This document shows, one piece after another, positions 1-64,000 of a DNA stretch of 64,000 nt. This DNA is from Pectobacterium aroidearum. Lineage in GTDB: Bacteria; Pseudomonadota; Gammaproteobacteria; Enterobacterales; Enterobacteriaceae. The notes below the pieces were generated by a model. That model searched no databases. It worked only from the letters and a program-made list of their open reading frames with translations, and was not told where the DNA came from. Both the position numbers and the translations under genes were made by a program. The stretch spans positions 372,001 through 436,000 of the forward strand of contig NZ_CP166097.1 of assembly GCF_041228105.1 (NCBI RefSeq), written 5' to 3'. Position 1 is the first letter of the stretch. Each line of letters starts with the position of its first letter.

Positions 1-2
1 CC

Positions 3-1892
3 ATCGTGGTGGTGGAAAACGTAGAGCGGGTGATGAGCGAAGAGGGGCTCTCGCCACGGGAAGCGACGCGAAAATCGATGGGACAGGTGCAGGGGGCGCT
101 GGTGGGGATTGCGCTGGTGCTGTCCGCCGTGTTTGTGCCGATGGCCTTCTTTGGCGGCACCACGGGGGCGATTTACCGTCAGTTCTCCATCACGATTGTG
201 ACATCAATGATTCTGTCGGTGCTGGTGGCGATGATTCTGACGCCTGCGCTGTGCGCGACGTTGCTCAAGCCGCTTGCTAAGGGGCAACATCACGGCCGCA
301 AAGGGTTCTTCGGCTGGTTTAACCGGAGCTTTACCCGCACGTCGCTGAAGTATGAGCGCGGCGTCGGCAAGATATTGATGAGCAGCGGGCGCTGGCTGCT
401 GCTGTATATGGGCATTATCTGCGTTATGGCTTTCCTGTTTTTTCGGCTGCCGACCTCGTTTCTGCCGCAGGAAGATCGGGGCGTGTTCACGACTCAAGTG
501 CAGCTACCGCCGGGTTCGACGCAGCAGCAGACCTTACAGGTGGTCCACAAGATCGAGCAGTATTATCTCACGCAGGAAAAAGACACGGTGACGTCCGTGT
601 TTTCCACCATTGGCTCGGGGCCGGGCGGAAACGGGCAAAACGTGGCGCGGCTGTTTATACGTCTTAAAGACTGGAGCGAACGTACAACGCCGGGGAGCAG
701 CTCGTTTGCGGTGATCGAACGCGCGACTAAGGCCTTTCGTCATATTCAGGAAGCGCGCGTGTTTGCCAGTAGCCCGCCGTCAATTAATGGGCTGGGCAGT
801 GCCGCTGGTTTCGCCATGCGGCTACAGGATCGCGGGGGACTGGGACACGATGCGCTGATGGCCGCACGGGATCAGCTGTTAAATATGGCTGATAGCAATC
901 CCGAACTGACGCGCGTACGTCATAACGGTCTGGATGACAGCTCGCAACTGCGGATTCATATCGATCAGCGTAAAGCACAGGCGCTGGGTGTGTCGGTGGA
1001 TGACATTAACAGCACGCTGAAAACTGGCTGGGGCTCGACCTATGTTAATGACTTTCTCGATCGTGGCCGCGTGAAGAAAGTCTATGTTCAGGCGGCGGCG
1101 AAGTTCCGTATGCTGCCGGACGACATCAGTAAATGGTATGTGCGCAACAACCGTGGCGGCATGGTGCCGTTCAGCGCGTTTGCGCAAACCGTCTGGGAGA
1201 CTGGCTCGCCGCGTCTTGAACGTTACAACGGTTATTCCTCGCTGGAAATTGTCGGCGAGGCGATGCCGGGCGTCAGTACCGGTACGGCTATGACGGTCAT
1301 GGAATCGCTGGTGGCGAAGCTGCCAGAAGGCTTTGGCTTAGAGTGGACCGGCATGTCGTTGCAGGAGCGATTGAGCGGAGCGCAGGCTCCGGCGCTGTAT
1401 GCGATTTCTCTGCTGGTGGTGTTTCTGTGTCTGGCCGCGCTGTATGAAAGCTGGACGGTGCCGTTTTCCGTCATGCTGGTGGTGCCGATGGGCGTTCTGG
1501 GGGCGCTGGTGGCAACCTGGGCGCGCGGTCTGGAAAACGATGTCTATTTTCAGGTTGGGCTATTGACCGTGGTTGGGCTATCGGCGAAGAACGCCATTCT
1601 GATTGTGGAATTCGCCAACGAGATGAACCAGAAAGGGAAGGATCTGGTTGAGGCCACGCTGGAGGCTTCCCGCCAGCGGCTGCGGCCGATATTGATGACG
1701 TCACTGGCATTTATTTTCGGTGTTCTGCCGATGGCGACCAGCAGCGGCGCGGGTTCGGCCAGTCAGCATGCGGTGGGAACGGGCGTGATCGGCGGTATGC
1801 TGGCTGCAACTTTCCTCGCTATTTTCTTCGTGCCGCTGTTCTTTGTCGTCGTGCGCCGCCGCTTTCCGTTAAAGGAGAAGACGCTGGGGTAG
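3..1892 (+). CDS. RND multidrug efflux pump inner-membrane subunit, AcrB/AcrD type (5' truncated by window edge)
   Basis: Proton-driven trimeric inner-membrane pump of the hydrophobe/amphiphile efflux family, working with a periplasmic adaptor and an outer-membrane channel. About 629 residues are visible. The first codons ([11 protein letters not shown]) match the segment just after the two proton-relay aspartates of AcrB (Asp407-Asp408), so roughly 410 N-terminal residues lie left of the window. Seen here: the TM block with VPMAFFGG, the second large periplasmic half starting near [12 protein letters not shown], and the C-terminal TM helices with the relay lysine in [14 protein letters not shown]. 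Several segments resemble AcrD as much as AcrB ([18 protein letters not shown]), so no gene symbol is given. The reading frame is intact and ends in a basic tail ([12 protein letters not shown]). Confidence 0.95.
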
Positions 1893-1975
1893 GGCATAGC
1901 CGACATTGCCTGACGACCTGCTGGTATTCGTCAGATGGTGGCTTACTGAGTGTCCATAAACAACACGATTTAGTC

Positions 1976-2008
1976 CGAACTGTTCATTTCTTCACGCTGA
2001 ACAGTTCG
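1976..2008. promoter_or_regulatory. 11-bp perfect inverted repeat upstream of the LysE-family gene
   Basis: Arms CGAACTGTTCA (1976-1986) and TGAACAGTTCG (1998-2008) are perfect complements with an 11-base loop, ending 30 bases before the exporter start codon. No T-run follows, so it is more likely an operator or a leader hairpin than a terminator. Confidence 0.5.
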
Positions 2009-2038
2009 CTCTAATACCTCTGTAAAAGAGGAGAGGTT

Positions 2039-2653
2039 ATGGATATTCATGTATGGTTTTACTTTGCGCTTGCCTGTTGTGGCCTTGCTCTGACCCCTGG
2101 GCCGAATGCGCTACTGGTCATCACGCACAGTATTCGATTTGGGCCTGCTATCACCCTGTATACCATTTTGGGCGGCATACTGGCCTTCGCGCTGTTGATG
2201 ACGGTGTCCCTGTTTGGCATTGACGTGTTGCTTAACATGTACCCTTCTTTCCTGACTTACCTAAAATTTGCCGGCGGCATGTATCTTATCTGGCTGGGTT
2301 TCAGGCAGTGGCGGTTAAGGACGTTGAATATTGGTGAGTCTGCGCCATTGGCCGCATCGATAAATCGGTTATCTCTTTTTACTCAGGGTGCTGCGTCGGC
2401 AGGGGCGAATCCGAAAGTCTTCTTATTCTTCGGGGCATTTCTCTCTCAATTTATCGATCCGACAAATGATACATTACTGCAATTTGTCGTGATGGTTGCC
2501 ACCTTTGCTGCTGTGGAGTTTCTGGTTGAACTGGCTATCAACCTGACGGCGGGACGATTCCGGGCTTACCTTGTCGTGCATGGCAAAGCCTTTAGTCTGG
2601 TCTGTGGCGCCATCTTTATGACGGTTGGCGGGCTGGTGCTGTTTATGCCGTAA
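2039..2653 (+). CDS. LysE/RhtB-family amino-acid or metabolite exporter
   Basis: 204-residue integral membrane protein of the LysE/RhtB translocator superfamily, whose members export amino acids such as lysine, arginine, threonine or homoserine lactone. The N-terminal signature LTPGPNALLVITHS (about residues 18-31) and the GMYLIWLGFRQWR segment (about 81-93) are characteristic; about five to six hydrophobic helices are visible. ATG is preceded by GAGGAG with good spacing. It is followed in the same direction by a GlxA-type regulator gene 106 bases downstream, a plausible regulator-exporter pair. The substrate cannot be told from sequence. Confidence 0.9.
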   Translation: MDIHVWFYFALACCGLALTPGPNALLVITHSIRFGPAITLYTILGGILAFALLMTVSLFGIDVLLNMYPSFLTYLKFAGGMYLIWLGFRQWRLRTLNIGESAPLAASINRLSLFTQGAASAGANPKVFLFFGAFLSQFIDPTNDTLLQFVVMVATFAAVEFLVELAINLTAGRFRAYLVVHGKAFSLVCGAIFMTVGGLVLFMP

Positions 2654-2759
2654 ACGGTGGGTCTTGCGCGAAAAAGACGTTTTCCCTCGCTGAGCGTTAA
2701 AATAGGGCTATCTCTGTCTGGATTGCGTTGTCGCGATCCGTTTTTTGAGCAGGCGTAAA

Positions 2760-3743
2760 ATGGCTGATCCCCAGGTAAAATTTGTTCTGCTGCTGATGCC
2801 GGGGTTTTCCCTGCTGTCGGTCGGCGGGTTTCTTGACAAGCTACGGTTCTCTGGCGATGAGGAGGACTATAGCCGTCAGATGAACTGCTCCTGGACGCTG
2901 ACTGCGCTGGATAATCAGCCAGTGACAGCCAGCTGTGGGGCCGTACTCGTACCAGACGACGCAGTTTCAACGCGGAAAATCCATGCTGGAAACTGTGATT
3001 ATTTCGTCATTTTCGGTGGGAATACACCCGCCAAAGTCATGTCTGATACCGCCTCGTATCTCCCCTTGCTGCGGCACCTCCGGCGCAGCAAGATCCCGCT
3101 TGTGAGTGTCGATAACGCCGCCTTTCTTCTCGCGAAGACGGGGTTTTCTGGCAAACGCATTCTGGTTCACTGGCGTCATTTTGGTGAGTTTAAAGCCCTG
3201 TTTCCGTCTATTACCCCCGTTACGGACAGGAACGTCATGGAGGAAGGAAACCTCTATTCTTGCCCCGGCGGCAGTGCCACCATCGAGCTGGCCGCCTTTC
3301 TGCTGGAAAAAAAACTGGGGAGAGAACGGGCTATCAAGGGGTTGTCAGATATGTTGGTCGGTGGGTTTGTTCCGCCGTCCAGCCTGACATGGAACAGCCC
3401 TGAGCTTGAGGGCGCGCCGACGTCGGTACGACGGGCGCTGACTATCATGCGCCAGAGTCTGGCAAGCGGGCTAACTTCTGAAGAGATTGCCCAGCGCAGC
3501 GGCCTGTCGCGGAGACAGCTGGATAGATCGCTGCAAAAGCACATTGGCCGTACCATCCAGCAGACGTACATGGACATGAAGATCGCTCAGGCCTGTTGGC
3601 TGATGCTGCGGACTTCCCGCACCTTGTCCCAAATTGCGGCAGATACCGGTTTTTCCGATCCCAGCCATCTGAGCCGCATTTTCCGGCAGCATCTGGGGCT
3701 GGCGCCCGGAAAGTGGCGTCGGGAGAATACATTTGAAACGTAA
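2760..3743 (+). CDS. GlxA-family transcriptional regulator (DJ-1/PfpI-like domain plus AraC HTH)
   Basis: 327-residue regulator. The N-terminal about 190 residues have the DJ-1/PfpI class-I amidotransferase-like fold used as a ligand-sensing domain (YFVIFGGNTPA, LVSVDNAAFLLAKTG, SCPGGSATIELAAFLL). The C-terminal about 100 residues form an AraC-type double helix-turn-helix (GLTSEEIAQRSGLSRRQLDR and LSQIAADTGFSDPSHLSRIF). I chose the ATG at 2760; a TTG fifteen bases upstream is in frame but less likely. Family members such as the Pseudomonas ArgR and GbdR proteins control amino-acid or betaine catabolism, so control of the adjacent LysE-family exporter is a reasonable inference. Confidence 0.88.
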   Translation: MADPQVKFVLLLMPGFSLLSVGGFLDKLRFSGDEEDYSRQMNCSWTLTALDNQPVTASCGAVLVPDDAVSTRKIHAGNCDYFVIFGGNTPAKVMSDTASYLPLLRHLRRSKIPLVSVDNAAFLLAKTGFSGKRILVHWRHFGEFKALFPSITPVTDRNVMEEGNLYSCPGGSATIELAAFLLEKKLGRERAIKGLSDMLVGGFVPPSSLTWNSPELEGAPTSVRRALTIMRQSLASGLTSEEIAQRSGLSRRQLDRSLQKHIGRTIQQTYMDMKIAQACWLMLRTSRTLSQIAADTGFSDPSHLSRIFRQHLGLAPGKWRRENTFET

Positions 3744-3829
3744 CAGCCAGATTGCATTTGTTATTGAAAATAGATGTAGATGCAATAATTTATGGTGAAA
3801 TTCATCAAACTGTAAAAAAAGGTAACTAC

Positions 3830-3866
3830 GTTATGTCCTGCTAAACTACGCAACCAAGGACATAAC
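3830..3866 (+). promoter_or_regulatory. Leader hairpin or operator overlapping the ribosome-binding site of the alkaline phosphatase gene
   Basis: Ten-base perfect inverted repeat: GTTATGTCCT (3830-3839) and AGGACATAAC (3857-3866), 17-base loop. The right arm contains the AGGA ribosome-binding site and ends one base before the start codon at 3868. Folded in RNA it would bury the ribosome-binding site; as DNA it could be an operator. A weak PHO-box-like stretch (11 of 18 by eye) lies at 3799-3816. Confidence 0.5.
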
Positions 3867-3867
3867 A

Positions 3868-5613
3868 ATGAAAGCTCGCTGGTTACTGCCTTTACTGATT
3901 TCTGCTGCGCTGCCAGGAATGGTGCAGGCTCAGGCCATTTATCCCATTGACCGTGCCACCATGTTGGCGGGCGGGAAATTCGATTTTAAAGTCGAGTTTG
4001 ATGAAGTACTCAAGCCGGAAGATATCCGCATTCTGATCAACGGCAAAGATTACCAGCAGGTGCTGGGCAAAACGGCCTCGTTTGTTGAGCGTGAAGACGG
4101 CGGCAACGCCTCCACGATCTGGCTGCGAGACGTAAACCTGCCAGAAGCAGGCAAATATGTCGTCGAAGCAGAAGCTAAAGGCAAAAAAACACAGGTGAGC
4201 TGGGACGTTTATTCCGCGTCCGGTACGCGTAAAGCCAAGAACGTGATTCTGTTCATCGGCGATGGCCTGTCCGTTGCGCACCGCACCGGCGCGCGCATCC
4301 TGTCCAAAGGGGTGACGGAAGGGAAAGCGGATGGTCGTCTGGCGATTGATGATCTGCAATATATGGCGTTTGGCGGTACTTCCAGTACCGACTCCATCGC
4401 GGCCGATAGCGCCAACACCATGAGTGCTTACATGACCGGTCATAAATCCGGTGTGAATGCGCTGGGTGTGTACGTCAGCCGTAGCAAAAATTCACTGGAT
4501 CACCCGAAGCAAGAAACGCTGGGTGAGCTGCTGACCCGTTCTACCAAAATGTCTGTCGGCGTCGTCAGCGATGCTGAACTTCAGGATGCTACGCCAGCCG
4601 CGGTGGTTTCCCACACTCGCCGCCGTGCGGATAAAGCTGAAATCGTTGAAATGTTCTACAACGTGCAGCCTACGGTCATGCTGGGTGGCGGTTCTGCTTA
4701 CTTCCTGCCGAAAAGCACGCCGGGTTCAAAGCGTAAAGACGAAACCAACTACGTTGAGAAATTCCAGCAGGCGGGTTACTCACTGGTTACCGATGCGGAT
4801 TCTCTGAAGAAAAACGCGTCACAGGCCACCAAACTGCTGGGACTGTTCCACACCGGCAATATGGATGGTGTGATGGATCGTCGTTTCCTGAAAAATGACG
4901 TTGCCAAGAAATTCCCTAATCAGCCTGACCTGACTGAAATGACACAGGCGGCGCTGGATGTGCTGTCCAAAAACAAAGACGGTTTCTTCCTGATGGTAGA
5001 ATCCGCGCTGATCGACAAAGCCTCTCACCCGCTGGATTGGGAGCGCGCGTTTACTAACACCATCATGCTGGATCAGTCTGTCGCGATCGCTAAGAAGTTC
5101 GTGGAGAAAAACCCAGATACGATGATTATCGTAACGGGCGACCATACACATGGCCTGTCTATCATCGGTACGGTAGATGACAGCAAGCCGGGCACCGAGA
5201 TGCGTGAGAAAGTCGGTGTGTATGAAGATGCAGGCTATCCGAACTATAAAGACGCCAACAAAGACGGCTACCCGGATGACCTGAACGTTTCCAAGCGTCT
5301 GGCTGTATTCTTCAACAACTACCCAGACTATTACGAAACGTTCCGTCCGAAGCTGGATGGCCAGTTCGTTCCTGCTATCAAGAACGAAAAAGATGAATAC
5401 GTTGCCAACAAAGCCTACGAGAAAGTGCCGGGTGCGGTATTCCGTGAAGGGATCCTGCCACGTTCTTCCGATACCGGCGTTCATGCTGTTGACGATATGG
5501 TGATTCAGGCTAGCGGCCCAGGTGCAGAACGTATCCGTGGTTACATGGAAAACACCGACCTGTTCCGGGTCATTGTGGACGCGCTTGCGGTGAAACCGCA
5601 GGACAAAAAGTAA
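3868..5613 (+). CDS. Secreted alkaline phosphatase
   Basis: 581-residue metal-dependent phosphomonoesterase of the alkaline phosphatase superfamily. A Sec signal peptide (MKARWLLPLLISAALPGMVQAQA) directs it to the periplasm. An N-terminal beta-rich domain (about residues 23-115) precedes the catalytic domain. Visible catalytic and metal motifs: FIGDGLS (metal Asp), TDSIAADSANTMSAYMTGH (Ser nucleophile region), FFLMVESALIDKASHPLDWE, and TGDHTHG near residue 426. It is longer than E. coli PhoA (about 470) and is a different subgroup. It begins an operon with the DUF3299-like gene (12-base gap), an ABC ATPase and an FtsX-like permease. Alkaline phosphatases need zinc, which fits the metal-binding look of the permease. 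Confidence 0.92.
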   Translation: MKARWLLPLLISAALPGMVQAQAIYPIDRATMLAGGKFDFKVEFDEVLKPEDIRILINGKDYQQVLGKTASFVEREDGGNASTIWLRDVNLPEAGKYVVEAEAKGKKTQVSWDVYSASGTRKAKNVILFIGDGLSVAHRTGARILSKGVTEGKADGRLAIDDLQYMAFGGTSSTDSIAADSANTMSAYMTGHKSGVNALGVYVSRSKNSLDHPKQETLGELLTRSTKMSVGVVSDAELQDATPAAVVSHTRRRADKAEIVEMFYNVQPTVMLGGGSAYFLPKSTPGSKRKDETNYVEKFQQAGYSLVTDADSLKKNASQATKLLGLFHTGNMDGVMDRRFLKNDVAKKFPNQPDLTEMTQAALDVLSKNKDGFFLMVESALIDKASHPLDWERAFTNTIMLDQSVAIAKKFVEKNPDTMIIVTGDHTHGLSIIGTVDDSKPGTEMREKVGVYEDAGYPNYKDANKDGYPDDLNVSKRLAVFFNNYPDYYETFRPKLDGQFVPAIKNEKDEYVANKAYEKVPGAVFREGILPRSSDTGVHAVDDMVIQASGPGAERIRGYMENTDLFRVIVDALAVKPQDKK

Positions 5614-5625
5614 TCCTACGACGCT

Positions 5626-6105
5626 ATGAATAATGCGAAATGCAGCAAAGCGGGGGCAACCCCGCTTTTATTCTCCTGGCTGCGTGCGGTGCTGGTGCTC
5701 CTCCTCCTCGGTGGTATCGCCCCGGTGCAAGCCGCGCAGTCTGAACTCTCCTTCGATAAGCTGTACGCCTCTTATGGCGTGCTGGGTCTGGAATTCTCCA
5801 ATGACGTCAAAGCGCTCTCCGGTAAACGGGTAAAGATGCGCGGCTTCATGGCACCGCCGCTCAAGGCGGAGTCACAGTTCTTTGTCTTAACCAAAATGCC
5901 GATGGCGCTGTGCCCCTTCTGCTCGTCTGATGCGGACTGGCCTGAAGATATCGTCGTCGTCTATCTCGCCAAGCGTCAGACCTTCGTACAGAACAACACC
6001 ATGATTGAGGTGGAAGGTGTGCTGGAGCATGGATCGTGGACCGATCCTGAAACGGGTTTTGTCAGCCTGCTGCGACTGCGTGAAGCCACGTTCGATACCC
6101 TTTAG
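5626..6105 (+). CDS. Small exported CxxC protein, DUF3299-like
   Basis: 159 residues with an N-terminal hydrophobic segment and signal-peptide-like cleavage region (VLVLLLLGGIAPVQAAQS, about residues 22-40). The mature part resembles the DUF3299 family; it contains a CPFCSSDADWP motif (about residues 97-107), a CxxC that could bind metal or be redox active. The function of the family is unknown to me. It lies 12 bases after the alkaline phosphatase and 8 bases before the ABC ATPase gene, so it is almost certainly co-transcribed and probably works with the exporter-type ABC system. Confidence 0.75.
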   Translation: MNNAKCSKAGATPLLFSWLRAVLVLLLLGGIAPVQAAQSELSFDKLYASYGVLGLEFSNDVKALSGKRVKMRGFMAPPLKAESQFFVLTKMPMALCPFCSSDADWPEDIVVVYLAKRQTFVQNNTMIEVEGVLEHGSWTDPETGFVSLLRLREATFDTL

Positions 6106-6113
6106 GAGCGCTG

Positions 6114-6806
6114 ATGGCGGAGTTATTGATTCAACACCTGAGTGTGACCTTCCCCGATACGTCCGAGGCCGTGCTGGATATTCCTGCGCTGTCGATTCGT
6201 TCTGGCGAACGGGTCGCGGTGATGGGGCCTTCCGGTTCCGGTAAAACCACGCTGGTGAATGCCATCACCGGGATGGATCACAGTGGAACGGGTCATGTGC
6301 AGTGGGAAAAGCAAGATATCTGGCAGATGAACGAAGCGGAACGCGACCGCTGGCGGGCGCAGCATATCGGGCTGGTGATGCAGGATTTCCACCTTTTTCC
6401 CGGCCTGAATGCGCTGGAAAATGTCTTACTGCCTGCGCAGTTTCACCACTGGCGGATACCCGCGTCGCTCAGGCAGCGGGCGGCGGATTTGCTGGCACAG
6501 GTGGGGCTGAATACCGCGAAACGTCCGATTGAAGTGCTATCACGTGGCGAGAAGCAGCGGGTTGCCGTCGCAAGAGCGCTGCTCAGCCAGCCCGACATCA
6601 TCGTCGCCGATGAGCCCACGGCGAGCCTGGACGCGCACAGCGGTGAGCAGATTGCCGATCTGCTGGTGACGCTGGCGCGTGAGAGTCGCGCCACGCTTAT
6701 CGCGATTACGCACGATGCGCGTTTGGCTTCGCAAATGTCGCGCTGTATTCAACTGGAAAAAGGACGCCTCGTGGCGGACACGCCGTATCAGGAGGATCGT
6801 ACATGA
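6114..6806 (+). CDS. ABC transporter ATP-binding protein, LolD/MacB-like
   Basis: 230-residue cytoplasmic ATPase of the LolD/FtsE/MacB class. Walker A GPSGSGKTT (residues about 40-48), Q-loop MQDFHLFPGLNALENV, signature LSRGEKQRVAVARALL (slightly divergent from LSGGQ), Walker B IIVADEPTASLD and the switch histidine in AITHDARLA are all present, so it should hydrolyse ATP. It overlaps the start of the permease gene by four bases (ATGA), pairing the two. Such ABC systems usually act on periplasmic or membrane substrates rather than importing solutes. Confidence 0.9.
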   Translation: MAELLIQHLSVTFPDTSEAVLDIPALSIRSGERVAVMGPSGSGKTTLVNAITGMDHSGTGHVQWEKQDIWQMNEAERDRWRAQHIGLVMQDFHLFPGLNALENVLLPAQFHHWRIPASLRQRAADLLAQVGLNTAKRPIEVLSRGEKQRVAVARALLSQPDIIVADEPTASLDAHSGEQIADLLVTLARESRATLIAITHDARLASQMSRCIQLEKGRLVADTPYQEDRT

Positions 6807-8215
6807 TTCCATGGCGTCTTATTTGGGTCGACTGGCGTCGGCTCTGGCCGGGTGTGCTGGTCGTGGTATTACTGATCGCGATGGCGACAGCGTTAAGTAT
6901 TTCGGTGAGTTTGCAGGAAAGAGCGCTGCGCATGGGCAGTGCCAAAGCCGCAGATCGTTTCGATCTGGTGATTGGTGCGCCGGGGAGCGAAACGCAACTG
7001 GTGCTGTCGTCCGTGTTCCTGCAACCGTCTGCGCTGACGTTGATTCCCGCGCAGGTGCTGACCGATTTGGAAAAGAACCCGCTGGTTGCCTGGGCGGCTC
7101 CGGTTGCGTTTGGTGATTTCTATCAGGGGATGCCGATTGTCGGCACCACGCCGCCGCTGGTCACGGATAACGGTAAGCGGCAGCTCACCGCCGGACGTGT
7201 ATTTAACGACGGTTTTGAGGCCGTGGTAGGCGCGCAAACGGGGCTGACGGTGGGGAGTACATTTAGCCCGATTCATGGTCAGGTGGGAACAGAAGGGGCG
7301 CACGCGCACGATGATGTTATCTACACCGTGGTCGGCGTACTGCCTGCCGACGGCAGCGCGTGGGATAAAGCGATTCTGGTGCCGGTGAACGCGGTATGGC
7401 GAGTACACGGTATCCATCCACCACACGGCGCGGACGATGCGCACCATGATGACCATGACGATCAGGGTACTCATGAGCACGAAGGTGAACATGACGGCCA
7501 TGCGCATGATGAAACCGCGCAGGCGGACGGCGAACAGCACGCTGATGAACATCACAACGAAGCCCATCCTGCGGAAGGTGCTGTAAGTGATGATCATCAT
7601 GCTGATGCCGCTCAACCGGTAACGACTTCACATGCCGACGAGCATGGCGAGGAAGCAGCGCACGGGCACGCACATCAGGCGGGGTTGCCTGCTATCGTGG
7701 TTAAGCCGAAAACGATCGCAGGTGCTTATCAACTGCGTTCGCTGTATCGCAGCAACACGACGCTGGCGGTGTTCCCCGGTGAAGTGCTGGTGAAGCTCTA
7801 CTCGATGCTGGGCGATATTCGTGAACTGCTGACCTATATCTCGCTGGGGACGCAGGGACTGGTGGGCGTCGCAGTGGCGATGGTGGCGGTGATCCACCTG
7901 CGGCAGCGACAGAAGCAGATTGGCGCACTGCGTGCCTTTGGCGCGCCGCGTTACGGCATTTTCACGCTGATTTGGAGCGGGCTGATGTCGCTGGTGAGCG
8001 TCGGCGTGCTGCTGGGGGTTGGTCTGGGCTACCTTGCTGCCCGCGCAATTGCAGTGGTCATGAGCGAAAAAAGCGGCTTTGTCCTGCCGGTAACGCTGGA
8101 ATGGGAAGACATCCATTTCGTCCTGCTCCTGTTGCTGGTTGCTGCTGTTGTCCTGACGATTCCGGCGATGTTGTCCTACCGTCAGTCTCCTGCTACGGCG
8201 CTGCGTGGGGAATAA
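6803..8215 (+). CDS. FtsX/MacB-like ABC permease with a long histidine-rich extracytoplasmic loop
   Basis: 470-residue permease: one N-terminal membrane helix (about residues 12-33), a large extracytoplasmic domain, and three C-terminal helices (about 340-365, 388-415, 435-455) ending in SYRQSPATALRGE, typical of the FtsX fold. Residues about 200-291 form an insertion with 22 histidines and many Asp/Glu, in runs such as AHHDDHDDQGTHEHEGEHDG, strongly suggesting zinc, nickel or copper binding on the periplasmic side. With the upstream alkaline phosphatase (a zinc enzyme) and CxxC protein, a role in periplasmic metal handling or metal-linked protein maturation is inferred. It recalls the Zur-regulated zrg genes of Vibrio cholerae, but I cannot verify homology. 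Confidence 0.85.
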   Translation: MIPWRLIWVDWRRLWPGVLVVVLLIAMATALSISVSLQERALRMGSAKAADRFDLVIGAPGSETQLVLSSVFLQPSALTLIPAQVLTDLEKNPLVAWAAPVAFGDFYQGMPIVGTTPPLVTDNGKRQLTAGRVFNDGFEAVVGAQTGLTVGSTFSPIHGQVGTEGAHAHDDVIYTVVGVLPADGSAWDKAILVPVNAVWRVHGIHPPHGADDAHHDDHDDQGTHEHEGEHDGHAHDETAQADGEQHADEHHNEAHPAEGAVSDDHHADAAQPVTTSHADEHGEEAAHGHAHQAGLPAIVVKPKTIAGAYQLRSLYRSNTTLAVFPGEVLVKLYSMLGDIRELLTYISLGTQGLVGVAVAMVAVIHLRQRQKQIGALRAFGAPRYGIFTLIWSGLMSLVSVGVLLGVGLGYLAARAIAVVMSEKSGFVLPVTLEWEDIHFVLLLLLVAAVVLTIPAMLSYRQSPATALRGE

Positions 8216-8354
8216 ATGTGGTGAATAACGGTGTGCGCCGCCGGAAATGACGGCACACATCGACATCCATAGTGAAAATAATTCATTGTTTTGAAAAGGT
8301 ATTCCGACAGACTCACACTGCGGGATACTTTATTCTTAGCGTCTAACCCTGTGA

Positions 8355-9404
8355 TTACTGCTCGAAATAGCTGCGGATTTTCTCGATATCGTCGCCGTTA
8401 GACAACGCCAGAGAGAGCAGAATGCGGGCTTTCTGCGGGTTGTAGAATCCACTGCCGATAGCACCGTCTTTCTTCTTATCCGTTACATAGCCGTTGCCGG
8501 TGCGTGTGCTGATCACCACCGGAATACCTTTAGCTACCGCTTTCTTGATGTCTTCTTTGATGCGCGTTGGCGTAGAACCGTTACCGCTACCCGCGATGAT
8601 GATCCCTTTTGCGCCCTGTTCAATCGCGGCATTCAGCAGGCCGCTGTCTTGATCCTGATAGCTGTACAGAATGTCGACCTTCGCCAGCGCTTCCTTATTA
8701 CTTACGTCAAAGAACGGTTTGTTTTCGGGAGCGGCTGGCTGGTAGAAGAAGCGTGGAACGCCGCCGTAGAAGGCACCGAGATAGCCTTGTTCATTGGCTT
8801 TGAACGTGTCCAGCGACGTGGCATTGGTTTTGGTGGTATAGAAAGCGGAACCGATGCGGTCGTTGAGCAGCACCATCGCGCCGCGTTTTTCCGCGTTCTT
8901 GCTGGTCGCCAGCGTGACGGCTTCCAGCAGGTTCATGGAACCGTCCGCACTGATGGCGGTGGCGGGACGCATTGCGCCAACGATCACCACCGGTTTCTCA
9001 CTTTTTACCGTCAGATCCAAAAAGAACGCCGTCTCTTCCAACGTATCGGTGCCGTGAGTCACAACGACGCCGTGTGTGTTTGCGTCGCTTAACTGTTTGT
9101 TAATCGCTTTGGATAGCTTCAACAGAATAGCCTGATCGATATTTCCGCTGGCGGTGTTGGCGATTTGCTCACCGGTTACCGTCGCGACATCGCCAATAGT
9201 GGGTACAGCGTTCAGCAGTTCCTGAATGCCGATCGCGCCCGCCTTATAGCCTGTCGTATCCGTATTAGATTCTGCCTTTCCGGCGATGGTCCCCCCCGTT
9301 GCGTATATCGTAACGCCAGGTTTGGCGTCATCGGCCAGCAGTACATGGGATGATAACATCAGGCAAGCGGCGGTGATGGTGCGAGCGATGAATGAGAGTT
9401 GCAT
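8355..9404 (-). CDS. ansB: Periplasmic L-asparaginase, type II
   Basis: 349-residue enzyme hydrolysing L-asparagine to aspartate and ammonia in the periplasm. Signal peptide MQLSFIARTITAACLMLSSH to LLADDA. Catalytic motifs of the family are intact: ATGGTIAGK (first Thr nucleophile), VVTHGTDTLEETAFFL (Thr-Asp plus second Thr) and GAMRPATAISADG. I placed the start at the ATG at 9404, preceded by AAGGA; an in-frame extension of 15 codons upstream lacks a ribosome-binding site and would spoil the signal peptide. Related Erwinia and Pectobacterium enzymes are the well-known therapeutic asparaginases; this one differs at many positions from the classical Dickeya (E. chrysanthemi) enzyme as I recall it. 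Confidence 0.93.
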   Translation of the reverse strand: MQLSFIARTITAACLMLSSHVLLADDAKPGVTIYATGGTIAGKAESNTDTTGYKAGAIGIQELLNAVPTIGDVATVTGEQIANTASGNIDQAILLKLSKAINKQLSDANTHGVVVTHGTDTLEETAFFLDLTVKSEKPVVIVGAMRPATAISADGSMNLLEAVTLATSKNAEKRGAMVLLNDRIGSAFYTTKTNATSLDTFKANEQGYLGAFYGGVPRFFYQPAAPENKPFFDVSNKEALAKVDILYSYQDQDSGLLNAAIEQGAKGIIIAGSGNGSTPTRIKEDIKKAVAKGIPVVISTRTGNGYVTDKKKDGAIGSGFYNPQKARILLSLALSNGDDIEKIRSYFEQ

Positions 9405-9607
9405 TGGCAGGTCCTTGTTTTTGTCATTGGAAAGTAAGAACAAAAGCAACTTCTATACCAATGCTTATTCATCTATTACCAAGCTAATTAATCACGGAGA
9501 GTCTTTACTTTGGTGCACAGCGTGGGGCGCTGGCGGCTGTATTGCACTGCAATGGTGAGCACGCTGGCAGTGAATGGGATGAGAGGGGAACCTGTGCCGA
9601 TAATCTT

Positions 9608-9621
9608 GAATGACGTCATTC
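9608..9621. promoter_or_regulatory. 14-bp perfect palindrome between ansB and kduI
   Basis: GAATGACGTCATTC is a perfect palindrome about 204 bases upstream of the ansB start codon. The rest of 9405-9647 shows no clear CRP or FNR site. Function unknown; a related longer dyad containing GAATGACGT occurs at 11773-11805. Confidence 0.35.
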
Positions 9622-9640
9622 GATGTCTTACCGACGCTGT

Positions 9641-9673
9641 ATAAAAAACAGGGTGAAATGTGGTTCACCCTGT
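9641..9673 (-). terminator. Rho-independent terminator of kdgT-kduI
   Basis: On the minus strand ACAGGGTGAA pairs with TTCACCCTGT (9664-9673 and 9648-9657) across a six-base loop, followed by TTTTTTAT. It lies 31 bases past the kduI stop codon. Confidence 0.85.
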
Positions 9674-9703
9674 TGCGTTTTGTTCTCGTGATGCCAGAGA
9701 GGA

Positions 9704-10540
9704 TTAGCGTAAATCCAGCATCGCGATATGGTCCATATCGTCAAACGTCAGGTTTTCGCCGATCATGCCCCAGATAAAGGCGTAGTTTTTCGTACCGACG
9801 CCAGTGTGAATCGACCAACTGGGGGAGATCACCGCCTGTTCGTTATGCAGCACCAGATGACGCGTTTCATGCGGTTCACCCATCATATGGAAAATAATGG
9901 TGTCTTCCGCCATGTCAAAATAGAAGTACACTTCCATTCTGCGTTCATGAGTATGTGTCGGCATGGAATTCCAGTTGCTGCCTTCCGCCAGACGCGTTAA
10001 TCCCATGCTCAGTTGACAGGTTTCCACCACTTCCGGCACCAGATACTTGCAAATCGTCCGTTTGTTGCAGGTTTTGACGTCTCCCAACGGGGCTTTGATC
10101 GCATCATCCTGCGTAATGATGCGTGTCGGGTAAACGGCATGCGCCGGTGCGCTGTTATAATACAGTTTTGCCGGTTTGGCTTTGTCCAGGCTGCTGAATG
10201 CCAAGGCTTTGGCGCCTTTTCCGACATAGAGCGCTTCCTCATGGCCAACCTGGTAGCTTGTGCCGTCGATAACGATGTTGGCCGGGCCGCCAATATTGAT
10301 CAGCCCCAGCTCGCGCCGCTCAAGAAAATAGTTCACGCCAAATTGCTTACCGATGCCGTCATCAAACGTGATCTCGCCATCTACTGGCATGATTCCGCCC
10401 ACCACAATACGGTCGATATGGCTGTAAGTCATGGTGTACTGGTTTGGCGTAAATATCTTCTCAATCAGAAATTTCTTTCTCAGTTCAGTGGTATCAAGCG
10501 TTTTCGCATGTTCACTGTGTACACTTTGTCGTACGTCCAT
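9704..10540 (-). CDS. kduI: 5-keto-4-deoxyuronate isomerase (4-deoxy-L-threo-5-hexosulose-uronate ketol-isomerase)
   Basis: 278 residues, the full length of KduI. It isomerises 5-keto-4-deoxyuronate, released from unsaturated galacturonate oligomers, to 2,5-diketo-3-deoxygluconate in the cytoplasmic pectin pathway. The cupin fold and its zinc ligands are visible in [16 protein letters not shown] (two His and a Glu) and in [19 protein letters not shown] at 10540 has an AAGGT ribosome-binding site. The gene follows kdgT by only 12 bases, forming an operon that imports 2-keto-3-deoxygluconate and processes a parallel intermediate. Its presence indicates a pectin-degrading lifestyle. Confidence 0.96.
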
Positions 10541-10552
10541 TTTGCTACCTTC

Positions 10553-11509
10553 TTATGCGTGTTTAGGTGAAAAGCGTTTTGCCCATAATGCCGTGATGAC
10601 GGGCACCAATACTGACGTCACGATGACGCTGGTTGCGACTAACGCTGTCGCCTGTTGAGCGACCGGTGCGAATTCCGGCGCCATATTCGCGATGAGCAAA
10701 GGCGTGGCGACGGCGGCACCCGCGCTGCTGGATGCGGCCACACCTGCGGTACCATTACCGCCGCCGATAAATTTATCGGCGATAATCAATGGAATGCCGG
10801 TGACAACAATCACCAATACGCCGAGGAAGATTCCTGCGAAGCCTGTTTGGAGGATCACCGCTAAATTAATGGTATTACCCAACGCAAAGGCAAAGAAAGG
10901 AATCAGAGTTTGTACTGAGTTACCGAACAGTTTTCTCAGATCCGGGTCCAGGTTACCTAGCGTAAAGCCAATCAGGAAAGGCAGGACGGCACCGACAAAT
11001 AGCTGAGGTTCAAAGGTCGCGATACCGCTGGCCCCCAGAATAACCATAGTCATTAACGGGCCGGATTCCAGAGACATCAGCACGAACGCGCCTGCTTCTT
11101 CTTTCGAACCGTATTGGTTCATCAATGCGGCATACAAACCACCGTTTGTCATGTCCATTGCCGCGACCAGCGCCAACACGGAGATCCCGGCCAGCAAGCC
11201 GTTTTGGATGCCATCCCCCGGCAGGAACGTGCCTACGATCAGCGCGACAACCCAGGCGGTGGCGAGTTTGGTTATCACCAGAACGCCTGATTTTTTCAAC
11301 ATTGTTCCCGTTGCTTTAAGTTCAATGGACGCGCCCATACAGAAAAACCAGACCGCCAGAATGGGGATCGTGCCGGTAATCAGGCCGTTGCTGAAAGACC
11401 CTAAATATTTCCCCGCGCCTGGCGTAAAGGTATTACAGAGTGCGCCCAAAAAGAGCGGCACCAGCATTAATCCCCCTGGGATTTTATCAATAGCTTGTTT
11501 GATTTTCAT
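10553..11509 (-). CDS. kdgT: 2-keto-3-deoxygluconate permease
   Basis: 318-residue proton symporter for 2-keto-3-deoxygluconate in the inner membrane, with about ten hydrophobic helices. The sequence follows E. coli KdgT closely: [17 protein letters not shown] at the N terminus, [13 protein letters not shown] [37 protein letters not shown], and [23 protein letters not shown] used the ATG at 11509 because GAGGTC lies just upstream; another in-frame ATG lies four codons earlier. First gene of a two-gene operon with kduI. A short palindrome GTTTGATATAAAC (11570-11582) in its promoter region resembles the dyad at the nearby IclR gene. I saw no good KdgR box here. Confidence 0.95.
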
Positions 11510-11569
11510 AAAAGACCTCATTAGAAGATAAAAGCATGTTCAACCCGCTTTCAGTGAAAGCAGAAAGAT

Positions 11570-11582
11570 GTTTGATATAAAC
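11570..11582. promoter_or_regulatory. Candidate IclR-type site upstream of kdgT
   Basis: GTTTGATATAAAC has GTTT/AAAC arms around an AT core, similar to the two half-elements in the dyad at 12896-12931. It sits about 60 bases upstream of the kdgT start. Weak on its own. Confidence 0.3.
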
Positions 11583-11772
11583 TAATATATGTAAATAAAA
11601 TCTAAGCGGTTATTACCCGATTCCATTAAATAGTGAAGATGGTTACCCTTATTATTAAATTGATAATGAATACTCTTCGTTTTTCTGATAATTATGTAAT
11701 TAGCCATTTTTCAGGTATAGATGGCCTTTCCGTAATGCGTAATTCGCGCTTACAGTTTTTATGTCGTGACGA

Positions 11773-11805
11773 TTACTGAATGACGTTCAATACGTCACTC
11801 AGTAA
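11773..11805. repeat. 14-bp inverted repeat (13 of 14 matches)
   Basis: TTACTGAATGACGT (11773-11786) and ACGTCACTCAGTAA (11792-11805), five-base loop TCAAT. No T-run on either side. It sits seven bases before the 269-bp repeat element. Confidence 0.5.
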
Positions 11806-11812
11806 AATTGAC

Positions 11813-12081
11813 TATACCCGTCATACTTCAAGTTGCATGTGCGTTGGCCGCGTTCAAATACTCGGCCCGTCGTGGGCCTCGCCCTGAAGGGCCGCTGCAA
11901 GCAGCGTTCAAATCTGCTCCCGGCAGATTTGTCACCCGAATCACTTACCTGAGTAAGCTCATCGGGATTCCTTCTCTTGCCGCGTTATTCGGCCTAGGCC
12001 TCACCCCTTCGGGGCCAGCGCAAGCGCTGTTCAAAAACGCTTTGCCGTTTTTGTCCTGAAACTCGAATTATTTAGGGTATA
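11813..12081. repeat. 269-bp intergenic repeat element with imperfect terminal inverted repeats (MITE-like)
   Basis: The ends are 22-base imperfect inverted repeats: TATACCC-three bases-ATACTTCAAGTT on the left and, read in reverse complement, TATACCC-three bases-ATAATTCGAGTT on the right (17 of 22 match). The GC-rich interior has several small hairpins (GGGCCTCGCCCTGAAGGGCC, GGCCTCACCCCTTCGGGGCC). From memory, elements beginning ATACTTCAAGTTGCATG are common between genes in Pectobacterium, Serratia and Yersinia. No coding capacity. Confidence 0.75.
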
Positions 12082-12102
12082 TGGCTGTTCTTGAGCAATA
12101 AA

Positions 12103-12891
12103 TTATCTGATATCAATATTCCGGCTATTAATATGAGCGGTAATTGCTTTGCTGGTTTTAATCAGGCTTGCCAGATGCTTCTCTTTTTTTCCATTCGCAT
12201 ATTGTGATTGCATACCGTTAACGCCGATGGCGGCAATCACTTCACCGTTTTGATTAAAAATCGGCGCGGCCATGCAGCAGATTTCTTCTATATCTTCGCC
12301 GTCATCTATGGCCCAGCCCTGTTCTTTGACGATTTTCAGGTGCTGTAGGAACGCTTCTTTATTGGTAATCGTCCGGGGTGTCAGATACTCGAAGGTACAA
12401 TCGGCAATGAGCGATTCAATTCTTTCCTGTGGCAGCCAGGCTAATAACACTTTTCCCAGAGACATACGGTTAAAAACAATTTTCTTACCTTCCCAGGATG
12501 TTTTTACAATAGCCTTGGGAGATTCCACTTTACTCAGGAAGAAACCGTTATCGCCGTCCAAAATACCGAGATGGCAGGTTAATTCCGTCTCTTTAACTAA
12601 TTCATGCATAAAGTTAATGGTGTCTTTACGCAGATCGATATTCTTTATGACCAAACCGCCCAACTCAAACAGTCTCAATCCTAAAACATAACGCCCGTCG
12701 GCACGCTGACGCAGCAGTTGCGTGACCACCAGCACTTCCAATAGATGATGTACGCTGCTTTTCGGGATAGATAAATCAGTACAGATCTCAGTGAAGCTGG
12801 CTTCGTCGCGTTTGGCTATGTAGTCAAGAACCATCACTAAACGGACGGCTGCAGGCGCTTTACTGTGTTCGAGCTGTTGGAATATATTCAT
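12103..12891 (-). CDS. IclR-family transcriptional regulator
   Basis: 262-residue regulator: N-terminal winged helix-turn-helix (about residues 12-70, with ASFTEICTDLSIPKSSVHHLLE) and a C-terminal GAF-like effector domain with MSLGKVLLAWLPQERIESLI and ICCMAAPIFNQNGEVIAAIGVNG. It is the KdgR family but differs clearly from the classical soft-rot KdgR sequence as I recall it, so I do not use that symbol. The start is the ATG at 12891; there is no strong ribosome-binding site, and the region just upstream is a large dyad. Its place beside kdgT-kduI suggests control of sugar-acid uptake. Confidence 0.88.
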   Translation of the reverse strand: MNIFQQLEHSKAPAAVRLVMVLDYIAKRDEASFTEICTDLSIPKSSVHHLLEVLVVTQLLRQRADGRYVLGLRLFELGGLVIKNIDLRKDTINFMHELVKETELTCHLGILDGDNGFFLSKVESPKAIVKTSWEGKKIVFNRMSLGKVLLAWLPQERIESLIADCTFEYLTPRTITNKEAFLQHLKIVKEQGWAIDDGEDIEEICCMAAPIFNQNGEVIAAIGVNGMQSQYANGKKEKHLASLIKTSKAITAHINSRNIDIR

Positions 12892-12895
12892 GATT

Positions 12896-12931
12896 GTTCT
12901 ATATATAAAACTATGGTTTCCTATATAGAAC
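12896..12931. promoter_or_regulatory. 36-bp nested dyad at the start of the IclR-family gene
   Basis: Outer arms GTTCTATATA (12896-12905) and TATATAGAAC (12922-12931) are perfect complements; inner AAAC (12908-12911) and GTTT (12916-12919) share exactly the same centre. It ends four bases from the start codon. IclR regulators usually bind such palindromes and repress themselves, so this is a likely autoregulatory operator. Confidence 0.6.
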
Positions 12932-13009
12932 AATAATAACGCAACGGTAATTTATTTACCTAGATGCAGATCACAAAATAACCGTGAAATGGTTGAATAT
13001 TTCAATATA

Positions 13010-13028
13010 AATGAAACGTAGTTTTATT
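13010..13028. promoter_or_regulatory. Candidate KdgR box
   Basis: AATGAAACGTAGTTTTATT matches the KdgR consensus half-sites AATGAAAC and GTTTCATT with one mismatch and the usual three-base spacing. It lies 119 bases upstream of the IclR-family gene and 92 bases past tex. Confidence 0.5.
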
Positions 13029-13119
13029 AGGGAAACAAAATAGCGATATTTTGGCGGGAAATATTCCTGACCTTATTTTTACAAGGTCAGGAATGTCTTA
13101 AGTAGTAGAAGAACGAGGA

Positions 13120-15453
13120 TTAACGTTTTTTAAAGGCGGCGGCTAACGCATCACCCATCGCGCTATTACCTGTAGCCGGTGTATTCGCTGGACGAGGACG
13201 TGATTTGCCTGTCGACTGACGCGGTGAGGCGTTGTTATCACCGCGAGCTGTGCCACCGCCACGGCGTGATGACGTCTCACCCGGTTGCTCATCAAGGCGC
13301 ATGGTCAGCGCGATGCGCTTGCGTTGCAGGTCCACTTCCATCACTTTCACTTTCACGATGTCGCCCGCTTTCACGACCTTGTGCGGGTCATCAACGAAAT
13401 GATCGGCCAGTGATGAAATGTGTACCAACCCGTCCTGATGAACGCCGATATCCACAAACGCGCCAAAGTTGGTGACGTTGGTGACCGCACCTTCCAGAAT
13501 CATACCCGGCAGCAGATCGTTTAAGGTTTCGACGCCCTCGGCGAAGCTGGCGGTTTTGAACTCAGGGCGCGGATCGCGGCCTGGTTTCTCCAGCTCTTTG
13601 ATGATGTCGGTCACCGTCGGTACGCCGAAACGCTCATCGGTGAAATCTGCCGGTTTCAGGTTACGCAGCGCGTTTGGATTCCCCATCAGCGCCTGCAATG
13701 CCTGTTCGGTCGCGGCCAGAATGCGTTCTACGACCGGATAGGCTTCCGGGTGAACGGTTGAGGCATCCAGCGGGTTATCACCGTGGTTAATACGCAGGAA
13801 GCCCGCGCATTGCTCAAAGGCTTTTGGCCCCAGACGGCTGACTTTCAGCAACTGTTCACGGTTGTGGAAGCGGCCGTTCTCATCACGCCAGGTCACAATA
13901 TTTTGCGCCATCATACGCGTCAGCCCTGCAACACGTGTCAGCAGCGCGACGGAGGCGGTGTTCAGATCAACGCCGACGGCGTTTACGCAGTCTTCGACCA
14001 CTGCATCCAGTTTCTTCGCCAGCAGGCTTTGGCTCACGTCATGCTGATACTGACCAACGCCGATGGATTTCGGATCGATCTTCACCAGCTCCGCTAGCGG
14101 ATCCTGCAAACGACGGGCGATGGACACGGCACCGCGCAGCGACACATCCAAATCGGGGAATTCCAGCGCAGCCAGCTCGGACGCGGAGTACACCGACGCG
14201 CCTGCTTCACTGACGATCACTTTCTGTGCGTTGATATCCGGGAACTGTTTCTGCGTATCGAGGAAGAAACGCTCGGTTTCACGTGAGGCGGTTCCGTTGC
14301 CAATAGCCACCAGCTCAACCTGATATTTGCGGCACAGCGCGGCCACTGACGTCGCCGCTTTAGCCGCCTGACCGGTATGTGGATAAATCGTGTCGGTCGC
14401 GACCAGCTTGCCAGTGGCATCCACCACCGCAACTTTTACGCCAGTACGCAGGCCAGGATCGAGACCCATCGTGGCGCGCATGCCCGCCGGCGCGGCCATC
14501 AGCAGGTCGTGCATGTTGCGGGCAAAGACGTTGATCGCTTCGTCTTCGGCTTTTTCACGCACGCTGCCCATCAGTTCGGTTTCAAGGTGCAGCAGGACTT
14601 TAATGCGCCACGTCCAGCTAATCACGGCGCGCCGCCAGCTGTCCGCTGCCGCATTACCCAAGCGCAGGTTCAGGTGGTCGATAATAATCTGTTCGCAGTA
14701 GCTCTCACGCGGCGCTTCTTCATGTTGCGGATCGGCGTTCAGCGCCAGTTGCAGCACGCCTTCATTGCGTCCACGGAACATGGCCAGTGCGCGGTGTGAA
14801 GGCACCTGAGCAATCGGTTCGTGATGATCGAAATAGTCGCGGAACTTCGCGCCTTCTTCTTCTTTCCCTTCCACGACGCGGGAAACCAGATGCGCATTTT
14901 TCCACAGATAATTACGCACTTTTGCCAGCAGCGTCGCGTCTTCGGCAAAGCGCTCCATCAGGATGTAACGTGCGCCATCCAGTGCAGCTTTCACGTCTGC
15001 CACGCCTTTCTCGGCATCGACATAAGCCTGTGCCGTCAGCTCCGGATCCTGGCTCGGGTCTTGCCACAGGCCGTCGGCCAGCGGTTCCAGACCGGCTTCA
15101 ATCGCGATTTGTCCACGCGTGCGGCGCTTCGGTTTATACGGCAGATAGAGATCTTCCAGCTCGGTTTTGCTCAGCGTGCCGTTAATGGCAGTCGCGAGCT
15201 GTGGGGTTAATTTTCCCTGCTCGTCGATGGATTTCAGAATAGTCTGGCGTCGATCTTCCAGTTCACGCAGGTAGCCGAGGCGCGTTTCGAGTTGGCGCAA
15301 CTGGGTGTCATCCAGCCCGCCGGTCACTTCTTTACGGTAACGGGCGATAAAAGGGACGGTATTTCCTTCATCCAGCAGACGGACTGCGGCGTCCACCTGC
15401 TCCGTACGCGCCTGCAATTCGCTGGCGATGATGTGGCTTAATGAATCATTCAT
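13120..15453 (-). CDS. tex: Tex RNA-binding transcription accessory protein
   Basis: 777 residues, equal to E. coli YhgF. Tex is a nucleic-acid-binding protein related to eukaryotic Spt6. In order: N-terminal Tex domain with [14 protein letters not shown] [16 protein letters not shown], a YqgF/RNase H-like domain ([17 protein letters not shown]), helix-hairpin-helix repeats ([18 protein letters not shown]), and an S1 RNA-binding domain near residues 650-720 ([21 protein letters not shown]), then a basic, low-complexity tail. I took the ATG at 15453, which matches the E. coli N terminus (MNDS); an upstream ATG at 15474 is possible. In E. coli tex follows greB; here the two are separated by three genes. 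Confidence 0.96.
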
Positions 15454-15850
15454 AGGTCTGATATCAGTCGTCATCACATTAGTGGAATAAAAAGTAGTGG
15501 AGTAAATAAGTCGTGGGTGAAACAAGTGAGGACAGTTATACGGATTGAGCGTGCAAAATGCCAGCCGTCACCGTCTGGAATACGGGGACGATGACGGCGC
15601 TGTTCGCCGGATTACGATCGGTGAAGGGGAAAGAGGCGCGGTAAAATTTACCTAAATCAATATTCCGTCAGATTCTTGCAATCCACGCACGATTTTAGCG
15701 TATGACATACGTTGGCTTGTTTCACGGTCAATTGAGTGCCGTTTTGTATTGAGCGTCGCGTTAATCAGGGTGTGTAGCACGGAATAATCTATCCAGAAGC
15801 CCGCGAGAGCGAACGAGAACAACATGATTAATCGGGCAGGAGAAAGGTTC
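15454..15850. other. Divergent intergenic region between tex and the citrate synthase paralog
   Basis: About 400 bases. It holds a 12-base hairpin (15564-15598, one mismatch) and a 13-base palindrome GGTAAAATTTACC (15640-15652). I recognise no specific promoter or operator. Confidence 0.6.
15564..15598. repeat. 12-bp inverted repeat upstream of tex
   Basis: GCCGTCACCGTC (15564-15575) against GACGATGACGGC (15587-15598), 11 of 12 pairs. No T-run. Confidence 0.45.
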
Positions 15851-17134
15851 ATGACAGTCAGAACGTCCACGTTGACGGCAGAAGGGCAGGCGAGTATTAC
15901 GCTGGAAATGCGTTCCGGCGTGCTGGGGAAAACGGCGGTGGATATCCGCCCACTCGGTGAACACGGGCTGTGTAGCTATGATCCCGGTTTTGCCAATACG
16001 GCAGGGTGTGAGTCGGCGATTACCTATATTGATGCGGTAAATAGTGTGCTGCTGCATCGGGGTTTCCCTGTCGAACAGCTTGCTGAACAGTGTGACTTTA
16101 CTGAGGTCTGTTACATCCTGCTGCATGGCGAAGCGCCTTCGGCGGAGGCCTATGCGAAATTTGCCGACAACATTACCCGCCATACGCTGGTGCATGAGCA
16201 AATTTCCCGTATGTTCAGTGGCTTTCGTCGCGATTCTCACCCGATGGCGCTGATGTGTGCGGTGGTGGGCGCGCTGGCTGCGTTCTATCATGATGTATTG
16301 GATATCCATAATGCGGAGCACCGCGAGCTGGCGGCGGTGCGGCTGCTGTCGAAAATGCCGACGCTGGCGGCGATGTGCTACAAATATTCCATTGAGCAGC
16401 CGTCCGTCTATCCGCGTAATTCTCTCTCCTATACCGGCAACTTCCTGCACATGCTGTTTTCGATTCCGGCTGAAAAATATGAAGTGAATCCGGTGCTGGA
16501 ACGGGCGATGAACCGTATCCTGATTCTGCATGCCGATCACGGTCAATGCCCGTCTACGATGGCGGTCAGAGCGTCTGGTTCTTCCGGTGCGAATCCATTT
16601 GCCTGTATTGCTGCCGGTCTGGCATCAATGTGGGGGCCGCTGCACGGTGGGGCGAACGAAGCCTGTATGCGCATGCTGGAAGAGATCAAAACGGTCGATC
16701 GGGTTCCAGAGTTCGTACGACGTGCGAAAGATCGCTGTGATTCGTTCCGTCTGATGGGATTCGGCAACTCTGTCTACCAGCATTTCGATCCCCGCGCGGC
16801 GATTCTGCGTAAAACCTGTTACGAAGTACTCAATGAACTTGGTACGGAAGACAGCCTGTTGCAGGTGGCGATGGAGCTGGAACATATCGCCATGACCGAT
16901 GCCTATTTTCTGGAGAATAAACTCTACCCGAGCGTCGATTTTTATACGTCGGTTATTCTGAAAGCAATGGGGCTGCCACCGTCAATGTTTACGGTGATTT
17001 CCACCGTCGGTAGGACGATTGGTTGGATCGCGCATTGGGATGAGATGCACAAGCAGGAAGAGATCAGCATTTACCGTCCGCGCCAGGTTTATACCGGACA
17101 GCCGCGCCGTGATTACGTTTCCAAAAAAGACTGA
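15851..17134 (+). CDS. Citrate synthase paralog (GltA family) with altered active site
   Basis: 427 residues, the length of type II bacterial citrate synthase, which condenses oxaloacetate and acetyl-CoA. Conserved: the loop [20 protein letters not shown], the catalytic His in [11 protein letters not shown], the catalytic Asp in SVDFYTS, and the substrate arginines in [10 protein letters not shown] and YRPRQVY. The usual GFGHRVY is GFGNSVY here: residue 306 (Met counted) is Asn instead of the oxaloacetate-binding His, codon AAC at 16766-16768. ATG at 15851 has AGGAGAAAGG upstream. It is a monocistronic gene divergent from tex. It may be an inactive or re-specialised paralog; the housekeeping gltA would be elsewhere. 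Confidence 0.9.
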
Positions 17135-17173
17135 TATTTCCCAAAAGTTTCCAATTAGAGCAATGATGTGATG

Positions 17174-17209
17174 ATCACCATGATGCCTATGCTGTGGCAT
17201 CATGGTGAT
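17174..17209. terminator. 14-bp perfect hairpin between convergent genes
   Basis: ATCACCATGATGCC (17174-17187) and GGCATCATGGTGAT (17196-17209), eight-base loop, between the citrate synthase paralog and the chemoreceptor gene. No T-run on either strand, so terminator function is an inference from position and stability. Confidence 0.5.
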
Positions 17210-17226
17210 GGCAGGCAGGGATAAGC

Positions 17227-18894
17227 CTAGAATTTTTCCCAGTTATCCTGTGTGTTGCCGACCGGTGCGAGTGCTAAACGGGCCGGTTGTACTTTCTTCG
17301 CCGTCGGTGCCGGACGTGTTGCTGGCGTGCCGCGCAGGTGGAAATGGTTCATGAGCGTCACCAGATGCGATGACTGTTCGCGCAGGCTGGTTGCCGCATT
17401 GGCGGATTCTTCCACCAGCGTCGCGTTCTGCTGAGTGACTTGATCGAGCTGGTTCACCGCATCATGAATTTGCGAAATGCCGGATTCCTGCTCCTGCGTT
17501 GTTGTCCCGATCTCGCTGATTAAATCTGCCACGCTGCGTGCCTGATGTACCAGCTTATCAATGGTGCTGCCGGTGTCTTCAACCAGACGGTTGCCCGCTT
17601 CCACTTTTTCGACGCTGGTGTTGATCAGCACCGCGATTTCTTTGGCGGCAGACGCGGAACGCTGTGCCAGCGAACGTACTTCTCCAGCGACCACGGCGAA
17701 GCCGCGGCCCTGTTCACCTGCGCGTGCGGCTTCGACTGCCGCATTCAGCGCCAGAATGTTGGTCTGGAAAGCGATGCCGTCAATGACGCTAATAATGTCG
17801 CGGATTTTGTGTGAGCTGTCGGAGATCTCTTTCATGGTAATGACCATATCGCCGATCGCCTCGCCGCCCTTGGTCGCCGTTTCGCTGGCCTGGCTGGCAA
17901 GTTGAGTGACGCTACGTACGGTATGCGCATTTTGACGAATCGCCTGGCTCATCTGCTCCATAGACGCTGCTGTTTGCTGCAAGCTGGCAGCTTGTTCTTC
18001 TGTACGTTGGCTGAGATTCTCGCTGCCAGCGGCGATTTGGCTGGAACCGGAAGCGATGGCTTCGCTGCTCTGTCGCACTTGCTCGACGATATCACCGAGG
18101 TTATTACTCATGTGATGCATGGTGGCTAACAGGCTGCTGTGGTCGTCCGGCTTGATGTTGATATCGACTGCCAGATCGCCATCGGCCACCTGTCGGGCAA
18201 TGTGGGTCGCGTAGAGCGGTTCGCCACCCAGTTGGTTTTTCAACGTGCGGGTAATCAGCCAGGCTACGACGGCGGCCATCGCGGTAGCGGCAAGGGAGAG
18301 GACCAGCATGATGACGCTGCCGGACTGTGCGCCATGCTTGGCGTGGCTGACAATCTCGTTGGTATCCTGTTGCTGTGAGGCCATCATCGCGTCCAGCACT
18401 TTGAACAGCGCGTTTTGTGCTGTCTGCATCTCATTGAGAATAATCGCGTTACCCTGTAGACGCAGTTGTGGATCGGTGGATTGCACCAGATCCATCGCTT
18501 TCAAAAAGGCCGCAAGGTACGGCGGGCGAGTATCCTGAAACTGTTTCAGCAGCGCGCTGGTGCCTTCGGTATCCAACTGCTGTCCCAGCTTTTTCAGGTT
18601 GGCGGTATTACGGGCGATTTGCTCATCGACGAACTGCTTTTCCTGCCTGATTTGCTCAGAGTTAGTGCTGATTGCAATGTTACGTATCAGGCGAGCATTG
18701 GCGTCAAAACCGGCTTTCACTTCCTGAATCAATAACATATTCGCTAGCGTGGTGCCGGAAAGGCGGTCGATGTCGTTACCCAGCCCAACCAGTTGGAGTC
18801 GTCCGAAGAATGCCACTATCAGGCAGATGATGATAACCAGAGAAAATCCCATACCCAGCATCTTGCCGAGTTTGATTCTGTTCAGCATATTCAT
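17227..18894 (-). CDS. Methyl-accepting chemotaxis protein
   Basis: 555-residue inner-membrane chemoreceptor. TM1 at about residues 11-33, a periplasmic four-helix sensor domain (about 35-190), TM2 at about 191-213, HAMP, then the cytoplasmic signalling coiled coil with the conserved hairpin tip [20 protein letters not shown] [20 protein letters not shown]. The C terminus is NWEKF, matching the xWxxF tether for CheR/CheB found in high-abundance Tsr/Tar-type receptors. I chose the ATG at 18894, seven bases after AAGGA, rather than the ATG two codons earlier. The ligand is not predictable. It is the only chemotaxis gene here. Confidence 0.93.
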
Positions 18895-19152
18895 AAACAT
18901 CCTTAATTTTTTGACATGCTATGAAGGTATAACGGAGAGGGCTTGCTATCGTAACCGATGCAAGTAATGACAAGGTATTATAGCTATGTTTCGCATTTTC
19001 GGGATACATCGGCCACTCCCGCGCTCAAAAACATATAGATAAGAATATCTTTAATATCGGCAGGAAAAGCGTTCAGTTGATCACGTAAATTACGGCAAGC
19101 GGGATTTCGTATGAAATGTGTGATCTGAGAGACAAAATGCGCGGGGAAGCGT

Positions 19153-19183
19153 GGTGCGTTAGCCCTTCAGAGGCTAACGCACC
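19153..19183. terminator. 12-bp perfect hairpin after olsF
   Basis: GGTGCGTTAGCC (19153-19164) and GGCTAACGCACC (19172-19183), seven-base loop, beginning seven bases past the olsF stop. No T-run, so it may act as an RNA 3'-end stabiliser. The rest of 18895-19152 shows nothing recognisable apart from the chemoreceptor promoter area. Confidence 0.5.
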
Positions 19184-19189
19184 GGTCAA

Positions 19190-20905
19190 TCAAGAGGCTT
19201 TATCGCTGATAAAAGGGGCGATATAGCGCTGGTAGCGTGATTCTTTTAGCTGTTGCAGGTCGACAAGCACCAGACCATCGATGCAGTTATTGAAATCGGG
19301 GTCGATGCCGAAGTCGATAAACCGCACACCTCCCGGTTCACACAGTTCCGAATACTGTTTGTAGAGTGTGGGGATCGCGCAACCCATGTTACTGAGCATG
19401 CTTTTCAACCGCGTGAGATCCTGCTGGTAGTCCGTCCCTTCAAACTGTTTCAGCACGTCAGGCAGCGAGGCCGGATAGGGGCGGCGCGATGTTGCCAGCG
19501 GCTGATCGGGCGTGAAGTGCAGACGATAAAATGCCACCAGTAGATCGCGTGCGTGGGGCGGCAATGCACCGGAAAGCGACACCGGGCCAAATAGATAGCG
19601 GTGTTCTGGGTAACGCGCCAGATAGGCACCAATGCCTAGCCAGAGATAATCCAATCCGCGCTTACCCCAGTATTTGGGCTGAATGAAACTGCGTCCCAGC
19701 TCAATGCCTGATGCCAGTATCGGATCCATTTCGTCGCCGTACTGAAACAGGCTGTGACTATAGAGGCCGCTTTTCCCTTTTTCGGCGATCAGGCTTGCCG
19801 TCGAGACAAAGCGATACGCCCCAACAATCTCCAGCTCGCGATCGTCCCACAGAATCAGATGCAGATAATCATCGTCATAGCTGTCCAGATCGCGGCGCTG
19901 GCCGGAGCCTTCGCCCACGGCGCGGAAGGCGATTTCGCGCAGGCGTCCAAGTTCGCGTAATAGCGGCACGTAATCCTCTTCACCGCGACGGTACAGATAG
20001 ACCACTTTGCCATCCGGCGTGGTACCCAGCGTTTCGCATGCTGACAGTGCGCGCTTCAACTGCACGCGGTCTTCGGCCAGTGCAATGGGTTTTTCACCGG
20101 AAAAGCAGCCGGGCTTTCCTTGTCCCAACCGATAAACATGACGCCGGAAACGAGCCGCCAGATCGTTGGCGTTCCACTCGCCCTGACTCCAGGATGCATA
20201 GGGAATTCTGGCACCGATACGCAATTTGAGCGTTTGGTCACGCTGACCAAACATCTCTCTCACCAGCAAAAGGGTAGACAGCGGGCGGTAAACCATGGAC
20301 GAGAGATAGAACAGCGCGCTGTTACGCCCGCTGATATGAATGGGGACCACAGGCGCACGGGCTTTGCTCGCCATGCGGATAAAACCGTTATGCCAGTGGC
20401 CGTCGCGAATGCCTTGCAGGCTGGCGCGTGAAACTTCACCCGCCGGGAAGACGATGATAGCGCCGTCGCCTTCCAGATGCTGCTGGATGGCGCTGATTTG
20501 TTGGCGTTTGGTGCGGTTATTGAAGTTATCGACGGAAAAAAACAGATTTTTGAGCGGGGCGACATAAGAGAGTAGCTGGCTGGCGACGATGCGAACATCG
20601 GGCCTGACGCTGGCGACGGTGCGTAATAACGCCAGACCGTCCAGTGAGCCAATCGGGTGGTTGGCAACCAGCACCACCGGTCCCTGGCTGGGGATATTTT
20701 CTAAATCCCCTTCGACCATTTCACAATTGAAGTTGAAGTAATCAAGAATCTGCTCGACCAGATCCAATCCTTTCAAATGCGGGTAACGCCGCGCAAATTG
20801 CTGCATTTCATTTTCAAATAGCAGAGAACGTAAAACCGTTTTCTGCCAGGGTGGCGTATGGCGATGCGGGGCAAGATCTTGCAGAATGGCGTCTAAGCTA
20901 AACAT
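19190..20905 (-). CDS. olsF: Bifunctional ornithine-lipid acyltransferase OlsF
   Basis: 571 residues fusing two acyltransferase domains. The N-terminal half is PlsC-like, with the NHPIGSLDG catalytic motif (about residue 80) and FPAGEVS (about 154). The C-terminal half is OlsB/GNAT-like (GAYRFVSTASLIAEKG, ELGRSFIQPKYWGKRGLDYLWLGIGAYL, SGALPPHARDLLVAFYRLHF). This is the architecture of Serratia OlsF, where the C-terminal part makes lyso-ornithine lipid and the N-terminal part adds the second acyl chain. Ornithine lipids replace phospholipids under phosphate limitation; a PHO-box match lies 46 bases upstream of the start. Confidence 0.88.
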   Translation of the reverse strand: MFSLDAILQDLAPHRHTPPWQKTVLRSLLFENEMQQFARRYPHLKGLDLVEQILDYFNFNCEMVEGDLENIPSQGPVVLVANHPIGSLDGLALLRTVASVRPDVRIVASQLLSYVAPLKNLFFSVDNFNNRTKRQQISAIQQHLEGDGAIIVFPAGEVSRASLQGIRDGHWHNGFIRMASKARAPVVPIHISGRNSALFYLSSMVYRPLSTLLLVREMFGQRDQTLKLRIGARIPYASWSQGEWNANDLAARFRRHVYRLGQGKPGCFSGEKPIALAEDRVQLKRALSACETLGTTPDGKVVYLYRRGEEDYVPLLRELGRLREIAFRAVGEGSGQRRDLDSYDDDYLHLILWDDRELEIVGAYRFVSTASLIAEKGKSGLYSHSLFQYGDEMDPILASGIELGRSFIQPKYWGKRGLDYLWLGIGAYLARYPEHRYLFGPVSLSGALPPHARDLLVAFYRLHFTPDQPLATSRRPYPASLPDVLKQFEGTDYQQDLTRLKSMLSNMGCAIPTLYKQYSELCEPGGVRFIDFGIDPDFNNCIDGLVLVDLQQLKESRYQRYIAPFISDKAS

Positions 20906-20950
20906 AAATCGTTCTCCGTAGCTCTCCGTGGCTAAAAGTACGGGATAGAA

Positions 20951-20968
20951 ATGACATATTTATGTCTG
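20951..20968 (-). promoter_or_regulatory. PHO box upstream of olsF
   Basis: Read on the minus strand CAGACATAAATATGTCAT matches the PhoB consensus CTGTCATAAATCTGTCAT at 15 of 18 positions. A possible -10 (TACTTT) follows after 10 bases, the spacing seen at phoA of E. coli. Confidence 0.6.
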
Positions 20969-21079
20969 TTGATAGATTATTAGCCAAAATTGTAAATCTG
21001 TGTAATGAACGTGTGATTTTTATACGTGGAAATATCGAAGATATGTTGTACGCGCTAGAGCGCTAACGGGGTTAATGAC

Positions 21080-21559
21080 TTGAAAACCAATCTGATTACC
21101 CGTGAGGGGTATGACAAACTGCGGGCAGAGCACGATCATCTCTGGAATGTAAAGCGCCCTGAAATTACCAAGATTGTTTCCTGGGCGGCCAGCCTGGGGG
21201 ATCGCTCGGAAAATGCAGACTACACCTATAACAAACGTTTATTACGCCAGATCGACAGGCGTGTACGCTACCTGAGAAAATGCCTGACGGAATTGAAGAT
21301 CGTTGATTATTCGCCGCAGCAGGATGGCAGCGTATTTTTTGGTGCCTGGGTCGAGATCGAAAATGAGCAAGGGGATGTGAAGCGTTTGCGGATTGTCGGC
21401 CCGGACGAGATCTACGGTGACAATAAAGACTACATTTCGATCGATTCCCCGATGGCGCGCGCCATGCTGAAAAAAGCGGTTGATGAGGAATTTACCGTGA
21501 ATACGCCGGACGGCCCGCGTGAGTGGTTCGTCAATTCGATTGATTACGTTAAGTCATAA
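21080..21559 (+). CDS. greB: Transcript cleavage factor GreB
   Basis: 159 residues. GreB binds the secondary channel of RNA polymerase and stimulates cleavage of backtracked transcripts. The N-terminal coiled coil carries the conserved tip acidic pair in GDRSENADYTYNKRLLRQIDRR; the C-terminal FKBP-like domain has VEIENEQGDVKRLRIVGPDE and DYISIDSPMARAMLKK. The start is a TTG codon at 21080: the following residues KTNLITREGY align with the E. coli start MKTPLVTREGY and no in-frame ATG or GTG is available. It points toward the siderophore island and ompR, opposite to its orientation relative to ompR in E. coli. Confidence 0.95.
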   Translation: MKTNLITREGYDKLRAEHDHLWNVKRPEITKIVSWAASLGDRSENADYTYNKRLLRQIDRRVRYLRKCLTELKIVDYSPQQDGSVFFGAWVEIENEQGDVKRLRIVGPDEIYGDNKDYISIDSPMARAMLKKAVDEEFTVNTPDGPREWFVNSIDYVKS

Positions 21560-21643
21560 TCGACCCGGTAGCGGCACGTAGGGGAACGCGCGGCAAGCTG
21601 TGCAGGCGCATTTCCCCCTTCGTATCCTAGTGGCGCCAGAGGT

Positions 21644-22525
21644 TTAGTCATCTACATTTTGCGCTCGTAATAGCTGTCTGGCCTGCTCAATGACGGGTAA
21701 ATCCACCATTTCGCCGTTTATCTGGAAAGCGTAGCTGTGTTCGGCCGCTTTCAGCACCTGTTTTGCCCAATCTAGTTTACTGCGATCTGTCGCGAAAGCC
21801 TGCTGAACAGCATCGATCTGTGAAGGATGAATGCAGAGTTTGGCGGAGAAGCCGAGCGAACGTGCATGTAACGCATCGGCTAACACGCGATCGTGATGTG
21901 TGAAGTCAGGGTTGACGCAATCTATTGGCGGGGGCAAGTCGGCCAGTCTGGAAGCTAGTACAATACGGCTTCTGGCATACAGCAAGGCATACAGGGATTG
22001 ATCGCAGTGAATATCGAGCGAGAAATCCAGCGAGCCAAATGCGACTCTTTCTACCCCTGCCGCACAAATCTCCTCTGCATTATGCAACCCCCGTGCGGTT
22101 TCAATAATCGCAATAATATTCACATTATCCAATCTATTACGATTTATCATTTCCCGCGCGTCATTCAGCATTTCTGCGGATTCTATTTTAGGTAAAACAA
22201 TTTCCCATGTGACTATTTTATGTCTGGATTTTGCATTATTTCTTAATTTCTCTTTATTGTTGAGTTTATTTAGAAACTCGATGTCTTCCCTGAACGCTAT
22301 TGAATCAAATTTATTTAAACGTATATATCTTTTGCAATTTATTTCAGAGACGGTCGTATCGTTTTTATCCCACTGGATAATATTCTCTCTGGCCTGGTTT
22401 TTCTCATCAGGATGAACAGCATCTTCTAAATCAAATATCACAGCATCGGCCCCGCAGCTGACGGCATGTTGAAAGCGGTGGGGCGCATTACCAGGCACAA
22501 AGAGATAGGTTTTAGCGTGTTCCAT
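21644..22525 (-). CDS. CitE/HpcH-family (PF03328-type) lyase or aldolase of the siderophore island
   Basis: 293 residues of the HpcH/HpaI-CitE superfamily, TIM-barrel C-C lyases using Mg-bound enolates. Motifs in order: FVPGNAPHRFQHAVSCGADAV, DLEDAVHPDEK (metal/substrate), RYIRLN, LPKIESAE, AIIETARGLHN, FGSLDFSLD and KLCIHPSQID. It has a GGAGAG ribosome-binding site and diverges from the NIS synthetase operon, sharing its promoter region. SbnG of staphyloferrin B synthesis, a citrate synthase, belongs to the same superfamily, so a role in supplying citrate or another carboxylate unit is inferred. A catabolic acyl-CoA lyase is the alternative. Its coding sequence is noticeably AT-rich at 22100-22500. 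Confidence 0.8.
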   Translation of the reverse strand: MEHAKTYLFVPGNAPHRFQHAVSCGADAVIFDLEDAVHPDEKNQARENIIQWDKNDTTVSEINCKRYIRLNKFDSIAFREDIEFLNKLNNKEKLRNNAKSRHKIVTWEIVLPKIESAEMLNDAREMINRNRLDNVNIIAIIETARGLHNAEEICAAGVERVAFGSLDFSLDIHCDQSLYALLYARSRIVLASRLADLPPPIDCVNPDFTHHDRVLADALHARSLGFSAKLCIHPSQIDAVQQAFATDRSKLDWAKQVLKAAEHSYAFQINGEMVDLPVIEQARQLLRAQNVDD

Positions 22526-22559
22526 GCTGCTCTCCTTTGTTTAATTTATTGATTAAATG

Positions 22560-22576
22560 ACATTTTATTAAAATGT
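22560..22576. promoter_or_regulatory. 7-bp dyad upstream of the CitE-like gene
   Basis: ACATTTT (22560-22566), three bases, AAAATGT (22570-22576), 35-51 bases upstream of the lyase start codon in an AT-rich tract. Confidence 0.3.
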
Positions 22577-22591
22577 AACTAATTAATTGCG

Positions 22592-22610
22592 AATAAGAAT
22601 GATACCTATT
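22592..22610. promoter_or_regulatory. Fur-box-like site in the divergent siderophore promoter
   Basis: AATAAGAATGATACCTATT matches the 19-base Fur consensus at about 11 positions, a level common for true enterobacterial sites. It is placed to control both the CitE-like gene (67 bases away) and the NIS synthetase operon (166 bases away). No clear -10/-35 pair could be assigned. Confidence 0.5.
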
Positions 22611-22775
22611 TACATTGACATTAGTGATATGCTAGCTTTCCGTTCATTATTTTTCAATCCATCTATCGCGACATTTTTATTAAGTTTCGGGACGTGTTAA
22701 CCCGAGATTTAATGACACCCTTTTATACGTTACAGCAATCAATTTTTACTTGTTTTATCGGTATGAGGAGTGGTT

Positions 22776-24677
22776 ATGAATATCAAGTCAGAGGAAGTTA
22801 AACACAGGGATATACATCAGGATACAGATGATTTTCTCTCTGATTACTCAAATAAAAATGCGTTAAGGCGATTGATTCGCTGCTTTTTTGCAGAAGGAAT
22901 TTTAAATAAAAATGACCTGAATTTTATTGAGGATAATTCCAGGGGAGCGACGCTGGCTTTGCAGGATGGCAAAACTGTATTGAAATTTGATGATATTTCC
23001 CCAGCGCCAGCAAACACCTATATTAATAATGGAAATATTTATCTGATTAATTCAGATGGCACATCTTTCCCCGTCACTGGCCACGAGCAGTTGATTGATG
23101 TACTTCGTGATAGTTTCGATTTCCACCCGGAAGAGAGCGGCATCCTCGGTCTGAAAAAAGATGTGGGTAACAGTATTAGTAATGATACCCATGCCCGCCG
23201 CTATCGTCGCCAATGGCGTGCTGAGGTGGCTGACGCCATGCAGCGAGATGGGCAGAATCATTTCACGCTGTGGCTGCGTCGGCAGCTAAGTATTCGCGAT
23301 GCCGCGATGTTGCTCGATCAGTGGGGATCGCTGGAAGGCCACCCCTACTACCCAACCTGGAAATCCCGTCCGGGACTGAGTGACGAAGACGTCCAACAGC
23401 TATCACCCGAATTCAATGCCCGCGTGCCGCTGCGTATTACCGCGCTGCGTCGTGATATGGCGTATGTGGAATGCATGCCGCATGTCGATAATTTTCATCA
23501 GTGGTTTGCTCAGGCGTTCCCCGCGCTCTGGCAGGACTGGAAGCAGCGCCTGAACCAACAAGGGCTGGATGAAACACAGTGGCTCCCGCTGCCCATCCAC
23601 AGTTGGCATCTGGAAAATTGGGTGAAATCCCATTACGCGGATGAGATCGCCGAAGGCATTCTGCTTACCGACGGCCCCGATCTCATCACCTTGCCGGGGA
23701 TGTCGTTCCGTACGGTTTTGCCCGTTGAACCACCTTCTTCTCCCTTTATCAAGCTGCCTGTCGCCATCTGGATGACCAGCGAAATGCGCAGCCTACAGGC
23801 GAAATCGATCCACATGGGGCCACGTATCAGCACCATTATCGAAGCGATTTTGGCGCAGGAAGGCGGATTTGAGCAGCGGCTGGAATTTTTCCGCGAAGAG
23901 GCGGCGTTCCACTACAAGCACGCGGTTCATCAGGACGACGCGCCGGGCAAACATCTCTCCGTCGTGTTCCGTGATGCGCACGCCTATGAACGCGCTGACG
24001 GCGCGCTGCCCGTGACCGTCGCCACGCTCTTTACGGCGCTACCTCACCGCGACCAGCCGTTATTCACCGAGCTGGTGGCGCTGTCCGGGCTTGGCCCCGA
24101 AGCGTGGTTCCGCCAATACGTTCGCGCCGTGACCCGACCCGTCATCGCTATCTATCTGCTGTACGGCATCGGGCTGGAAGCGCATCAGCAGAACAGCCAG
24201 ATCCTCTTTTCACCGGAAGGCGTTGCACAGGGGCTATTAATTCGCGATTTCGGCGACGGGCGCACCTACGCACCGCTGCTGCGTCAGCGTGGCTATCACC
24301 TGCAACCTTACGTCTGGCCCGGCATTCTGCCCACGGTGTTTGAAGGCGATATCGAGCCGGTGCGGATGTTTGTCGTCGATGCCTGTTTCGTCAGCCACCT
24401 GCATGAACTGGCGCTGGCACTCAGTGCGGAATATGGCTTTGCCGATGCCCGGCTGTGGCAGGTGATGAAAGAGGAAACCGCCGCGGCGTTTGACGCCGTG
24501 AAGTCGCGCGTTGATGGCGAGCTGTGGCAGACCGAACGCGACATGTTTTTGACCCAGCCCTGGTATACGCGTTCTCTGCTGCGCATGCATATCCAGGAAT
24601 ATCGCGACTACCGGATTCAGCACGGTCTGAGCAATCCCTTCCTTGTGGAAGGGGAAGACACCCGCATCAGATCGTGA
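22776..24677 (+). CDS. NRPS-independent siderophore (NIS) synthetase, IucA/IucC family
   Basis: 633 residues, within the usual 580-650 for this family. NIS synthetases activate a carboxylate (often citrate) as an acyl-adenylate and couple it to an amine or alcohol. Family motifs: EGHPYYPTWKSRPGL (ATP-binding loop; the usual second His is Tyr), PFIKLPVAIWMTSEMRSL, GIGLEAHQQNSQI and LIRDFGDG. The C-terminal part resembles the FhuF-like ferric reductase-type helical domain shared by the family. ATG at 22776 is preceded by GAGGAG. First gene of the operon, and the only condensing enzyme in the island, so it may make both bonds of the product. The first about 110 codons are AT-rich, unlike the rest. 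Confidence 0.93.
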   Translation: MNIKSEEVKHRDIHQDTDDFLSDYSNKNALRRLIRCFFAEGILNKNDLNFIEDNSRGATLALQDGKTVLKFDDISPAPANTYINNGNIYLINSDGTSFPVTGHEQLIDVLRDSFDFHPEESGILGLKKDVGNSISNDTHARRYRRQWRAEVADAMQRDGQNHFTLWLRRQLSIRDAAMLLDQWGSLEGHPYYPTWKSRPGLSDEDVQQLSPEFNARVPLRITALRRDMAYVECMPHVDNFHQWFAQAFPALWQDWKQRLNQQGLDETQWLPLPIHSWHLENWVKSHYADEIAEGILLTDGPDLITLPGMSFRTVLPVEPPSSPFIKLPVAIWMTSEMRSLQAKSIHMGPRISTIIEAILAQEGGFEQRLEFFREEAAFHYKHAVHQDDAPGKHLSVVFRDAHAYERADGALPVTVATLFTALPHRDQPLFTELVALSGLGPEAWFRQYVRAVTRPVIAIYLLYGIGLEAHQQNSQILFSPEGVAQGLLIRDFGDGRTYAPLLRQRGYHLQPYVWPGILPTVFEGDIEPVRMFVVDACFVSHLHELALALSAEYGFADARLWQVMKEETAAAFDAVKSRVDGELWQTERDMFLTQPWYTRSLLRMHIQEYRDYRIQHGLSNPFLVEGEDTRIRS

Positions 24678-24685
24678 TGTATGGC

Positions 24686-24727
24686 GATGCTCCCGCCTTA
24701 CAGGCTGAAAAACGGGAGCATCTTTTT
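24686..24727 (+). terminator. Rho-independent terminator or attenuator inside the siderophore operon
   Basis: GATGCTCCCG (24686-24695) pairs perfectly with CGGGAGCATC (24713-24722), followed by TTTTT (24723-24727), between the NIS synthetase and receptor genes. The 17-base loop is larger than usual. Confidence 0.7.
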
Positions 24728-24759
24728 CACTCCTCATTTTGAGATGGATAACTTAGTTG

Positions 24760-26955
24760 ATGAACGCCAGGAAGAACTTCACTCCACCTACCGGGAAAAC
24801 GCGTTTTCCTATTCCCTCCGCGTTAGCCGTCGCCGTCACGGCGGCCATGGCTGTGCTAAGCGGTATCGCGATACCCGCCCTGGCTGAAACGGGCGAGCGC
24901 GATGATTCCACTATCGTGGTTGAAGCCAAAGACGCGGAAGCCGTACAGGGGCTGGTGGCGGGCGGCATGTCGGCGCGTTCGTCCAGTACCGGGCTGCTGG
25001 GCAAAAAGGATGTCATGGATACGCCGTTTAACGTCAGCAATGTGACCTCAGCGTTTATTGAAAACAAGCAGGCACAAACGCTAGGGCAGGTGGTTGCCCA
25101 TGACGCCTCGGTGCGTGTGAGCAGTTCTCAGGGCGGTCTGCTGGATTCTTATTACATTCGCGGTTTTCCACTCAACGAAGGAAACCTGAGCGACATCGCC
25201 ATGAACGGCGTCTACGGTGTTGCCCCCAACTATCAGCTGATGACCGACTACATTGAGCGGGTGGAAGTGCTGAAAGGGCCGTCGGCGTTGCTGTATGGGC
25301 TGTCGCCTAATAGCAGCGTGGGCGGCGTGATTAACGCCGTCACCAAACGCCCAACCACCGTAGGCAATCTGACCCGCCTCACCACCAGCTGGCAGTCTGA
25401 TTCCCAACTCACGCAGCATGCGGATATTTCCCGCGTCTATGCGCTGGAAAATAACAATCTGCTCGGCGTCCGTTTTAATGGCAACTATGGCTATGGCGAC
25501 ACCGTGTGGAATGGCAGCGATAAGCGCACACAGGTCGGCGCGCTTGGGTTGGATTTCTCGTCAGAACGTTTCCGTGCCACGTTGGATCTCATCACGCAGC
25601 ACCTGAAAACGCGTGCGCCGTCGCGACCTTATTCGTTCGCGGCGGGAGTGACCGTACCCGACGCACCAGATGGCAACACCAATATTTCCCAACCGTGGGG
25701 CTTCTGGCACTCCAAAGATCAGTCGGTGCTGCTGCATACCGAATACGATCTGGCGGATAACGTCACCTGGTTTACCGATTTAGGCGGTTCCAGCGCACAC
25801 GTGAGCCGACTGTCGGAGCAGGTGCCGCAGGTGATTAATAACAATGGTGATATTCGTTCCGGCGTAGGGAATTACCGCTTTACCACCAGTCGTTACAACT
25901 TCGCGACCGGCGTGCGCGCGGATGTGGAAACCGGAGCGGTGACGCACAAACTGTCGGCACAGACCAGCTACTATCGCGATCGTCAGGCCAGCGCCAGCAG
26001 AGCGGGAACGGCCATTGATTCAAATATTTACAACCCTGTCTCTGCGCCAGCACAGGATATCGCCGCGCCCTCGAGTATCTACAAACGCTCTTCTACCGCG
26101 CTGTCAGGCATCGCACTGGCAGATACGCTCGGCTTCTGGAACGATGCGCTGCAAGTCACGGGTGGGCTGCGCTATCAGCAGATCAACTCGGATAACTTCG
26201 CTGCGCCAGATGGCGGGGCGCGCTCTTCTTATGACAAGAGCGCAATCACCCCGATGCTCGGGGTGATTGTTAAACCCTGGCAGCACGTCTCGCTCTATGC
26301 CAACTACATTGAGGGGCTGAGTAAAGGGGACGTGGCACCCACGACGGCTAGCAATGCGGGGCAAGTGCTGTCGCCGTATAAGAGCAAACAGTACGAGGCT
26401 GGGGTGAAAGTGGACGCGCTGGGGACGATCTCCACGCTGAGCGTTTTCCAGATCACCAAACCGAGCGGTGCGCTGGTTAACGGCACGTTTGTTGATGCCA
26501 ACGAACAGCGTAATCGGGGTATTGAACTGGATGTGGTCGGTTCACCGCTGGAAGACCTGCGTCTGACGGGCGGCGTGATGCTGCTGGATGCCGAGTTGAC
26601 CAAAAGTGTGACGCCGGGGGCGCAGGGCAAGCGTGCGCCGGGCACGTCGCGTTTTCAGGCTAACGCCGGCGTGGAATATGACCTGCCGTTCCTGCGCGAT
26701 CTGACGCTGAGCGCCAACGTCACCCATAACGGGAAGCAGAACGTCAACACCATCAATACCCAATCCATTCCTTCCTGGACCACGGTTGATTTCGGCGCGC
26801 GTTACAAGACGCGAATCTACAACGCGCCCACCACGTTCCGCGCGGATGTCCTTAACGCCTTTGACCGCAATTACTGGTCTGGTGTGACGTCGTTCAGCAC
26901 GGTATCGCAAGGAACGCCGCGGACGCTGATGCTGTCTGTGGCGGTTGATTTCTAA
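24760..26955 (+). CDS. TonB-dependent siderophore receptor
   Basis: 731-residue outer-membrane receptor. A long signal peptide (to about residue 43, IPALAETGE) precedes a TonB-box-like DSTIVVEAKD. The plug domain follows, with DTPFNVSNVTSAFIENKQAQTLGQVV, YYIRGFPLNEGNLSDIAMNG and IERVEVLKGPSALLYGLSPN, then the 22-strand barrel with the C-terminal LMLSVAVDF. This layout is typical of ferric hydroxamate/carboxylate receptors. Start at ATG 24760; the ribosome-binding site is poor. It lies directly after the NIS synthetase gene and a terminator-like hairpin, so expression may be partly independent. Confidence 0.93.
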   Translation: MNARKNFTPPTGKTRFPIPSALAVAVTAAMAVLSGIAIPALAETGERDDSTIVVEAKDAEAVQGLVAGGMSARSSSTGLLGKKDVMDTPFNVSNVTSAFIENKQAQTLGQVVAHDASVRVSSSQGGLLDSYYIRGFPLNEGNLSDIAMNGVYGVAPNYQLMTDYIERVEVLKGPSALLYGLSPNSSVGGVINAVTKRPTTVGNLTRLTTSWQSDSQLTQHADISRVYALENNNLLGVRFNGNYGYGDTVWNGSDKRTQVGALGLDFSSERFRATLDLITQHLKTRAPSRPYSFAAGVTVPDAPDGNTNISQPWGFWHSKDQSVLLHTEYDLADNVTWFTDLGGSSAHVSRLSEQVPQVINNNGDIRSGVGNYRFTTSRYNFATGVRADVETGAVTHKLSAQTSYYRDRQASASRAGTAIDSNIYNPVSAPAQDIAAPSSIYKRSSTALSGIALADTLGFWNDALQVTGGLRYQQINSDNFAAPDGGARSSYDKSAITPMLGVIVKPWQHVSLYANYIEGLSKGDVAPTTASNAGQVLSPYKSKQYEAGVKVDALGTISTLSVFQITKPSGALVNGTFVDANEQRNRGIELDVVGSPLEDLRLTGGVMLLDAELTKSVTPGAQGKRAPGTSRFQANAGVEYDLPFLRDLTLSANVTHNGKQNVNTINTQSIPSWTTVDFGARYKTRIYNAPTTFRADVLNAFDRNYWSGVTSFSTVSQGTPRTLMLSVAVDF

Positions 26956-26996
26956 GGATAGGCATTTTTCAGGAACCGAACGTTAAGGAGATAGCG

Positions 26997-28400
26997 ATGA
27001 GCAACCTGTTTAGCTTTGCCGCAGTGTCTTCCCCCGCTGTCGCGCAGGCCCACTGGCCTGAGAGACTGACGCCTTATCTGGATAGTGAGATTGAGCAGTT
27101 TCTTTTCAACTCGCCGCAAAGGTTGTCATGGCTGGTTGAGCTGTATGGGTCGCCGCTGAATATTGTCTGGCCTCACACGGTGGCCAACAATATCGCGGCA
27201 TTGCGAACGGTGTTGCAGCGCCACGATGTGGACTGCCGCCTGTACTACGGCGCGAAGGTGAACAAATCACCGGGGCTGGTGCAGGCGGCCGTTAACGCGG
27301 GCGTCGGCGTGGATGTTTCCAGTTTACAGGAGCTGAAAGATGCCCTGCGGGCTGGCTGTGACGGCGCGCGACTGTGCGCCACGGGGCCAGCGAAAACGCG
27401 CGAGTTCCTGATGGCGTTGGTTAATCACCGTGCCCTCATCGTGTTGGACTCGCCGGAAGAGTTCGACGAGGTGCTCGCGCTGGCGGATGTGCTGCGCGTG
27501 ACGGAGCCAGTACGCGTTTTGCTGCGCTATCGCCCGTCGTTCGCACAGGCCAGCCGGTTTGGCATGCTGGCCGATGAGGCCGCACGCTGTCTGGAGACAC
27601 TGAGCATCAGACAGGATGCGCTTCGGCTGGAAGGCTTTCATTTCCATCTGGGCGGTTATGAGCCCGATACCCGCGTGGCCGCATTGTCTGAGGTGCTGCC
27701 ATTGCTAGAGCAGGCGCGCGCAAAGGGATTGCAGCCCGCCATTATTGATATCGGCGGTGGATTACCGATTCAATATCTTCCGGCCTCACGCTATCAGGAT
27801 TATTTAGCGAAGCAGAATGGGGCGGACTATCGCCACGGTCAGGTGCCGACCTCGTTTTACCCATATGGCGGCGAGTGTTCAGCAGCTGATTATCTTGAGG
27901 CATTTCTGTCAGCCTCAGTCGGGGATACCCGTGTGGCAGAGGTGCTCAAACAACACGGCTTGATTCTGGCGATTGAGCCGGGACGCAGCCTGGCTGACCA
28001 AAGTGCGATTACGGTATTTCGCGTGACGCGAACGCGTCGCCAGCCAGACGGCAACCACGTTGTGTTTGTGGAAGGCAGTAGCTTCAGCGCCTGTGAAACC
28101 TGGTTTAACTCTGAGTTTTTGATTGATCCTCTGCATGTTTTTTCCGTCAAAAAAGACACCCCTCCGACGCCGGGCAAAGCCTGGATCGCCGGACACAGCT
28201 GTCTGGACGACGATGTCATTACGAACCGATTGATTCATTTTCGAACCGTGCCGCAGCCAGGTGATTTACTGATTTATGCGAATACGGCGGGATACCAGAT
28301 GGACCTGCTGGAGAACGCGTTTCATCGACATCCGCTGCCTGCGCGCTTGTGTGCGTTCAAAGGTAAGAAAGGTGAGCTGATTTTTTCCAGTGATAACTGA
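26997..28400 (+). CDS. Fold-type III PLP-dependent decarboxylase, SbnH/Y4yA-like
   Basis: 467 residues of the ornithine/diaminopimelate decarboxylase group. The PLP lysine is Lys87 in YYGAKVNKS (usually YAxKAN). Other conserved pieces: GFHFHLGGYE (His stacking on PLP), IIDIGGGLPIQY (phosphate-binding Gly loop), IEPGRSLADQ and SCLDDDVITNR near the C terminus (Cys-Asp active-site pair from the neighbouring subunit). AAGGAG precedes the ATG. In staphyloferrin B synthesis SbnH decarboxylates the citryl-diaminopropionate intermediate. Here it could do the same or decarboxylate free diaminopropionate. It resembles, from memory, Y4yA of Rhizobium NGR234. Confidence 0.88.
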   Translation: MSNLFSFAAVSSPAVAQAHWPERLTPYLDSEIEQFLFNSPQRLSWLVELYGSPLNIVWPHTVANNIAALRTVLQRHDVDCRLYYGAKVNKSPGLVQAAVNAGVGVDVSSLQELKDALRAGCDGARLCATGPAKTREFLMALVNHRALIVLDSPEEFDEVLALADVLRVTEPVRVLLRYRPSFAQASRFGMLADEAARCLETLSIRQDALRLEGFHFHLGGYEPDTRVAALSEVLPLLEQARAKGLQPAIIDIGGGLPIQYLPASRYQDYLAKQNGADYRHGQVPTSFYPYGGECSAADYLEAFLSASVGDTRVAEVLKQHGLILAIEPGRSLADQSAITVFRVTRTRRQPDGNHVVFVEGSSFSACETWFNSEFLIDPLHVFSVKKDTPPTPGKAWIAGHSCLDDDVITNRLIHFRTVPQPGDLLIYANTAGYQMDLLENAFHRHPLPARLCAFKGKKGELIFSSDN

Positions 28401-28413
28401 ATGGAGCAGAACC

Positions 28414-29430
28414 ATGATCCTGAATAAAGTAACTGACTTGATTGGTAATACCCCCGTTATACAAATTCCGGTTCCCTATGGGGATACGCGTTTGTTTTTA
28501 AAAGTGGAGAAGAACAATCCCGGCGGCAGCATGAAGGATCGCATGGCGCGCAACATGATTGTCGCCGGGTTGAAGTCAGGCAAAATTCGCCCCGGCGGCA
28601 CTATCGTCGAGTCGTCGTCGGGTAATACCGGTATCGGGCTGGCGCTGGCGTCGATCGAATATGGCCTGCGCTTTATCGCCGTGGTCGATCACCACGCGGC
28701 ACAGGACAAAATTGCCATCATGCGTGCGCTCGGCGCGGAAATTCGCTACGTCTCCGGCGACTACGGTGAAGATGAAGTGGCGGTGGTGGAACGTCAACGC
28801 ATGGCGGCACAGTTGGCACAGGAAATTCCCGGTGCGGTGTTTATGAATCAATCGGATAACGCGGCGAATGCGGGCGGCTACGCTGATTTTGTGCGTGAGC
28901 TGTTCAGCCAGATTGGCAAGATCGACGCGTTTGTCGGCTGCGTGGGCACTGGCGGATCGATGACCGGTATTTCGCACGGCCTGAAAGTCCATAACCCGGA
29001 TATTACGACCATTGCCGTTGAACCAGTGGGTTCTATTGTCTTCGGCCACCCCGGCAAACCTTACTACCAGTCTGGCACCGGTACGCCAGCCGGAGATACC
29101 GTGGGGCTGGTGCTGGATTATAGCTGCATCGACTGTGGCGAGCAGGTTTCGGATGCGCAGGCGTTTGAAACCGCACGCTATATCGCGCGGCACTATGGTT
29201 TGCTGGTCGGCGGCTCGACGGGCGGGGTGATCTATAAAGCGCTGGAATTGATCTATCAGGATCGCATCGGCGGCAACGTTGTGCTGGCGATTGCCGACGG
29301 CGGTGAAAAATACCTGCATACGGTGTTTAACGAAGAGTGGCTGGCGGCGCGTAATCTGACGGATAGCGGCGTATGGCACGATCTGGATCGCTGGCTGGGC
29401 AACGCGATTTCTCTGGAGCAGGCAAGCTAA
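28414..29430 (+). CDS. SbnA-like PLP enzyme (cysteine synthase family), predicted ACEGA synthase
   Basis: 338 residues of fold-type II PLP enzymes. The PLP lysine is Lys41 in GGSMKDRMARNM; ESSSGNTGIGLALASIEYG and GTGGSMTGISHGLK bind substrate and phosphate; GGSTGGVIYKALEL lies near the C terminus. True CysK proteins have a different lysine motif, while SbnA and cystathionine-synthase-like members share SMKDR. SbnA joins O-phospho-L-serine and L-glutamate to N-(1-amino-1-carboxyl-2-ethyl)-glutamate (ACEGA). That role is inferred from family and from the neighbouring opine dehydrogenase and serine-kinase-like genes. Start at ATG 28414 after GGAGCAG, 13 bases past the decarboxylase stop. Confidence 0.85.
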   Translation: MILNKVTDLIGNTPVIQIPVPYGDTRLFLKVEKNNPGGSMKDRMARNMIVAGLKSGKIRPGGTIVESSSGNTGIGLALASIEYGLRFIAVVDHHAAQDKIAIMRALGAEIRYVSGDYGEDEVAVVERQRMAAQLAQEIPGAVFMNQSDNAANAGGYADFVRELFSQIGKIDAFVGCVGTGGSMTGISHGLKVHNPDITTIAVEPVGSIVFGHPGKPYYQSGTGTPAGDTVGLVLDYSCIDCGEQVSDAQAFETARYIARHYGLLVGGSTGGVIYKALELIYQDRIGGNVVLAIADGGEKYLHTVFNEEWLAARNLTDSGVWHDLDRWLGNAISLEQAS

Positions 29431-29440
29431 GGAGTTAAGG

Positions 29441-30598
29441 ATGACCGAAGCGCTAAGCGGGCAGCCGCTTAACGTGGTGATTTGCGGGGCCGGTAAGACC
29501 GGCCATCTCGCCACGGTACTGTTTACACAACTGCCGGACGTCAGGGTGACGCTGCTGGGTAGCCATCCGCGCCTGCCGGAAGCCTATCAGCAGCACGGTA
29601 AACGGCTACATGCCCTGTTGCCGGATGGCGAGACGCTGACGGCCACGCCGGACTGCGTGACCTGCGATCCGGCGGAAGCCTGCCGCGATGCGGACGTCGT
29701 TATCATCACCGTTCCTGCTAACTTCCGCGCCGATCTTCTGGCGCGGATTGTTCCTCATCTGCCCGCCAACAAACCGGTTTATGTTGGCGCCATTCCCGGT
29801 TTTTGCGGTTTTGACTGGCTGGCTGAACGCGAGCTGGCCGCTCGTCCGAACGTGGTGATTTGGGGCATGAAGGACGTTGCGCACATTGCGTTTGATTTAC
29901 TGCCGGGTCAGTCGATCAAAATGGGCGGCGAAAAGGCCACGCTGTATGTCGCCACGCATCGGCGTGAAACGGCTGCGAGCCAGCAGGCGCTGATGGCACT
30001 GTTGCAACGACTCTATTCTGCACCAGTGGTGCTGTTACCGGATTATCTGGAGATCACGCTGACGCCGGGTAACCCGATTATGCACAGTGCAGTGATTTAT
30101 GGCCTGATCGGTCCCTATGGACAGTGGCACGCCCGACCGCTCTCACAGCCGCTGTGCTGGTGGAATGATTGCCCGGAACTCGGTGCCTATTATCTGGAAC
30201 GTATGGACGAGGAGAACCAACGGCTGTGTGCAGCGCTGGAGGCGCGGCTTGGTGTGCAGTTGGATTCGGTGCTGCCGCTCAAGCAGGAGATTATCGATGC
30301 CTATGGTGAGCAGATTGCCGATGCGCACACGATGCTCTCTGTGCTGCGCACCAATCAGGCTTACCACGGCATCGGTCTGCCGCTGCGAAAAGATGGCGCG
30401 GGCGGGTATGTGTTTGATACGCAGCATCGGGTGTTTCAGGAGGATATCGCTTACGGCCTGAGCCTGCTGGTGACCATCGCGGAGAATCTGGCCGTTAGCG
30501 TGCCGTACATTGAGGAAGTCTACCGGTGGTGCAGCGATTATATGGGCACTTCCACGCAGGATCGTCCCGACTATTTCCCGCCACAGTGGCTGAAATGA
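29441..30598 (+). CDS. Octopine/opine dehydrogenase family enzyme, predicted ACEGA dehydrogenase
   Basis: 385 residues. The N-terminal Rossmann domain (VVICGAGKTGHLATVLF, residues about 12-28; DVVIITVPANFRADLL) binds NAD(P)H. The C-terminal helical octopine-dehydrogenase domain has TLTPGNPIMHSAVIYGLIGP, whose His is the likely catalytic acid/base, and a hydrophobic substrate pocket. Family enzymes interconvert an amino acid plus a 2-oxo acid with a secondary amine dicarboxylate. ACEGA has exactly that structure, so the oxidative direction would release L-2,3-diaminopropionate and 2-oxoglutarate. This is the step done by SbnB, a different family, in staphyloferrin B synthesis. AAGGAGTTAAGG precedes the ATG. 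Confidence 0.85.
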   Translation: MTEALSGQPLNVVICGAGKTGHLATVLFTQLPDVRVTLLGSHPRLPEAYQQHGKRLHALLPDGETLTATPDCVTCDPAEACRDADVVIITVPANFRADLLARIVPHLPANKPVYVGAIPGFCGFDWLAERELAARPNVVIWGMKDVAHIAFDLLPGQSIKMGGEKATLYVATHRRETAASQQALMALLQRLYSAPVVLLPDYLEITLTPGNPIMHSAVIYGLIGPYGQWHARPLSQPLCWWNDCPELGAYYLERMDEENQRLCAALEARLGVQLDSVLPLKQEIIDAYGEQIADAHTMLSVLRTNQAYHGIGLPLRKDGAGGYVFDTQHRVFQEDIAYGLSLLVTIAENLAVSVPYIEEVYRWCSDYMGTSTQDRPDYFPPQWLK

Positions 30599-30635
30599 GA
30601 CGGGGTGACGTCGTGAAAGCAGAAGGAATTGACGC

Positions 30636-31886
30636 ATGCGCTTGAATGGGCAGGTGGCGTTCATCATCCACTTTATGTTTGTCGTACAGCTGGTGGCGAT
30701 GGGGGCGATGGAGATGAGCGGGCCGTTTTGGCCGCTGCATCTGGAAAGTATGTCGTCCGGTGCGGAACTGAGTATCGCGGGGATTGCCGTGTACATCGGG
30801 CCGATGCTGGGCATTATGCTGACCAGTGCCTTCTGGGGACGAATGGGCGATCGGCTGGGCAATAAAGCCATGATGATCCGCGCGCTGTTCGGGCTGGCGT
30901 TAACCCAGCTCGGGCTGGCGTGGGCCAATGACATCTGGACGATCGTCGCGCTGCGTTTTATTCAGGGCGCCTGTGCGGGGTATATCGCGCCCGCGCAGGC
31001 CTACGGCGTCGCGGTCGTCAGTCCGTTACAGCGTACGCGGCTGTTCGCCTGGCTTCAGGTGTCTACCAACGTCGGATCGCTGCTAGGGGCGATAGTCGGT
31101 GGGCTGATCCTCGACTACCTGAACTTCTTCTGGATCAACCTGAGCGCCGCGATCCTGTGCGCGCTGTGTGGCATTACCGTGGCGCTGTTCCTGCCGCATG
31201 TCGCCCCCGATGTCCCTGCGGTTCCGCCTGCGGATGCACAGGAGAAAAGCACACCGCGCAGGCGGCTTTGGGCGTTGTCGCCGATTTCCGGCCTGCTGCT
31301 GATTTCCGGCCTGTTGCTGGCCAGCCGCATGATTCCGCAAACGCCGTTTTCCCTGTATATGGATGGCATTTTTCAGGTGGATAAATGGATTATCGGCCTG
31401 TGCTATGGCTTGCAGGCGACCGGTGTGATTGTCTCTGCATCGCTGTGGGCGCGCTATTTTGAAAACCTCTCGCTGTCCCAGACGCTGAGCCGCCTGTGTG
31501 TGGTTATGCTGGCCTGCGCCATCGTCACATTGACGGCCGCCACGATCCTGAATATCGCGATTTTCATCCCGCTTTATTTCCTGTGGGGCGTCCTGCTGGG
31601 GGCGACGACGCCGGTTCTGATGGCGCTGATTTCCCGTGCGGCTGGTGCCGGACAGCAGGGTTACATACTCGGTGTGGCGCAAAGCGTCAGCCAGTTTGCT
31701 TCGATTCTGGGCATTGCTTTGGGTGGATTGGTGCTCTACTCCCCCGGACTACGTTCGCTGTTCTTCTGCGTTGGCGCCGCGTATCTGGTGACCTTTCTGG
31801 TCTCGCTGATGCTGCTACGACACCTGCGGAAACAGGCGGAAAAACATGACTCTCTCTCGACGAAGGGAAATATCGAAAATGTGTAA
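30636..31886 (+). CDS. MFS exporter of the siderophore island
   Basis: 416-residue major facilitator with about 12 membrane helices. The cytoplasmic loop motif GRMGDRLGNKAMM (motif A, about residues 68-80) and the central charged loop (LPHVAPDVPAVPPADAQEKS, about residue 187) are clear. The second half has GVLLGATTPVLMALISRAAG. It lies 37 bases after the opine dehydrogenase gene. MFS proteins such as SbnD, AlcS or IucD-linked exporters release NIS siderophores, so siderophore secretion is the likely job. AAGGA precedes the ATG at a slightly long spacing. Confidence 0.9.
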   Translation: MRLNGQVAFIIHFMFVVQLVAMGAMEMSGPFWPLHLESMSSGAELSIAGIAVYIGPMLGIMLTSAFWGRMGDRLGNKAMMIRALFGLALTQLGLAWANDIWTIVALRFIQGACAGYIAPAQAYGVAVVSPLQRTRLFAWLQVSTNVGSLLGAIVGGLILDYLNFFWINLSAAILCALCGITVALFLPHVAPDVPAVPPADAQEKSTPRRRLWALSPISGLLLISGLLLASRMIPQTPFSLYMDGIFQVDKWIIGLCYGLQATGVIVSASLWARYFENLSLSQTLSRLCVVMLACAIVTLTAATILNIAIFIPLYFLWGVLLGATTPVLMALISRAAGAGQQGYILGVAQSVSQFASILGIALGGLVLYSPGLRSLFFCVGAAYLVTFLVSLMLLRHLRKQAEKHDSLSTKGNIENV

Positions 31887-33039
31887 TCGTTGGACGCGGC
31901 AATATTGCCGTCGGTTATTGCTGAGTGCGCTGTTGATGGTCGGTCTGTCGCCGCTGGTGGCGCAGGCTGAGCAAACTGCGCAAACCTCAACGTTTATTAA
32001 GGATGTGCTGGGGCGTGAGGTGAGGGTCAACACGCCGGTGCAGCGCGTCATGTTGGGGGAAGGACGTCAGCTTTATCTGGTCGCGATGCTCGACAGGGAA
32101 GATCCGGCGAAAAGGATCGTTGCCTGGCGGCGCGATTTGATTCAGTCCGATCCGGCAACGTGGCACCAGTACCGCGATCGTTTTCCTCAACTGGCGAAAA
32201 TTCCGACGTTCGACGGCACGGAGAAAGGGACGTTTGACGTGGAACAGGCGGTATCGCTGAAGCCGGACGTCATCATTATGAATATTGAGGCGCAGCGGGC
32301 GATTGTCGATGCGGGCTATGACCGGATACTGGATAGCGTCGGCATTCCGATTGTGTATGTCGATTTTCGCTATCACCCGCTGGAAAACACCGCGCCGACC
32401 CTGCGTCTGTTCGGCAAGTTGTTTCATCAGGAAGCGCGCGCCGAGGCGTTTCTCGCGTTCCGTGAGGCGCAGCTAAAACGTGTTTCCGACGTGCTGGCGG
32501 CGAAAAAGCCGCGTTCACCGCGCGTGTTCATTGAGCGGTTGGGGGGCTACACCGATGAGTGCTGCCTGACCTTCGGCCCAGATAACTTCGGTAAGTTCGT
32601 GCAACTGGCCGGTGGCGATAACGTTGCGGCAAAAAATGCGCCGAGCACTTTTATGCAGATGCACCCTGAACAGGTGATTGTGGAAAACCCTGAAGTGGTG
32701 GTGATCACCAGCGGCAACTTTGAAGCCTTCGTACCCGGCGGGCGCTGGATTGGATTGGGACCGGGGCAGGATGTGGTTGAAGGGCGCAAGCGGCTTGAAT
32801 GGTTTTTGGGACGGCCTGCGTATACCAACACCCTCGCGAAGCAGAAACGCGCGTTCTATGCCATCTGGCATCAGTTTTATAACGGGCCCTATGATTTCAT
32901 CGCGATTCAGCAATTGGCTGAGTGGTTTCACCCCGATCTATTCCGCGATCTCAACGCGGATGACACTTTCCGCCAGCTTCATCAGCAATTTTTACCGGTG
33001 GACTACCAGCCGGGCTATTTCGTCAGTCTTGCGCCGTAA
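31879..33039 (+). CDS. Periplasmic iron-siderophore binding protein, FecB/BtuF-like
   Basis: 386 residues. A Sec signal peptide (QYCRRLLLSALLMVGLSPLVAQAEQ) leads to a class III binding protein: FIKDVLGREVRVNTPVQRVMLGEGR at the first strand, SLKPDVIIMN, GIPIVYVDFR and a second lobe with FIERLGGYTDECCLTFGPDNFGKFVQLAGGDNVA. The cysteine pair (DECC) and the long C-terminal lobe are unusual for small FhuD-type proteins. I chose the ATG at 31879, which overlaps the MFS stop codon and has GAAGGGA upstream; a start at 31846 would add 11 residues. No cognate ABC permease or ATPase is in the window. Confidence 0.85.
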   Translation: MCNRWTRQYCRRLLLSALLMVGLSPLVAQAEQTAQTSTFIKDVLGREVRVNTPVQRVMLGEGRQLYLVAMLDREDPAKRIVAWRRDLIQSDPATWHQYRDRFPQLAKIPTFDGTEKGTFDVEQAVSLKPDVIIMNIEAQRAIVDAGYDRILDSVGIPIVYVDFRYHPLENTAPTLRLFGKLFHQEARAEAFLAFREAQLKRVSDVLAAKKPRSPRVFIERLGGYTDECCLTFGPDNFGKFVQLAGGDNVAAKNAPSTFMQMHPEQVIVENPEVVVITSGNFEAFVPGGRWIGLGPGQDVVEGRKRLEWFLGRPAYTNTLAKQKRAFYAIWHQFYNGPYDFIAIQQLAEWFHPDLFRDLNADDTFRQLHQQFLPVDYQPGYFVSLAP

Positions 33040-33047
33040 ATGAGAGG

Positions 33048-33072
33048 CAGCTCCGACGTTGCGTCGGAGCTG
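33048..33072. repeat. 11-bp perfect hairpin between the binding-protein and SbnI-like genes
   Basis: CAGCTCCGACG and CGTCGGAGCTG with a three-base loop TTG. No T-run follows, so it may tune read-through or protect the upstream mRNA rather than terminate fully. Confidence 0.55.
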
Positions 33073-33101
33073 TGCGTAACCGTTACGTCAGGAGGTGGAT
33101 A

Positions 33102-33512
33102 ATGTTTGAAGGTATGACCTACCAGATCGCTCTTACGCCCGTGCAGTTCCTGCTTCCCTCTGAAAATGTTGATATGTCGAACGTGGAATGTCTGATGGAG
33201 GACATTTGCCGCTGTGGCTGCTGGACGACACCGGTGCCCATAGAGAAAGAAACCGGAATTATTATGGACGGCAATCATCGGCTACGTGCGGCCACCGAGC
33301 TGGGATTGAAGCACATCCCCTGCGCGTTGCTTGATTATGAGGATCCTCGCGTGTCCGTTTATCACTGGAAGACCGGGCAACCTTTTTGCAAGAATCTGAT
33401 TATGCAGACCATTGTGACGGAAAAGGGTCTGTTTCCCTACAAGACCACACGTCATCTTTTCCAGCCTGCGCTGCCGTCGGTGAGCGTGGTACTGGATGAA
33501 CTGATGCGCTAA
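33102..33512 (+). CDS. Minimal ParB/Srx-fold protein resembling the serine kinase SbnI
   Basis: 136 residues. It shows a ParB N-terminal-type fold: IALTPVQFLLPSENVD with Glu21, then IIMDGNHRLRAATELGLKHIPCALLDYEDP with the DGxHR motif at residues 56-60. SbnI and archaeal SerK use this fold to phosphorylate free L-serine; as I recall, SbnI needs Glu20 and Asp58, almost the same positions as Glu21 and Asp56 here. SbnI is about 254 residues, so this is a half-length version lacking the C-terminal domain. A near-perfect AGGAGGTGG precedes the ATG at 33102. It probably supplies O-phosphoserine to the SbnA-like enzyme and closes the operon. Confidence 0.75.
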   Translation: MFEGMTYQIALTPVQFLLPSENVDMSNVECLMEDICRCGCWTTPVPIEKETGIIMDGNHRLRAATELGLKHIPCALLDYEDPRVSVYHWKTGQPFCKNLIMQTIVTEKGLFPYKTTRHLFQPALPSVSVVLDELMR

Positions 33513-33514
33513 TT

Positions 33515-33548
33515 ACGGCTATGTGTTAACCACGGCTATGCATTAATC
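33515..33548 (+). repeat. Two 17-bp tandem repeats
   Basis: ACGGCTATGTGTTAACC and ACGGCTATGCATTAATC, adjacent, 14 of 17 identical, three bases past the end of the SbnI-like gene. Confidence 0.6.
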
Positions 33549-33650
33549 ACTTTACGTTGCCGCTCTGGATCCGGGTGGCAACGCCCTTTCTCTTCTCTTT
33601 TCTCCTGCTTTTGCCACTACCGTGCCTTTTTATTGTCGGCGGCGTTACTA

Positions 33651-33714
33651 TAATCTCCGTAAACGATAATCTTCGTAAACGACAATCTTCGTGAGTGACA
33701 ACCACCGTAAATCG
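33651..33714 (+). repeat. Four degenerate 16-bp tandem repeats upstream of ompR
   Basis: Units in order: TAATCTCCGTAAACGA, TAATCTTCGTAAACGA, CAATCTTCGTGAGTGA, CAACCACCGTAAATCG. Neighbouring first units differ by one base; similarity falls along the array. Confidence 0.7.
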
Positions 33715-33877
33715 CCGATTATTTTATGACTGACGGCAAAGGAAATGATTGATTACACGAATTTTAATATGCTTTGTAACAATTTTGCCTAGAATGTATA
33801 CCAGAAACGACTGTCAGTAATTCGTGTGTTTCTGAACAATAGCAGCGTCGGCGCTATTACGCCTTTGGAGAAAGAGA

Positions 33878-36082
<2,205 letters not shown>

Positions 36083-36103
36083 CTTTTTAAGTCCTAAAAT
36101 AGC

Positions 36104-36128
36104 AAAAGGCGCGGAATCCGCGCCTTTT
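36104..36128. terminator. Bidirectional rho-independent terminator for envZ and pckA
   Basis: AAAAGGCGCGGA-TCCGCGCCTTTT type palindrome: stem GGCGCGGA/TCCGCGCC with A-run on one side and T-run on the other, between convergent envZ and pckA. Confidence 0.9.
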
Positions 36129-36151
36129 CTCTTTGTGTTTCTCGTTAATGC

Positions 36152-37771
36152 TTAGCGCTTCGGCCCTGCTTTCACCAGCGCGGCACCTGCCGGTGCATCG
36201 GTGTATTTATCGAAGTTGGTGATAAAGCGCTGTGCCAGATCGTCCGCTTTTTCCTGCCACTGTTCGACGCTCGCGTAGGTATCACGCGGGTCGAGAATGT
36301 CAGGGTTAACGCCGGGCAGCGACGTTGGGATGGCCAAATCGAAGACCGGCAGCGTCTGCATTTCTGCATCATCAATGCTGCCGTTCAGAATGGCGTCAAT
36401 AATCCCGCGCGTATCTTTAATGGAGATACGTTTACCGTTGCCGTTCCAGCCAGTGTTCACCAGATAAGCCTGTGCACCGGCCGCCTTCATGCGTTTTACC
36501 AGCACTTCAGCGTACTGCGTTGGGTGCAGCATCAGGAATGCTGCGCCGAAGCAGGCGGAGAAGGTCGGTGTCGGTTCCGTCACGCCGCGTTCGGTTCCCG
36601 CCAGTTTGGCGGTAAAGCCGGACAGGAAATGATACTGCGTTTGATCGGATGTCAGGCGAGAAACAGGAGGCAACACGCCGAATGCGTCAGCCGTCAGGAA
36701 GATCACTTTCGTCGCATGTCCGGCTTTGGAGACCGGTTTAACGATATTCTGAATGTGATAAATCGGATAAGAGACGCGGGTGTTCTCGGTTTTCGAACCG
36801 TCGTTGAAGTCCACTGTACCGTCTGCCAGTACCGTGACGTTCTCCAGCAGTGCATCACGTTTGATCGCACCGTAGATATCCGGCTCTGCCTCTTTGGATA
36901 GCTTGATGGTTTTGGCATAGCAGCCGCCTTCAAAGTTGAAGACGCCGTCGTCGTCCCAGCCGTGTTCGTCATCGCCAATCAACTGGCGTTTCGGATCGGT
37001 GGACAGCGTGGTTTTGCCCGTACCGGAAAGACCAAAGAAGACCGCGACATCGCCTTTTTCGCCGACGTTTGCCGAACAGTGCATAGAGGCGATGCCTTTC
37101 AGCGGCAGCAGGTAGTTCATGATGGAGAACATCCCTTTCTTCATTTCGCCGCCGTACCAGGTGCCGCCGATCAACTGGATGCGTTCTGTCAGATTGAACG
37201 CGACAAAGTTCTCGGAGTTCAGCCCTTGTTCCTGCCAGTTCGGGTTGGTGCATTTCGCGCCGTTCATTACGATGAAGTCTGGCTCAAAGCCCTCCAGTTC
37301 CTCATCGCTTGGGCGGATAAACATGTTTTTGACGAAATGCGCCTGCCACGCCACTTCCGTGACGAAACGTACGCTGAGGCGGCTGTCTGGATTCGCACCG
37401 CAGAAGGCATCGATGATGAACAGGCGCTTGCCGGAAAGCTGTGTGGTAACGAGCTGCTTCAGGTGCGTCCAGGTTTCCTGACTCAGTGGGTGGTTATCGT
37501 TCTTACCTTTACCCTGATCGGACCACCACACGGTGTCGCGGGTTACATCATCGCGCACGATGTATTTGTCTTTCGGGGAACGGCCGGTAAAGATGCCAGT
37601 ATCGACGGCTACCGCACCCAGTTGGGTTTCGATGCCGCGTTCATAGCCTTGTAGGGTAGGAGAGCGTTCTTCTTCAAAAAGCAGTTCATAGCTGGGATTG
37701 TAGACAATATCGCGGACATCGTGGATTCCATAAGCCGTCAGGGCTTGCGGGGTAATACCGTTGATCTGCAT
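36152..37771 (-). CDS. pckA: Phosphoenolpyruvate carboxykinase (ATP)
   Basis: 539 residues. Converts oxaloacetate and ATP to phosphoenolpyruvate, CO2 and ADP, the entry step of gluconeogenesis. Signature [22 protein letters not shown] [14 protein letters not shown], kinase-1a P-loop [12 protein letters not shown], kinase-2 [15 protein letters not shown] and the adenine-binding region SACFGAAFL are intact. The start at 37771 has GAGGAG upstream and aligns with the E. coli protein; five more in-frame codons upstream are unlikely. Located as in E. coli next to envZ and hslO. Confidence 0.98.
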
Positions 37772-37930
37772 GTTGCTACTCCTCAAGTTATAGTCGTACT
37801 ACTAAACATTGTAGGGAGTGAGCTTATTTTAACCGCGATAGCAATCATAAAATTAAATAAATTCATTAATAACTTTGCTTATTTAGGTGTTTGAAAAATA
37901 ATCACGGCGGTTTATAGATGGGAAAATAAG

Positions 37931-37960
37931 CAAAATAAAACGGGTACTTTCGTACCCGTT
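37931..37960 (-). terminator. Rho-independent terminator of hslO
   Basis: Minus strand AACGGGTAC-GAAA-GTACCCGTT followed by TTATTTTG, eight bases past the hslO stop. Confidence 0.8.
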
Positions 37961-37967
37961 AAAACAA

Positions 37968-38837
37968 TTAATGCAACAGATTTCCTGATGAATCGTGCCG
38001 TATGGTGCGGATGTCCAGCGAATTAAACAGGTAGTGCGTACCGCAATAATCACAGTGCATATCGATTTCGCCATCTTGTTCGATCATCTCATTCACTTCC
38101 TGATCGGACAGCGTCATTAATGCATCGGCGCAACGATCGCGTGAGCAGTGGCAGCGGAATTCGACATCCTGCGGCTCGTACACGGTAACCTCTTCCTGAT
38201 GGTAAAGGCGGTACAGGACTTCGGTGGCAGGCAGGGAAAACAGCTCTTCGCCTTTGACCGTTGTGGTGAGCTGCGCCAGATGATCGAAATCATCACGATC
38301 GGCATCCTGTGCAGGCAATACCTGAAGCAGCATGCCTGCGGCTGCCTGCTTGCCTTCGTGCTGTCCGGTACGGATAAACAGCCGCGTCGGCAACTGTTCG
38401 GACTGCTGGAAATAGCTTTCCAGACATTCAGCAACGGTTTCACCTTCTAAACCGACAACGCCCTGATAGCGCTCACCTTCCGTCGGCGTAATGGTAATCA
38501 CCAGGTAGCCATTGCCGACCATCTCTTTCAGCGAACTCCCTGGCGCGATATCTCCTTGCAGGCGGGCAACGCCGCGCATTTGCTGCTGATGATTGCCGTT
38601 AATCACCGCCAGTTTCAGTGGGCCATCGCCCTGAAGCTGAACGGTAATATCGCCGCTGAATTTCAGCGTGGCCGTCAACAGGCTGGTGGCAACCAGCATT
38701 TCACCCAGCAGTGTTTGCACCGCAGACGGATAGTCGTGGTTGGTCAAAATACGTTGATACGTTTCGTTAACGGTTACCAGTTCGCCACGAACGGCATAAT
38801 TTTCAAACAGATAACGATATAGTTGGTCGTGAGCCAT
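37968..38837 (-). CDS. hslO: Redox-regulated chaperone Hsp33
   Basis: 289 residues. Hsp33 is a cytoplasmic holdase switched on by oxidation and unfolding. The C-terminal zinc switch has CHC (CxC, about residue 231) and CDYC (CxxC, about 264); the linker and N-terminal core ([37 protein letters not shown]) are conserved. It forms an operon-like set with hslR and yrfG in the same direction, as in E. coli. Transcribed leftward into its own terminator. Confidence 0.97.
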
Positions 38838-38937
38838 GATGTTTTCTCGTCTTGGTACGGCGATGAGTGATGCGGCGATCGCTGAGTCTTCTTTCTATTG
38901 TCATCAGTTTGATGACCAACAAATGAAGGGCAGCGCG

Positions 38938-39348
38938 TTATTCCTGATCGCTGTATTTAAATTTAATCAGATCGCGACGCTCTTTTTTATCAGGGCGGCG
39001 ATCGGGGTGTGGCATCGTTAGCGCATTCATTTTCCGCGCCTGCGCCAGCTTTTCTCGTTTCTCAATGCTTGCAGCCGTTTCCTGATACAGCGCCTGTGCT
39101 TCTGTCGCACTTCTGCGCTGGCCGCTAACGGCCAAAATAATCACGGTGCGTTCATCATTGCCCTGACGCAGTTTCACCTCGGCATTCAGTTCGACCTGTT
39201 TGCTCGGCTTACCGCGTTGCCCGTTATAGTGGACTTTGCCGCCGTCGATCATTTCGCGGGCGATAGCCCGGGTCTTATAGAAACGGGCGGCCCAGAGCCA
39301 TTTATCCAGACGAACGGCGTCGTCGGCCTGCTCGGTAGCTTTCACCAT
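38938..39348 (-). CDS. hslR: Heat-shock protein Hsp15, ribosome-associated
   Basis: 136 residues. An S4-type RNA-binding domain (VRLDKWLWAARFYKTRAIAREMIDGGKVHYNG, residues about 13-44) and a very basic C terminus. Hsp15 binds free 50S subunits carrying nascent chains and rescues stalled translation after heat shock. AGGGGG precedes the ATG at 39348. It follows yrfG by 12 bases. Confidence 0.96.
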   Translation of the reverse strand: MVKATEQADDAVRLDKWLWAARFYKTRAIAREMIDGGKVHYNGQRGKPSKQVELNAEVKLRQGNDERTVIILAVSGQRRSATEAQALYQETAASIEKREKLAQARKMNALTMPHPDRRPDKKERRDLIKFKYSDQE

Positions 39349-39360
39349 CAATCCCCCTGA

Positions 39361-40047
39361 TTACCCTGCGTTAACGGAGTGACGCAGAGCGGGTAGCAGC
39401 GCAAGATAGTCGTTCATTGACGGATGTTGTAGGAATACCTTTTCCTGCTCGCCGGAATCTGGATTACGCACGCCCAGACAGTAATGGATGCCGAAGGTTT
39501 TCGCGGCATCCAGAATCGGCTCGCTGTCATCCACGAATAATGTTCTGGCAGGGTCGAAGCCGGTTTGCTGCTGGACGGCCTGCCACAAGCGCTGATTCTC
39601 TTTCGGATACCCATAAGTATGGGTGGAAAGTAATAAATCAAGGTGCTGATCCAGTCCGGTATGTTCGATTTTTACCGCCAGACTGTGTGGATGGGCGTTG
39701 GTCAGCAGAATCGTCTCTTTACCGCACTCGCGCAGCGCCGTTAAAAATGGCGTGGTGTCATCGCGCAAGCGGGCACGCGTGCCGATATCCGTTGTCATTT
39801 GATAGATATCCAGATCGAGACGTTCTGACCAGTAATCGAAGCAATACCAGTTTAGCGTGTGCTGAACCGCCTGATACTCTTGCTTGATAAGTTGGTGTGC
39901 CTGTTCAAGGCTGATATGGCGCTTTTCACTGAGCGACTGCGGTACCAGTTGAAGCCAGAAATAGCTGTCAAACGCCAGATCGAGCAGCGTGCCATCCATA
40001 TCCAGTATCACGGTGTCGATGTCGTGCCAGTTAACGTGGGGATTCAT
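39361..40047 (-). CDS. yrfG: GMP/IMP nucleotidase, HAD superfamily
   Basis: 228-residue HAD hydrolase. Motif I DMDGTLLDL with both aspartates, motif II LLTNAHPH, the conserved Lys in YGYPKENQRLW, and motif IV LFVDDSEPILDAA. E. coli YrfG dephosphorylates GMP and IMP. The position between igaA and hslR is the same as in E. coli. Confidence 0.94.
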   Translation of the reverse strand: MNPHVNWHDIDTVILDMDGTLLDLAFDSYFWLQLVPQSLSEKRHISLEQAHQLIKQEYQAVQHTLNWYCFDYWSERLDLDIYQMTTDIGTRARLRDDTTPFLTALRECGKETILLTNAHPHSLAVKIEHTGLDQHLDLLLSTHTYGYPKENQRLWQAVQQQTGFDPARTLFVDDSEPILDAAKTFGIHYCLGVRNPDSGEQEKVFLQHPSMNDYLALLPALRHSVNAG

Positions 40048-40174
40048 AACGACTCCAGATATCGCGCCGTGCTATAGGGAGGGTGAAGCAGGCGACGCGC
40101 AATGCAATTGTGACAATAGTGATGGGAAACCGATGCCGCTAGGTTAGCACAACCGCGGAACGGGCACGACGCCG

Positions 40175-42322
40175 TTAGCGGGGAAGCAAGGGGCGATTGT
40201 CCGGGAACGCATTCGTCATCATGTTGAATCGAGAAGCGTAATAACGCTGAATATCGGTCACGCGCTTCTGGCTTTTACGCATTTTAATGCCGGTAAGAAC
40301 CGCATTAACGATAAACGTTGCAGAAAATAGCAGTAGCAGCAGGCAACTGCCGAGATAGCGCCAGACGGTAATGACGTCGGGCTCGCTGTGCAGGCTGATG
40401 TGCTGCGTCCCGTTGGCATCGGTGTTGAGCTGGGTGATAACGCCCGTGGCATTAAACGGCGTATGCAACAGCATCGCGGAAAGCCGCTGGAGTTCCTGCC
40501 ACTGATCCGATGGACGATATTCATTGAGCGGCATCGGAGGGAGCGGGTGGTTCACGAACTGTCGTCCTTCGTCGCTGCGAATCAGGAATCCACCCGGCGG
40601 CGGGCTGTTCAGCGATTCTGCCGCGTTATTGATTTCCTGATAGAAGAATTGATCGGTAGAACTGTTGACCAAGGCTTCCAGCGTTTCTGCGCTGACGGCG
40701 GGCAGCACCACATTCATACCTTTCAGCGTGCCGGAGTTGGCGTCTTTTACCAGCGTATTCCAGTTTTTGACATCGCTCAGATTCACCAGCGCATTTTTCA
40801 GGCGGGAGCAATCGTTTTCCTGTTTACACAAATCTTGTGTTCTCAGAACAACATCAGCGAAGTTTTTCATCAGGATCAGCCCTGACTTCTGGATAGTTGA
40901 TGCTAGCTGAGAGTTGACCTGACCCTCTTTTTCCGCTTGCGGATGGAGCTGGCTGTTGACTGATTTCAGCAAGGCGGAGGCTTTTTCAATCGTCTCGGAT
41001 TCTGGTAACGGTAACGGCGCAGCTTGATTCCAGTAAATGGCGGAGCAGTCGAACGGGCTGAACGCGTAGGATGACGGCGCGGAAACGGGATGAATGCCTG
41101 CTGGTACATAGCACATGCCGCTGCCACGCACCGCCAGCGTATCGCCAATGCGGAGCTGAGCTTTTTCCAGATCGCTGACCTGCGTGACCTGAATGCGCTG
41201 CGCGCCCTGAAGCCAGGCCAGACTGAGCTTTAGCGGCAGTTCCAGTTGCACGTTTGTGACCAGTAAAATCAGGCTGAGCAGTGAACCAACGGACAGCAGC
41301 AGATTCCTGCCCCAGCGCTGTAGCGGGAAATTTTTCACTTCGTCATGCAGCGAAAGATGTTCCCCCTGACGGATGACCTGTCGATTGAGGTAGATATCGA
41401 CATCCGTTTTTCTGCCCAGATCTTGCGTGATGTAGGGTTGCCAGTGAGGCGGGTAAATCAGATCGATATTACCGAGCGAGATATTGCCGAGTGGCCCCTG
41501 ATTGGATTCGCCAAACAGACCCAACCCCTGTGGCGTGCCGTGAAGGCAGTGTACATCCCGCAGCTCCTGAGCGGACGGCGAGCGGAAAAGCTGCCATAGG
41601 CTCCAGCCTGCTAATAAGGAGGCAGCACCGATCAGCCAGGGGAGTAGGGCGATAGGACTATTCAGGCTAATGAACAAGAGCAGAAAAGATACGCAGAGTA
41701 CGGCTGTTTCCTTCAAACCTCGGGAGTGGTGCATGGCGTGTTCTTCACGTGTTTCCTTGCGGATCGTGACTAACTCGGCATGCTCACTGCCCTCCTGACG
41801 GATGGCGGCATTCGTGACAGGAATTTCGCTCGGTAGCGGAGCCAGGGGCCGATCGTCCAGACACTCTGTTAGCGAGTGCCCGTTCAGGGAAATGACCAGC
41901 GGGATTGATCGCGTCTTTATCAGTTCGACGGTATTGTTTTCGGTAATGAACTGTTCCCAACTGGGTGGCAGATGGATCTCTTGTGTATCAATGTAGTAGC
42001 GCCACTTATTCTGAGCATCGGTGCTCAGGCCGTAGCGTGTAATCGTATGGGTGACGGGGTAAACCCGATTACTTTGCAGGGAACGCGGCAGTTTTGGCTG
42101 CGCATTCGGGGTATCAAGCGGCGTGGTTTGCTGGCTGTTTTCCTGAGCCAGATAACGCTCAACGGCAATCCGTTCATCTTCAGTTAGCCGCCGGGGAAGC
42201 GATTGAGAAACGGGTAATGGCGGAGTGGATAAGAAACGACGACGCATACGGTAACCGACAACACCTCCGATCGCGATCAGACAGGCAAGCAATATGGCCA
42301 ATAAGGTAAATATTGTGCTCAT
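40175..42322 (-). CDS. igaA: IgaA-family inner-membrane regulator of the Rcs phosphorelay
   Basis: 715 residues, the length of IgaA/YrfF. One N-terminal helix (about residues 3-23), two helices near 205-245, another near 340-360 and one near 655-680; a cytoplasmic part lies after the first helix and a large periplasmic domain between the last two (YVPAGIHPVSAPSSYAFSPFDCSAIYWN, with several Cys). IgaA holds the RcsC-RcsD-RcsB relay off and is essential in Salmonella unless rcs is lost. It diverges from nudE across a 436-base region with a 22-base palindrome. Confidence 0.93.
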   Translation of the reverse strand: MSTIFTLLAILLACLIAIGGVVGYRMRRRFLSTPPLPVSQSLPRRLTEDERIAVERYLAQENSQQTTPLDTPNAQPKLPRSLQSNRVYPVTHTITRYGLSTDAQNKWRYYIDTQEIHLPPSWEQFITENNTVELIKTRSIPLVISLNGHSLTECLDDRPLAPLPSEIPVTNAAIRQEGSEHAELVTIRKETREEHAMHHSRGLKETAVLCVSFLLLFISLNSPIALLPWLIGAASLLAGWSLWQLFRSPSAQELRDVHCLHGTPQGLGLFGESNQGPLGNISLGNIDLIYPPHWQPYITQDLGRKTDVDIYLNRQVIRQGEHLSLHDEVKNFPLQRWGRNLLLSVGSLLSLILLVTNVQLELPLKLSLAWLQGAQRIQVTQVSDLEKAQLRIGDTLAVRGSGMCYVPAGIHPVSAPSSYAFSPFDCSAIYWNQAAPLPLPESETIEKASALLKSVNSQLHPQAEKEGQVNSQLASTIQKSGLILMKNFADVVLRTQDLCKQENDCSRLKNALVNLSDVKNWNTLVKDANSGTLKGMNVVLPAVSAETLEALVNSSTDQFFYQEINNAAESLNSPPPGGFLIRSDEGRQFVNHPLPPMPLNEYRPSDQWQELQRLSAMLLHTPFNATGVITQLNTDANGTQHISLHSEPDVITVWRYLGSCLLLLLFSATFIVNAVLTGIKMRKSQKRVTDIQRYYASRFNMMTNAFPDNRPLLPR

Positions 42323-42758
42323 GTCATCTCCCTTCCAAAACGCGAGGCTCCCTGTTTTCGTCGGAGTTTAACAAAATTATACAATCGATGATAACCCGTA
42401 TGGCATTGTTTTCTTAGATTAATAACGTAATTATGAATGGAATTAATCGCATAAGGTGATGATAGTAACAAGCAAAAAATGCCTATTGAATGAGGATATT
42501 CCTATTTTTTTAAAGTTATTGACTTTTAGCGGCGGTTTCTCATACAGGATGTATCCTGTATGTTGCTCACACGTAAATTCATCGCCACGATAGTTGCAGC
42601 GAAGGCGACTGTTAACGCACAATGTGAACAGAATCAAAAAAGAATATTTACGATCTCCGCTTATCCAACAGCATGCCATATTCAGGTTGCGTTAAACGCA
42701 GTCTCTCATGTGTGTTGGGCTAAGGTGCCGTTCTGGTCGTAACGCTCTGGGGGCATCA
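42323..42758. other. Divergent igaA-nudE intergenic region
   Basis: 436 bases, AT-rich near igaA. It contains a possible rightward promoter (TTGACT at 42519-42524) and a perfect 22-base dyad at 42541-42562. No gene is supported. Confidence 0.6.
42541..42562. promoter_or_regulatory. 22-bp perfect dyad overlapping a possible -10 region
   Basis: CATACAGGAT (42541-42550), GT, ATCCTGTATG (42553-42562). A TTGACT hexamer lies 17 bases upstream of ATACAG, so the dyad would cover the -10 of a rightward promoter toward nudE. Confidence 0.5.
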
Positions 42759-43316
42759 ATGAGTCATAACCTGCAAAAACCTAAAATCCTCAAAGTAGAA
42801 ACGGTAGCGCGTTCGCGCCTGTTCAATGTGGAATCCGTCGATCTTGAATTCAGCAACGGGGTTCGTCGGGTTTATGAACGGATGCGTTCAAGCGGTCGGC
42901 AGGCGGTGATGGTTGTCCCGGTCATTGATGATGAACTGTTGTTGATCCGTGAATACGCTGTCGGCATTGAGGAATACGAATTAGGGTTCCCCAAAGGGCT
43001 GATCGACCCCGGTGAAACGGTCTTTGAAGCGGCTAACCGCGAACTAATGGAAGAAGTCGGCTTTGGGGCGGAACAGCTGGAGTTGCTGGCGACATTAACG
43101 ATGGCACCTTCCTATTTTTCCAGCCAGATGAATATTGTGGTGGCGCGCGGGCTGTATCCGCAAAGCCTGGAAGGCGATGAACCAGAGCCCATGCCGCAAG
43201 TCCGCTGGCCTGTGGATAACATGATGTCGCTGCTGCAAGAGCCGGATTTCCGTGAAGCGCGTAATGTCAGCGCGCTGTTTCTGGCTCACGACTGGTTACG
43301 TCGTACACCCCGCTAA
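42759..43316 (+). CDS. nudE: ADP-sugar/NADH/Ap3A diphosphatase NudE
   Basis: 185-residue Nudix hydrolase. The Nudix box GLIDPGETVFEAANRELMEEVGF carries the REx2EE metal ligands. The N terminus (QKPKILKVETVARSRLF) and C terminus (ARNVSALFLAHDWL) match E. coli NudE. I chose the ATG at 42759 after GGGGG; open sequence continues 17 codons upstream but has no ribosome-binding site. It is followed by a strong terminator. Confidence 0.95.
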   Translation: MSHNLQKPKILKVETVARSRLFNVESVDLEFSNGVRRVYERMRSSGRQAVMVVPVIDDELLLIREYAVGIEEYELGFPKGLIDPGETVFEAANRELMEEVGFGAEQLELLATLTMAPSYFSSQMNIVVARGLYPQSLEGDEPEPMPQVRWPVDNMMSLLQEPDFREARNVSALFLAHDWLRRTPR

Positions 43317-43449
43317 TTTCCTGTGACATAACGGAAAGCGCGCGTCTTTTCCGGTGATATCGGTCACACATCCTTTTTTCGCTCGTTGTCGTGACCGGTG
43401 CGGACGTCTATAACGTCTGCACAGGGCGTGACTGATGAATGAAGGCGAA

Positions 43450-43493
43450 CCTGCCGTGGATAGCAAAACCTGCTATTCACGGCGGGTTTTTTT
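43450..43493 (+). terminator. Rho-independent terminator downstream of nudE
   Basis: A 16-base stem with two wobble pairs (CCTGCCGTGGATAGCA against TGCTATTCACGGCGGG) followed by TTTTTTT. Confidence 0.85.
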
Positions 43494-43546
43494 GTTTTTC
43501 AGCCCTGATAAATGTGTAAAACAACACCGACGAAGGGGGATATAAG

Positions 43547-44986
43547 ATGAACATACCGAAGGGGATCATACGGGCGCCGTTGATGTTACTGGGATTGGTG
43601 AGCATGCTGCTCTTTCCTGCGCTGGGGCAGTCGGCGGAAACCATGCCGGATAAAACCATGCCGGATAAAACCCGAATATTGATTCTGACAGACATTGGTA
43701 ATGAACCTGATGATTCGCAGTCTTTGGTTCGTTTCCTGCTCTACAGTAACGAATTCGATGTCGAAGGGATTGTGGCAACCACCTCAACCTGGCTGAGGGA
43801 TAAGGTCAATCCAGAGATGATTATGCAGCGTCTTGATGCTTACGAGCAGGTGCTGCCTAACCTGCGTCAGCATGCGTCCGGCTACCCGTCAGCGGACGCA
43901 TTGCGTCAGGTTGTCAGATCTGGCCGTGCCGGATTTGGCATGGACGTCGTGGGTGATAATAAAGCGACAGAGGCGTCCAGGTTGATTATTCAGGCGGTGG
44001 ACAAACAGGACGCCCGCCCTCTGTGGATTACGGTATGGGGAGGCGCGGTAGATTTAGCGCAGGCTCTCCATGACGTACGTGCCAGTCGCACACCGGAGCA
44101 GGTAGCAGCATTTGTCAGTAAGATTCGTGTGTACGCGATCTCCGATCAGGATAATACCGGGGCCTGGATTCGCGCTAATTTCCCGACGCTGCGCTACATC
44201 ACCAGTATCCATGCCTGGAATGATTATTTCCTCTCGACCTGGATTGGTATGTCCTCGTCGTTTGCTGAAGGTAGCGATATGAGTCAGGTGAATAACGAAT
44301 GGTTGAGCAAGCATATCCGCAGCAAAGGCCCGCTCGGTGCGGCCTACCCTGCGATTGAATATACGATGGAAGGGGACACGCCCTCATTCCTCTACCTGAT
44401 TCAAAACGGACTTAGCGATCCAGAACACACGGAGTACGGCAGTTGGGGAGGGCGCTATGCGGCTATCGTACCGGGCGATACCAGCGGGCTACGCGTCAGC
44501 ACCTCCGATCAGGTCATGAGTCATAACGGTAAAATGTACCGTACCGCATCGGCCACGATCTGGCGCTGGCGTGATGCGTTCCAGAATGATTTTGCTGCCC
44601 GCATGGACTGGACGGTGACGAAGGACAGTCACAAGGCTAACCACAACCCCGACCTTGTGCTGAATGGTCAGAGCGGGCGTTCTATTGTAGCGATCGATGC
44701 GAAGGCCGGGGAAACCGTGACGCTGTCCGCTGACGGTTCTCACGATCGTGATGGCGACAAGGTGAATTATACCTGGTGGCAATATAAGGAGCCCACGGCG
44801 ACTGCGATAGGCGTCCATTTTGCGCCAGAAGTGAAGTTGGCCAATACATCAGGCATGCAAACGCAGTTTGTTGCACCGGACGTGAAAACGCCGACACCTT
44901 TCCATATCATTTTGCAGGCGAAAGATGAGGGAACGCCGAATCTGTTCTCCTACCGTCGGGCGATTGTCACCGTGATGCCGAAGTGA
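43547..44986 (+). CDS. Secreted DUF1593 (nucleoside-hydrolase-like) protein
   Basis: 479 residues. Signal peptide (APLMLLGLVSMLLFPALGQSAE), then a nucleoside-hydrolase-like domain with RILILTDIGNEPDDSQSLVRFL, similar to the DTDxxxDD calcium site of nucleoside hydrolases, and WITVWGGAVDLAQAL. A C-terminal beta-sandwich-like part follows, with the PKD-like ETVTLSADGSHDRDGDKVNYTWW. DUF1593 proteins are found in plant-associated and polysaccharide-degrading bacteria; I know no proven reaction. An accessory gene inserted between nudE and mrcA, flanked by terminators. It carries a 15-base tandem duplication (43640-43669) giving TMPDKTMPDK just after the signal peptide. Confidence 0.82.
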   Translation: MNIPKGIIRAPLMLLGLVSMLLFPALGQSAETMPDKTMPDKTRILILTDIGNEPDDSQSLVRFLLYSNEFDVEGIVATTSTWLRDKVNPEMIMQRLDAYEQVLPNLRQHASGYPSADALRQVVRSGRAGFGMDVVGDNKATEASRLIIQAVDKQDARPLWITVWGGAVDLAQALHDVRASRTPEQVAAFVSKIRVYAISDQDNTGAWIRANFPTLRYITSIHAWNDYFLSTWIGMSSSFAEGSDMSQVNNEWLSKHIRSKGPLGAAYPAIEYTMEGDTPSFLYLIQNGLSDPEHTEYGSWGGRYAAIVPGDTSGLRVSTSDQVMSHNGKMYRTASATIWRWRDAFQNDFAARMDWTVTKDSHKANHNPDLVLNGQSGRSIVAIDAKAGETVTLSADGSHDRDGDKVNYTWWQYKEPTATAIGVHFAPEVKLANTSGMQTQFVAPDVKTPTPFHIILQAKDEGTPNLFSYRRAIVTVMPK

Positions 44987-45054
44987 TGCGGTTTGAAAGA
45001 CGGCATTGATCGCTGATAGCCCCGTCAGTAGGGTATTGTGCTGGCGTTTACAAT

Positions 45055-45082
45055 AAAAATGGCCTTCCGTCAGGAAGGCCAT
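45055..45082 (-). terminator. Rho-independent terminator of mrcA
   Basis: Minus strand ATGGCCTTCC-TGAC-GGAAGGCCAT followed by TTTTTATTG, 22 bases past the mrcA stop; may also serve the convergent DUF1593 gene. Confidence 0.85.
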
Positions 45083-45103
45083 CAATGAACGTGATGCCGG
45101 ATA

Positions 45104-47659
45104 TCAGAACAGCTCTTCGCTTTGTCCGTTATCCATCAGCGTGGTGCCGACTTCGTGCACTTCATATTCTTTCGGCTGTGTACCGTCAATAAAGTATTCG
45201 GAACGGCTGTTCCCGCCACCGTTGGACAACTTGCCGCTGCTGCGGTCAATGACGACGCTGACGACGCCGGGTGGTGGTGTTAGCGGCTGTTCCGGTACGC
45301 CATCGAGCGCGGATTTCATAAAGTCATCCCACGCCGGCTGTGCTGATTTCGCGCCGCCTTCATAACCGGAAATCTGATCTTTGATGACGCCAGATGCGCT
45401 GCTGGCCCCCAGATCGCGGCGGTGATCGTCGAAGCCGATCCAGACCGAGGTAACCAGATTCGGGCCATAGCCGGAGAACCAGGCGTCTTTGGAACTGTTC
45501 GTTGTACCGGTTTTACCGCCGATATCACGACGCTTCAAATCACGACCCGCACGCCAGCCCGTGCCCATCCAGCCTGGTTCACCAAAGACGTTGCTGTTCA
45601 GTGCGTCTTTAATCAGAAAAGCCAGTGGTGTGCTGATCACATGCGGGGCGTAAGGTTGTGCGGCGCTTTGCTGTGCGGCCTCTGGTGTGACAGGTTCCAG
45701 CTCTGGCTGTGGCAAACCTTTCGGCGGCGCTTCGTTTGATGTGGCGACATCCTCAACGTCAGTCGTCGCCAGCACCGGTGAGCGTGGTGTTTCACCGTAG
45801 ACCAGCGGTAAGTTACAGGTATCGCAGACCACTTTCGGGGTAGCCGTAAAGACCGTACCGCCTGCTTCGCTCTCTATCTTGCTTATCAGGTAGGGATCGA
45901 CCAGATAGCCGCCGTTTGCCATCACTGCATAGCCACGTACGACCTGTAGCGGAGTAAAGGAGGCGGCACCCAGCGCCAGTGATTCGGTATGGACGATATT
46001 CTGTTCAGGGAAACCGAAGCGTTGCAGATAATCCGCCGCATAGTCCACACCCATCGCACGCATGGCACGTACCATCACCACGTTTTTAGACTGACCCAGC
46101 CCCTGACGCAGACGGATCGGACCATCATAGGTTGCTGGTGAGTTTTTTGGCCGCCAGTCAGATCCGGCACCAGCATCCCAGCGGGTGATCGGCACGTCGT
46201 TCAGAATCGTTGCCAACGTTAAACCTTTGTCCATCGCTGCGGTGTACAGGAACGGTTTGATGTTGGAACCAATCTGACGCAGAGCCTGCGTCGCACGGTT
46301 GAATTTACTTTGGTTAAAGTCAAAACCGCCAACCAGCGCTTCTATTGCACCATCTTTCGGGTTGAGCGAGACGATGGCGGAGTTGACGTCCGGCACCTGT
46401 GCCAGCCACCAGTCATCATTCACTTTGCGTACCCAGATCTGCTGGCCGGCCTGCACCACGTCCGTTACGCGTTTTGGTGTTGGCCCTTGCTGCGTATCGG
46501 AACGGTATGGGCGAGCCCAGCGCATGCCCGCCATTGGCAGGGCAATATTGCTGCCGTCAGACAGGATCGCAATGGCGTTGTCTGCAGTCGTGCTGGTGAC
46601 GATAGCCGGAGAGAGTGGGCCGTAGACCGGCAGCGCTTTCAGAGCGGTAATCATCTTCGCCTGATCCCAAACGCCTTCACCCACTTTCCACAGCACTTTG
46701 CTCGGGCCGCGGTAACCGTGGCGCATGTCATAGGCCATAACGTTATTACGCAGGGCATCTTGCGCGGCAGTCTGCAGTTTTTTGGTGACCGTCGTGTAGA
46801 CCTTATAACCATCGTTATAAGCATCTTCGCCGTAGCGTTTAACCATCTCCTGACGCGCCATCTCCGCGACATACGGCGCGGAGAACGAAATCTCCGGTGC
46901 GTGATAATTCGCGACCAGCGTTTCGCTCCGCGCTGCGTCGTATTGCGTCTGCGTGATGTAGTTTTCATCCTTCATACGCGCAAGCACCACGTTACGGCGG
47001 GCAACGGCGCGGTCATAGGAATAGAGCGGGTTGAACGTTGACGGCGCTTTCGGCAGACCGGCGATCATCGCCATTTCGCTCAGCGTCAATTGGTCAACGG
47101 GGCGGCCAAAGTACACCTGTGCCGCCGCGCCAACGCCATAGGCGCGATAGCCGAGATAAATCTTGTTCAGATAGAGCTCAAGGATCTCATCCTTGGTCAG
47201 CAACTGCTCAATACGGATAGCCAGAAACACTTCCTTGATCTTACGAATCAGGGTGCGCTCCGGGCTCAGGAAGAAGTTCCTGGCGAGCTGCTGCGTAATG
47301 GTACTCGCCCCTTGAGAGGCGTGACCCGACGTCAACGCGATAGACGCTGCGCGGATAATCCCGACGGGATCGACACCGTGGTGATCGTAGAAGCGGCTAT
47401 CTTCGGTCGCGATAAAGGCGTGTACCAACTCAGGAGGAATCTGGTCCAGCTTGAGCGGGATACGGCGTTTTTCACCAAACTGGGCGATCAGTTCGCCATC
47501 GGCGCTGTAGACCTGCATCGGCGTTTGCAGCCGGACGTCTTTCAGCGTGGCGACATTGGGCAGTTGGGGTTCGATATAGCGGTACAAACCGTATATCGAG
47601 GCAGCTCCCAGCAGAATGCAAGAGACTGCAAGGATGAATAGATACTTTACGAACTTCAC
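45104..47659 (-). CDS. mrcA: Penicillin-binding protein 1A
   Basis: 851-residue class A PBP. An N-terminal membrane anchor (about residues 7-27), then the glycosyltransferase domain (IATEDSRFYDHHGVD with catalytic Glu, GASTITQQLARN, KIKEVFLAIRIEQ) and an OB-like insert. The transpeptidase domain has SxxK in GSNIKPFLYTA, SxN in SKNVVMVRAM, and KTGTT in GGKTGTTNSSKDAWF. It polymerises and crosslinks peptidoglycan in the periplasm. Divergent from hofM as in E. coli, where it is next to nudE; here the DUF1593 gene has entered between. Confidence 0.97.
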   Translation of the reverse strand: MKFVKYLFILAVSCILLGAASIYGLYRYIEPQLPNVATLKDVRLQTPMQVYSADGELIAQFGEKRRIPLKLDQIPPELVHAFIATEDSRFYDHHGVDPVGIIRAASIALTSGHASQGASTITQQLARNFFLSPERTLIRKIKEVFLAIRIEQLLTKDEILELYLNKIYLGYRAYGVGAAAQVYFGRPVDQLTLSEMAMIAGLPKAPSTFNPLYSYDRAVARRNVVLARMKDENYITQTQYDAARSETLVANYHAPEISFSAPYVAEMARQEMVKRYGEDAYNDGYKVYTTVTKKLQTAAQDALRNNVMAYDMRHGYRGPSKVLWKVGEGVWDQAKMITALKALPVYGPLSPAIVTSTTADNAIAILSDGSNIALPMAGMRWARPYRSDTQQGPTPKRVTDVVQAGQQIWVRKVNDDWWLAQVPDVNSAIVSLNPKDGAIEALVGGFDFNQSKFNRATQALRQIGSNIKPFLYTAAMDKGLTLATILNDVPITRWDAGAGSDWRPKNSPATYDGPIRLRQGLGQSKNVVMVRAMRAMGVDYAADYLQRFGFPEQNIVHTESLALGAASFTPLQVVRGYAVMANGGYLVDPYLISKIESEAGGTVFTATPKVVCDTCNLPLVYGETPRSPVLATTDVEDVATSNEAPPKGLPQPELEPVTPEAAQQSAAQPYAPHVISTPLAFLIKDALNSNVFGEPGWMGTGWRAGRDLKRRDIGGKTGTTNSSKDAWFSGYGPNLVTSVWIGFDDHRRDLGASSASGVIKDQISGYEGGAKSAQPAWDDFMKSALDGVPEQPLTPPPGVVSVVIDRSSGKLSNGGGNSRSEYFIDGTQPKEYEVHEVGTTLMDNGQSEELF

Positions 47660-47770
47660 CTGGGATTTTCCATTCAGTAGCGTTTGGACAGTTTATAAAC
47701 AACCGGGCGCTAGTATAAAGGTAAGCCAGCACTGTGGATATGTTTATTGGATAAGGAAATCGGGTTGAAC

Positions 47771-48622
47771 ATGGCTTATCACATCTGGCGGGTTGGATTA
47801 GATATACAAAACGGCTTCATGCGCGCTCTGGCGGTTCAGCGTCGCCGCGATGGCTGGCAGCTTCGTCACTGGTGGCAATGTCCGCTACCAGACGATACGT
47901 TGCGCACGGGTAGTCTACACCATACTGAGGCGCTTTGTGAGGCCTTGCGCACATGGCGTCGTTTGCTGCCTGCACACATTTCGCTACGGGTAGGGTTTCC
48001 TGCTCAGTTGATTTTGCAGCAGCATCTACCGATGCCTGACCGGCGTTTACAGGAGCCAGGGCGCAGTCTCTATATTGAAACCATCGCGGCGCGTAAGCTG
48101 CCGGTTAGCAGCGAATCGCTGGCGATAGACTATCGGGAAGACCCGCAGGAGCAGGGTTCGCTGCTGGTGACGGCAGCACGCCGACAGGAAATCGATAACT
48201 GGCTGACATGCCTGAATAGCGCAGGGCTACGCCCTGATGTTCTTGATGTCTCAACGTGCGCGCTCCGAATGATGGCACAGCTGGCAGGGCTTGAATCTAA
48301 CCGTCTATTGCTGCACCGCCTGTTGGATGCTTGGCTGTGGGTATCCCCGCTGAACCACGCTTTTCACTCAGGGGTTATACACCTTGATGAGCTGAACAGT
48401 GAAGCCGATATCTTATCGATTGTGAGCACTCGCTATCAGCATGACATCGACAATATCGCCTATTACTCTGGCGTTTCGCCCGATTTACCCCACCAGAAAG
48501 CCGATATATTGCAGCCGTGGTCGCCATTAACGGTGTTTAGCCACCTGCAACAACCGCTGCCGCGTTTTCCCCCTGCTTTTGCGATTGCAGGTGGGTTGGC
48601 ATTGCGTCCTGAGGATGACTGA
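47771..48622 (+). CDS. hofM: HofM, PilM-like DNA utilisation/pilus assembly protein
   Basis: 283-residue protein in the position of E. coli hofM, with a degenerate actin-like PilM fold (VGLDIQNGFMRALAV at the start, FAIAGGLALRPED at the end). HofM-Q are homologs of PilM-Q and are needed for use of DNA as nutrient in E. coli. A TTG at 47765 lies seven bases after AAGGA and could be the true start; the ATG at 47771 is kept by convention. First of five same-strand hof genes. Confidence 0.88.
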   Translation: MAYHIWRVGLDIQNGFMRALAVQRRRDGWQLRHWWQCPLPDDTLRTGSLHHTEALCEALRTWRRLLPAHISLRVGFPAQLILQQHLPMPDRRLQEPGRSLYIETIAARKLPVSSESLAIDYREDPQEQGSLLVTAARRQEIDNWLTCLNSAGLRPDVLDVSTCALRMMAQLAGLESNRLLLHRLLDAWLWVSPLNHAFHSGVIHLDELNSEADILSIVSTRYQHDIDNIAYYSGVSPDLPHQKADILQPWSPLTVFSHLQQPLPRFPPAFAIAGGLALRPEDD

Positions 48623-48623
48623 C

Positions 48624-49193
48624 ATGCTGCTGATTAACCTTTTGCCTTGGCGCAAAACCCGGATGCGCCAGCAGGCTCGTCGCTGGCTGGGGCTGCTGTG
48701 GTTACAGATAGGGATAACGCTCTGCCTGCTCGTCGCGAGTTACCTATTTGGGCTGCATCGGCAACAACAGGCGCAGGATGCACTCAATACGGTGTTGGCC
48801 CAGCAACAGCAACTGACGGCGTTATATCAACAAACACATCAGGCGCGGGAAACGCTGCGCCGCTATCTGGAACAAGAACGGGCTCAGGCGGTTATTCTGC
48901 AGGACAATCATCGCAATCTCGGTTTGCTAGAACAGATTGCTGGCATCATGCCTGCGCGTCTGTGGTTGACGGAAATTGCCGATCGCGGATCGCATCTGCT
49001 GCTGTCAGGCGTGAGTGAAAGCTATCGCGATATCATTACGCTACAGCACGCATTATTGCGCCATGCTTCCGTCGAACGCGTACAACTGCTACATACGTCC
49101 CGAGAGCGTGGGATGAACACCGGGCTGCGCTTTTCCTTTCAGGCTAACTGGCGTGATGTGAGCACTTCCTCACATGGGGAAGGCCATGATTAA
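48624..49193 (+). CDS. hofN: HofN, PilN-like inner-membrane protein
   Basis: 189 residues. Conserved PilN N terminus INLLPWRKTRMRQQ, one membrane helix (about residues 21-43), a coiled-coil region (LAQQQQLTALYQQTHQARETLRRYLEQERAQ) and a small C-terminal domain. ATG 48624 is nine bases after GAGG and one base after the hofM stop. The alternative ATG at 48615 overlaps hofM. Confidence 0.87.
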   Translation: MLLINLLPWRKTRMRQQARRWLGLLWLQIGITLCLLVASYLFGLHRQQQAQDALNTVLAQQQQLTALYQQTHQARETLRRYLEQERAQAVILQDNHRNLGLLEQIAGIMPARLWLTEIADRGSHLLLSGVSESYRDIITLQHALLRHASVERVQLLHTSRERGMNTGLRFSFQANWRDVSTSSHGEGHD

Positions 49194-49773
49194 TCAAACG
49201 ATCATGATTGACGCCGTATTGAGCCGGCCGAGATTGATTAATAAACCACTCTGGCAACAGGTAGCTCTGCAATTGGCATGTATCACCGCTGCCGGACTGC
49301 TGGCTGGTTGGTCGCTGATAGGCGAAGTCCGGCAGACGGTGACTGGCATAGAAGAGCAAATGATTCAGGCGCGTTTGGATATACAAGCACTCCAGCAGAA
49401 GCTAGACGTGATGCTGCCACTGTCGGCGCTACGCGAGCAATTAGCGGAGAAAACCGCGCAAGACACTCTCTTTCAGCCCGACCGATTGGCACAGCTTATC
49501 GCCGAGCCTCTGTCGCTGGCTGGTGCTTCACTGCTGTCGTGGCAGCCCGCTCCGCGTCATGCTGAGGGGACTCATCATGAACGTTGGCAATTGGTGTTTA
49601 ACGCAGATTACTCGGGGGTGTTGCAGGTGCTTCGTGAGCTGGCTGCGTTGCCTTATGTGCTGCGGATTGCGCAGTTGAGCATCAAGCCTGAAGCTGGTCT
49701 AACAGCGTCGCCGCCGGAAATACCCCGTCTTCAGGTTGAACTCACGCTGATTGGACCGGAGGTGACGCCATGA
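49186..49773 (+). CDS. hofO: HofO, PilO-like inner-membrane protein
   Basis: 195 residues, one membrane helix (about residues 23-45), a coiled coil (EEQMIQARLDIQALQQKLDVMLPL) and a C-terminal ferredoxin-like domain, as in PilO, the partner of PilN. Overlaps the hofN end by eight bases. Start at ATG 49186; GGGGA lies five bases upstream. Confidence 0.83.
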   Translation: MINQTIMIDAVLSRPRLINKPLWQQVALQLACITAAGLLAGWSLIGEVRQTVTGIEEQMIQARLDIQALQQKLDVMLPLSALREQLAEKTAQDTLFQPDRLAQLIAEPLSLAGASLLSWQPAPRHAEGTHHERWQLVFNADYSGVLQVLRELAALPYVLRIAQLSIKPEAGLTASPPEIPRLQVELTLIGPEVTP

Positions 49774-50147
49774 GCCATGCCTCGTTTCGTCTCACATTCA
49801 TGCTGCTAGTCGTGGCACATAGCGTGCAGGCGGAAAATCCCGCAGCACGTATCGATCCGTTTCAGCCGTTGGTCACCACGCGTTGTTTGCCCTCAGAGAG
49901 GCAGCCAGCGTGGCAGCTAAAAGGTGTGATTGGTTCCGGTGAACACTGGGTCGGCTGGTTAGCGCAGCCAGAGACGGGTTGGGTCCGGCTGGTGGGTGGC
50001 GAGACGCTCTCCCCAGGGAATTGGGTGGTCAGTCAACTGGATAAATCAGGTGCCACACTTGTCCCGACGCTGCGTGAGACGGGGTGTGACGGCCTGCCGG
50101 ATAGCCTGCTGCTGGCTTCGCCGTTTATCAATAAACCAGAAGAATAG
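49770..50147 (+). CDS. hofP: HofP, PilP-like periplasmic protein
   Basis: 125 residues, signal peptide (FMLLVVAHSVQAEN), then RIDPFQPL and GVIGSGEHWVGWLAQPETGWVRLVGGETL, the short beta-domain pattern of PilP-type secretin partners. Overlaps hofO by four bases (ATGA). Confidence 0.83.
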   Translation: MSHASFRLTFMLLVVAHSVQAENPAARIDPFQPLVTTRCLPSERQPAWQLKGVIGSGEHWVGWLAQPETGWVRLVGGETLSPGNWVVSQLDKSGATLVPTLRETGCDGLPDSLLLASPFINKPEE

Positions 50148-50226
50148 GTGAAATCTGCCTGACGGAGTGTATTCGTTTTTAACCGATTTCTTTTGACAGC
50201 AGCGTATCTCGATAACAAGGAAAGTT

Positions 50227-51501
50227 ATGAAAATTAGTATGTTATTTCAGGTGCTGGTATGGGGCGGGCTGCTTTTTCTTGCCGCGTCGTTTCAGGCTCG
50301 TGCGGAAAATTCGGTATCAATGGCGTTTGAGGATTCGCCGATACCGCGGGTACTTCAGGCGTTAGCCGATCACCAGCAGCTTAATGTTGTGATCGCGCCG
50401 GGCGTGACGGGGAATCTGAGCGTAAGGTTGGCAGAGGTACCGTGGCAGCAGGCGCTGGATATTGTTCTGCGCATGGGTAAGCTTAGTGCGGAACGCAACG
50501 GTAATGTGCTGTTGGTTTTCCCTGCCGGGCATCTTGAATCCTTACAGAAGGAACGGGACGAACGTATGGCGGAACAGGAGCAGAAATTACCGCTGCACAA
50601 TATCTCAGTCGCATTGCAGTATGCCGATGCGGCAGACGTGGCGGCCAGCGTTCAGGCTCAGCGTGGAACATTGCTCTCTGCACGCGGCAGCGTAACGGTG
50701 GATAAACGAACGAATACGTTATTGATTCGCGATACGGAAGACGCTTTGGCACAGCTCGAACCGTGGGTGAAGGAGCTCGATCTCCCTTTAGCGCAGGTGC
50801 AACTGGCCGCGCATATTGTCACCATCAGCAGTGAACACCTTCAGGAACTGGGCGTTAACTGGGGGCTGGGTGAAGGGAGTGCTGCGAATAATGCACTCAG
50901 GCTGAATAATTTTAATGTCGGCCTGCCAGTGGATACGCCAGCAATCAATGCGGGGTTCCATTTAGCACGACTGAATGGTCGCCTGCTGGATCTGGAACTC
51001 ATGGCGTTGGAGCAGGAAAGTCAGGTCGAAATTATTGCCAGCCCCCGGCTGTTTACCGCACACCAGCAGACCGCCAGTATTAAACAAGGTACGGAAATTC
51101 CATATCAGGTCTCCAGCGGCGCCAGCGGATCGACGTCTATTGAATTTAAAGAAGCGGTGCTCGGAATGGAGGTCACGCCGGATATTTTGCGTGCCGGACG
51201 GATTACGCTGAATCTGAAAATCAGTCAAAACATGCCGGGGCAGACGATTAAGCAGGGCGATAATGGCGAAGCCTTAGCGATCGATAAACAGGAGATCCAA
51301 ACTCAGGTGACGGTCGCTGATGGAGAAACTATCGTATTAGGCGGTATTTTCCAGCAACAGAAAAAGAACAGCGACAGACAGGTACCCATATTGGGTGAGG
51401 TTCCCGTATTTGGTCACCTGTTCAGAAACCATACTCAACAGCACACGCGACGAGAATTGGTCATTTTCATTACGCCGACGCTGATACCCGCCTCATCGTG
51501 A
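50227..51501 (+). CDS. hofQ: HofQ, PilQ/secretin-family outer-membrane protein
   Basis: 424 residues. Signal peptide (to about residue 26), an N-terminal STN/N0-like domain (SMAFEDSPIPRVLQALADHQQLN), an N1 domain, and the secretin core with VEIIASPRLFTAHQQTASIKQGTEIPY, GMEVTPDILRAG and the C-terminal GGIFQQQKKNSDRQVPILGEVPVFGHLF. It should form the outer-membrane ring for DNA uptake or a pilus-like system. Eighty bases separate it from hofP. Confidence 0.93.
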   Translation: MKISMLFQVLVWGGLLFLAASFQARAENSVSMAFEDSPIPRVLQALADHQQLNVVIAPGVTGNLSVRLAEVPWQQALDIVLRMGKLSAERNGNVLLVFPAGHLESLQKERDERMAEQEQKLPLHNISVALQYADAADVAASVQAQRGTLLSARGSVTVDKRTNTLLIRDTEDALAQLEPWVKELDLPLAQVQLAAHIVTISSEHLQELGVNWGLGEGSAANNALRLNNFNVGLPVDTPAINAGFHLARLNGRLLDLELMALEQESQVEIIASPRLFTAHQQTASIKQGTEIPYQVSSGASGSTSIEFKEAVLGMEVTPDILRAGRITLNLKISQNMPGQTIKQGDNGEALAIDKQEIQTQVTVADGETIVLGGIFQQQKKNSDRQVPILGEVPVFGHLFRNHTQQHTRRELVIFITPTLIPASS

Positions 51502-51851
51502 GTAAACCCAGTCGCACACTGATGCCATACGGTTATTTTTTTCCTGACAGAGCGCAATATTTTATCGCGTTCGCGCTTATGCGTTTGACGCTGCGGCGGA
51601 TTTAGCTTACAAGGGTTAGCGAATTGAGCACTGAAGTGTTGTTCCACCGAAAATGTCGATAAAACATACTGCATTGACCCTCTGTGGTCGGTGTGACATT
51701 TTATTCGGTTGCCAAACTACCCTGAGTCTTGAGATAATTTTTTGTCTGATTCTCGCACTATCGCTCATGAGGTTTCAGTTTAGGTCCCGCCGCTGGGTTG
51801 ATTGGCGGGGCGGGTTATCATTAACGAATTGTCTTAGTAATACCAAAAAAC
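51502..51851. other. Intergenic region hofQ-aroK with aroK promoter
   Basis: 350 bases, no gene. A -35 TTGCCA (51709-51714) and -10 GATAAT (51733-51738), 18 bases apart, form a plausible aroK promoter. Confidence 0.5.
51709..51738 (+). promoter_or_regulatory. Candidate sigma-70 promoter of aroK
   Basis: TTGCCA and GATAAT with 18-base spacing, 114 bases upstream of the aroK ATG. Confidence 0.4.
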
Positions 51852-52373
51852 ATGGCAGAGAAACGCAATATCTTTCTGGTTGGGCCTATGGGTGCCGGCA
51901 AAAGCACTATTGGCCGTCAGTTAGCTCAGCAACTCAATATGGAGTTTTTCGACTCCGATCAAGAAATTGAGCGACGCACTGGGGCTGATGTGGGCTGGGT
52001 ATTCGATGTGGAAGGCGAAGAAGGCTTCCGCGATCGTGAAGAGAAAGTCATTAATGAATTGACGGAAAAACAAGGCATCGTACTGGCGACAGGCGGTGGT
52101 TCAGTCAAGTCACGTGAGACGCGTAACCGTCTTTCCGCGCGCGGCGTTGTCGTTTATTTGGAAACGACGATCGAGAAACAGCTGGCCCGCACGCAGCGTG
52201 ATAAGAAGCGTCCGTTACTTCAGGTTGAAACCCCTCCACGTGAAGTATTGGAAGCGCTGGCGAAAGAGCGGAACCCGCTTTATGAAGAAATCGCTGACGT
52301 TACCATTCGGACTGACGAGCAAAGTGCCAAGGTCGTTGCTAACCAGATTATCAATATGCTGGAAAGTAACTAA
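51852..52373 (+). CDS. aroK: Shikimate kinase I
   Basis: 173 residues. Phosphorylates shikimate at O3 with ATP. P-loop GPMGAGKST, shikimate-binding [11 protein letters not shown] and [12 protein letters not shown], and the lid QRDKKRPLL are intact. Precedes aroB by 52 bases, the conserved enterobacterial order. Confidence 0.97.
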
Positions 52374-52425
52374 GAGCATACCTTTATCCGCATTGAGCGG
52401 ATCCTGAACGGGTTGTTTAACGCGC

Positions 52426-53511
52426 ATGGAAAGAATTACCGTAACACTTGGGGAACGTAGTTATCCCATTACGATAGCCGCCGGATTATTTGATGATTCG
52501 GCTTCTTTTATGCCGTTAAAAGCGGGGGAGCAGGCCATGCTGGTGACTAACCAGACCTTGGCCCCTCTGTACCTTGACCGCGTTCGTGGTGTGTTGGAAA
52601 ACAGCGGCGTACATGTCGATCAGGTTATCTTACCTGATGGCGAGCAGTACAAATCGCTCACCGTATTGGATCAGGTTTTTAGCGCTCTGTTGGCGAAACC
52701 ACATGGTCGTGATACGACGATTGTTGCCTTGGGTGGCGGTGTTATCGGCGATTTAGCCGGTTTTGCCGCGGCCAGTTATCAGCGTGGCGTCCGGTTTATT
52801 CAGGTGCCGACAACGCTGTTATCGCAGGTAGATTCCTCCGTCGGTGGTAAAACCGCCGTCAATCACCCGTTGGGTAAAAACATGATCGGGGCGTTCTACC
52901 AGCCCGTATCGGTTGTGATCGATCTGGATTGCCTGAAATCTTTACCGGCACGGGAATTGTCATCCGGGCTGGCGGAAGTCATCAAGTACGGCATTATTCT
53001 GGATCGCGATTTCTTTCTTTGGCTCGAAGAAAACATTGAAGCCGTGCGTGAGTTACAGCCTGACGCGCTGGCTTACTGCATTCGACGCTGCTGTGAAATT
53101 AAAGCGGCAGTGGTCGCGGCAGATGAACGCGAAAGTGGTATGCGTGCTCTGCTCAATTTGGGCCATACTTACGGTCATGCTATCGAAGCGGAAATGGGCT
53201 ACGGCAACTGGCTTCATGGCGAAGCGGTTGCGGCAGGCATGGTGATGGCTGCACATACGGCACGTCGCCTTGGGCAGTTCTCTGCTGAGGATGTTGAACG
53301 AGTCAAATCTCTGCTGGTTCGTGCTGGCCTGCCAGTGAACGGCCCGACGCAAATGGCGCCCGAAGCCTATCTTCCTCATATGATGCGCGACAAGAAAGTA
53401 CTGGCGGGTGAGTTACGTCTGGTGCTGCCAACGGCAATTGGCCAGTCAGAAGTCCGTGGCGGCGTAGCGCATGACATGGTGCTGGCCTCAATAGCTGATT
53501 GCCTGGCCTGA
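52426..53511 (+). CDS. aroB: 3-dehydroquinate synthase
   Basis: 361 residues. NAD- and metal-dependent conversion of DAHP to 3-dehydroquinate, second step of the shikimate pathway. NAD-binding [19 protein letters not shown], substrate region [21 protein letters not shown], metal ligands in [25 protein letters not shown] and [11 protein letters not shown]. Co-transcribed with aroK and probably damX and dam. Confidence 0.97.
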
Positions 53512-53678
53512 TGCGATAACGCTATCGGGTTGTGAAAGACGATCGGTTATGAAAGATAAGTATTAACGACAGACACGCCCTGATGGGTTATGGTTAATAA
53601 AATACAATGCGTTACGATTCAATGATTCGCCCTGACGACGTCGCGGTGGATTCGAGCTTTTTAGTGGGGAGATGTTAA

Positions 53679-54695
53679 ATGGATGAGTTCAAGCCGGAAG
53701 ATGAGCTGAAGCCTGATACCAGTGACCGTCGACCTACTCGTCAGCAAAAAAGCAGCAACTTCGCGGTACCTAAAATCGCGCTTTCCAGACAGCACCTGAT
53801 GATTGGTATTGGGATTGTCGTGCTGGTGTTGCTGATCGTTGGTATCGGTTCTGCTTTGCAGGCACCTTCTCAGCCACAAACGTCACAGACGCAGAATCAA
53901 GCGAGCGGCGAGAGAAATATTGATCTCTCTTCCTCGTCCTCCATGACACAGAACACACAGCCTTCCTCACAGGGTGAAAGCCCTGCGGCAGTGTCCGGTG
54001 AGGCCAGTCATGGTCAAGCGTCAGGGCAGGCGTCTTCTCAGATGCCGACATCGCCTCAGACATTGAGTGCTCCGCCGATTTCCGGTACGCCGACGGATGC
54101 GCAGGTTCAGCAGCCGGTAGCAGGCCAGCAGCGTATTGAGCTGCCGGGCAATATCACCGATGCGCTGTCGCAACAGCAAGGGCGCGTGAGCGAATTCTCT
54201 CAGGGTGCGACAGGAAACTCGACGCTGCCGACGGCGCCTGCGACAGTCGCGCCGACGGGGAAAACGCCAGCGGCCTCATCCGCTAAAAATACGCACAATA
54301 CGGCGCCTGCGCACGCGAATAACACCAAGCCTGCTGTGAACAGCGCACCAAAAGCGCCAGTAGCCAGCAAGCCTGCGGCTAACGCCAAAGCGGCACCAGC
54401 GGCAGCCGGGCAAAATGTCTCCGTACAGAATGCGCCTGCTAGCCACTTTACTTTGCAACTGAGCAGCGCTTCACGTGCGGACACGCTGAAAGCCTACGCG
54501 AAACAGAACAATCTCACCCATTCGTGGGTGTACGAAACGAAACGAGACGGAAAATCCTGGTATGTGTTAGTGACCGGAGTCTATGCTTCTTCTGCGGAAG
54601 CGAAACAGGCGATTGCCGCGTTGCCCGCAGAAGTTCAAGCGAAAAAACCATGGGTTAAGCCGATCCGCCAGGTGAAGCAGGACTTGAATAAGTAA
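53679..54695 (+). CDS. damX: DamX, SPOR-domain cell-division protein
   Basis: 338 residues. A short basic cytoplasmic N terminus, one membrane helix (about residues 37-58), a long Gln/Ser/Ala/Pro-rich periplasmic linker (about 60-255) and a C-terminal SPOR domain (ASHFTLQLSSASRADTLKAYA to AKKPWVKPIRQV) that binds denuded septal peptidoglycan. E. coli DamX is about 428 residues; the shorter length is mainly in the linker. Lies between aroB and dam as in E. coli. Confidence 0.93.
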   Translation: MDEFKPEDELKPDTSDRRPTRQQKSSNFAVPKIALSRQHLMIGIGIVVLVLLIVGIGSALQAPSQPQTSQTQNQASGERNIDLSSSSSMTQNTQPSSQGESPAAVSGEASHGQASGQASSQMPTSPQTLSAPPISGTPTDAQVQQPVAGQQRIELPGNITDALSQQQGRVSEFSQGATGNSTLPTAPATVAPTGKTPAASSAKNTHNTAPAHANNTKPAVNSAPKAPVASKPAANAKAAPAAAGQNVSVQNAPASHFTLQLSSASRADTLKAYAKQNNLTHSWVYETKRDGKSWYVLVTGVYASSAEAKQAIAALPAEVQAKKPWVKPIRQVKQDLNK

Positions 54696-54774
54696 CACCA
54701 ATTTTAGCCCTGATGTGCTGTCTGACACAGAGTACAATCCGCGGCTCTGAAACGTATGAGTAACTAACGACGGC

Positions 54775-55587
54775 ATGAAGAAGAACCGCGCTTTTTTAAA
54801 ATGGGCTGGTGGTAAATATCCGCTGGTAGAAGAGATTCGTCGCTATTTACCCGCAGGAGACTGTCTTATTGAGCCCTTTGTCGGCGCGGGTTCCGTATTT
54901 CTGAATACGGAATACGATCGCTACATATTGGCCGATATTAATAGTGACCTGATTAACCTGTACAATATCGTCAAATCGAATGCCGATGAGTTTGTTCTCG
55001 ATGCCCGTAAACTGTTTACGGAAGAGGTGAACACGTCTGAGGCGTTTTATCTGCTGCGTGATGAATTTAACCTTTGCAGCGACGCCTACCGGCGCGCGCT
55101 GCTGTTTCTCTATCTGAATCGCCATTGCTATAACGGCCTGTGCCGCTACAACATGCGTGGTGAATTCAATGTTCCTTTCGGGCGCTATAAGAAGCCCTAT
55201 TTTCCTGAAGAAGAGATTCGCTGGTTCGCCTTTAAGGCCCAGAATGCCACCTTCGTCTGTGAGCATTATCAGGACACGCTGGAAAAAGCAGAGAAGGGAT
55301 CGGTTATTTATTGCGATCCGCCTTATGCGCCGCTGTCTGCGACCGCAAATTTTACGGCTTATCACACCAATAATTTCAGCCGTGCCGATCAGCAGAGCCT
55401 GGCGCAATTGGCGCGCCGTCTGTCGGTAGAAAGCAAGATCCCGGTACTGATTTCCAATCATGACACGTTGCTGACCCGTGAGTGGTATCAGGAAGCCGTG
55501 CTGTATGTTGTTAAAGCGCGTCGAACAATTAGCCGTAATATTTTAGGGCGTAGTAAAGTAAACGAGTTATTAGCCCTCTATCGGTGA
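54775..55587 (+). CDS. dam: DNA adenine methyltransferase (GATC)
   Basis: 270 residues. Motif I-like FLKWAGGKYPLVEEI and EPFVGAGSVFLN bind S-adenosylmethionine; DPPYAPL is catalytic motif IV; FTAYHTNNFSRADQQ matches the DNA-contacting part of E. coli Dam. Methylates adenine in GATC and directs mismatch repair and replication timing. 79 bases after damX. Confidence 0.97.
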   Translation: MKKNRAFLKWAGGKYPLVEEIRRYLPAGDCLIEPFVGAGSVFLNTEYDRYILADINSDLINLYNIVKSNADEFVLDARKLFTEEVNTSEAFYLLRDEFNLCSDAYRRALLFLYLNRHCYNGLCRYNMRGEFNVPFGRYKKPYFPEEEIRWFAFKAQNATFVCEHYQDTLEKAEKGSVIYCDPPYAPLSATANFTAYHTNNFSRADQQSLAQLARRLSVESKIPVLISNHDTLLTREWYQEAVLYVVKARRTISRNILGRSKVNELLALYR

Positions 55588-55707
55588 TACCGTTGTATAC
55601 AGGGTGGGGTAAACAGAGCGCAGTGAATCGGCCAATGGCGTGAAAGGCGTCATTAGCCGCGAACAGGTTACCCGCAGGCATTCAGACTTTACCGTTTGGA
55701 GAAATGA

Positions 55708-56385
55708 ATGAAACCGTTTTTAATCGCGCCGTCCATTTTGTCGGCTGATTTTGCCCGTCTTGGTGAAGATACCGCTAACGTATTGGCTGCCGGGGCTGAT
55801 GTGGTCCATTTTGATGTTATGGATAACCACTATGTGCCAAATTTAACGATTGGCCCGCTGGTACTGAAATCCCTGCGCGATTACGGCATTACCGCGCCGA
55901 TTGACGTTCACCTGATGGTGAAACCTGTCGATCGTATCATCCCTGATTTCGCCAACGCGGGAGCCAGTTTCATTACCTTTCATCCCGAAGCTACCGATCA
56001 CCTCGATCGCTCATTACAGCTGATCAAAGATCACGGTTGCAAAGCCGGACTGGTGTTTAACCCTGCGACGCCGTTAAGCTATCTCGATTACGTCATGGAT
56101 AAGCTGGATATCATTCTGCTGATGTCGGTCAACCCCGGATTTGGCGGCCAGTCCTTTATTCCCAGCACGTTGGATAAGCTGCGTCAGGTGCGTCGTCTGA
56201 TCGACGACAGCGGTTACGACATTCGACTGGAAGTCGATGGCGGCGTTAAAGTAGAGAATATCGGCGCGATTGCTGAAGCAGGCGCGGATATGTTTGTGGC
56301 GGGATCGGCTATTTTTGGTCATCCAGATTACCGTGCCGTCATTGATAAAATGCGTAATGAAATTTCAAGGACGAAACATGACTGA
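55708..56385 (+). CDS. rpe: Ribulose-phosphate 3-epimerase
   Basis: 225 residues. Interconverts ribulose 5-phosphate and xylulose 5-phosphate. Metal/catalytic motifs: [67 protein letters not shown] ribosome-binding site. Its 3' end overlaps gph by eight bases. Confidence 0.97.
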
Positions 56386-57082
56386 ATTAACCGCGATTCG
56401 CGGATTGGCTTTTGATTTAGACGGGACATTGATTCACAGCGCACCGGGTCTGGCGGCGGCAATCGATCAGGCGTTAGTGGCACAGTCGTTGCCTGCGGCG
56501 GGCGAAGCCCGTGTCGCAACCTGGATTGGTAACGGCGCGGACGTGATGGTGGAACGCGCGTTGCGCTGGGCTGGCGTTGAGCCAACGGCCGTACGCCAGC
56601 AGGAAACCCGTGAGCGGTTCGATAGCTATTATGCACAAACGGTGGATAGTGGCAGCACGCTGTTTCCGCAGGTAAAAGAGACGCTGGCGCAGTTGGCGCA
56701 GCAGGGCGTGCCGATGGCGGTGGTGACCAATAAACCCACGCCGTTCGTTGCCCCGTTATTGGCAGGCCTCGGGATTGGCGACTATTTTTCGCTGATCATC
56801 GGTGGCGATGACGTCATTGTGAAAAAGCCTCACCCTGCGCCACTCTATCTGGTGCTCGGTAAGCTGGGGCTGCGTGCCAGTGAACTGCTCTTCATTGGTG
56901 ATTCACGCAACGATATTCAGGCGGCACAGGCTGCGGGCTGTCGCTGCGTTGGCATGACGTATGGTTATAACTACGGTGAAGCGATCGAGCTGAGTCAGCC
57001 AGATGTTGTTCTGGATCGTTTCGCCGATATTTTGCCTCTGATCGGGCATTCTTCTTCACACAATCAGGAACCCTTAGTATGA
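56378..57082 (+). CDS. gph: Phosphoglycolate phosphatase
   Basis: 234-residue HAD phosphatase removing 2-phosphoglycolate. [13 protein letters not shown] (motif I), VVTNKPTPF (motif II), KKPHPAPLY (Lys) and [16 protein letters not shown] (motif IV). AAGGA precedes the ATG at 56378; upstream open sequence lies inside rpe. Overlaps trpS by four bases. Confidence 0.96.
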
Positions 57083-58083
57083 GCAAGCCCATTGTATTTA
57101 GCGGTGCGCAGCCGTCTGGTGAATTGACCATTGGTAACTACATGGGGGCGTTACGTCAGTGGGTCAACATGCAGGACGATTACGACTGCATCTATTGCAT
57201 CGTGGATTTGCACGCCATCACGGTACGTCAGGATCCGCAGGCGCTGAGAAAAGCGACGCTGGATACGCTGGCGCTGTATCTGGCCTGTGGCATCGATCCG
57301 AAAAAGAGCACCATTTTTGTTCAGTCCCACGTGCCTGAGCACAGCCAACTGAGCTGGATACTGAACTGTTACGCCTATTTCGGCGAACTGAGCCGTATGA
57401 CACAGTTCAAGGATAAATCCGCGCGTTATGAAGAGAACATCAACGCGGGTCTGTTCGATTATCCGGTACTGATGGCAGCAGACATCCTGCTGTACCAAAC
57501 GAATCAGGTGCCGGTGGGCGAAGATCAGAAGCAGCATCTGGAACTGAGCCGTGACGTTGGTCAGCGCTTCAACAGCTTGTATGGCGATATTTTCAAAGTG
57601 CCTGAGCCGTTCATTCCAAAATCGGGCGCGCGTGTGATGTCGCTGCTGGAACCGACCAAGAAGATGTCCAAATCTGACGATAACCGCAATAACGTTATCG
57701 GTCTGTTGGAAGATCCGAAAGCGGTGGTGAAGAAGATCAAACGTGCGGTGACGGATTCCGACGAGCCGCCAGTCGTGCGCTATGACGTGGCGAATAAAGC
57801 CGGGGTATCGAACCTGTTGGATATTCTGTCTGGCGTGACGGGAAAAAGCATCCCTGAGCTGGAGCAGGAATTCAACGGCCAGATGTATGGTCACCTGAAA
57901 GGTGCGGTGGCGGATGCGGTATCCGGCATGCTGTCTGAGCTGCAAGAGCGTTATCATCGTTTCCGTAACGACGAGGCGTTCCTGCAACAGGTGATGCGTG
58001 AAGGCGCTGAAAAAGCGAGTGCTCGCGCACAGGAAACGCTGAAGAAAGTCTACGACGCTGTTGGTTTTGTTTCCCGCCCGTAA
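57079..58083 (+). CDS. trpS: Tryptophanyl-tRNA synthetase
   Basis: 334 residues, class Ic synthetase. HIGH-like motif [18 protein letters not shown] in [13 protein letters not shown], and [19 protein letters not shown] in between. Last gene of the dam-rpe-gph-trpS cluster; a clear terminator follows. Confidence 0.98.
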
Positions 58084-58092
58084 GTCTTAATC

Positions 58093-58124
58093 ACCGTCAG
58101 GAGATGTGCTCCTGACGGTTTCCT
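58093..58124 (+). terminator. Rho-independent terminator of trpS
   Basis: ACCGTCAGGAG (58093-58103) and CTCCTGACGGT (58109-58119), five-base loop, followed by TTCCTT. Confidence 0.8.
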
Positions 58125-58161
58125 TGCTGCTTCCTACAGATCCACTTCAATCAGCTTATTA

Positions 58162-59616
58162 TCACTGCGGGATAGGCGGGAACACATCGTCTGGAATCGG
58201 GTTTTCAAACGGTGTGTGCTGCAATCTTTCCTGATGGTCGGCTTTTGCCTGTGCAATCAGCTCAGGCGTCACCAGCAGGTCGATAGCCAGTGATGCCATT
58301 GCTTTCGCTGCATACTCCATGCCTTTGTGGGCAGCACCGGTTTTCCCCTGAGCGACCAACTGCCATGAATGCGCCGGTGTACCGATGGCGTAAGTGGCGC
58401 TGCGGATCTGCACCGTCGGTACAACCCAACTCACCGTCCCCACATCGGTGGAGCCGATGAAGGCTTCATTCGGGCTATACAGCGGGTAAATCCCGTCATG
58501 CAGCGTTAAACCCGGCTGAGGTTTGACACCGAAACGCGCGTAGGATTCGGCAATGTCTTCGGCACTCAGCGCCGTCTGGAACATCGCCGCCATCTTACGA
58601 TCTTCGTCATCAAACGGTATCGGGCCGAGTGCCAGCAAATGTTCGTGCATACGCGCTTCCAGCGGCGGATTTGCCAGCAGGTTGGCATCACCGCTAATCA
58701 CTTCGCTGCTGACCTCAGTTTCCGTCATCAGCGCCGCGCCTTCGGCAATTTTCTTCACGCGTTTGACGAGCTGGTGCAACTCCGGCAACTGGCGTGCCCG
58801 CACGAGGTAACGCACAGTGGCGTTGGCCTGAACGACGTTCGGAGCCTGGCCGCCGCTGTCGGTAATGGCGTAGTGAACGCGAGCGGAGGAAGGCATGTGT
58901 TCGCGCATGTAGTTCACGCCGACGTTCATCAGCTCCACGGCATCCAGCGCGCTGCGGCCCAGATGCGGGCTGGCGGCGGCATGAGCGGCGCGACCTTTGA
59001 AGTAGAAATTCAGTTCGTTACAGGCCAGCGACACCGGGCTGTTGACGCCAGTGAAGGTCGCCGGATGCCAGCAGAGGGCGATATCGACGTCGTCAAAGAC
59101 ACCTTCCTTGACCATAAAACCTTTGGACGATCCGCCTTCTTCCGCAGGGCAGCCGTAAAAACGCACGGTTCCAGCCAGTTCATGCTGTTGCAGATAGTCT
59201 TTCACTGCCGTTGCCGCCTGTAGCGCCGCGGTGCCGAGCAGGTTGTGTCCGCAGCCGTGACCGTTGCCCCCGTTTTCCAGCGGCTTCGGTTCTGCGACGT
59301 TCGCCTGCTGGCTCAGGCCCGGCAGCGCATCGTATTCACCCAGAATGGCGATAATCGGCAGACCTGCGCCGAATTCCCCCAATAGTGCGGTAGGCATACC
59401 GGCGATGCCTTTCGTCAGGCGAAAACCTTCCGCCTTCAGGACGGCTTCGTGCTGTGCCGCTGAACGATGCTCTTCGTAGTTTAGCTCCGGCGTATCCCAG
59501 ATGCCGTCGCTCAGCGTACAGAACTGCTGTCGCTTGGCCGCAATCAGGTCGCAGATTTCTTCTACGGCTTGATGGTTGACCGCGGGCAGCATTCCTTCAT
59601 TGTGTGTTGCATTCAT
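58162..59616 (-). CDS. M20-family amidohydrolase, AbgB-like
   Basis: 484 residues of the M20D peptidase/amidohydrolase group, similar in length and motifs to AbgB (p-aminobenzoyl-glutamate hydrolase subunit). Metal ligands: GNGHGCGHN (Cys-His), CPAEEGGSSKG (catalytic Glu pair), LCWHPA, and a C-terminal GTPAHSWQ. The lid domain has GRAAHAAASPHLGRSALDAVELM. It should hydrolyse an N-acyl or aminobenzoyl amino-acid amide, perhaps a plant conjugate such as an auxin-amino-acid amide; the substrate is not visible. Last gene of the ABC transporter operon, separated from the binding-protein gene by a hairpin. Confidence 0.86.
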   Translation of the reverse strand: MNATHNEGMLPAVNHQAVEEICDLIAAKRQQFCTLSDGIWDTPELNYEEHRSAAQHEAVLKAEGFRLTKGIAGMPTALLGEFGAGLPIIAILGEYDALPGLSQQANVAEPKPLENGGNGHGCGHNLLGTAALQAATAVKDYLQQHELAGTVRFYGCPAEEGGSSKGFMVKEGVFDDVDIALCWHPATFTGVNSPVSLACNELNFYFKGRAAHAAASPHLGRSALDAVELMNVGVNYMREHMPSSARVHYAITDSGGQAPNVVQANATVRYLVRARQLPELHQLVKRVKKIAEGAALMTETEVSSEVISGDANLLANPPLEARMHEHLLALGPIPFDDEDRKMAAMFQTALSAEDIAESYARFGVKPQPGLTLHDGIYPLYSPNEAFIGSTDVGTVSWVVPTVQIRSATYAIGTPAHSWQLVAQGKTGAAHKGMEYAAKAMASLAIDLLVTPELIAQAKADHQERLQHTPFENPIPDDVFPPIPQ

Positions 59617-59659
59617 GCGTGGTGTGCTCGTTTGATTGTTCTGATAGGCATTGGCGAGG

Positions 59660-59689
59660 GCGAGTCATAGCCGGCTAGCCATGACTCGC
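59660..59689. repeat. Intercistronic hairpin between binding-protein and amidohydrolase genes
   Basis: GCGAGTCAT (59660-59668) and ATGACTCGC (59681-59689), extendable by three more pairs with a wobble. No T-run. Such hairpins often keep binding-protein mRNA more abundant than downstream genes. Confidence 0.6.
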
Positions 59690-59710
59690 GATTCTGCAAT
59701 CGGGTAATGC

Positions 59711-60580
59711 TTAGAGCGGTGTGGTGTCCATGCCGAACCATTTTTCGCTCAGTTTTCTGATCGTACCGTCTTGCTTGGCCTGATCGATGGCCTTGTCGAA
59801 CATGGCTTTCAGCTCTGGATCGCTCTTACGCAGGCCAACGGAAGAGCCGCTGCCCAAAATGCCGCCGATGAACTGTGGCCCCGGTGTGACGATATCGGCA
59901 TTGCCCGGTTTTTCCGAAATGCTTTTCAGGTAAGGTGCGGAAGCGATAACCAGATCGACACGGCCCGCTTTCAGATCCAGATCGTGTTCTTGCGTGGTTT
60001 TATATTCACGTACCTTCATCACGCCTTTCATATATTTATCCAAAAAGGCGCTGGCGATAGAGGCGGACTGTACACCAATAGTTTTGCCTTCCAGCAGCGG
60101 CTTCAGCTTCTCAATTTCAGCCTTTGCGGTGGCTTCGTCGGCTGGATTAATGGAGAAACGCTGGCCTGCGTCTGGGAATTCTTTAGCGAGTTTGCTGGAT
60201 TTCAGTACGGCGAAAGTCTGTCCTGCCTGCGTGTACGGCTGGCTGAAATCGATCACCTCACGGCGTTTTTCCGTAGCGGACATACCAGAAATGATGGCGT
60301 CGAACTTACCAGCATTCAGGGCAGGAATGGTGCTGGTGAACGGTTGAACCATGATCTCGCATTTCACCTGCATGTTGTTACACAGCACTTTGTACAGTTC
60401 GATCTCCATGCCATCCAGCGTGCCATCTGGCTTGGTGAAGTTATACGGGTGGTAAGCGCCTTCGGTGGCGATGCGGACGGTCGTCCATTTCTTCTCTTCC
60501 GCTGAGGCGGTGAATGAGGCGGCCAGCGTACCTGCCATGCACAGCGAGCAGGCGAGCAGAGTCAGTTTTGATTTGATCAT
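59711..60580 (-). CDS. Periplasmic amino-acid-type binding protein (family 3)
   Basis: 289 residues. Signal peptide (LTLLACSLCMAGTLAASFTASAEE), then the SBP_bac_3 fold: VRIATEGAYHPYNFTKPDGTLDGMEIELYKVL, AGKFDAIISGMSATEKRREVIDFSQPY, GKTIGVQSASIASAFL and the C-terminal GTIRKLSEKWFG. This is the HisJ/ArgT/opine-binding group; the conserved Arg and Asp that hold alpha-amino and carboxyl groups appear present (RREVIDFSQPY, GRVDLVIAS). Start at ATG 60580 after AGGAG; an upstream in-frame start is unlikely. The substrate may be an amino-acid conjugate given the amidohydrolase gene. Confidence 0.9.
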   Translation of the reverse strand: MIKSKLTLLACSLCMAGTLAASFTASAEEKKWTTVRIATEGAYHPYNFTKPDGTLDGMEIELYKVLCNNMQVKCEIMVQPFTSTIPALNAGKFDAIISGMSATEKRREVIDFSQPYTQAGQTFAVLKSSKLAKEFPDAGQRFSINPADEATAKAEIEKLKPLLEGKTIGVQSASIASAFLDKYMKGVMKVREYKTTQEHDLDLKAGRVDLVIASAPYLKSISEKPGNADIVTPGPQFIGGILGSGSSVGLRKSDPELKAMFDKAIDQAKQDGTIRKLSEKWFGMDTTPL

Positions 60581-60676
60581 GATGGTTTTCTCCTGGTACT
60601 TCATATAATTATGTTTTTCCCACTTTCATCACGCGACAGAGAGATAAATCTGCACATGAAGCTAGCGGGGCTGTGT

Positions 60677-61441
60677 TTACCAACTGGCAATAAATTGCCG
60701 GAAGCGAGCCGACTGGCTGGCAGTGAAAACCTGCTCCGGCGTTCCCTGTTCTTCAATTTCCCCCTGGTGGAGGAAGACGATACGGTTAGAGACTTCGCGG
60801 GCAAAATCCATTTCGTGAGTCACGACCAACATGGTCATCCCTTCGTCCGCCAGCGTGCGCATCACGCGCAGCACTTCGCCAACCAGTTCCGGGTCGAGCG
60901 CGGAAGTCGGTTCATCGAACAGCATCACTTTGGGTTCCATCGCGAGCGCGCGGGCAATGGCGGCGCGCTGCTGCTGTCCGCCGGACAAATGCGCAGGATA
61001 GTAGTGGCGCTTATCGGCCAGACCGACTTTCTCTAATAGCTGCTCGGCGTGTTCCACACACTCTGCCTGTGGACGCTTTAAGACATGCACGGGCGCTTCG
61101 ATGATGTTTTCCAGCACGGTCTTGTGTGACCAGAGGTTAAAATTCTGGAACACCATACCCAACTGAGTACGAATTCTGTCGATCTGTTTAGGGTTCGACG
61201 GGCGGTTTTGCCCTTTGCGGTTCGGCTTCATTTCAATCGCTTCTCCGCCGACGAGAATCTCGCCCTGATCGGGAAGCTCAAGCAGATTGCTACAGCGCAA
61301 CAGCGTCGATTTGCCTGAACCGGACGATCCCAGAATGGAGATGACTTCCCCCTGATTGGCTTCAATGGAGATCCCTTTCAGAACGTCCAGAGAACCGAAA
61401 CTTTTGTGAATGTTGCGCAGGCTAATGGCGGGTGTCGTCAT
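60677..61441 (-). CDS. Polar amino-acid ABC transporter ATPase, HisP/GlnQ-like
   Basis: 254 residues. Walker [14 protein letters not shown]-loop [17 protein letters not shown], signature [15 protein letters not shown], Walker [22 protein letters not shown]-loop [13 protein letters not shown]. The insert around [20 protein letters not shown] is typical of HisP. Overlaps the upstream permease gene by four bases. Confidence 0.95.
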
Positions 61442-62172
61442 TGCAGGTCTCCCAATTTCTTAATTTTTTTCGCTGCCGGCTGCGCACCCGGCGCACGGAG
61501 ATGAGGGGTAAGCGTAAATTCTGTCCACATCAGCAAACGTGTCAGAATAAGGTTAATAAACAGATAAATGGCACCGGCGACCAGGAAGACTTCGAGCGCA
61601 CGGTAAGTTTCTGCGATGAGGCGTGCGGCGATCCCGGTGATTTCCATCAGCGTGATGATGGAAGCCAGCGAGGTCGATTTCACCATCGAGATCAGCTCGT
61701 TGCCGTAAGCAGGGAGCGCCTGACGGATCGCCAGCGGGAAAACGATTCGCTTGAAAATCATGAACGACGGCATGCCGCAGGCGCGCGCGGATTCGATTTG
61801 GCCTACCGGAACGGACTGCAATCCGCCACGGATAATCTCGCAGGCATAGGCGCCGGTACACAGGCTGAGCGACAGCAGGGCGCACCAGTGGGGTTCCCGC
61901 AGAAACGGCCACAATATGCTCTCGCGAATCCATTGAAATTGCCCCAGTCCGTAGTAAATCAGGAACAACTGCACCAGCAGCGGCGTACCGCGGAAAAACA
62001 GTACGTAGGTTCGTGAAATTGAGCGCAGCACGGCAAAGGATGACAGCTGCATCAATGCCAGCCCTAACGCCAGAAAGAAGCCCAGAAAAACGGAGCTGAC
62101 CGCCAGTTGCAGGGTCAGCGGAATACCGGGAATAATCTCCAGAAACGTGTCGTACAGAAAAGGAAAATCCAT
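61438..62172 (-). CDS. Polar amino-acid ABC transporter permease, HisM-like
   Basis: 244 residues with about five membrane helices. The EAA loop is [36 protein letters not shown]. First helix region [22 protein letters not shown]. It pairs with the following ATPase and the preceding permease, overlapping both by a few bases. Confidence 0.93.
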
Positions 62173-62888
62173 CAGCGTTTCACACCCCGGGAATAATGAG
62201 ACTCGGCGCGGCGCATAATCCAGCCGGAACCGATCGAAATAAGCAGATACAGCAGTGCGGCAGCCATGAAGAAATCAAACGGTTTGCCAGTAGAGCCTGC
62301 ACCGGTTTGCGACTGTGTCATCAGTTCGGCGACACCGGTAACGGAAACCAGCGCAGAGGTTTTCAGCACCAGTTGCCATACGTTGCCGAGCGCGGGGATG
62401 GCATGGCGCAGCAGAAGCGGCATGATGATGCGGCGCAGGCGTAGCATCGTTGGCATGCCGCAGGCTTTAGCGGCTTCAATTTCCCCTTTGGAAACGGCGT
62501 AGAACGCGCCGCGATAAACTTCCGTCTGCTGTGCGCCGGAGGAAATGCCGACGGCGAAGACACCTGCAAGGAAGCCGGGAAAGCCGAGAAATTCGTTGCT
62601 GCCAAACAGTTTAGCCAGCAGCGTTAACGCGGAACTGCCGCCGAAATAAAGCAGGTAGATGATGAGCAGGTCCGGTATGCCTCGGGTGATGGTGGTGTAC
62701 CCATCAGCCAAATAGCGCACGGGGCGATTGCCGCAAATTTTGGACCAGGCGCCAATCGTGCCGATCGCAGCTCCCAGCAGGAAACCGCAGATCGCCAGTG
62801 CGAGCGTCATTCCTGCCCCAATCAGTAATAATTTTCCCCAGCCATGCTCACCAAAACTGATGAGTTGCCAGAAGGTAATGTCTTCCAC
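62172..62888 (-). CDS. Polar amino-acid ABC transporter permease, HisQ-like
   Basis: 238 residues, about five membrane helices; EAA loop GEIEAAKACGMPTMLRLRRIIMPLLLRHAIPALGNVW. I prefer the GTG at 62888, preceded by GGAG with six-base spacing, over a TTG four codons earlier that has no ribosome-binding site. First gene of the operon (permease, permease, ATPase, binding protein, amidohydrolase). A sigma-54-type promoter lies about 240 bases upstream. Confidence 0.9.
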   Translation of the reverse strand: MEDITFWQLISFGEHGWGKLLLIGAGMTLALAICGFLLGAAIGTIGAWSKICGNRPVRYLADGYTTITRGIPDLLIIYLLYFGGSSALTLLAKLFGSNEFLGFPGFLAGVFAVGISSGAQQTEVYRGAFYAVSKGEIEAAKACGMPTMLRLRRIIMPLLLRHAIPALGNVWQLVLKTSALVSVTGVAELMTQSQTGAGSTGKPFDFFMAAALLYLLISIGSGWIMRRAESHYSRGVKR

Positions 62889-63128
62889 AAGTGACTCCAA
62901 ACTGCTTACTTATTGTTCTGCCTGGCAGAACTGTTTTTTGTGATCAAAGGACTACATGCTCCGTTTCCGTTCAGAAACGAGAGTAGAAATACGTAATGAC
63001 GCGATGTATCACCCTTCGATATGTACTCATGCGTGAGGCACTAATTTCGATAAACCACGATGGCTTGACGATGAAATCGGTTCGAGATGAACGACTCAGA
63101 GGTCGTGCCGCGAATCTATTAGAAAGCT

Positions 63129-63145
63129 AAGCAATAGTCGGGCCA
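63129..63145 (-). promoter_or_regulatory. Sigma-54 (-24/-12) promoter of the ABC-amidohydrolase operon
   Basis: On the minus strand TGGCCCGACTATTGCTT matches TGGCACG-N4-TTGCW with a single mismatch and exact GG-N10-GC spacing. Confidence 0.65.
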
Positions 63146-63271
63146 CGTTTTACGTAAACTATTATTGATTATTTATTCATATAGTCTGCTTATTAATGAG
63201 TTTTGTTTTAGTCAAAATAAGGCAGATATGGCCTGCGGTAAAGCATTAAAGTGACATTTTGTAAGGGGGTA

Positions 63272-63286
63272 TGTCCAAAATAGTGC
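63272..63286. promoter_or_regulatory. Second, weaker NtrC half-site
   Basis: TGTCCAAAATAGTGC: right half TAGTGC fits TRGTGC, left half is poor. Centre is 41 bases (about four helical turns) from the stronger site. Confidence 0.3.
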
Positions 63287-63311
63287 ATTGTTATGCTATT
63301 TGGTGGGGCGT

Positions 63312-63328
63312 TGCATTATGATGGTGCA
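63312..63328. promoter_or_regulatory. NtrC-type enhancer site
   Basis: TGCATTATGATGGTGCA; on the minus strand GCACC-N4-TAATGC against the consensus GCACY-N4-TRGTGC, one mismatch. About 170 bases upstream of the -24/-12 element, a typical enhancer distance. Confidence 0.55.
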
Positions 63329-63332
63329 ATAA

Positions 63333-63358
63333 CCGCTATCCGGCAGAACGGACAGCGG
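63333..63358 (-). terminator. Probable terminator hairpin of cysG
   Basis: CCGCTATCCG and CGGACAGCGG with a six-base loop (9 of 10 pairs), followed on the minus strand by TTATT; 24 bases past the cysG stop. The short T-tract makes it a weak terminator. Confidence 0.5.
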
Positions 63359-63382
63359 GTGAGGAAGGAGGTAGGGAGAGGA

Positions 63383-64000
63383 TTATGCTGTCTGGTCAGA
63401 GAACCAGCTCAACTTTTCCCGTAGCTCGACGACGTTGCCGATGATGATCAAACTCGGGCTGCTGGCCTGTTGTGCTAATTCGCTCAGTTGAGAGAGCTGT
63501 CCACTCAGGACGCGCTGTTTGGTAGAGGTGCCGTTTTCGATAATCGCGACAGGCACGGTTTCCGGTAACCGCTGTTCGATCAGCTTGCTTTGAATGTACT
63601 CGGCTTGTTGCAGCCCCATATAAAACACCAGCGTCTGCTTTTCCGCTGCGAGGCTGGACCAATCCAGATCGGTGTCGTGTTTAACGTGTCCGGTGATCAG
63701 TCTGACGCCCTGCGAGCGATCGCGATGGGTGAGTGGGATACCGCTGTAGGCTGAACAGCCCGACGCGGCGGTAATACCAGGTACGACGGAGAACGGCACG
63801 CCCGCCTGCTGCAGATGCTCCAGCTCTTCGGCGCCACGGCCGAAGATAAAAGGGTCACCGCCTTTCAGCCTGACGACGCGATGGCCCGCTCGCGCCTTTT
63901 CTTCAAGCAACTGATTGATTTGCTCCTGAGGCATGCAGTGATAGCCAGACGCTTTACCCACGAAGATGCGTTCGGCGTCGCGGCGTGACAGATTGAGGAT
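63383..64000 (-). CDS. cysG: Siroheme synthase CysG, C-terminal uroporphyrinogen-III methyltransferase domain (5' truncated by window edge)
   Basis: 205 C-terminal residues visible, from about [17 protein letters not shown] to the stop; the gene continues beyond 64000. The SUMT domain carries out two SAM-dependent methylations of uroporphyrinogen III to precorrin-2; full CysG also dehydrogenates and chelates iron through an N-terminal domain not seen here. Conserved: [57 protein letters not shown] and [14 protein letters not shown]. Convergent with trpS across the ABC-amidohydrolase insertion. Confidence 0.96.

Follow-up and report, generated by a model that had tools for sequence, protein, structure and literature searches.

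The island that lies between greB and the genes that we take to be ompR-envZ in Pectobacterium aroidearum raises the question of what its nine genes produce. In the present study, the window, a stretch of 64,000 nucleotides from the genome of this bacterium, was analyzed using its open reading frame (ORF) list and family profile searches, and all nine ORFs were present at 21644-33512, where an earlier note on this DNA had placed a siderophore cluster (Table 1). Family profiles confirmed the NIS siderophore cluster and the parts named in that note, which had regarded the island as a reduced staphyloferrin B set with a product containing citrate, or another carboxylate, and diaminopropionate or its decarboxylated form. 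The cluster itself is already known as the proteobactin (pbt) set. Regarding its product, we consider that a member of the rhizobactin family of amino-polycarboxylate siderophores is probably formed by the pbt-type cluster; the most likely compound is rhizobactin B, accompanied by some rhizobactin.

Table 1. Genes of the island and its flanks, with positions counted from the first letter of the window.
Feature	Position	Strand	Assignment and basis
greB	21080..21559	+	Left flank, outside the pathway; ORF list; close to envZ in island-free genomes
pbtI	21644..22525	-	CitE/RipC-like lyase, 293 aa; profile and PDB matches
pbtI/pbtA divergent promoter region	22526..22769		Intergenic
pbtA	22770..24677	+	NIS synthetase, 635 aa; IucA_IucC and FhuF domains
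pbtB	24757..26955	+	TonB-dependent siderophore receptor, 732 aa; family profiles
pbtC	26997..28400	+	Alanine-racemase-fold PLP decarboxylase, 467 aa; Y4yA family according to the annotation of relatives
pbtD	28390..29430	+	SbnA-like PLP enzyme of the beta-substituting kind, 346 aa with the GTG start; PALP
pbtE	29441..30598	+	Octopine-dehydrogenase-family enzyme, 385 aa; Octopine_DH
pbtF	30636..31886	+	MFS transporter, 416 aa; MFS_1
pbtG	31846..33039	+	Periplasmic ferric-siderophore binding protein, 397 aa; Peripla_BP_2
pbtH	33072..33512	+	Short SerK/SbnI-like protein, 146 aa; SerK match
ompR-envZ	33878..35955	+	Right flank, outside the pathway

An alternative ATG start of pbtD at 28414 gives 338 aa and agrees with the start of its counterpart in Pseudomonas sp. 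FEN, which is described below. Scoring of 19-mers in the window found no strong classical Fur box in the pbtI/pbtA intergenic region; the top Fur-like score was 14/19, reached at three sites (approximately one was expected), none of which was intergenic. Fur boxes and iron repression are on record for the pbt genes of Proteus mirabilis in the relevant part of a review (PMC11026637).

The grouping of these genes is not due to chance, as indicated by their co-occurrence across 80 loci gathered with the opine dehydrogenase as bait. The NIS synthetase gene was present in all 80, the decarboxylase, SbnA-like, and MFS genes each in 79, and the genes for the receptor, SerK-like protein, binding protein, and CitE-like lyase in 75, 72, 69, and 37, respectively; the locus that lacked the decarboxylase and SbnA-like genes (L063) starts at a contig end. 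The gene set was found in alpha-, beta-, and gammaproteobacteria, and the distribution of pbtI tracks the tree, with three changes on that of the NIS synthetases. A class V PLP gene (SufS/EgtE-like) occurred in 23 of the 82 loci scanned and in none of the nine loci L001-L009. Nine other Pectobacterium genomes, selected for the absence of an intact opine dehydrogenase, were also compared. According to the coordinates, greB and envZ are separated by 866-1240 bp in five of these genomes versus 13,038 bp here, and the interval was empty in the one of the five (G005) in which it was read. Three Pectobacterium genomes had lost the synthesis genes and retained those for the receptor, binding protein, and MFS transporter. 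Since PbtF, the best NCBIfam match of which is FslB (181.1 bits), is kept in relatives without synthesis genes, this protein, an exporter by family name, may instead be involved in import.

PbtA is the sole IucA_IucC protein in the whole Pectobacterium genome, and, thus, the single NIS synthetase claimed for the cluster is also single genome-wide. Its nearest NCBIfam family is FslA (267.4 bits; cut-off 1000), a citrate enzyme, which is a counterpoint to the rhizobactin assignment. PbtE (Octopine_DH, 105.2 bits) is likewise the only PF02317 protein in this genome. The view that the opine dehydrogenase stands in place of SbnB was also correct because the best SbnB match in the genome scored 78.3 bits, below the cut-off of 326.9; none of the 18 cluster genomes had an SbnB above this cut-off, and weaker members of the family were found in 15 of them. 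We also searched for a pbt-like NIS cluster in which SbnB replaces the opine dehydrogenase and found no case: among 398 genomes of the phylum, two encoded an SbnB above the cut-off, one with an sbn-type cluster (L135) and the other with a cluster that by eye is peptide-synthetase-like (L136). H215, R330, and D335 of PbtE were kept in all 62 aligned sequences. Its keto-acid site departs from that of octopine dehydrogenase, with Phe at the position of Gln118 in 61 of 62, a further counterpoint to the assignment.

PbtD belongs closest to the SbnA family, at 237.8 bits, which is under the cut-off of 349.95, while the SbnA of the sbn-type cluster L135 reached 430.5 bits. The equivalent of SbnA Arg132 was kept in 57 of 57 aligned PbtD sequences, whereas Tyr152 was replaced by Ser and Ser185 by Gly in all 57; among three SbnA comparators, Tyr152 was present in all and Ser185 in one. 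PbtC (Orn_Arg_deC_N) matched lysA best among NCBIfam families (112.3 bits) and FslC at 30.3 bits (cut-off 500). Its PDB matches were DAP decarboxylase at 58.8 bits, FigC (7kh2) at 26.8, and 6knh, which was taken as SbnH via the neighboring entry 6knk, at 22.3; the fold family of PbtC is also that of SbnH. K87 and R330 were kept in 72 of 72 aligned sequences. PbtH, which had no Pfam match, matched SerK at 40.6 bits, with equivalents of SerK E30 in 51 of 52 aligned sequences and of D69, H72, and R73 in all 52; its PDB matches did not include SbnI. The PDB entries best matched by PbtI (HpcH_HpaI) were beta chains of acyl-CoA/citrate lyases, and its best NCBIfam family was RipC (152.9 bits), followed by CitE (125.4). 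Its match to the presumed SbnG of L135, which was picked by eye, was 28.9 bits over 88 columns only. The parts were correctly named in the earlier note, whereas a reduced staphyloferrin B set with citrate was not supported, in view of the score of the SbnA-like enzyme, its loss of Tyr152, and a lyase that is nearest to RipC.

A clue to the product is provided by Pseudomonas sp. FEN, which is reported to make rhizobactin (C15H27N3O8, m/z 378.1866) and a larger amount of rhizobactin B (C16H29N3O8, m/z 392.2020), in which citramalate was identified by 2D NMR (PMC7676072). The draft genome of FEN, matched to the published strain by name, carries all nine pbt genes in a single locus, with 48-74% identity to those of the window and 50-61% for the enzymes. 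Its only NIS synthetase and its only octopine-dehydrogenase protein are encoded inside this locus, and, thus, the NIS genes of the rhizobactin 1021 set are absent from this genome. The FEN authors assigned the product to rhbAB homologues, pointing to rhizobactin 1021, which is a counterpoint to the present assignment, and did not connect it to the pbt cluster in the passages concerned (PMC7676072). The receptor encoded in the FEN pbt locus (810 aa, 90% identical to a P. batumici receptor) fits the receptor RAST 3107 in the table of that study (811 residues, P. batumici, 90%; PMC7676072), considering the near-equal lengths and same identity. The link through FEN is one of gene presence, and the match of PbtI lies below the RipC cut-off of 375; both are counterpoints to the assignment. 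The earlier note had named a close match to a characterized cluster with a known product as evidence against its reading, and half of such a match was obtained, namely, a cluster named in 2010 and its nine genes in a producer of both rhizobactins for which the published account credits other genes.

The first reported rhizobactin producer was Sinorhizobium meliloti DM4 (PMC7676072), and several other wild-type strains of this species do not make the compound. In S. meliloti AK83, the cluster is carried on a 256 kb plasmid. The opine dehydrogenase was found on 46 plasmid records, and pSymA, the replicon of strain 1021 that was searched, was not among them.

The proposed pathway was derived step by step from enzyme families, as were the order of steps and the choice of lysine as the nucleophile. 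PbtH would phosphorylate serine to O-phosphoserine, and PbtD would exchange its phosphate for the alpha-amine of lysine, yielding N-(2-amino-2-carboxyethyl)lysine, from which PbtC would remove a carboxyl group to leave an ethylenediamine arm. PbtE may then condense pyruvate with this amine and reduce the product by opine chemistry, creating the N-(1-carboxyethyl) end. PbtI, with a predicted substrate and assuming the direction of synthesis, would form citramalate from pyruvate and acetyl-CoA, or else malate, and PbtA would join citramalate or malate to the side-chain amine of lysine in an ATP-dependent amide. PbtF may export the siderophore or aid its import, and PbtB and PbtG would take up the iron complex. 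The computed sum of these steps is exactly the reported formula of both rhizobactin and rhizobactin B. The assignment is based on the nine genes in FEN with its only NIS synthetase and opine dehydrogenase among them, the enzyme families, and these formulas, together with the receptor match, the strain pattern in S. meliloti, the retained catalytic residues, and the relationship between pbtI and the acid. The product predicted in the earlier note is retained in part, in that the product proposed here carries an ethylenediamine unit, formally a decarboxylated diaminopropionate.

In PbtI, E34, R69, E142, D167, and H233 were found in 25 of 25 aligned sequences, D32 in 24, and R17 in 21; we assume active-site roles for these residues. 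The pbtI gene adjoins the cluster in FEN and was not found within 25 kb around that of AK83, while the FEN product is mainly the citramalate form and the DM4 product contains malate (PMC7676072); this agreement comprises two cases only, one of which is across strains, with AK83 standing for DM4, and pbtI tracks the tree, both of which are counterpoints to the assignment. If the one FEN NIS synthetase makes both the malate and citramalate forms, it accepts both acids. Rhizobactin, proteobactin, and y4yB-y4xM may well represent one hybrid NIS-opine pathway with an EDTA-like arm on lysine, in which pbtI acts as a switch, such that rhizobactin (malate) is the product in its absence and rhizobactin B (citramalate) in its presence, and we regard this scheme, with rhizobactin B as both proteobactin and the Pectobacterium product, as reasonably probable.

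The lysine-ethylenediamine-alanine backbone may be retained while PbtA of Pectobacterium uses citrate or another acid (calculated m/z 436.1926 for the citryl analogue), or PbtE a keto acid other than pyruvate. The unsettled substrate of PbtI, the FslA-like NIS synthetase, and the altered keto-acid site of PbtE speak for such a variant, and the degree of identity to the FEN enzymes leaves room for changed specificity; however, PbtI is common to FEN with the chosen active-site residues kept, and FEN has both the malate and citramalate forms, which its single NIS synthetase, if the maker, accepts, and we consider the variant unlikely. A siderophore of citrate and diaminopropionate appears very unlikely. 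PbtD and PbtE would make diaminopropionate, with the opine dehydrogenase instead of SbnB cleaving the SbnA-type product, and PbtA and PbtC, acting like FslA and FslC, would yield dicitryl-ethylenediamine (calculated m/z 409.1089). The product of SbnA would itself be opine-like, the best matches of the NIS synthetase and MFS transporter are the rhizoferrin proteins FslA and FslB, and, as far as described in the source, Francisella rhizoferrin needs only one NIS synthetase and a citryl-amino-acid decarboxylase (PMC7857480). However, PbtC is nearer to DAP decarboxylase than to FigC or the presumed SbnH, and the reading was dropped because of the residue changes relative to SbnA, above all Ser for Tyr152 in 57 of 57, and because FEN, which shares the nine genes and lacks a second NIS synthetase, is reported to make rhizobactin (PMC7676072). 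The staphylopine family are metallophores made with opine dehydrogenases, and the idea that the enzyme here makes such a metallophore while the NIS synthetase makes an unrelated carboxylate siderophore, the genes being mere neighbors, is scarcely credible in light of the NIS gene in 80 of 80 opine-dehydrogenase loci, the decarboxylase and SbnA-like genes in 79, and the absence by Pfam of a nicotianamine-synthase-like domain from the nine proteins.

If rhizobactin is indeed the product of pbt-type clusters, a compound and a set of genes with separate published histories would belong together: genes would be assigned to rhizobactin, a siderophore of unusual structure that entered the literature in the 1980s, proteobactin of a urinary pathogen would gain a predicted structure, and a function would be given to rhizobial genes for which mutant studies offered no explanation. 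Beta-substitution, decarboxylation, opine condensation, and NIS amide formation are proposed as the logic for natural EDTA-like chelators. In the open-licence literature, mostly consulted as passages, we found no paper linking the pbt cluster to rhizobactin, and a mutant, an enzyme assay, or a pbt product outside FEN that ties these genes to rhizobactin was likewise not found there. Since exact masses are predicted, the question is directly testable in existing strains.

Among known systems, the pathways of the staphylopine type differ from the pbt set, the nine proteins of which do not include a nicotianamine-synthase-like enzyme. The rhizoferrin system (fslABC) has the closest NCBIfam families of the NIS synthetase and MFS transporter and also combines a single NIS synthetase with a decarboxylase, but its route, as described in part of the source, has no SbnA-like or opine dehydrogenase step (PMC7857480), and PbtA and PbtC fall far short of FslA (267.4 of 1000) and FslC (30.3 of 500). 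Staphyloferrin B (sbn) shares the SbnA-like, decarboxylase, MFS, NIS, and SerK-like parts; however, Pectobacterium has one NIS synthetase versus SbnC, SbnE, and SbnF, no SbnB, a lyase of the RipC and not the SbnG type, and no SbnA Tyr152.

The analogue y4xM-y4yA in S. fredii NGR234 was correctly named in the earlier note: genes for ParB-like, Y4yA, cysteine-synthase-like, opine dehydrogenase, NIS, and MFS proteins form one run (y4yB-y4xM) on pNGR234a, with 36-70% identity to those of the window and a second copy on pNGR234b. This run differs in its position between nopX and nopL, in a type III secretion locus, and in the absence of CitE-like, receptor, and binding-protein genes from the 19 kb read. 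A review passage terms the operon enigmatic. Two counterpoints to the rhizobactin assignment come from Sinorhizobium: mutants of y4yA, y4yB, and y4xP are tabulated for one strain as lacking a symbiotic defect, and Y4xP, the Sinorhizobium relative of PbtD, is reported as a cysteine synthase in the portion of the source concerned.

The proteobactin cluster of P. mirabilis (PMI0229-0239), named in 2010 by Himpsl et al., is described in the corresponding section of a review as a divergent pbtI followed by genes for an NIS synthetase, receptor, decarboxylase, PLP enzyme, opine dehydrogenase, MFS transporter, binding protein, and hypothetical protein (PMC11026637). The Pectobacterium cluster has this published gene set, including the divergent pbtI and the single NIS synthetase with an octopine-dehydrogenase-family gene, and P. 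mirabilis ATCC 29906 has all nine genes in the same order with 48-81% identity to those of the window. P. mirabilis differs in an adjoining ABC permease and ATPase (PMC11026637), and ORFs that belong to these two clusters lie at the edge of the ATCC 29906 locus, while the ORF list contains none beside the Pectobacterium cluster. The section of the review on proteobactin, the genes of which are known, does not give its structure and infers oxaloacetate with a type B NIS synthetase (PMC11026637), whereas citramalate or malate, and a rhizobactin, are predicted here. The FEN locus has extra genes, named from their translations, for class V PLP, sigma-factor-like, FecR-like, ABC permease, and ATPase proteins; it holds nine of the nine pbt genes, and the formulas of rhizobactin and rhizobactin B match the proposed pathway.

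The nine-gene island of this 5.28-Mb Pectobacterium genome is predicted to make a rhizobactin-family siderophore, most likely rhizobactin B, and the link between product and genes rests on one producer with a genome, Pseudomonas sp. FEN. This strain was reported to release rhizobactin, in which an ethylenediamine group is coupled to alanine, lysine, and malic acid, and larger amounts of rhizobactin B, in which malate is replaced by citramalate (PMC7676072). The genome named Pseudomonas sp. FEN (locus L025) carries the complete set of nine pbt genes, with identities of 48 to 74% to those of the window, and possesses exactly one NIS synthetase and one octopine-dehydrogenase protein, both within the pbt locus; among five cluster genomes checked, four had a single NIS synthetase and one Pseudomonas had a second. 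The receptor of the FEN locus (810 aa, 90% identity to the P. batumici receptor) is in keeping with the receptor RAST 3107 tabulated for this strain (PMC7676072). The authors of that study favored genes homologous to rhbAB of the rhizobactin 1021 set and deferred biosynthesis to later studies (PMC7676072). No publication tying the pbt cluster to rhizobactin was found in the open-licence literature, which does not disprove the existence of one.

Coordinates of the features discussed (window positions unless a locus or accession is named)
Feature	Location	Remark
Nine-gene island	21644-33512	between greB and ompR-envZ; pbtI on the minus strand, then pbtA-pbtH on the plus strand; tight spacing (ORF list)
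Receptor gene (retained in eroded clusters; putative allele exchange)	24757-26955	
MFS and binding protein genes (retained in eroded clusters)	30636-33039	
y4yB-y4xM operon	L132 (pNGR234a) 6192-13237	rhizobial type III secretion locus
Short SerK-like gene at the end of a staphyloferrin-B-type cluster	L135 221-856	
IS903B	L133 (pE28_003) 5817-6785	
Class V PLP enzyme gene	L010 13332-14522	
Class V PLP enzyme gene, FEN	L151 about 9700-10858	
Second opine dehydrogenase gene (H113)	NZ_CP064190.1 57007-58131	

A single pattern scan in which the opine dehydrogenase served as bait, run over 84,980 species genomes, yielded 86 relatives, 80 of which were kept. These loci come from alpha-, beta-, and gammaproteobacteria, and the partner genes encode the NIS synthetase (80/80), decarboxylase, SbnA-like enzyme, and MFS protein (79/80 each), and SerK-like protein (72/80); since the loci were chosen by bait, these counts express linkage and not overall frequency. 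The CitE-like gene was present in 37 of the 80 loci (Enterobacterales 13/14, Pseudomonadales 23/23, and one Bosea locus) and absent from the fetched flanks of the 42 loci of the remaining named orders, a distribution requiring three changes on a NIS tree of 74 rows built by a quick method. A gene for a class V PLP enzyme (SufS/EgtE-like) occurs alongside the cluster in 23 loci, including that of FEN, and was found in none of the nine loci L001-L009. In the cluster on the Serratia marcescens plasmid pE28_003, the Y4yA-family decarboxylase gene has an IS903B at its start. Rhizobium sp. 007 carries a second, remoter opine dehydrogenase (35.7% identity) on plasmid NZ_CP064190.1, the closer one being on plasmid NZ_CP064188.1.

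In the proposed route, each enzyme family has one job. PbtH would provide O-phosphoserine, PbtD would catalyze a beta-substitution with the alpha-amine of lysine as the nucleophile, PbtC would subsequently decarboxylate the product, PbtE would join pyruvate by reductive condensation, and PbtA would form the amide bond between the lysine side chain and (citra)malate. PbtE retains H215, R330, and D335 in 62/62 proteins, and these align with the active-site residues H212, R324, and D329 of octopine dehydrogenase; the position of Gln118 in octopine dehydrogenase is Phe in 61 of the 62, so that the keto-acid site differs and pyruvate is what we infer. The equivalents of the SerK active-site residues Glu30 (51/52) and Asp69 (52/52) are conserved in PbtH, as is Lys87 in PbtC (72/72). 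ORF recovery over 82 loci, namely, the 80 together with NGR234 and a Serratia plasmid, gave 76 decarboxylases, 75 NIS synthetases, 64 opine dehydrogenases, 58 SbnA-like, 53 SerK-like, and 27 CitE-like proteins, with overlapping frames or contig ends being the likely reasons for those not recovered. The residue counts, taken after a length filter (decarboxylase n=72, opine dehydrogenase n=62, SbnA-like n=57, SerK-like n=52, and CitE-like n=25), are not independent because many of the aligned proteins are closely related. Adding up the atoms of the route yields C15H27N3O8 if the acid is malate and C16H29N3O8 if it is citramalate, for which the calculated m/z values of 378.1871 and 392.2027 compare with 378.1866 and 392.2020 reported for FEN (PMC7676072). 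Y4xP, the Sinorhizobium relative of PbtD, was reported as a cysteine synthase, and a beta-substituting enzyme may have this activity alongside another role. This cysteine synthase report counts against the rhizobactin reading, as do the Sinorhizobium mutants with no tabulated symbiotic effect, the preference of the FEN authors for other genes, and the negative Fur box search.

The earlier note proposed a staphyloferrin-B-like island with a reduced enzyme set, of which the single NIS synthetase stands, being the only one in the whole genome, while the staphyloferrin-B-type set was not borne out. The SbnA-like protein of the window scored 237.8 bits against an SbnA cut-off of 349.95, with SbnA of the sbn-type cluster L135 reaching 430.5 bits for comparison. 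The latter cluster has fused NIS genes and a short SerK-like gene at its end; in a similar Methylobacterium aquaticum cluster, sbnI was reported to be missing, yet a hypothetical gene was mentioned at the cluster end. SbnA was described to select O-phosphoserine via Arg132, Tyr152, and Ser185 (PMC12414870). In the PbtD alignment, Arg132 was kept, Tyr152 was replaced by Ser, and Ser185 by Gly, each in 57/57 proteins; the SbnA comparators had Tyr152 in 3/3 and Gly at 185 in 2/3, and, therefore, Tyr152 alone distinguishes PbtD from SbnA. SbnB exceeded its cut-off in 0/18 cluster genomes (that of the window and 17 behind the 80 loci), 15 of which had weaker SbnB-family members. The nearest family of PbtI was RipC, with little resemblance to an SbnG-like protein.

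RipC-type enzymes act on citramalyl-CoA, and we predict that pbtI switches the rhizobactin-family product from the malate to the citramalate form. The NCBIfam name of RipC describes a lyase in the breakdown of itaconate. FEN carries pbtI and its main product is the citramalate form (PMC7676072); the malate form was first obtained from S. meliloti DM4 (PMC7676072), and pbtI was not found within 25 kb around the cluster of another strain, S. meliloti AK83, which is located on a 256-kb plasmid. The switch is a prediction since there are only two cases, one of which is across strains (AK83 for DM4). Several further wild-type S. meliloti strains were described as non-producers of rhizobactin (PMC3836376), and pSymA of strain 1021 was not among the 46 plasmid records carrying the opine dehydrogenase gene.

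Among 25 Pectobacterium genomes, pbtA was intact in 16 (one of which, G018, has a broken pbtE frame), split into two frames in one, and reduced to remnants beside a full-length receptor in three; in five, pbtA and any closely related receptor were both missing. The receptor of the split case (G021) is likewise in pieces, and these broken frames are perhaps a sequencing error. In G001 (L146), G015 (L149), and G014 (L147), the synthesis genes are deleted or eroded, but full-length copies of pbtB, pbtF, and pbtG remain. The pbtA deletion junction is common to G001 and G015, and a simple count of our own gave dN/dS values between them of 0.04, 0.13, and 0.08 for the three genes, respectively. Judging from these sequences, the three strains probably still use the siderophore but have ceased to make it, with uptake under selection without synthesis. 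The retention of the MFS gene alongside pbtB and pbtG hints that PbtF may serve uptake by analogy with RhtX, which serves rhizobactin uptake in S. meliloti (PMC3836376), yet the nearest family of PbtF is an exporter. The receptor of the window strain shares 99% identity with its counterpart in another species (G007) and 95% with the one in its own species (G464), while pbtA shows the reverse (94 and 99%, respectively); since these identities are opposed, the receptor allele was probably exchanged.

The Sinorhizobium analog named in the earlier note was found on pNGR234a, which holds ParB-like, Y4yA, cysteine-synthase-like, opine dehydrogenase, NIS, and MFS genes in a single run, and pNGR234b carries a second copy of the gene set. 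In S. fredii, y4yB-y4xM is located between nopX and nopL, and its role was termed enigmatic in a review (PMC3973906); apigenin induced the NGR234 genes 53- to 83-fold in a published table (PMC10970691), and no symbiotic effect was tabulated for the USDA257 y4yA, y4yB, and y4xP mutants. If the rhizobactin reading is true, y4yB-y4xM would be a rhizobactin operon under symbiosis control.

The pbt gene names were adopted because the gene set and its divergent CitE-like gene match the description of the proteobactin cluster of Proteus mirabilis (PMC11026637). A search for a classical Fur box at the divergent promoter found none, and the ORF list places no ABC permease or ATPase gene next to the binding protein gene of the island, unlike in FEN, in which they were identified by eye, and Proteus, in which both adjoin the cluster. 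The Proteus mirabilis locus (L051, ATCC 29906) contains all nine pbt genes in an order identical to that of the window.
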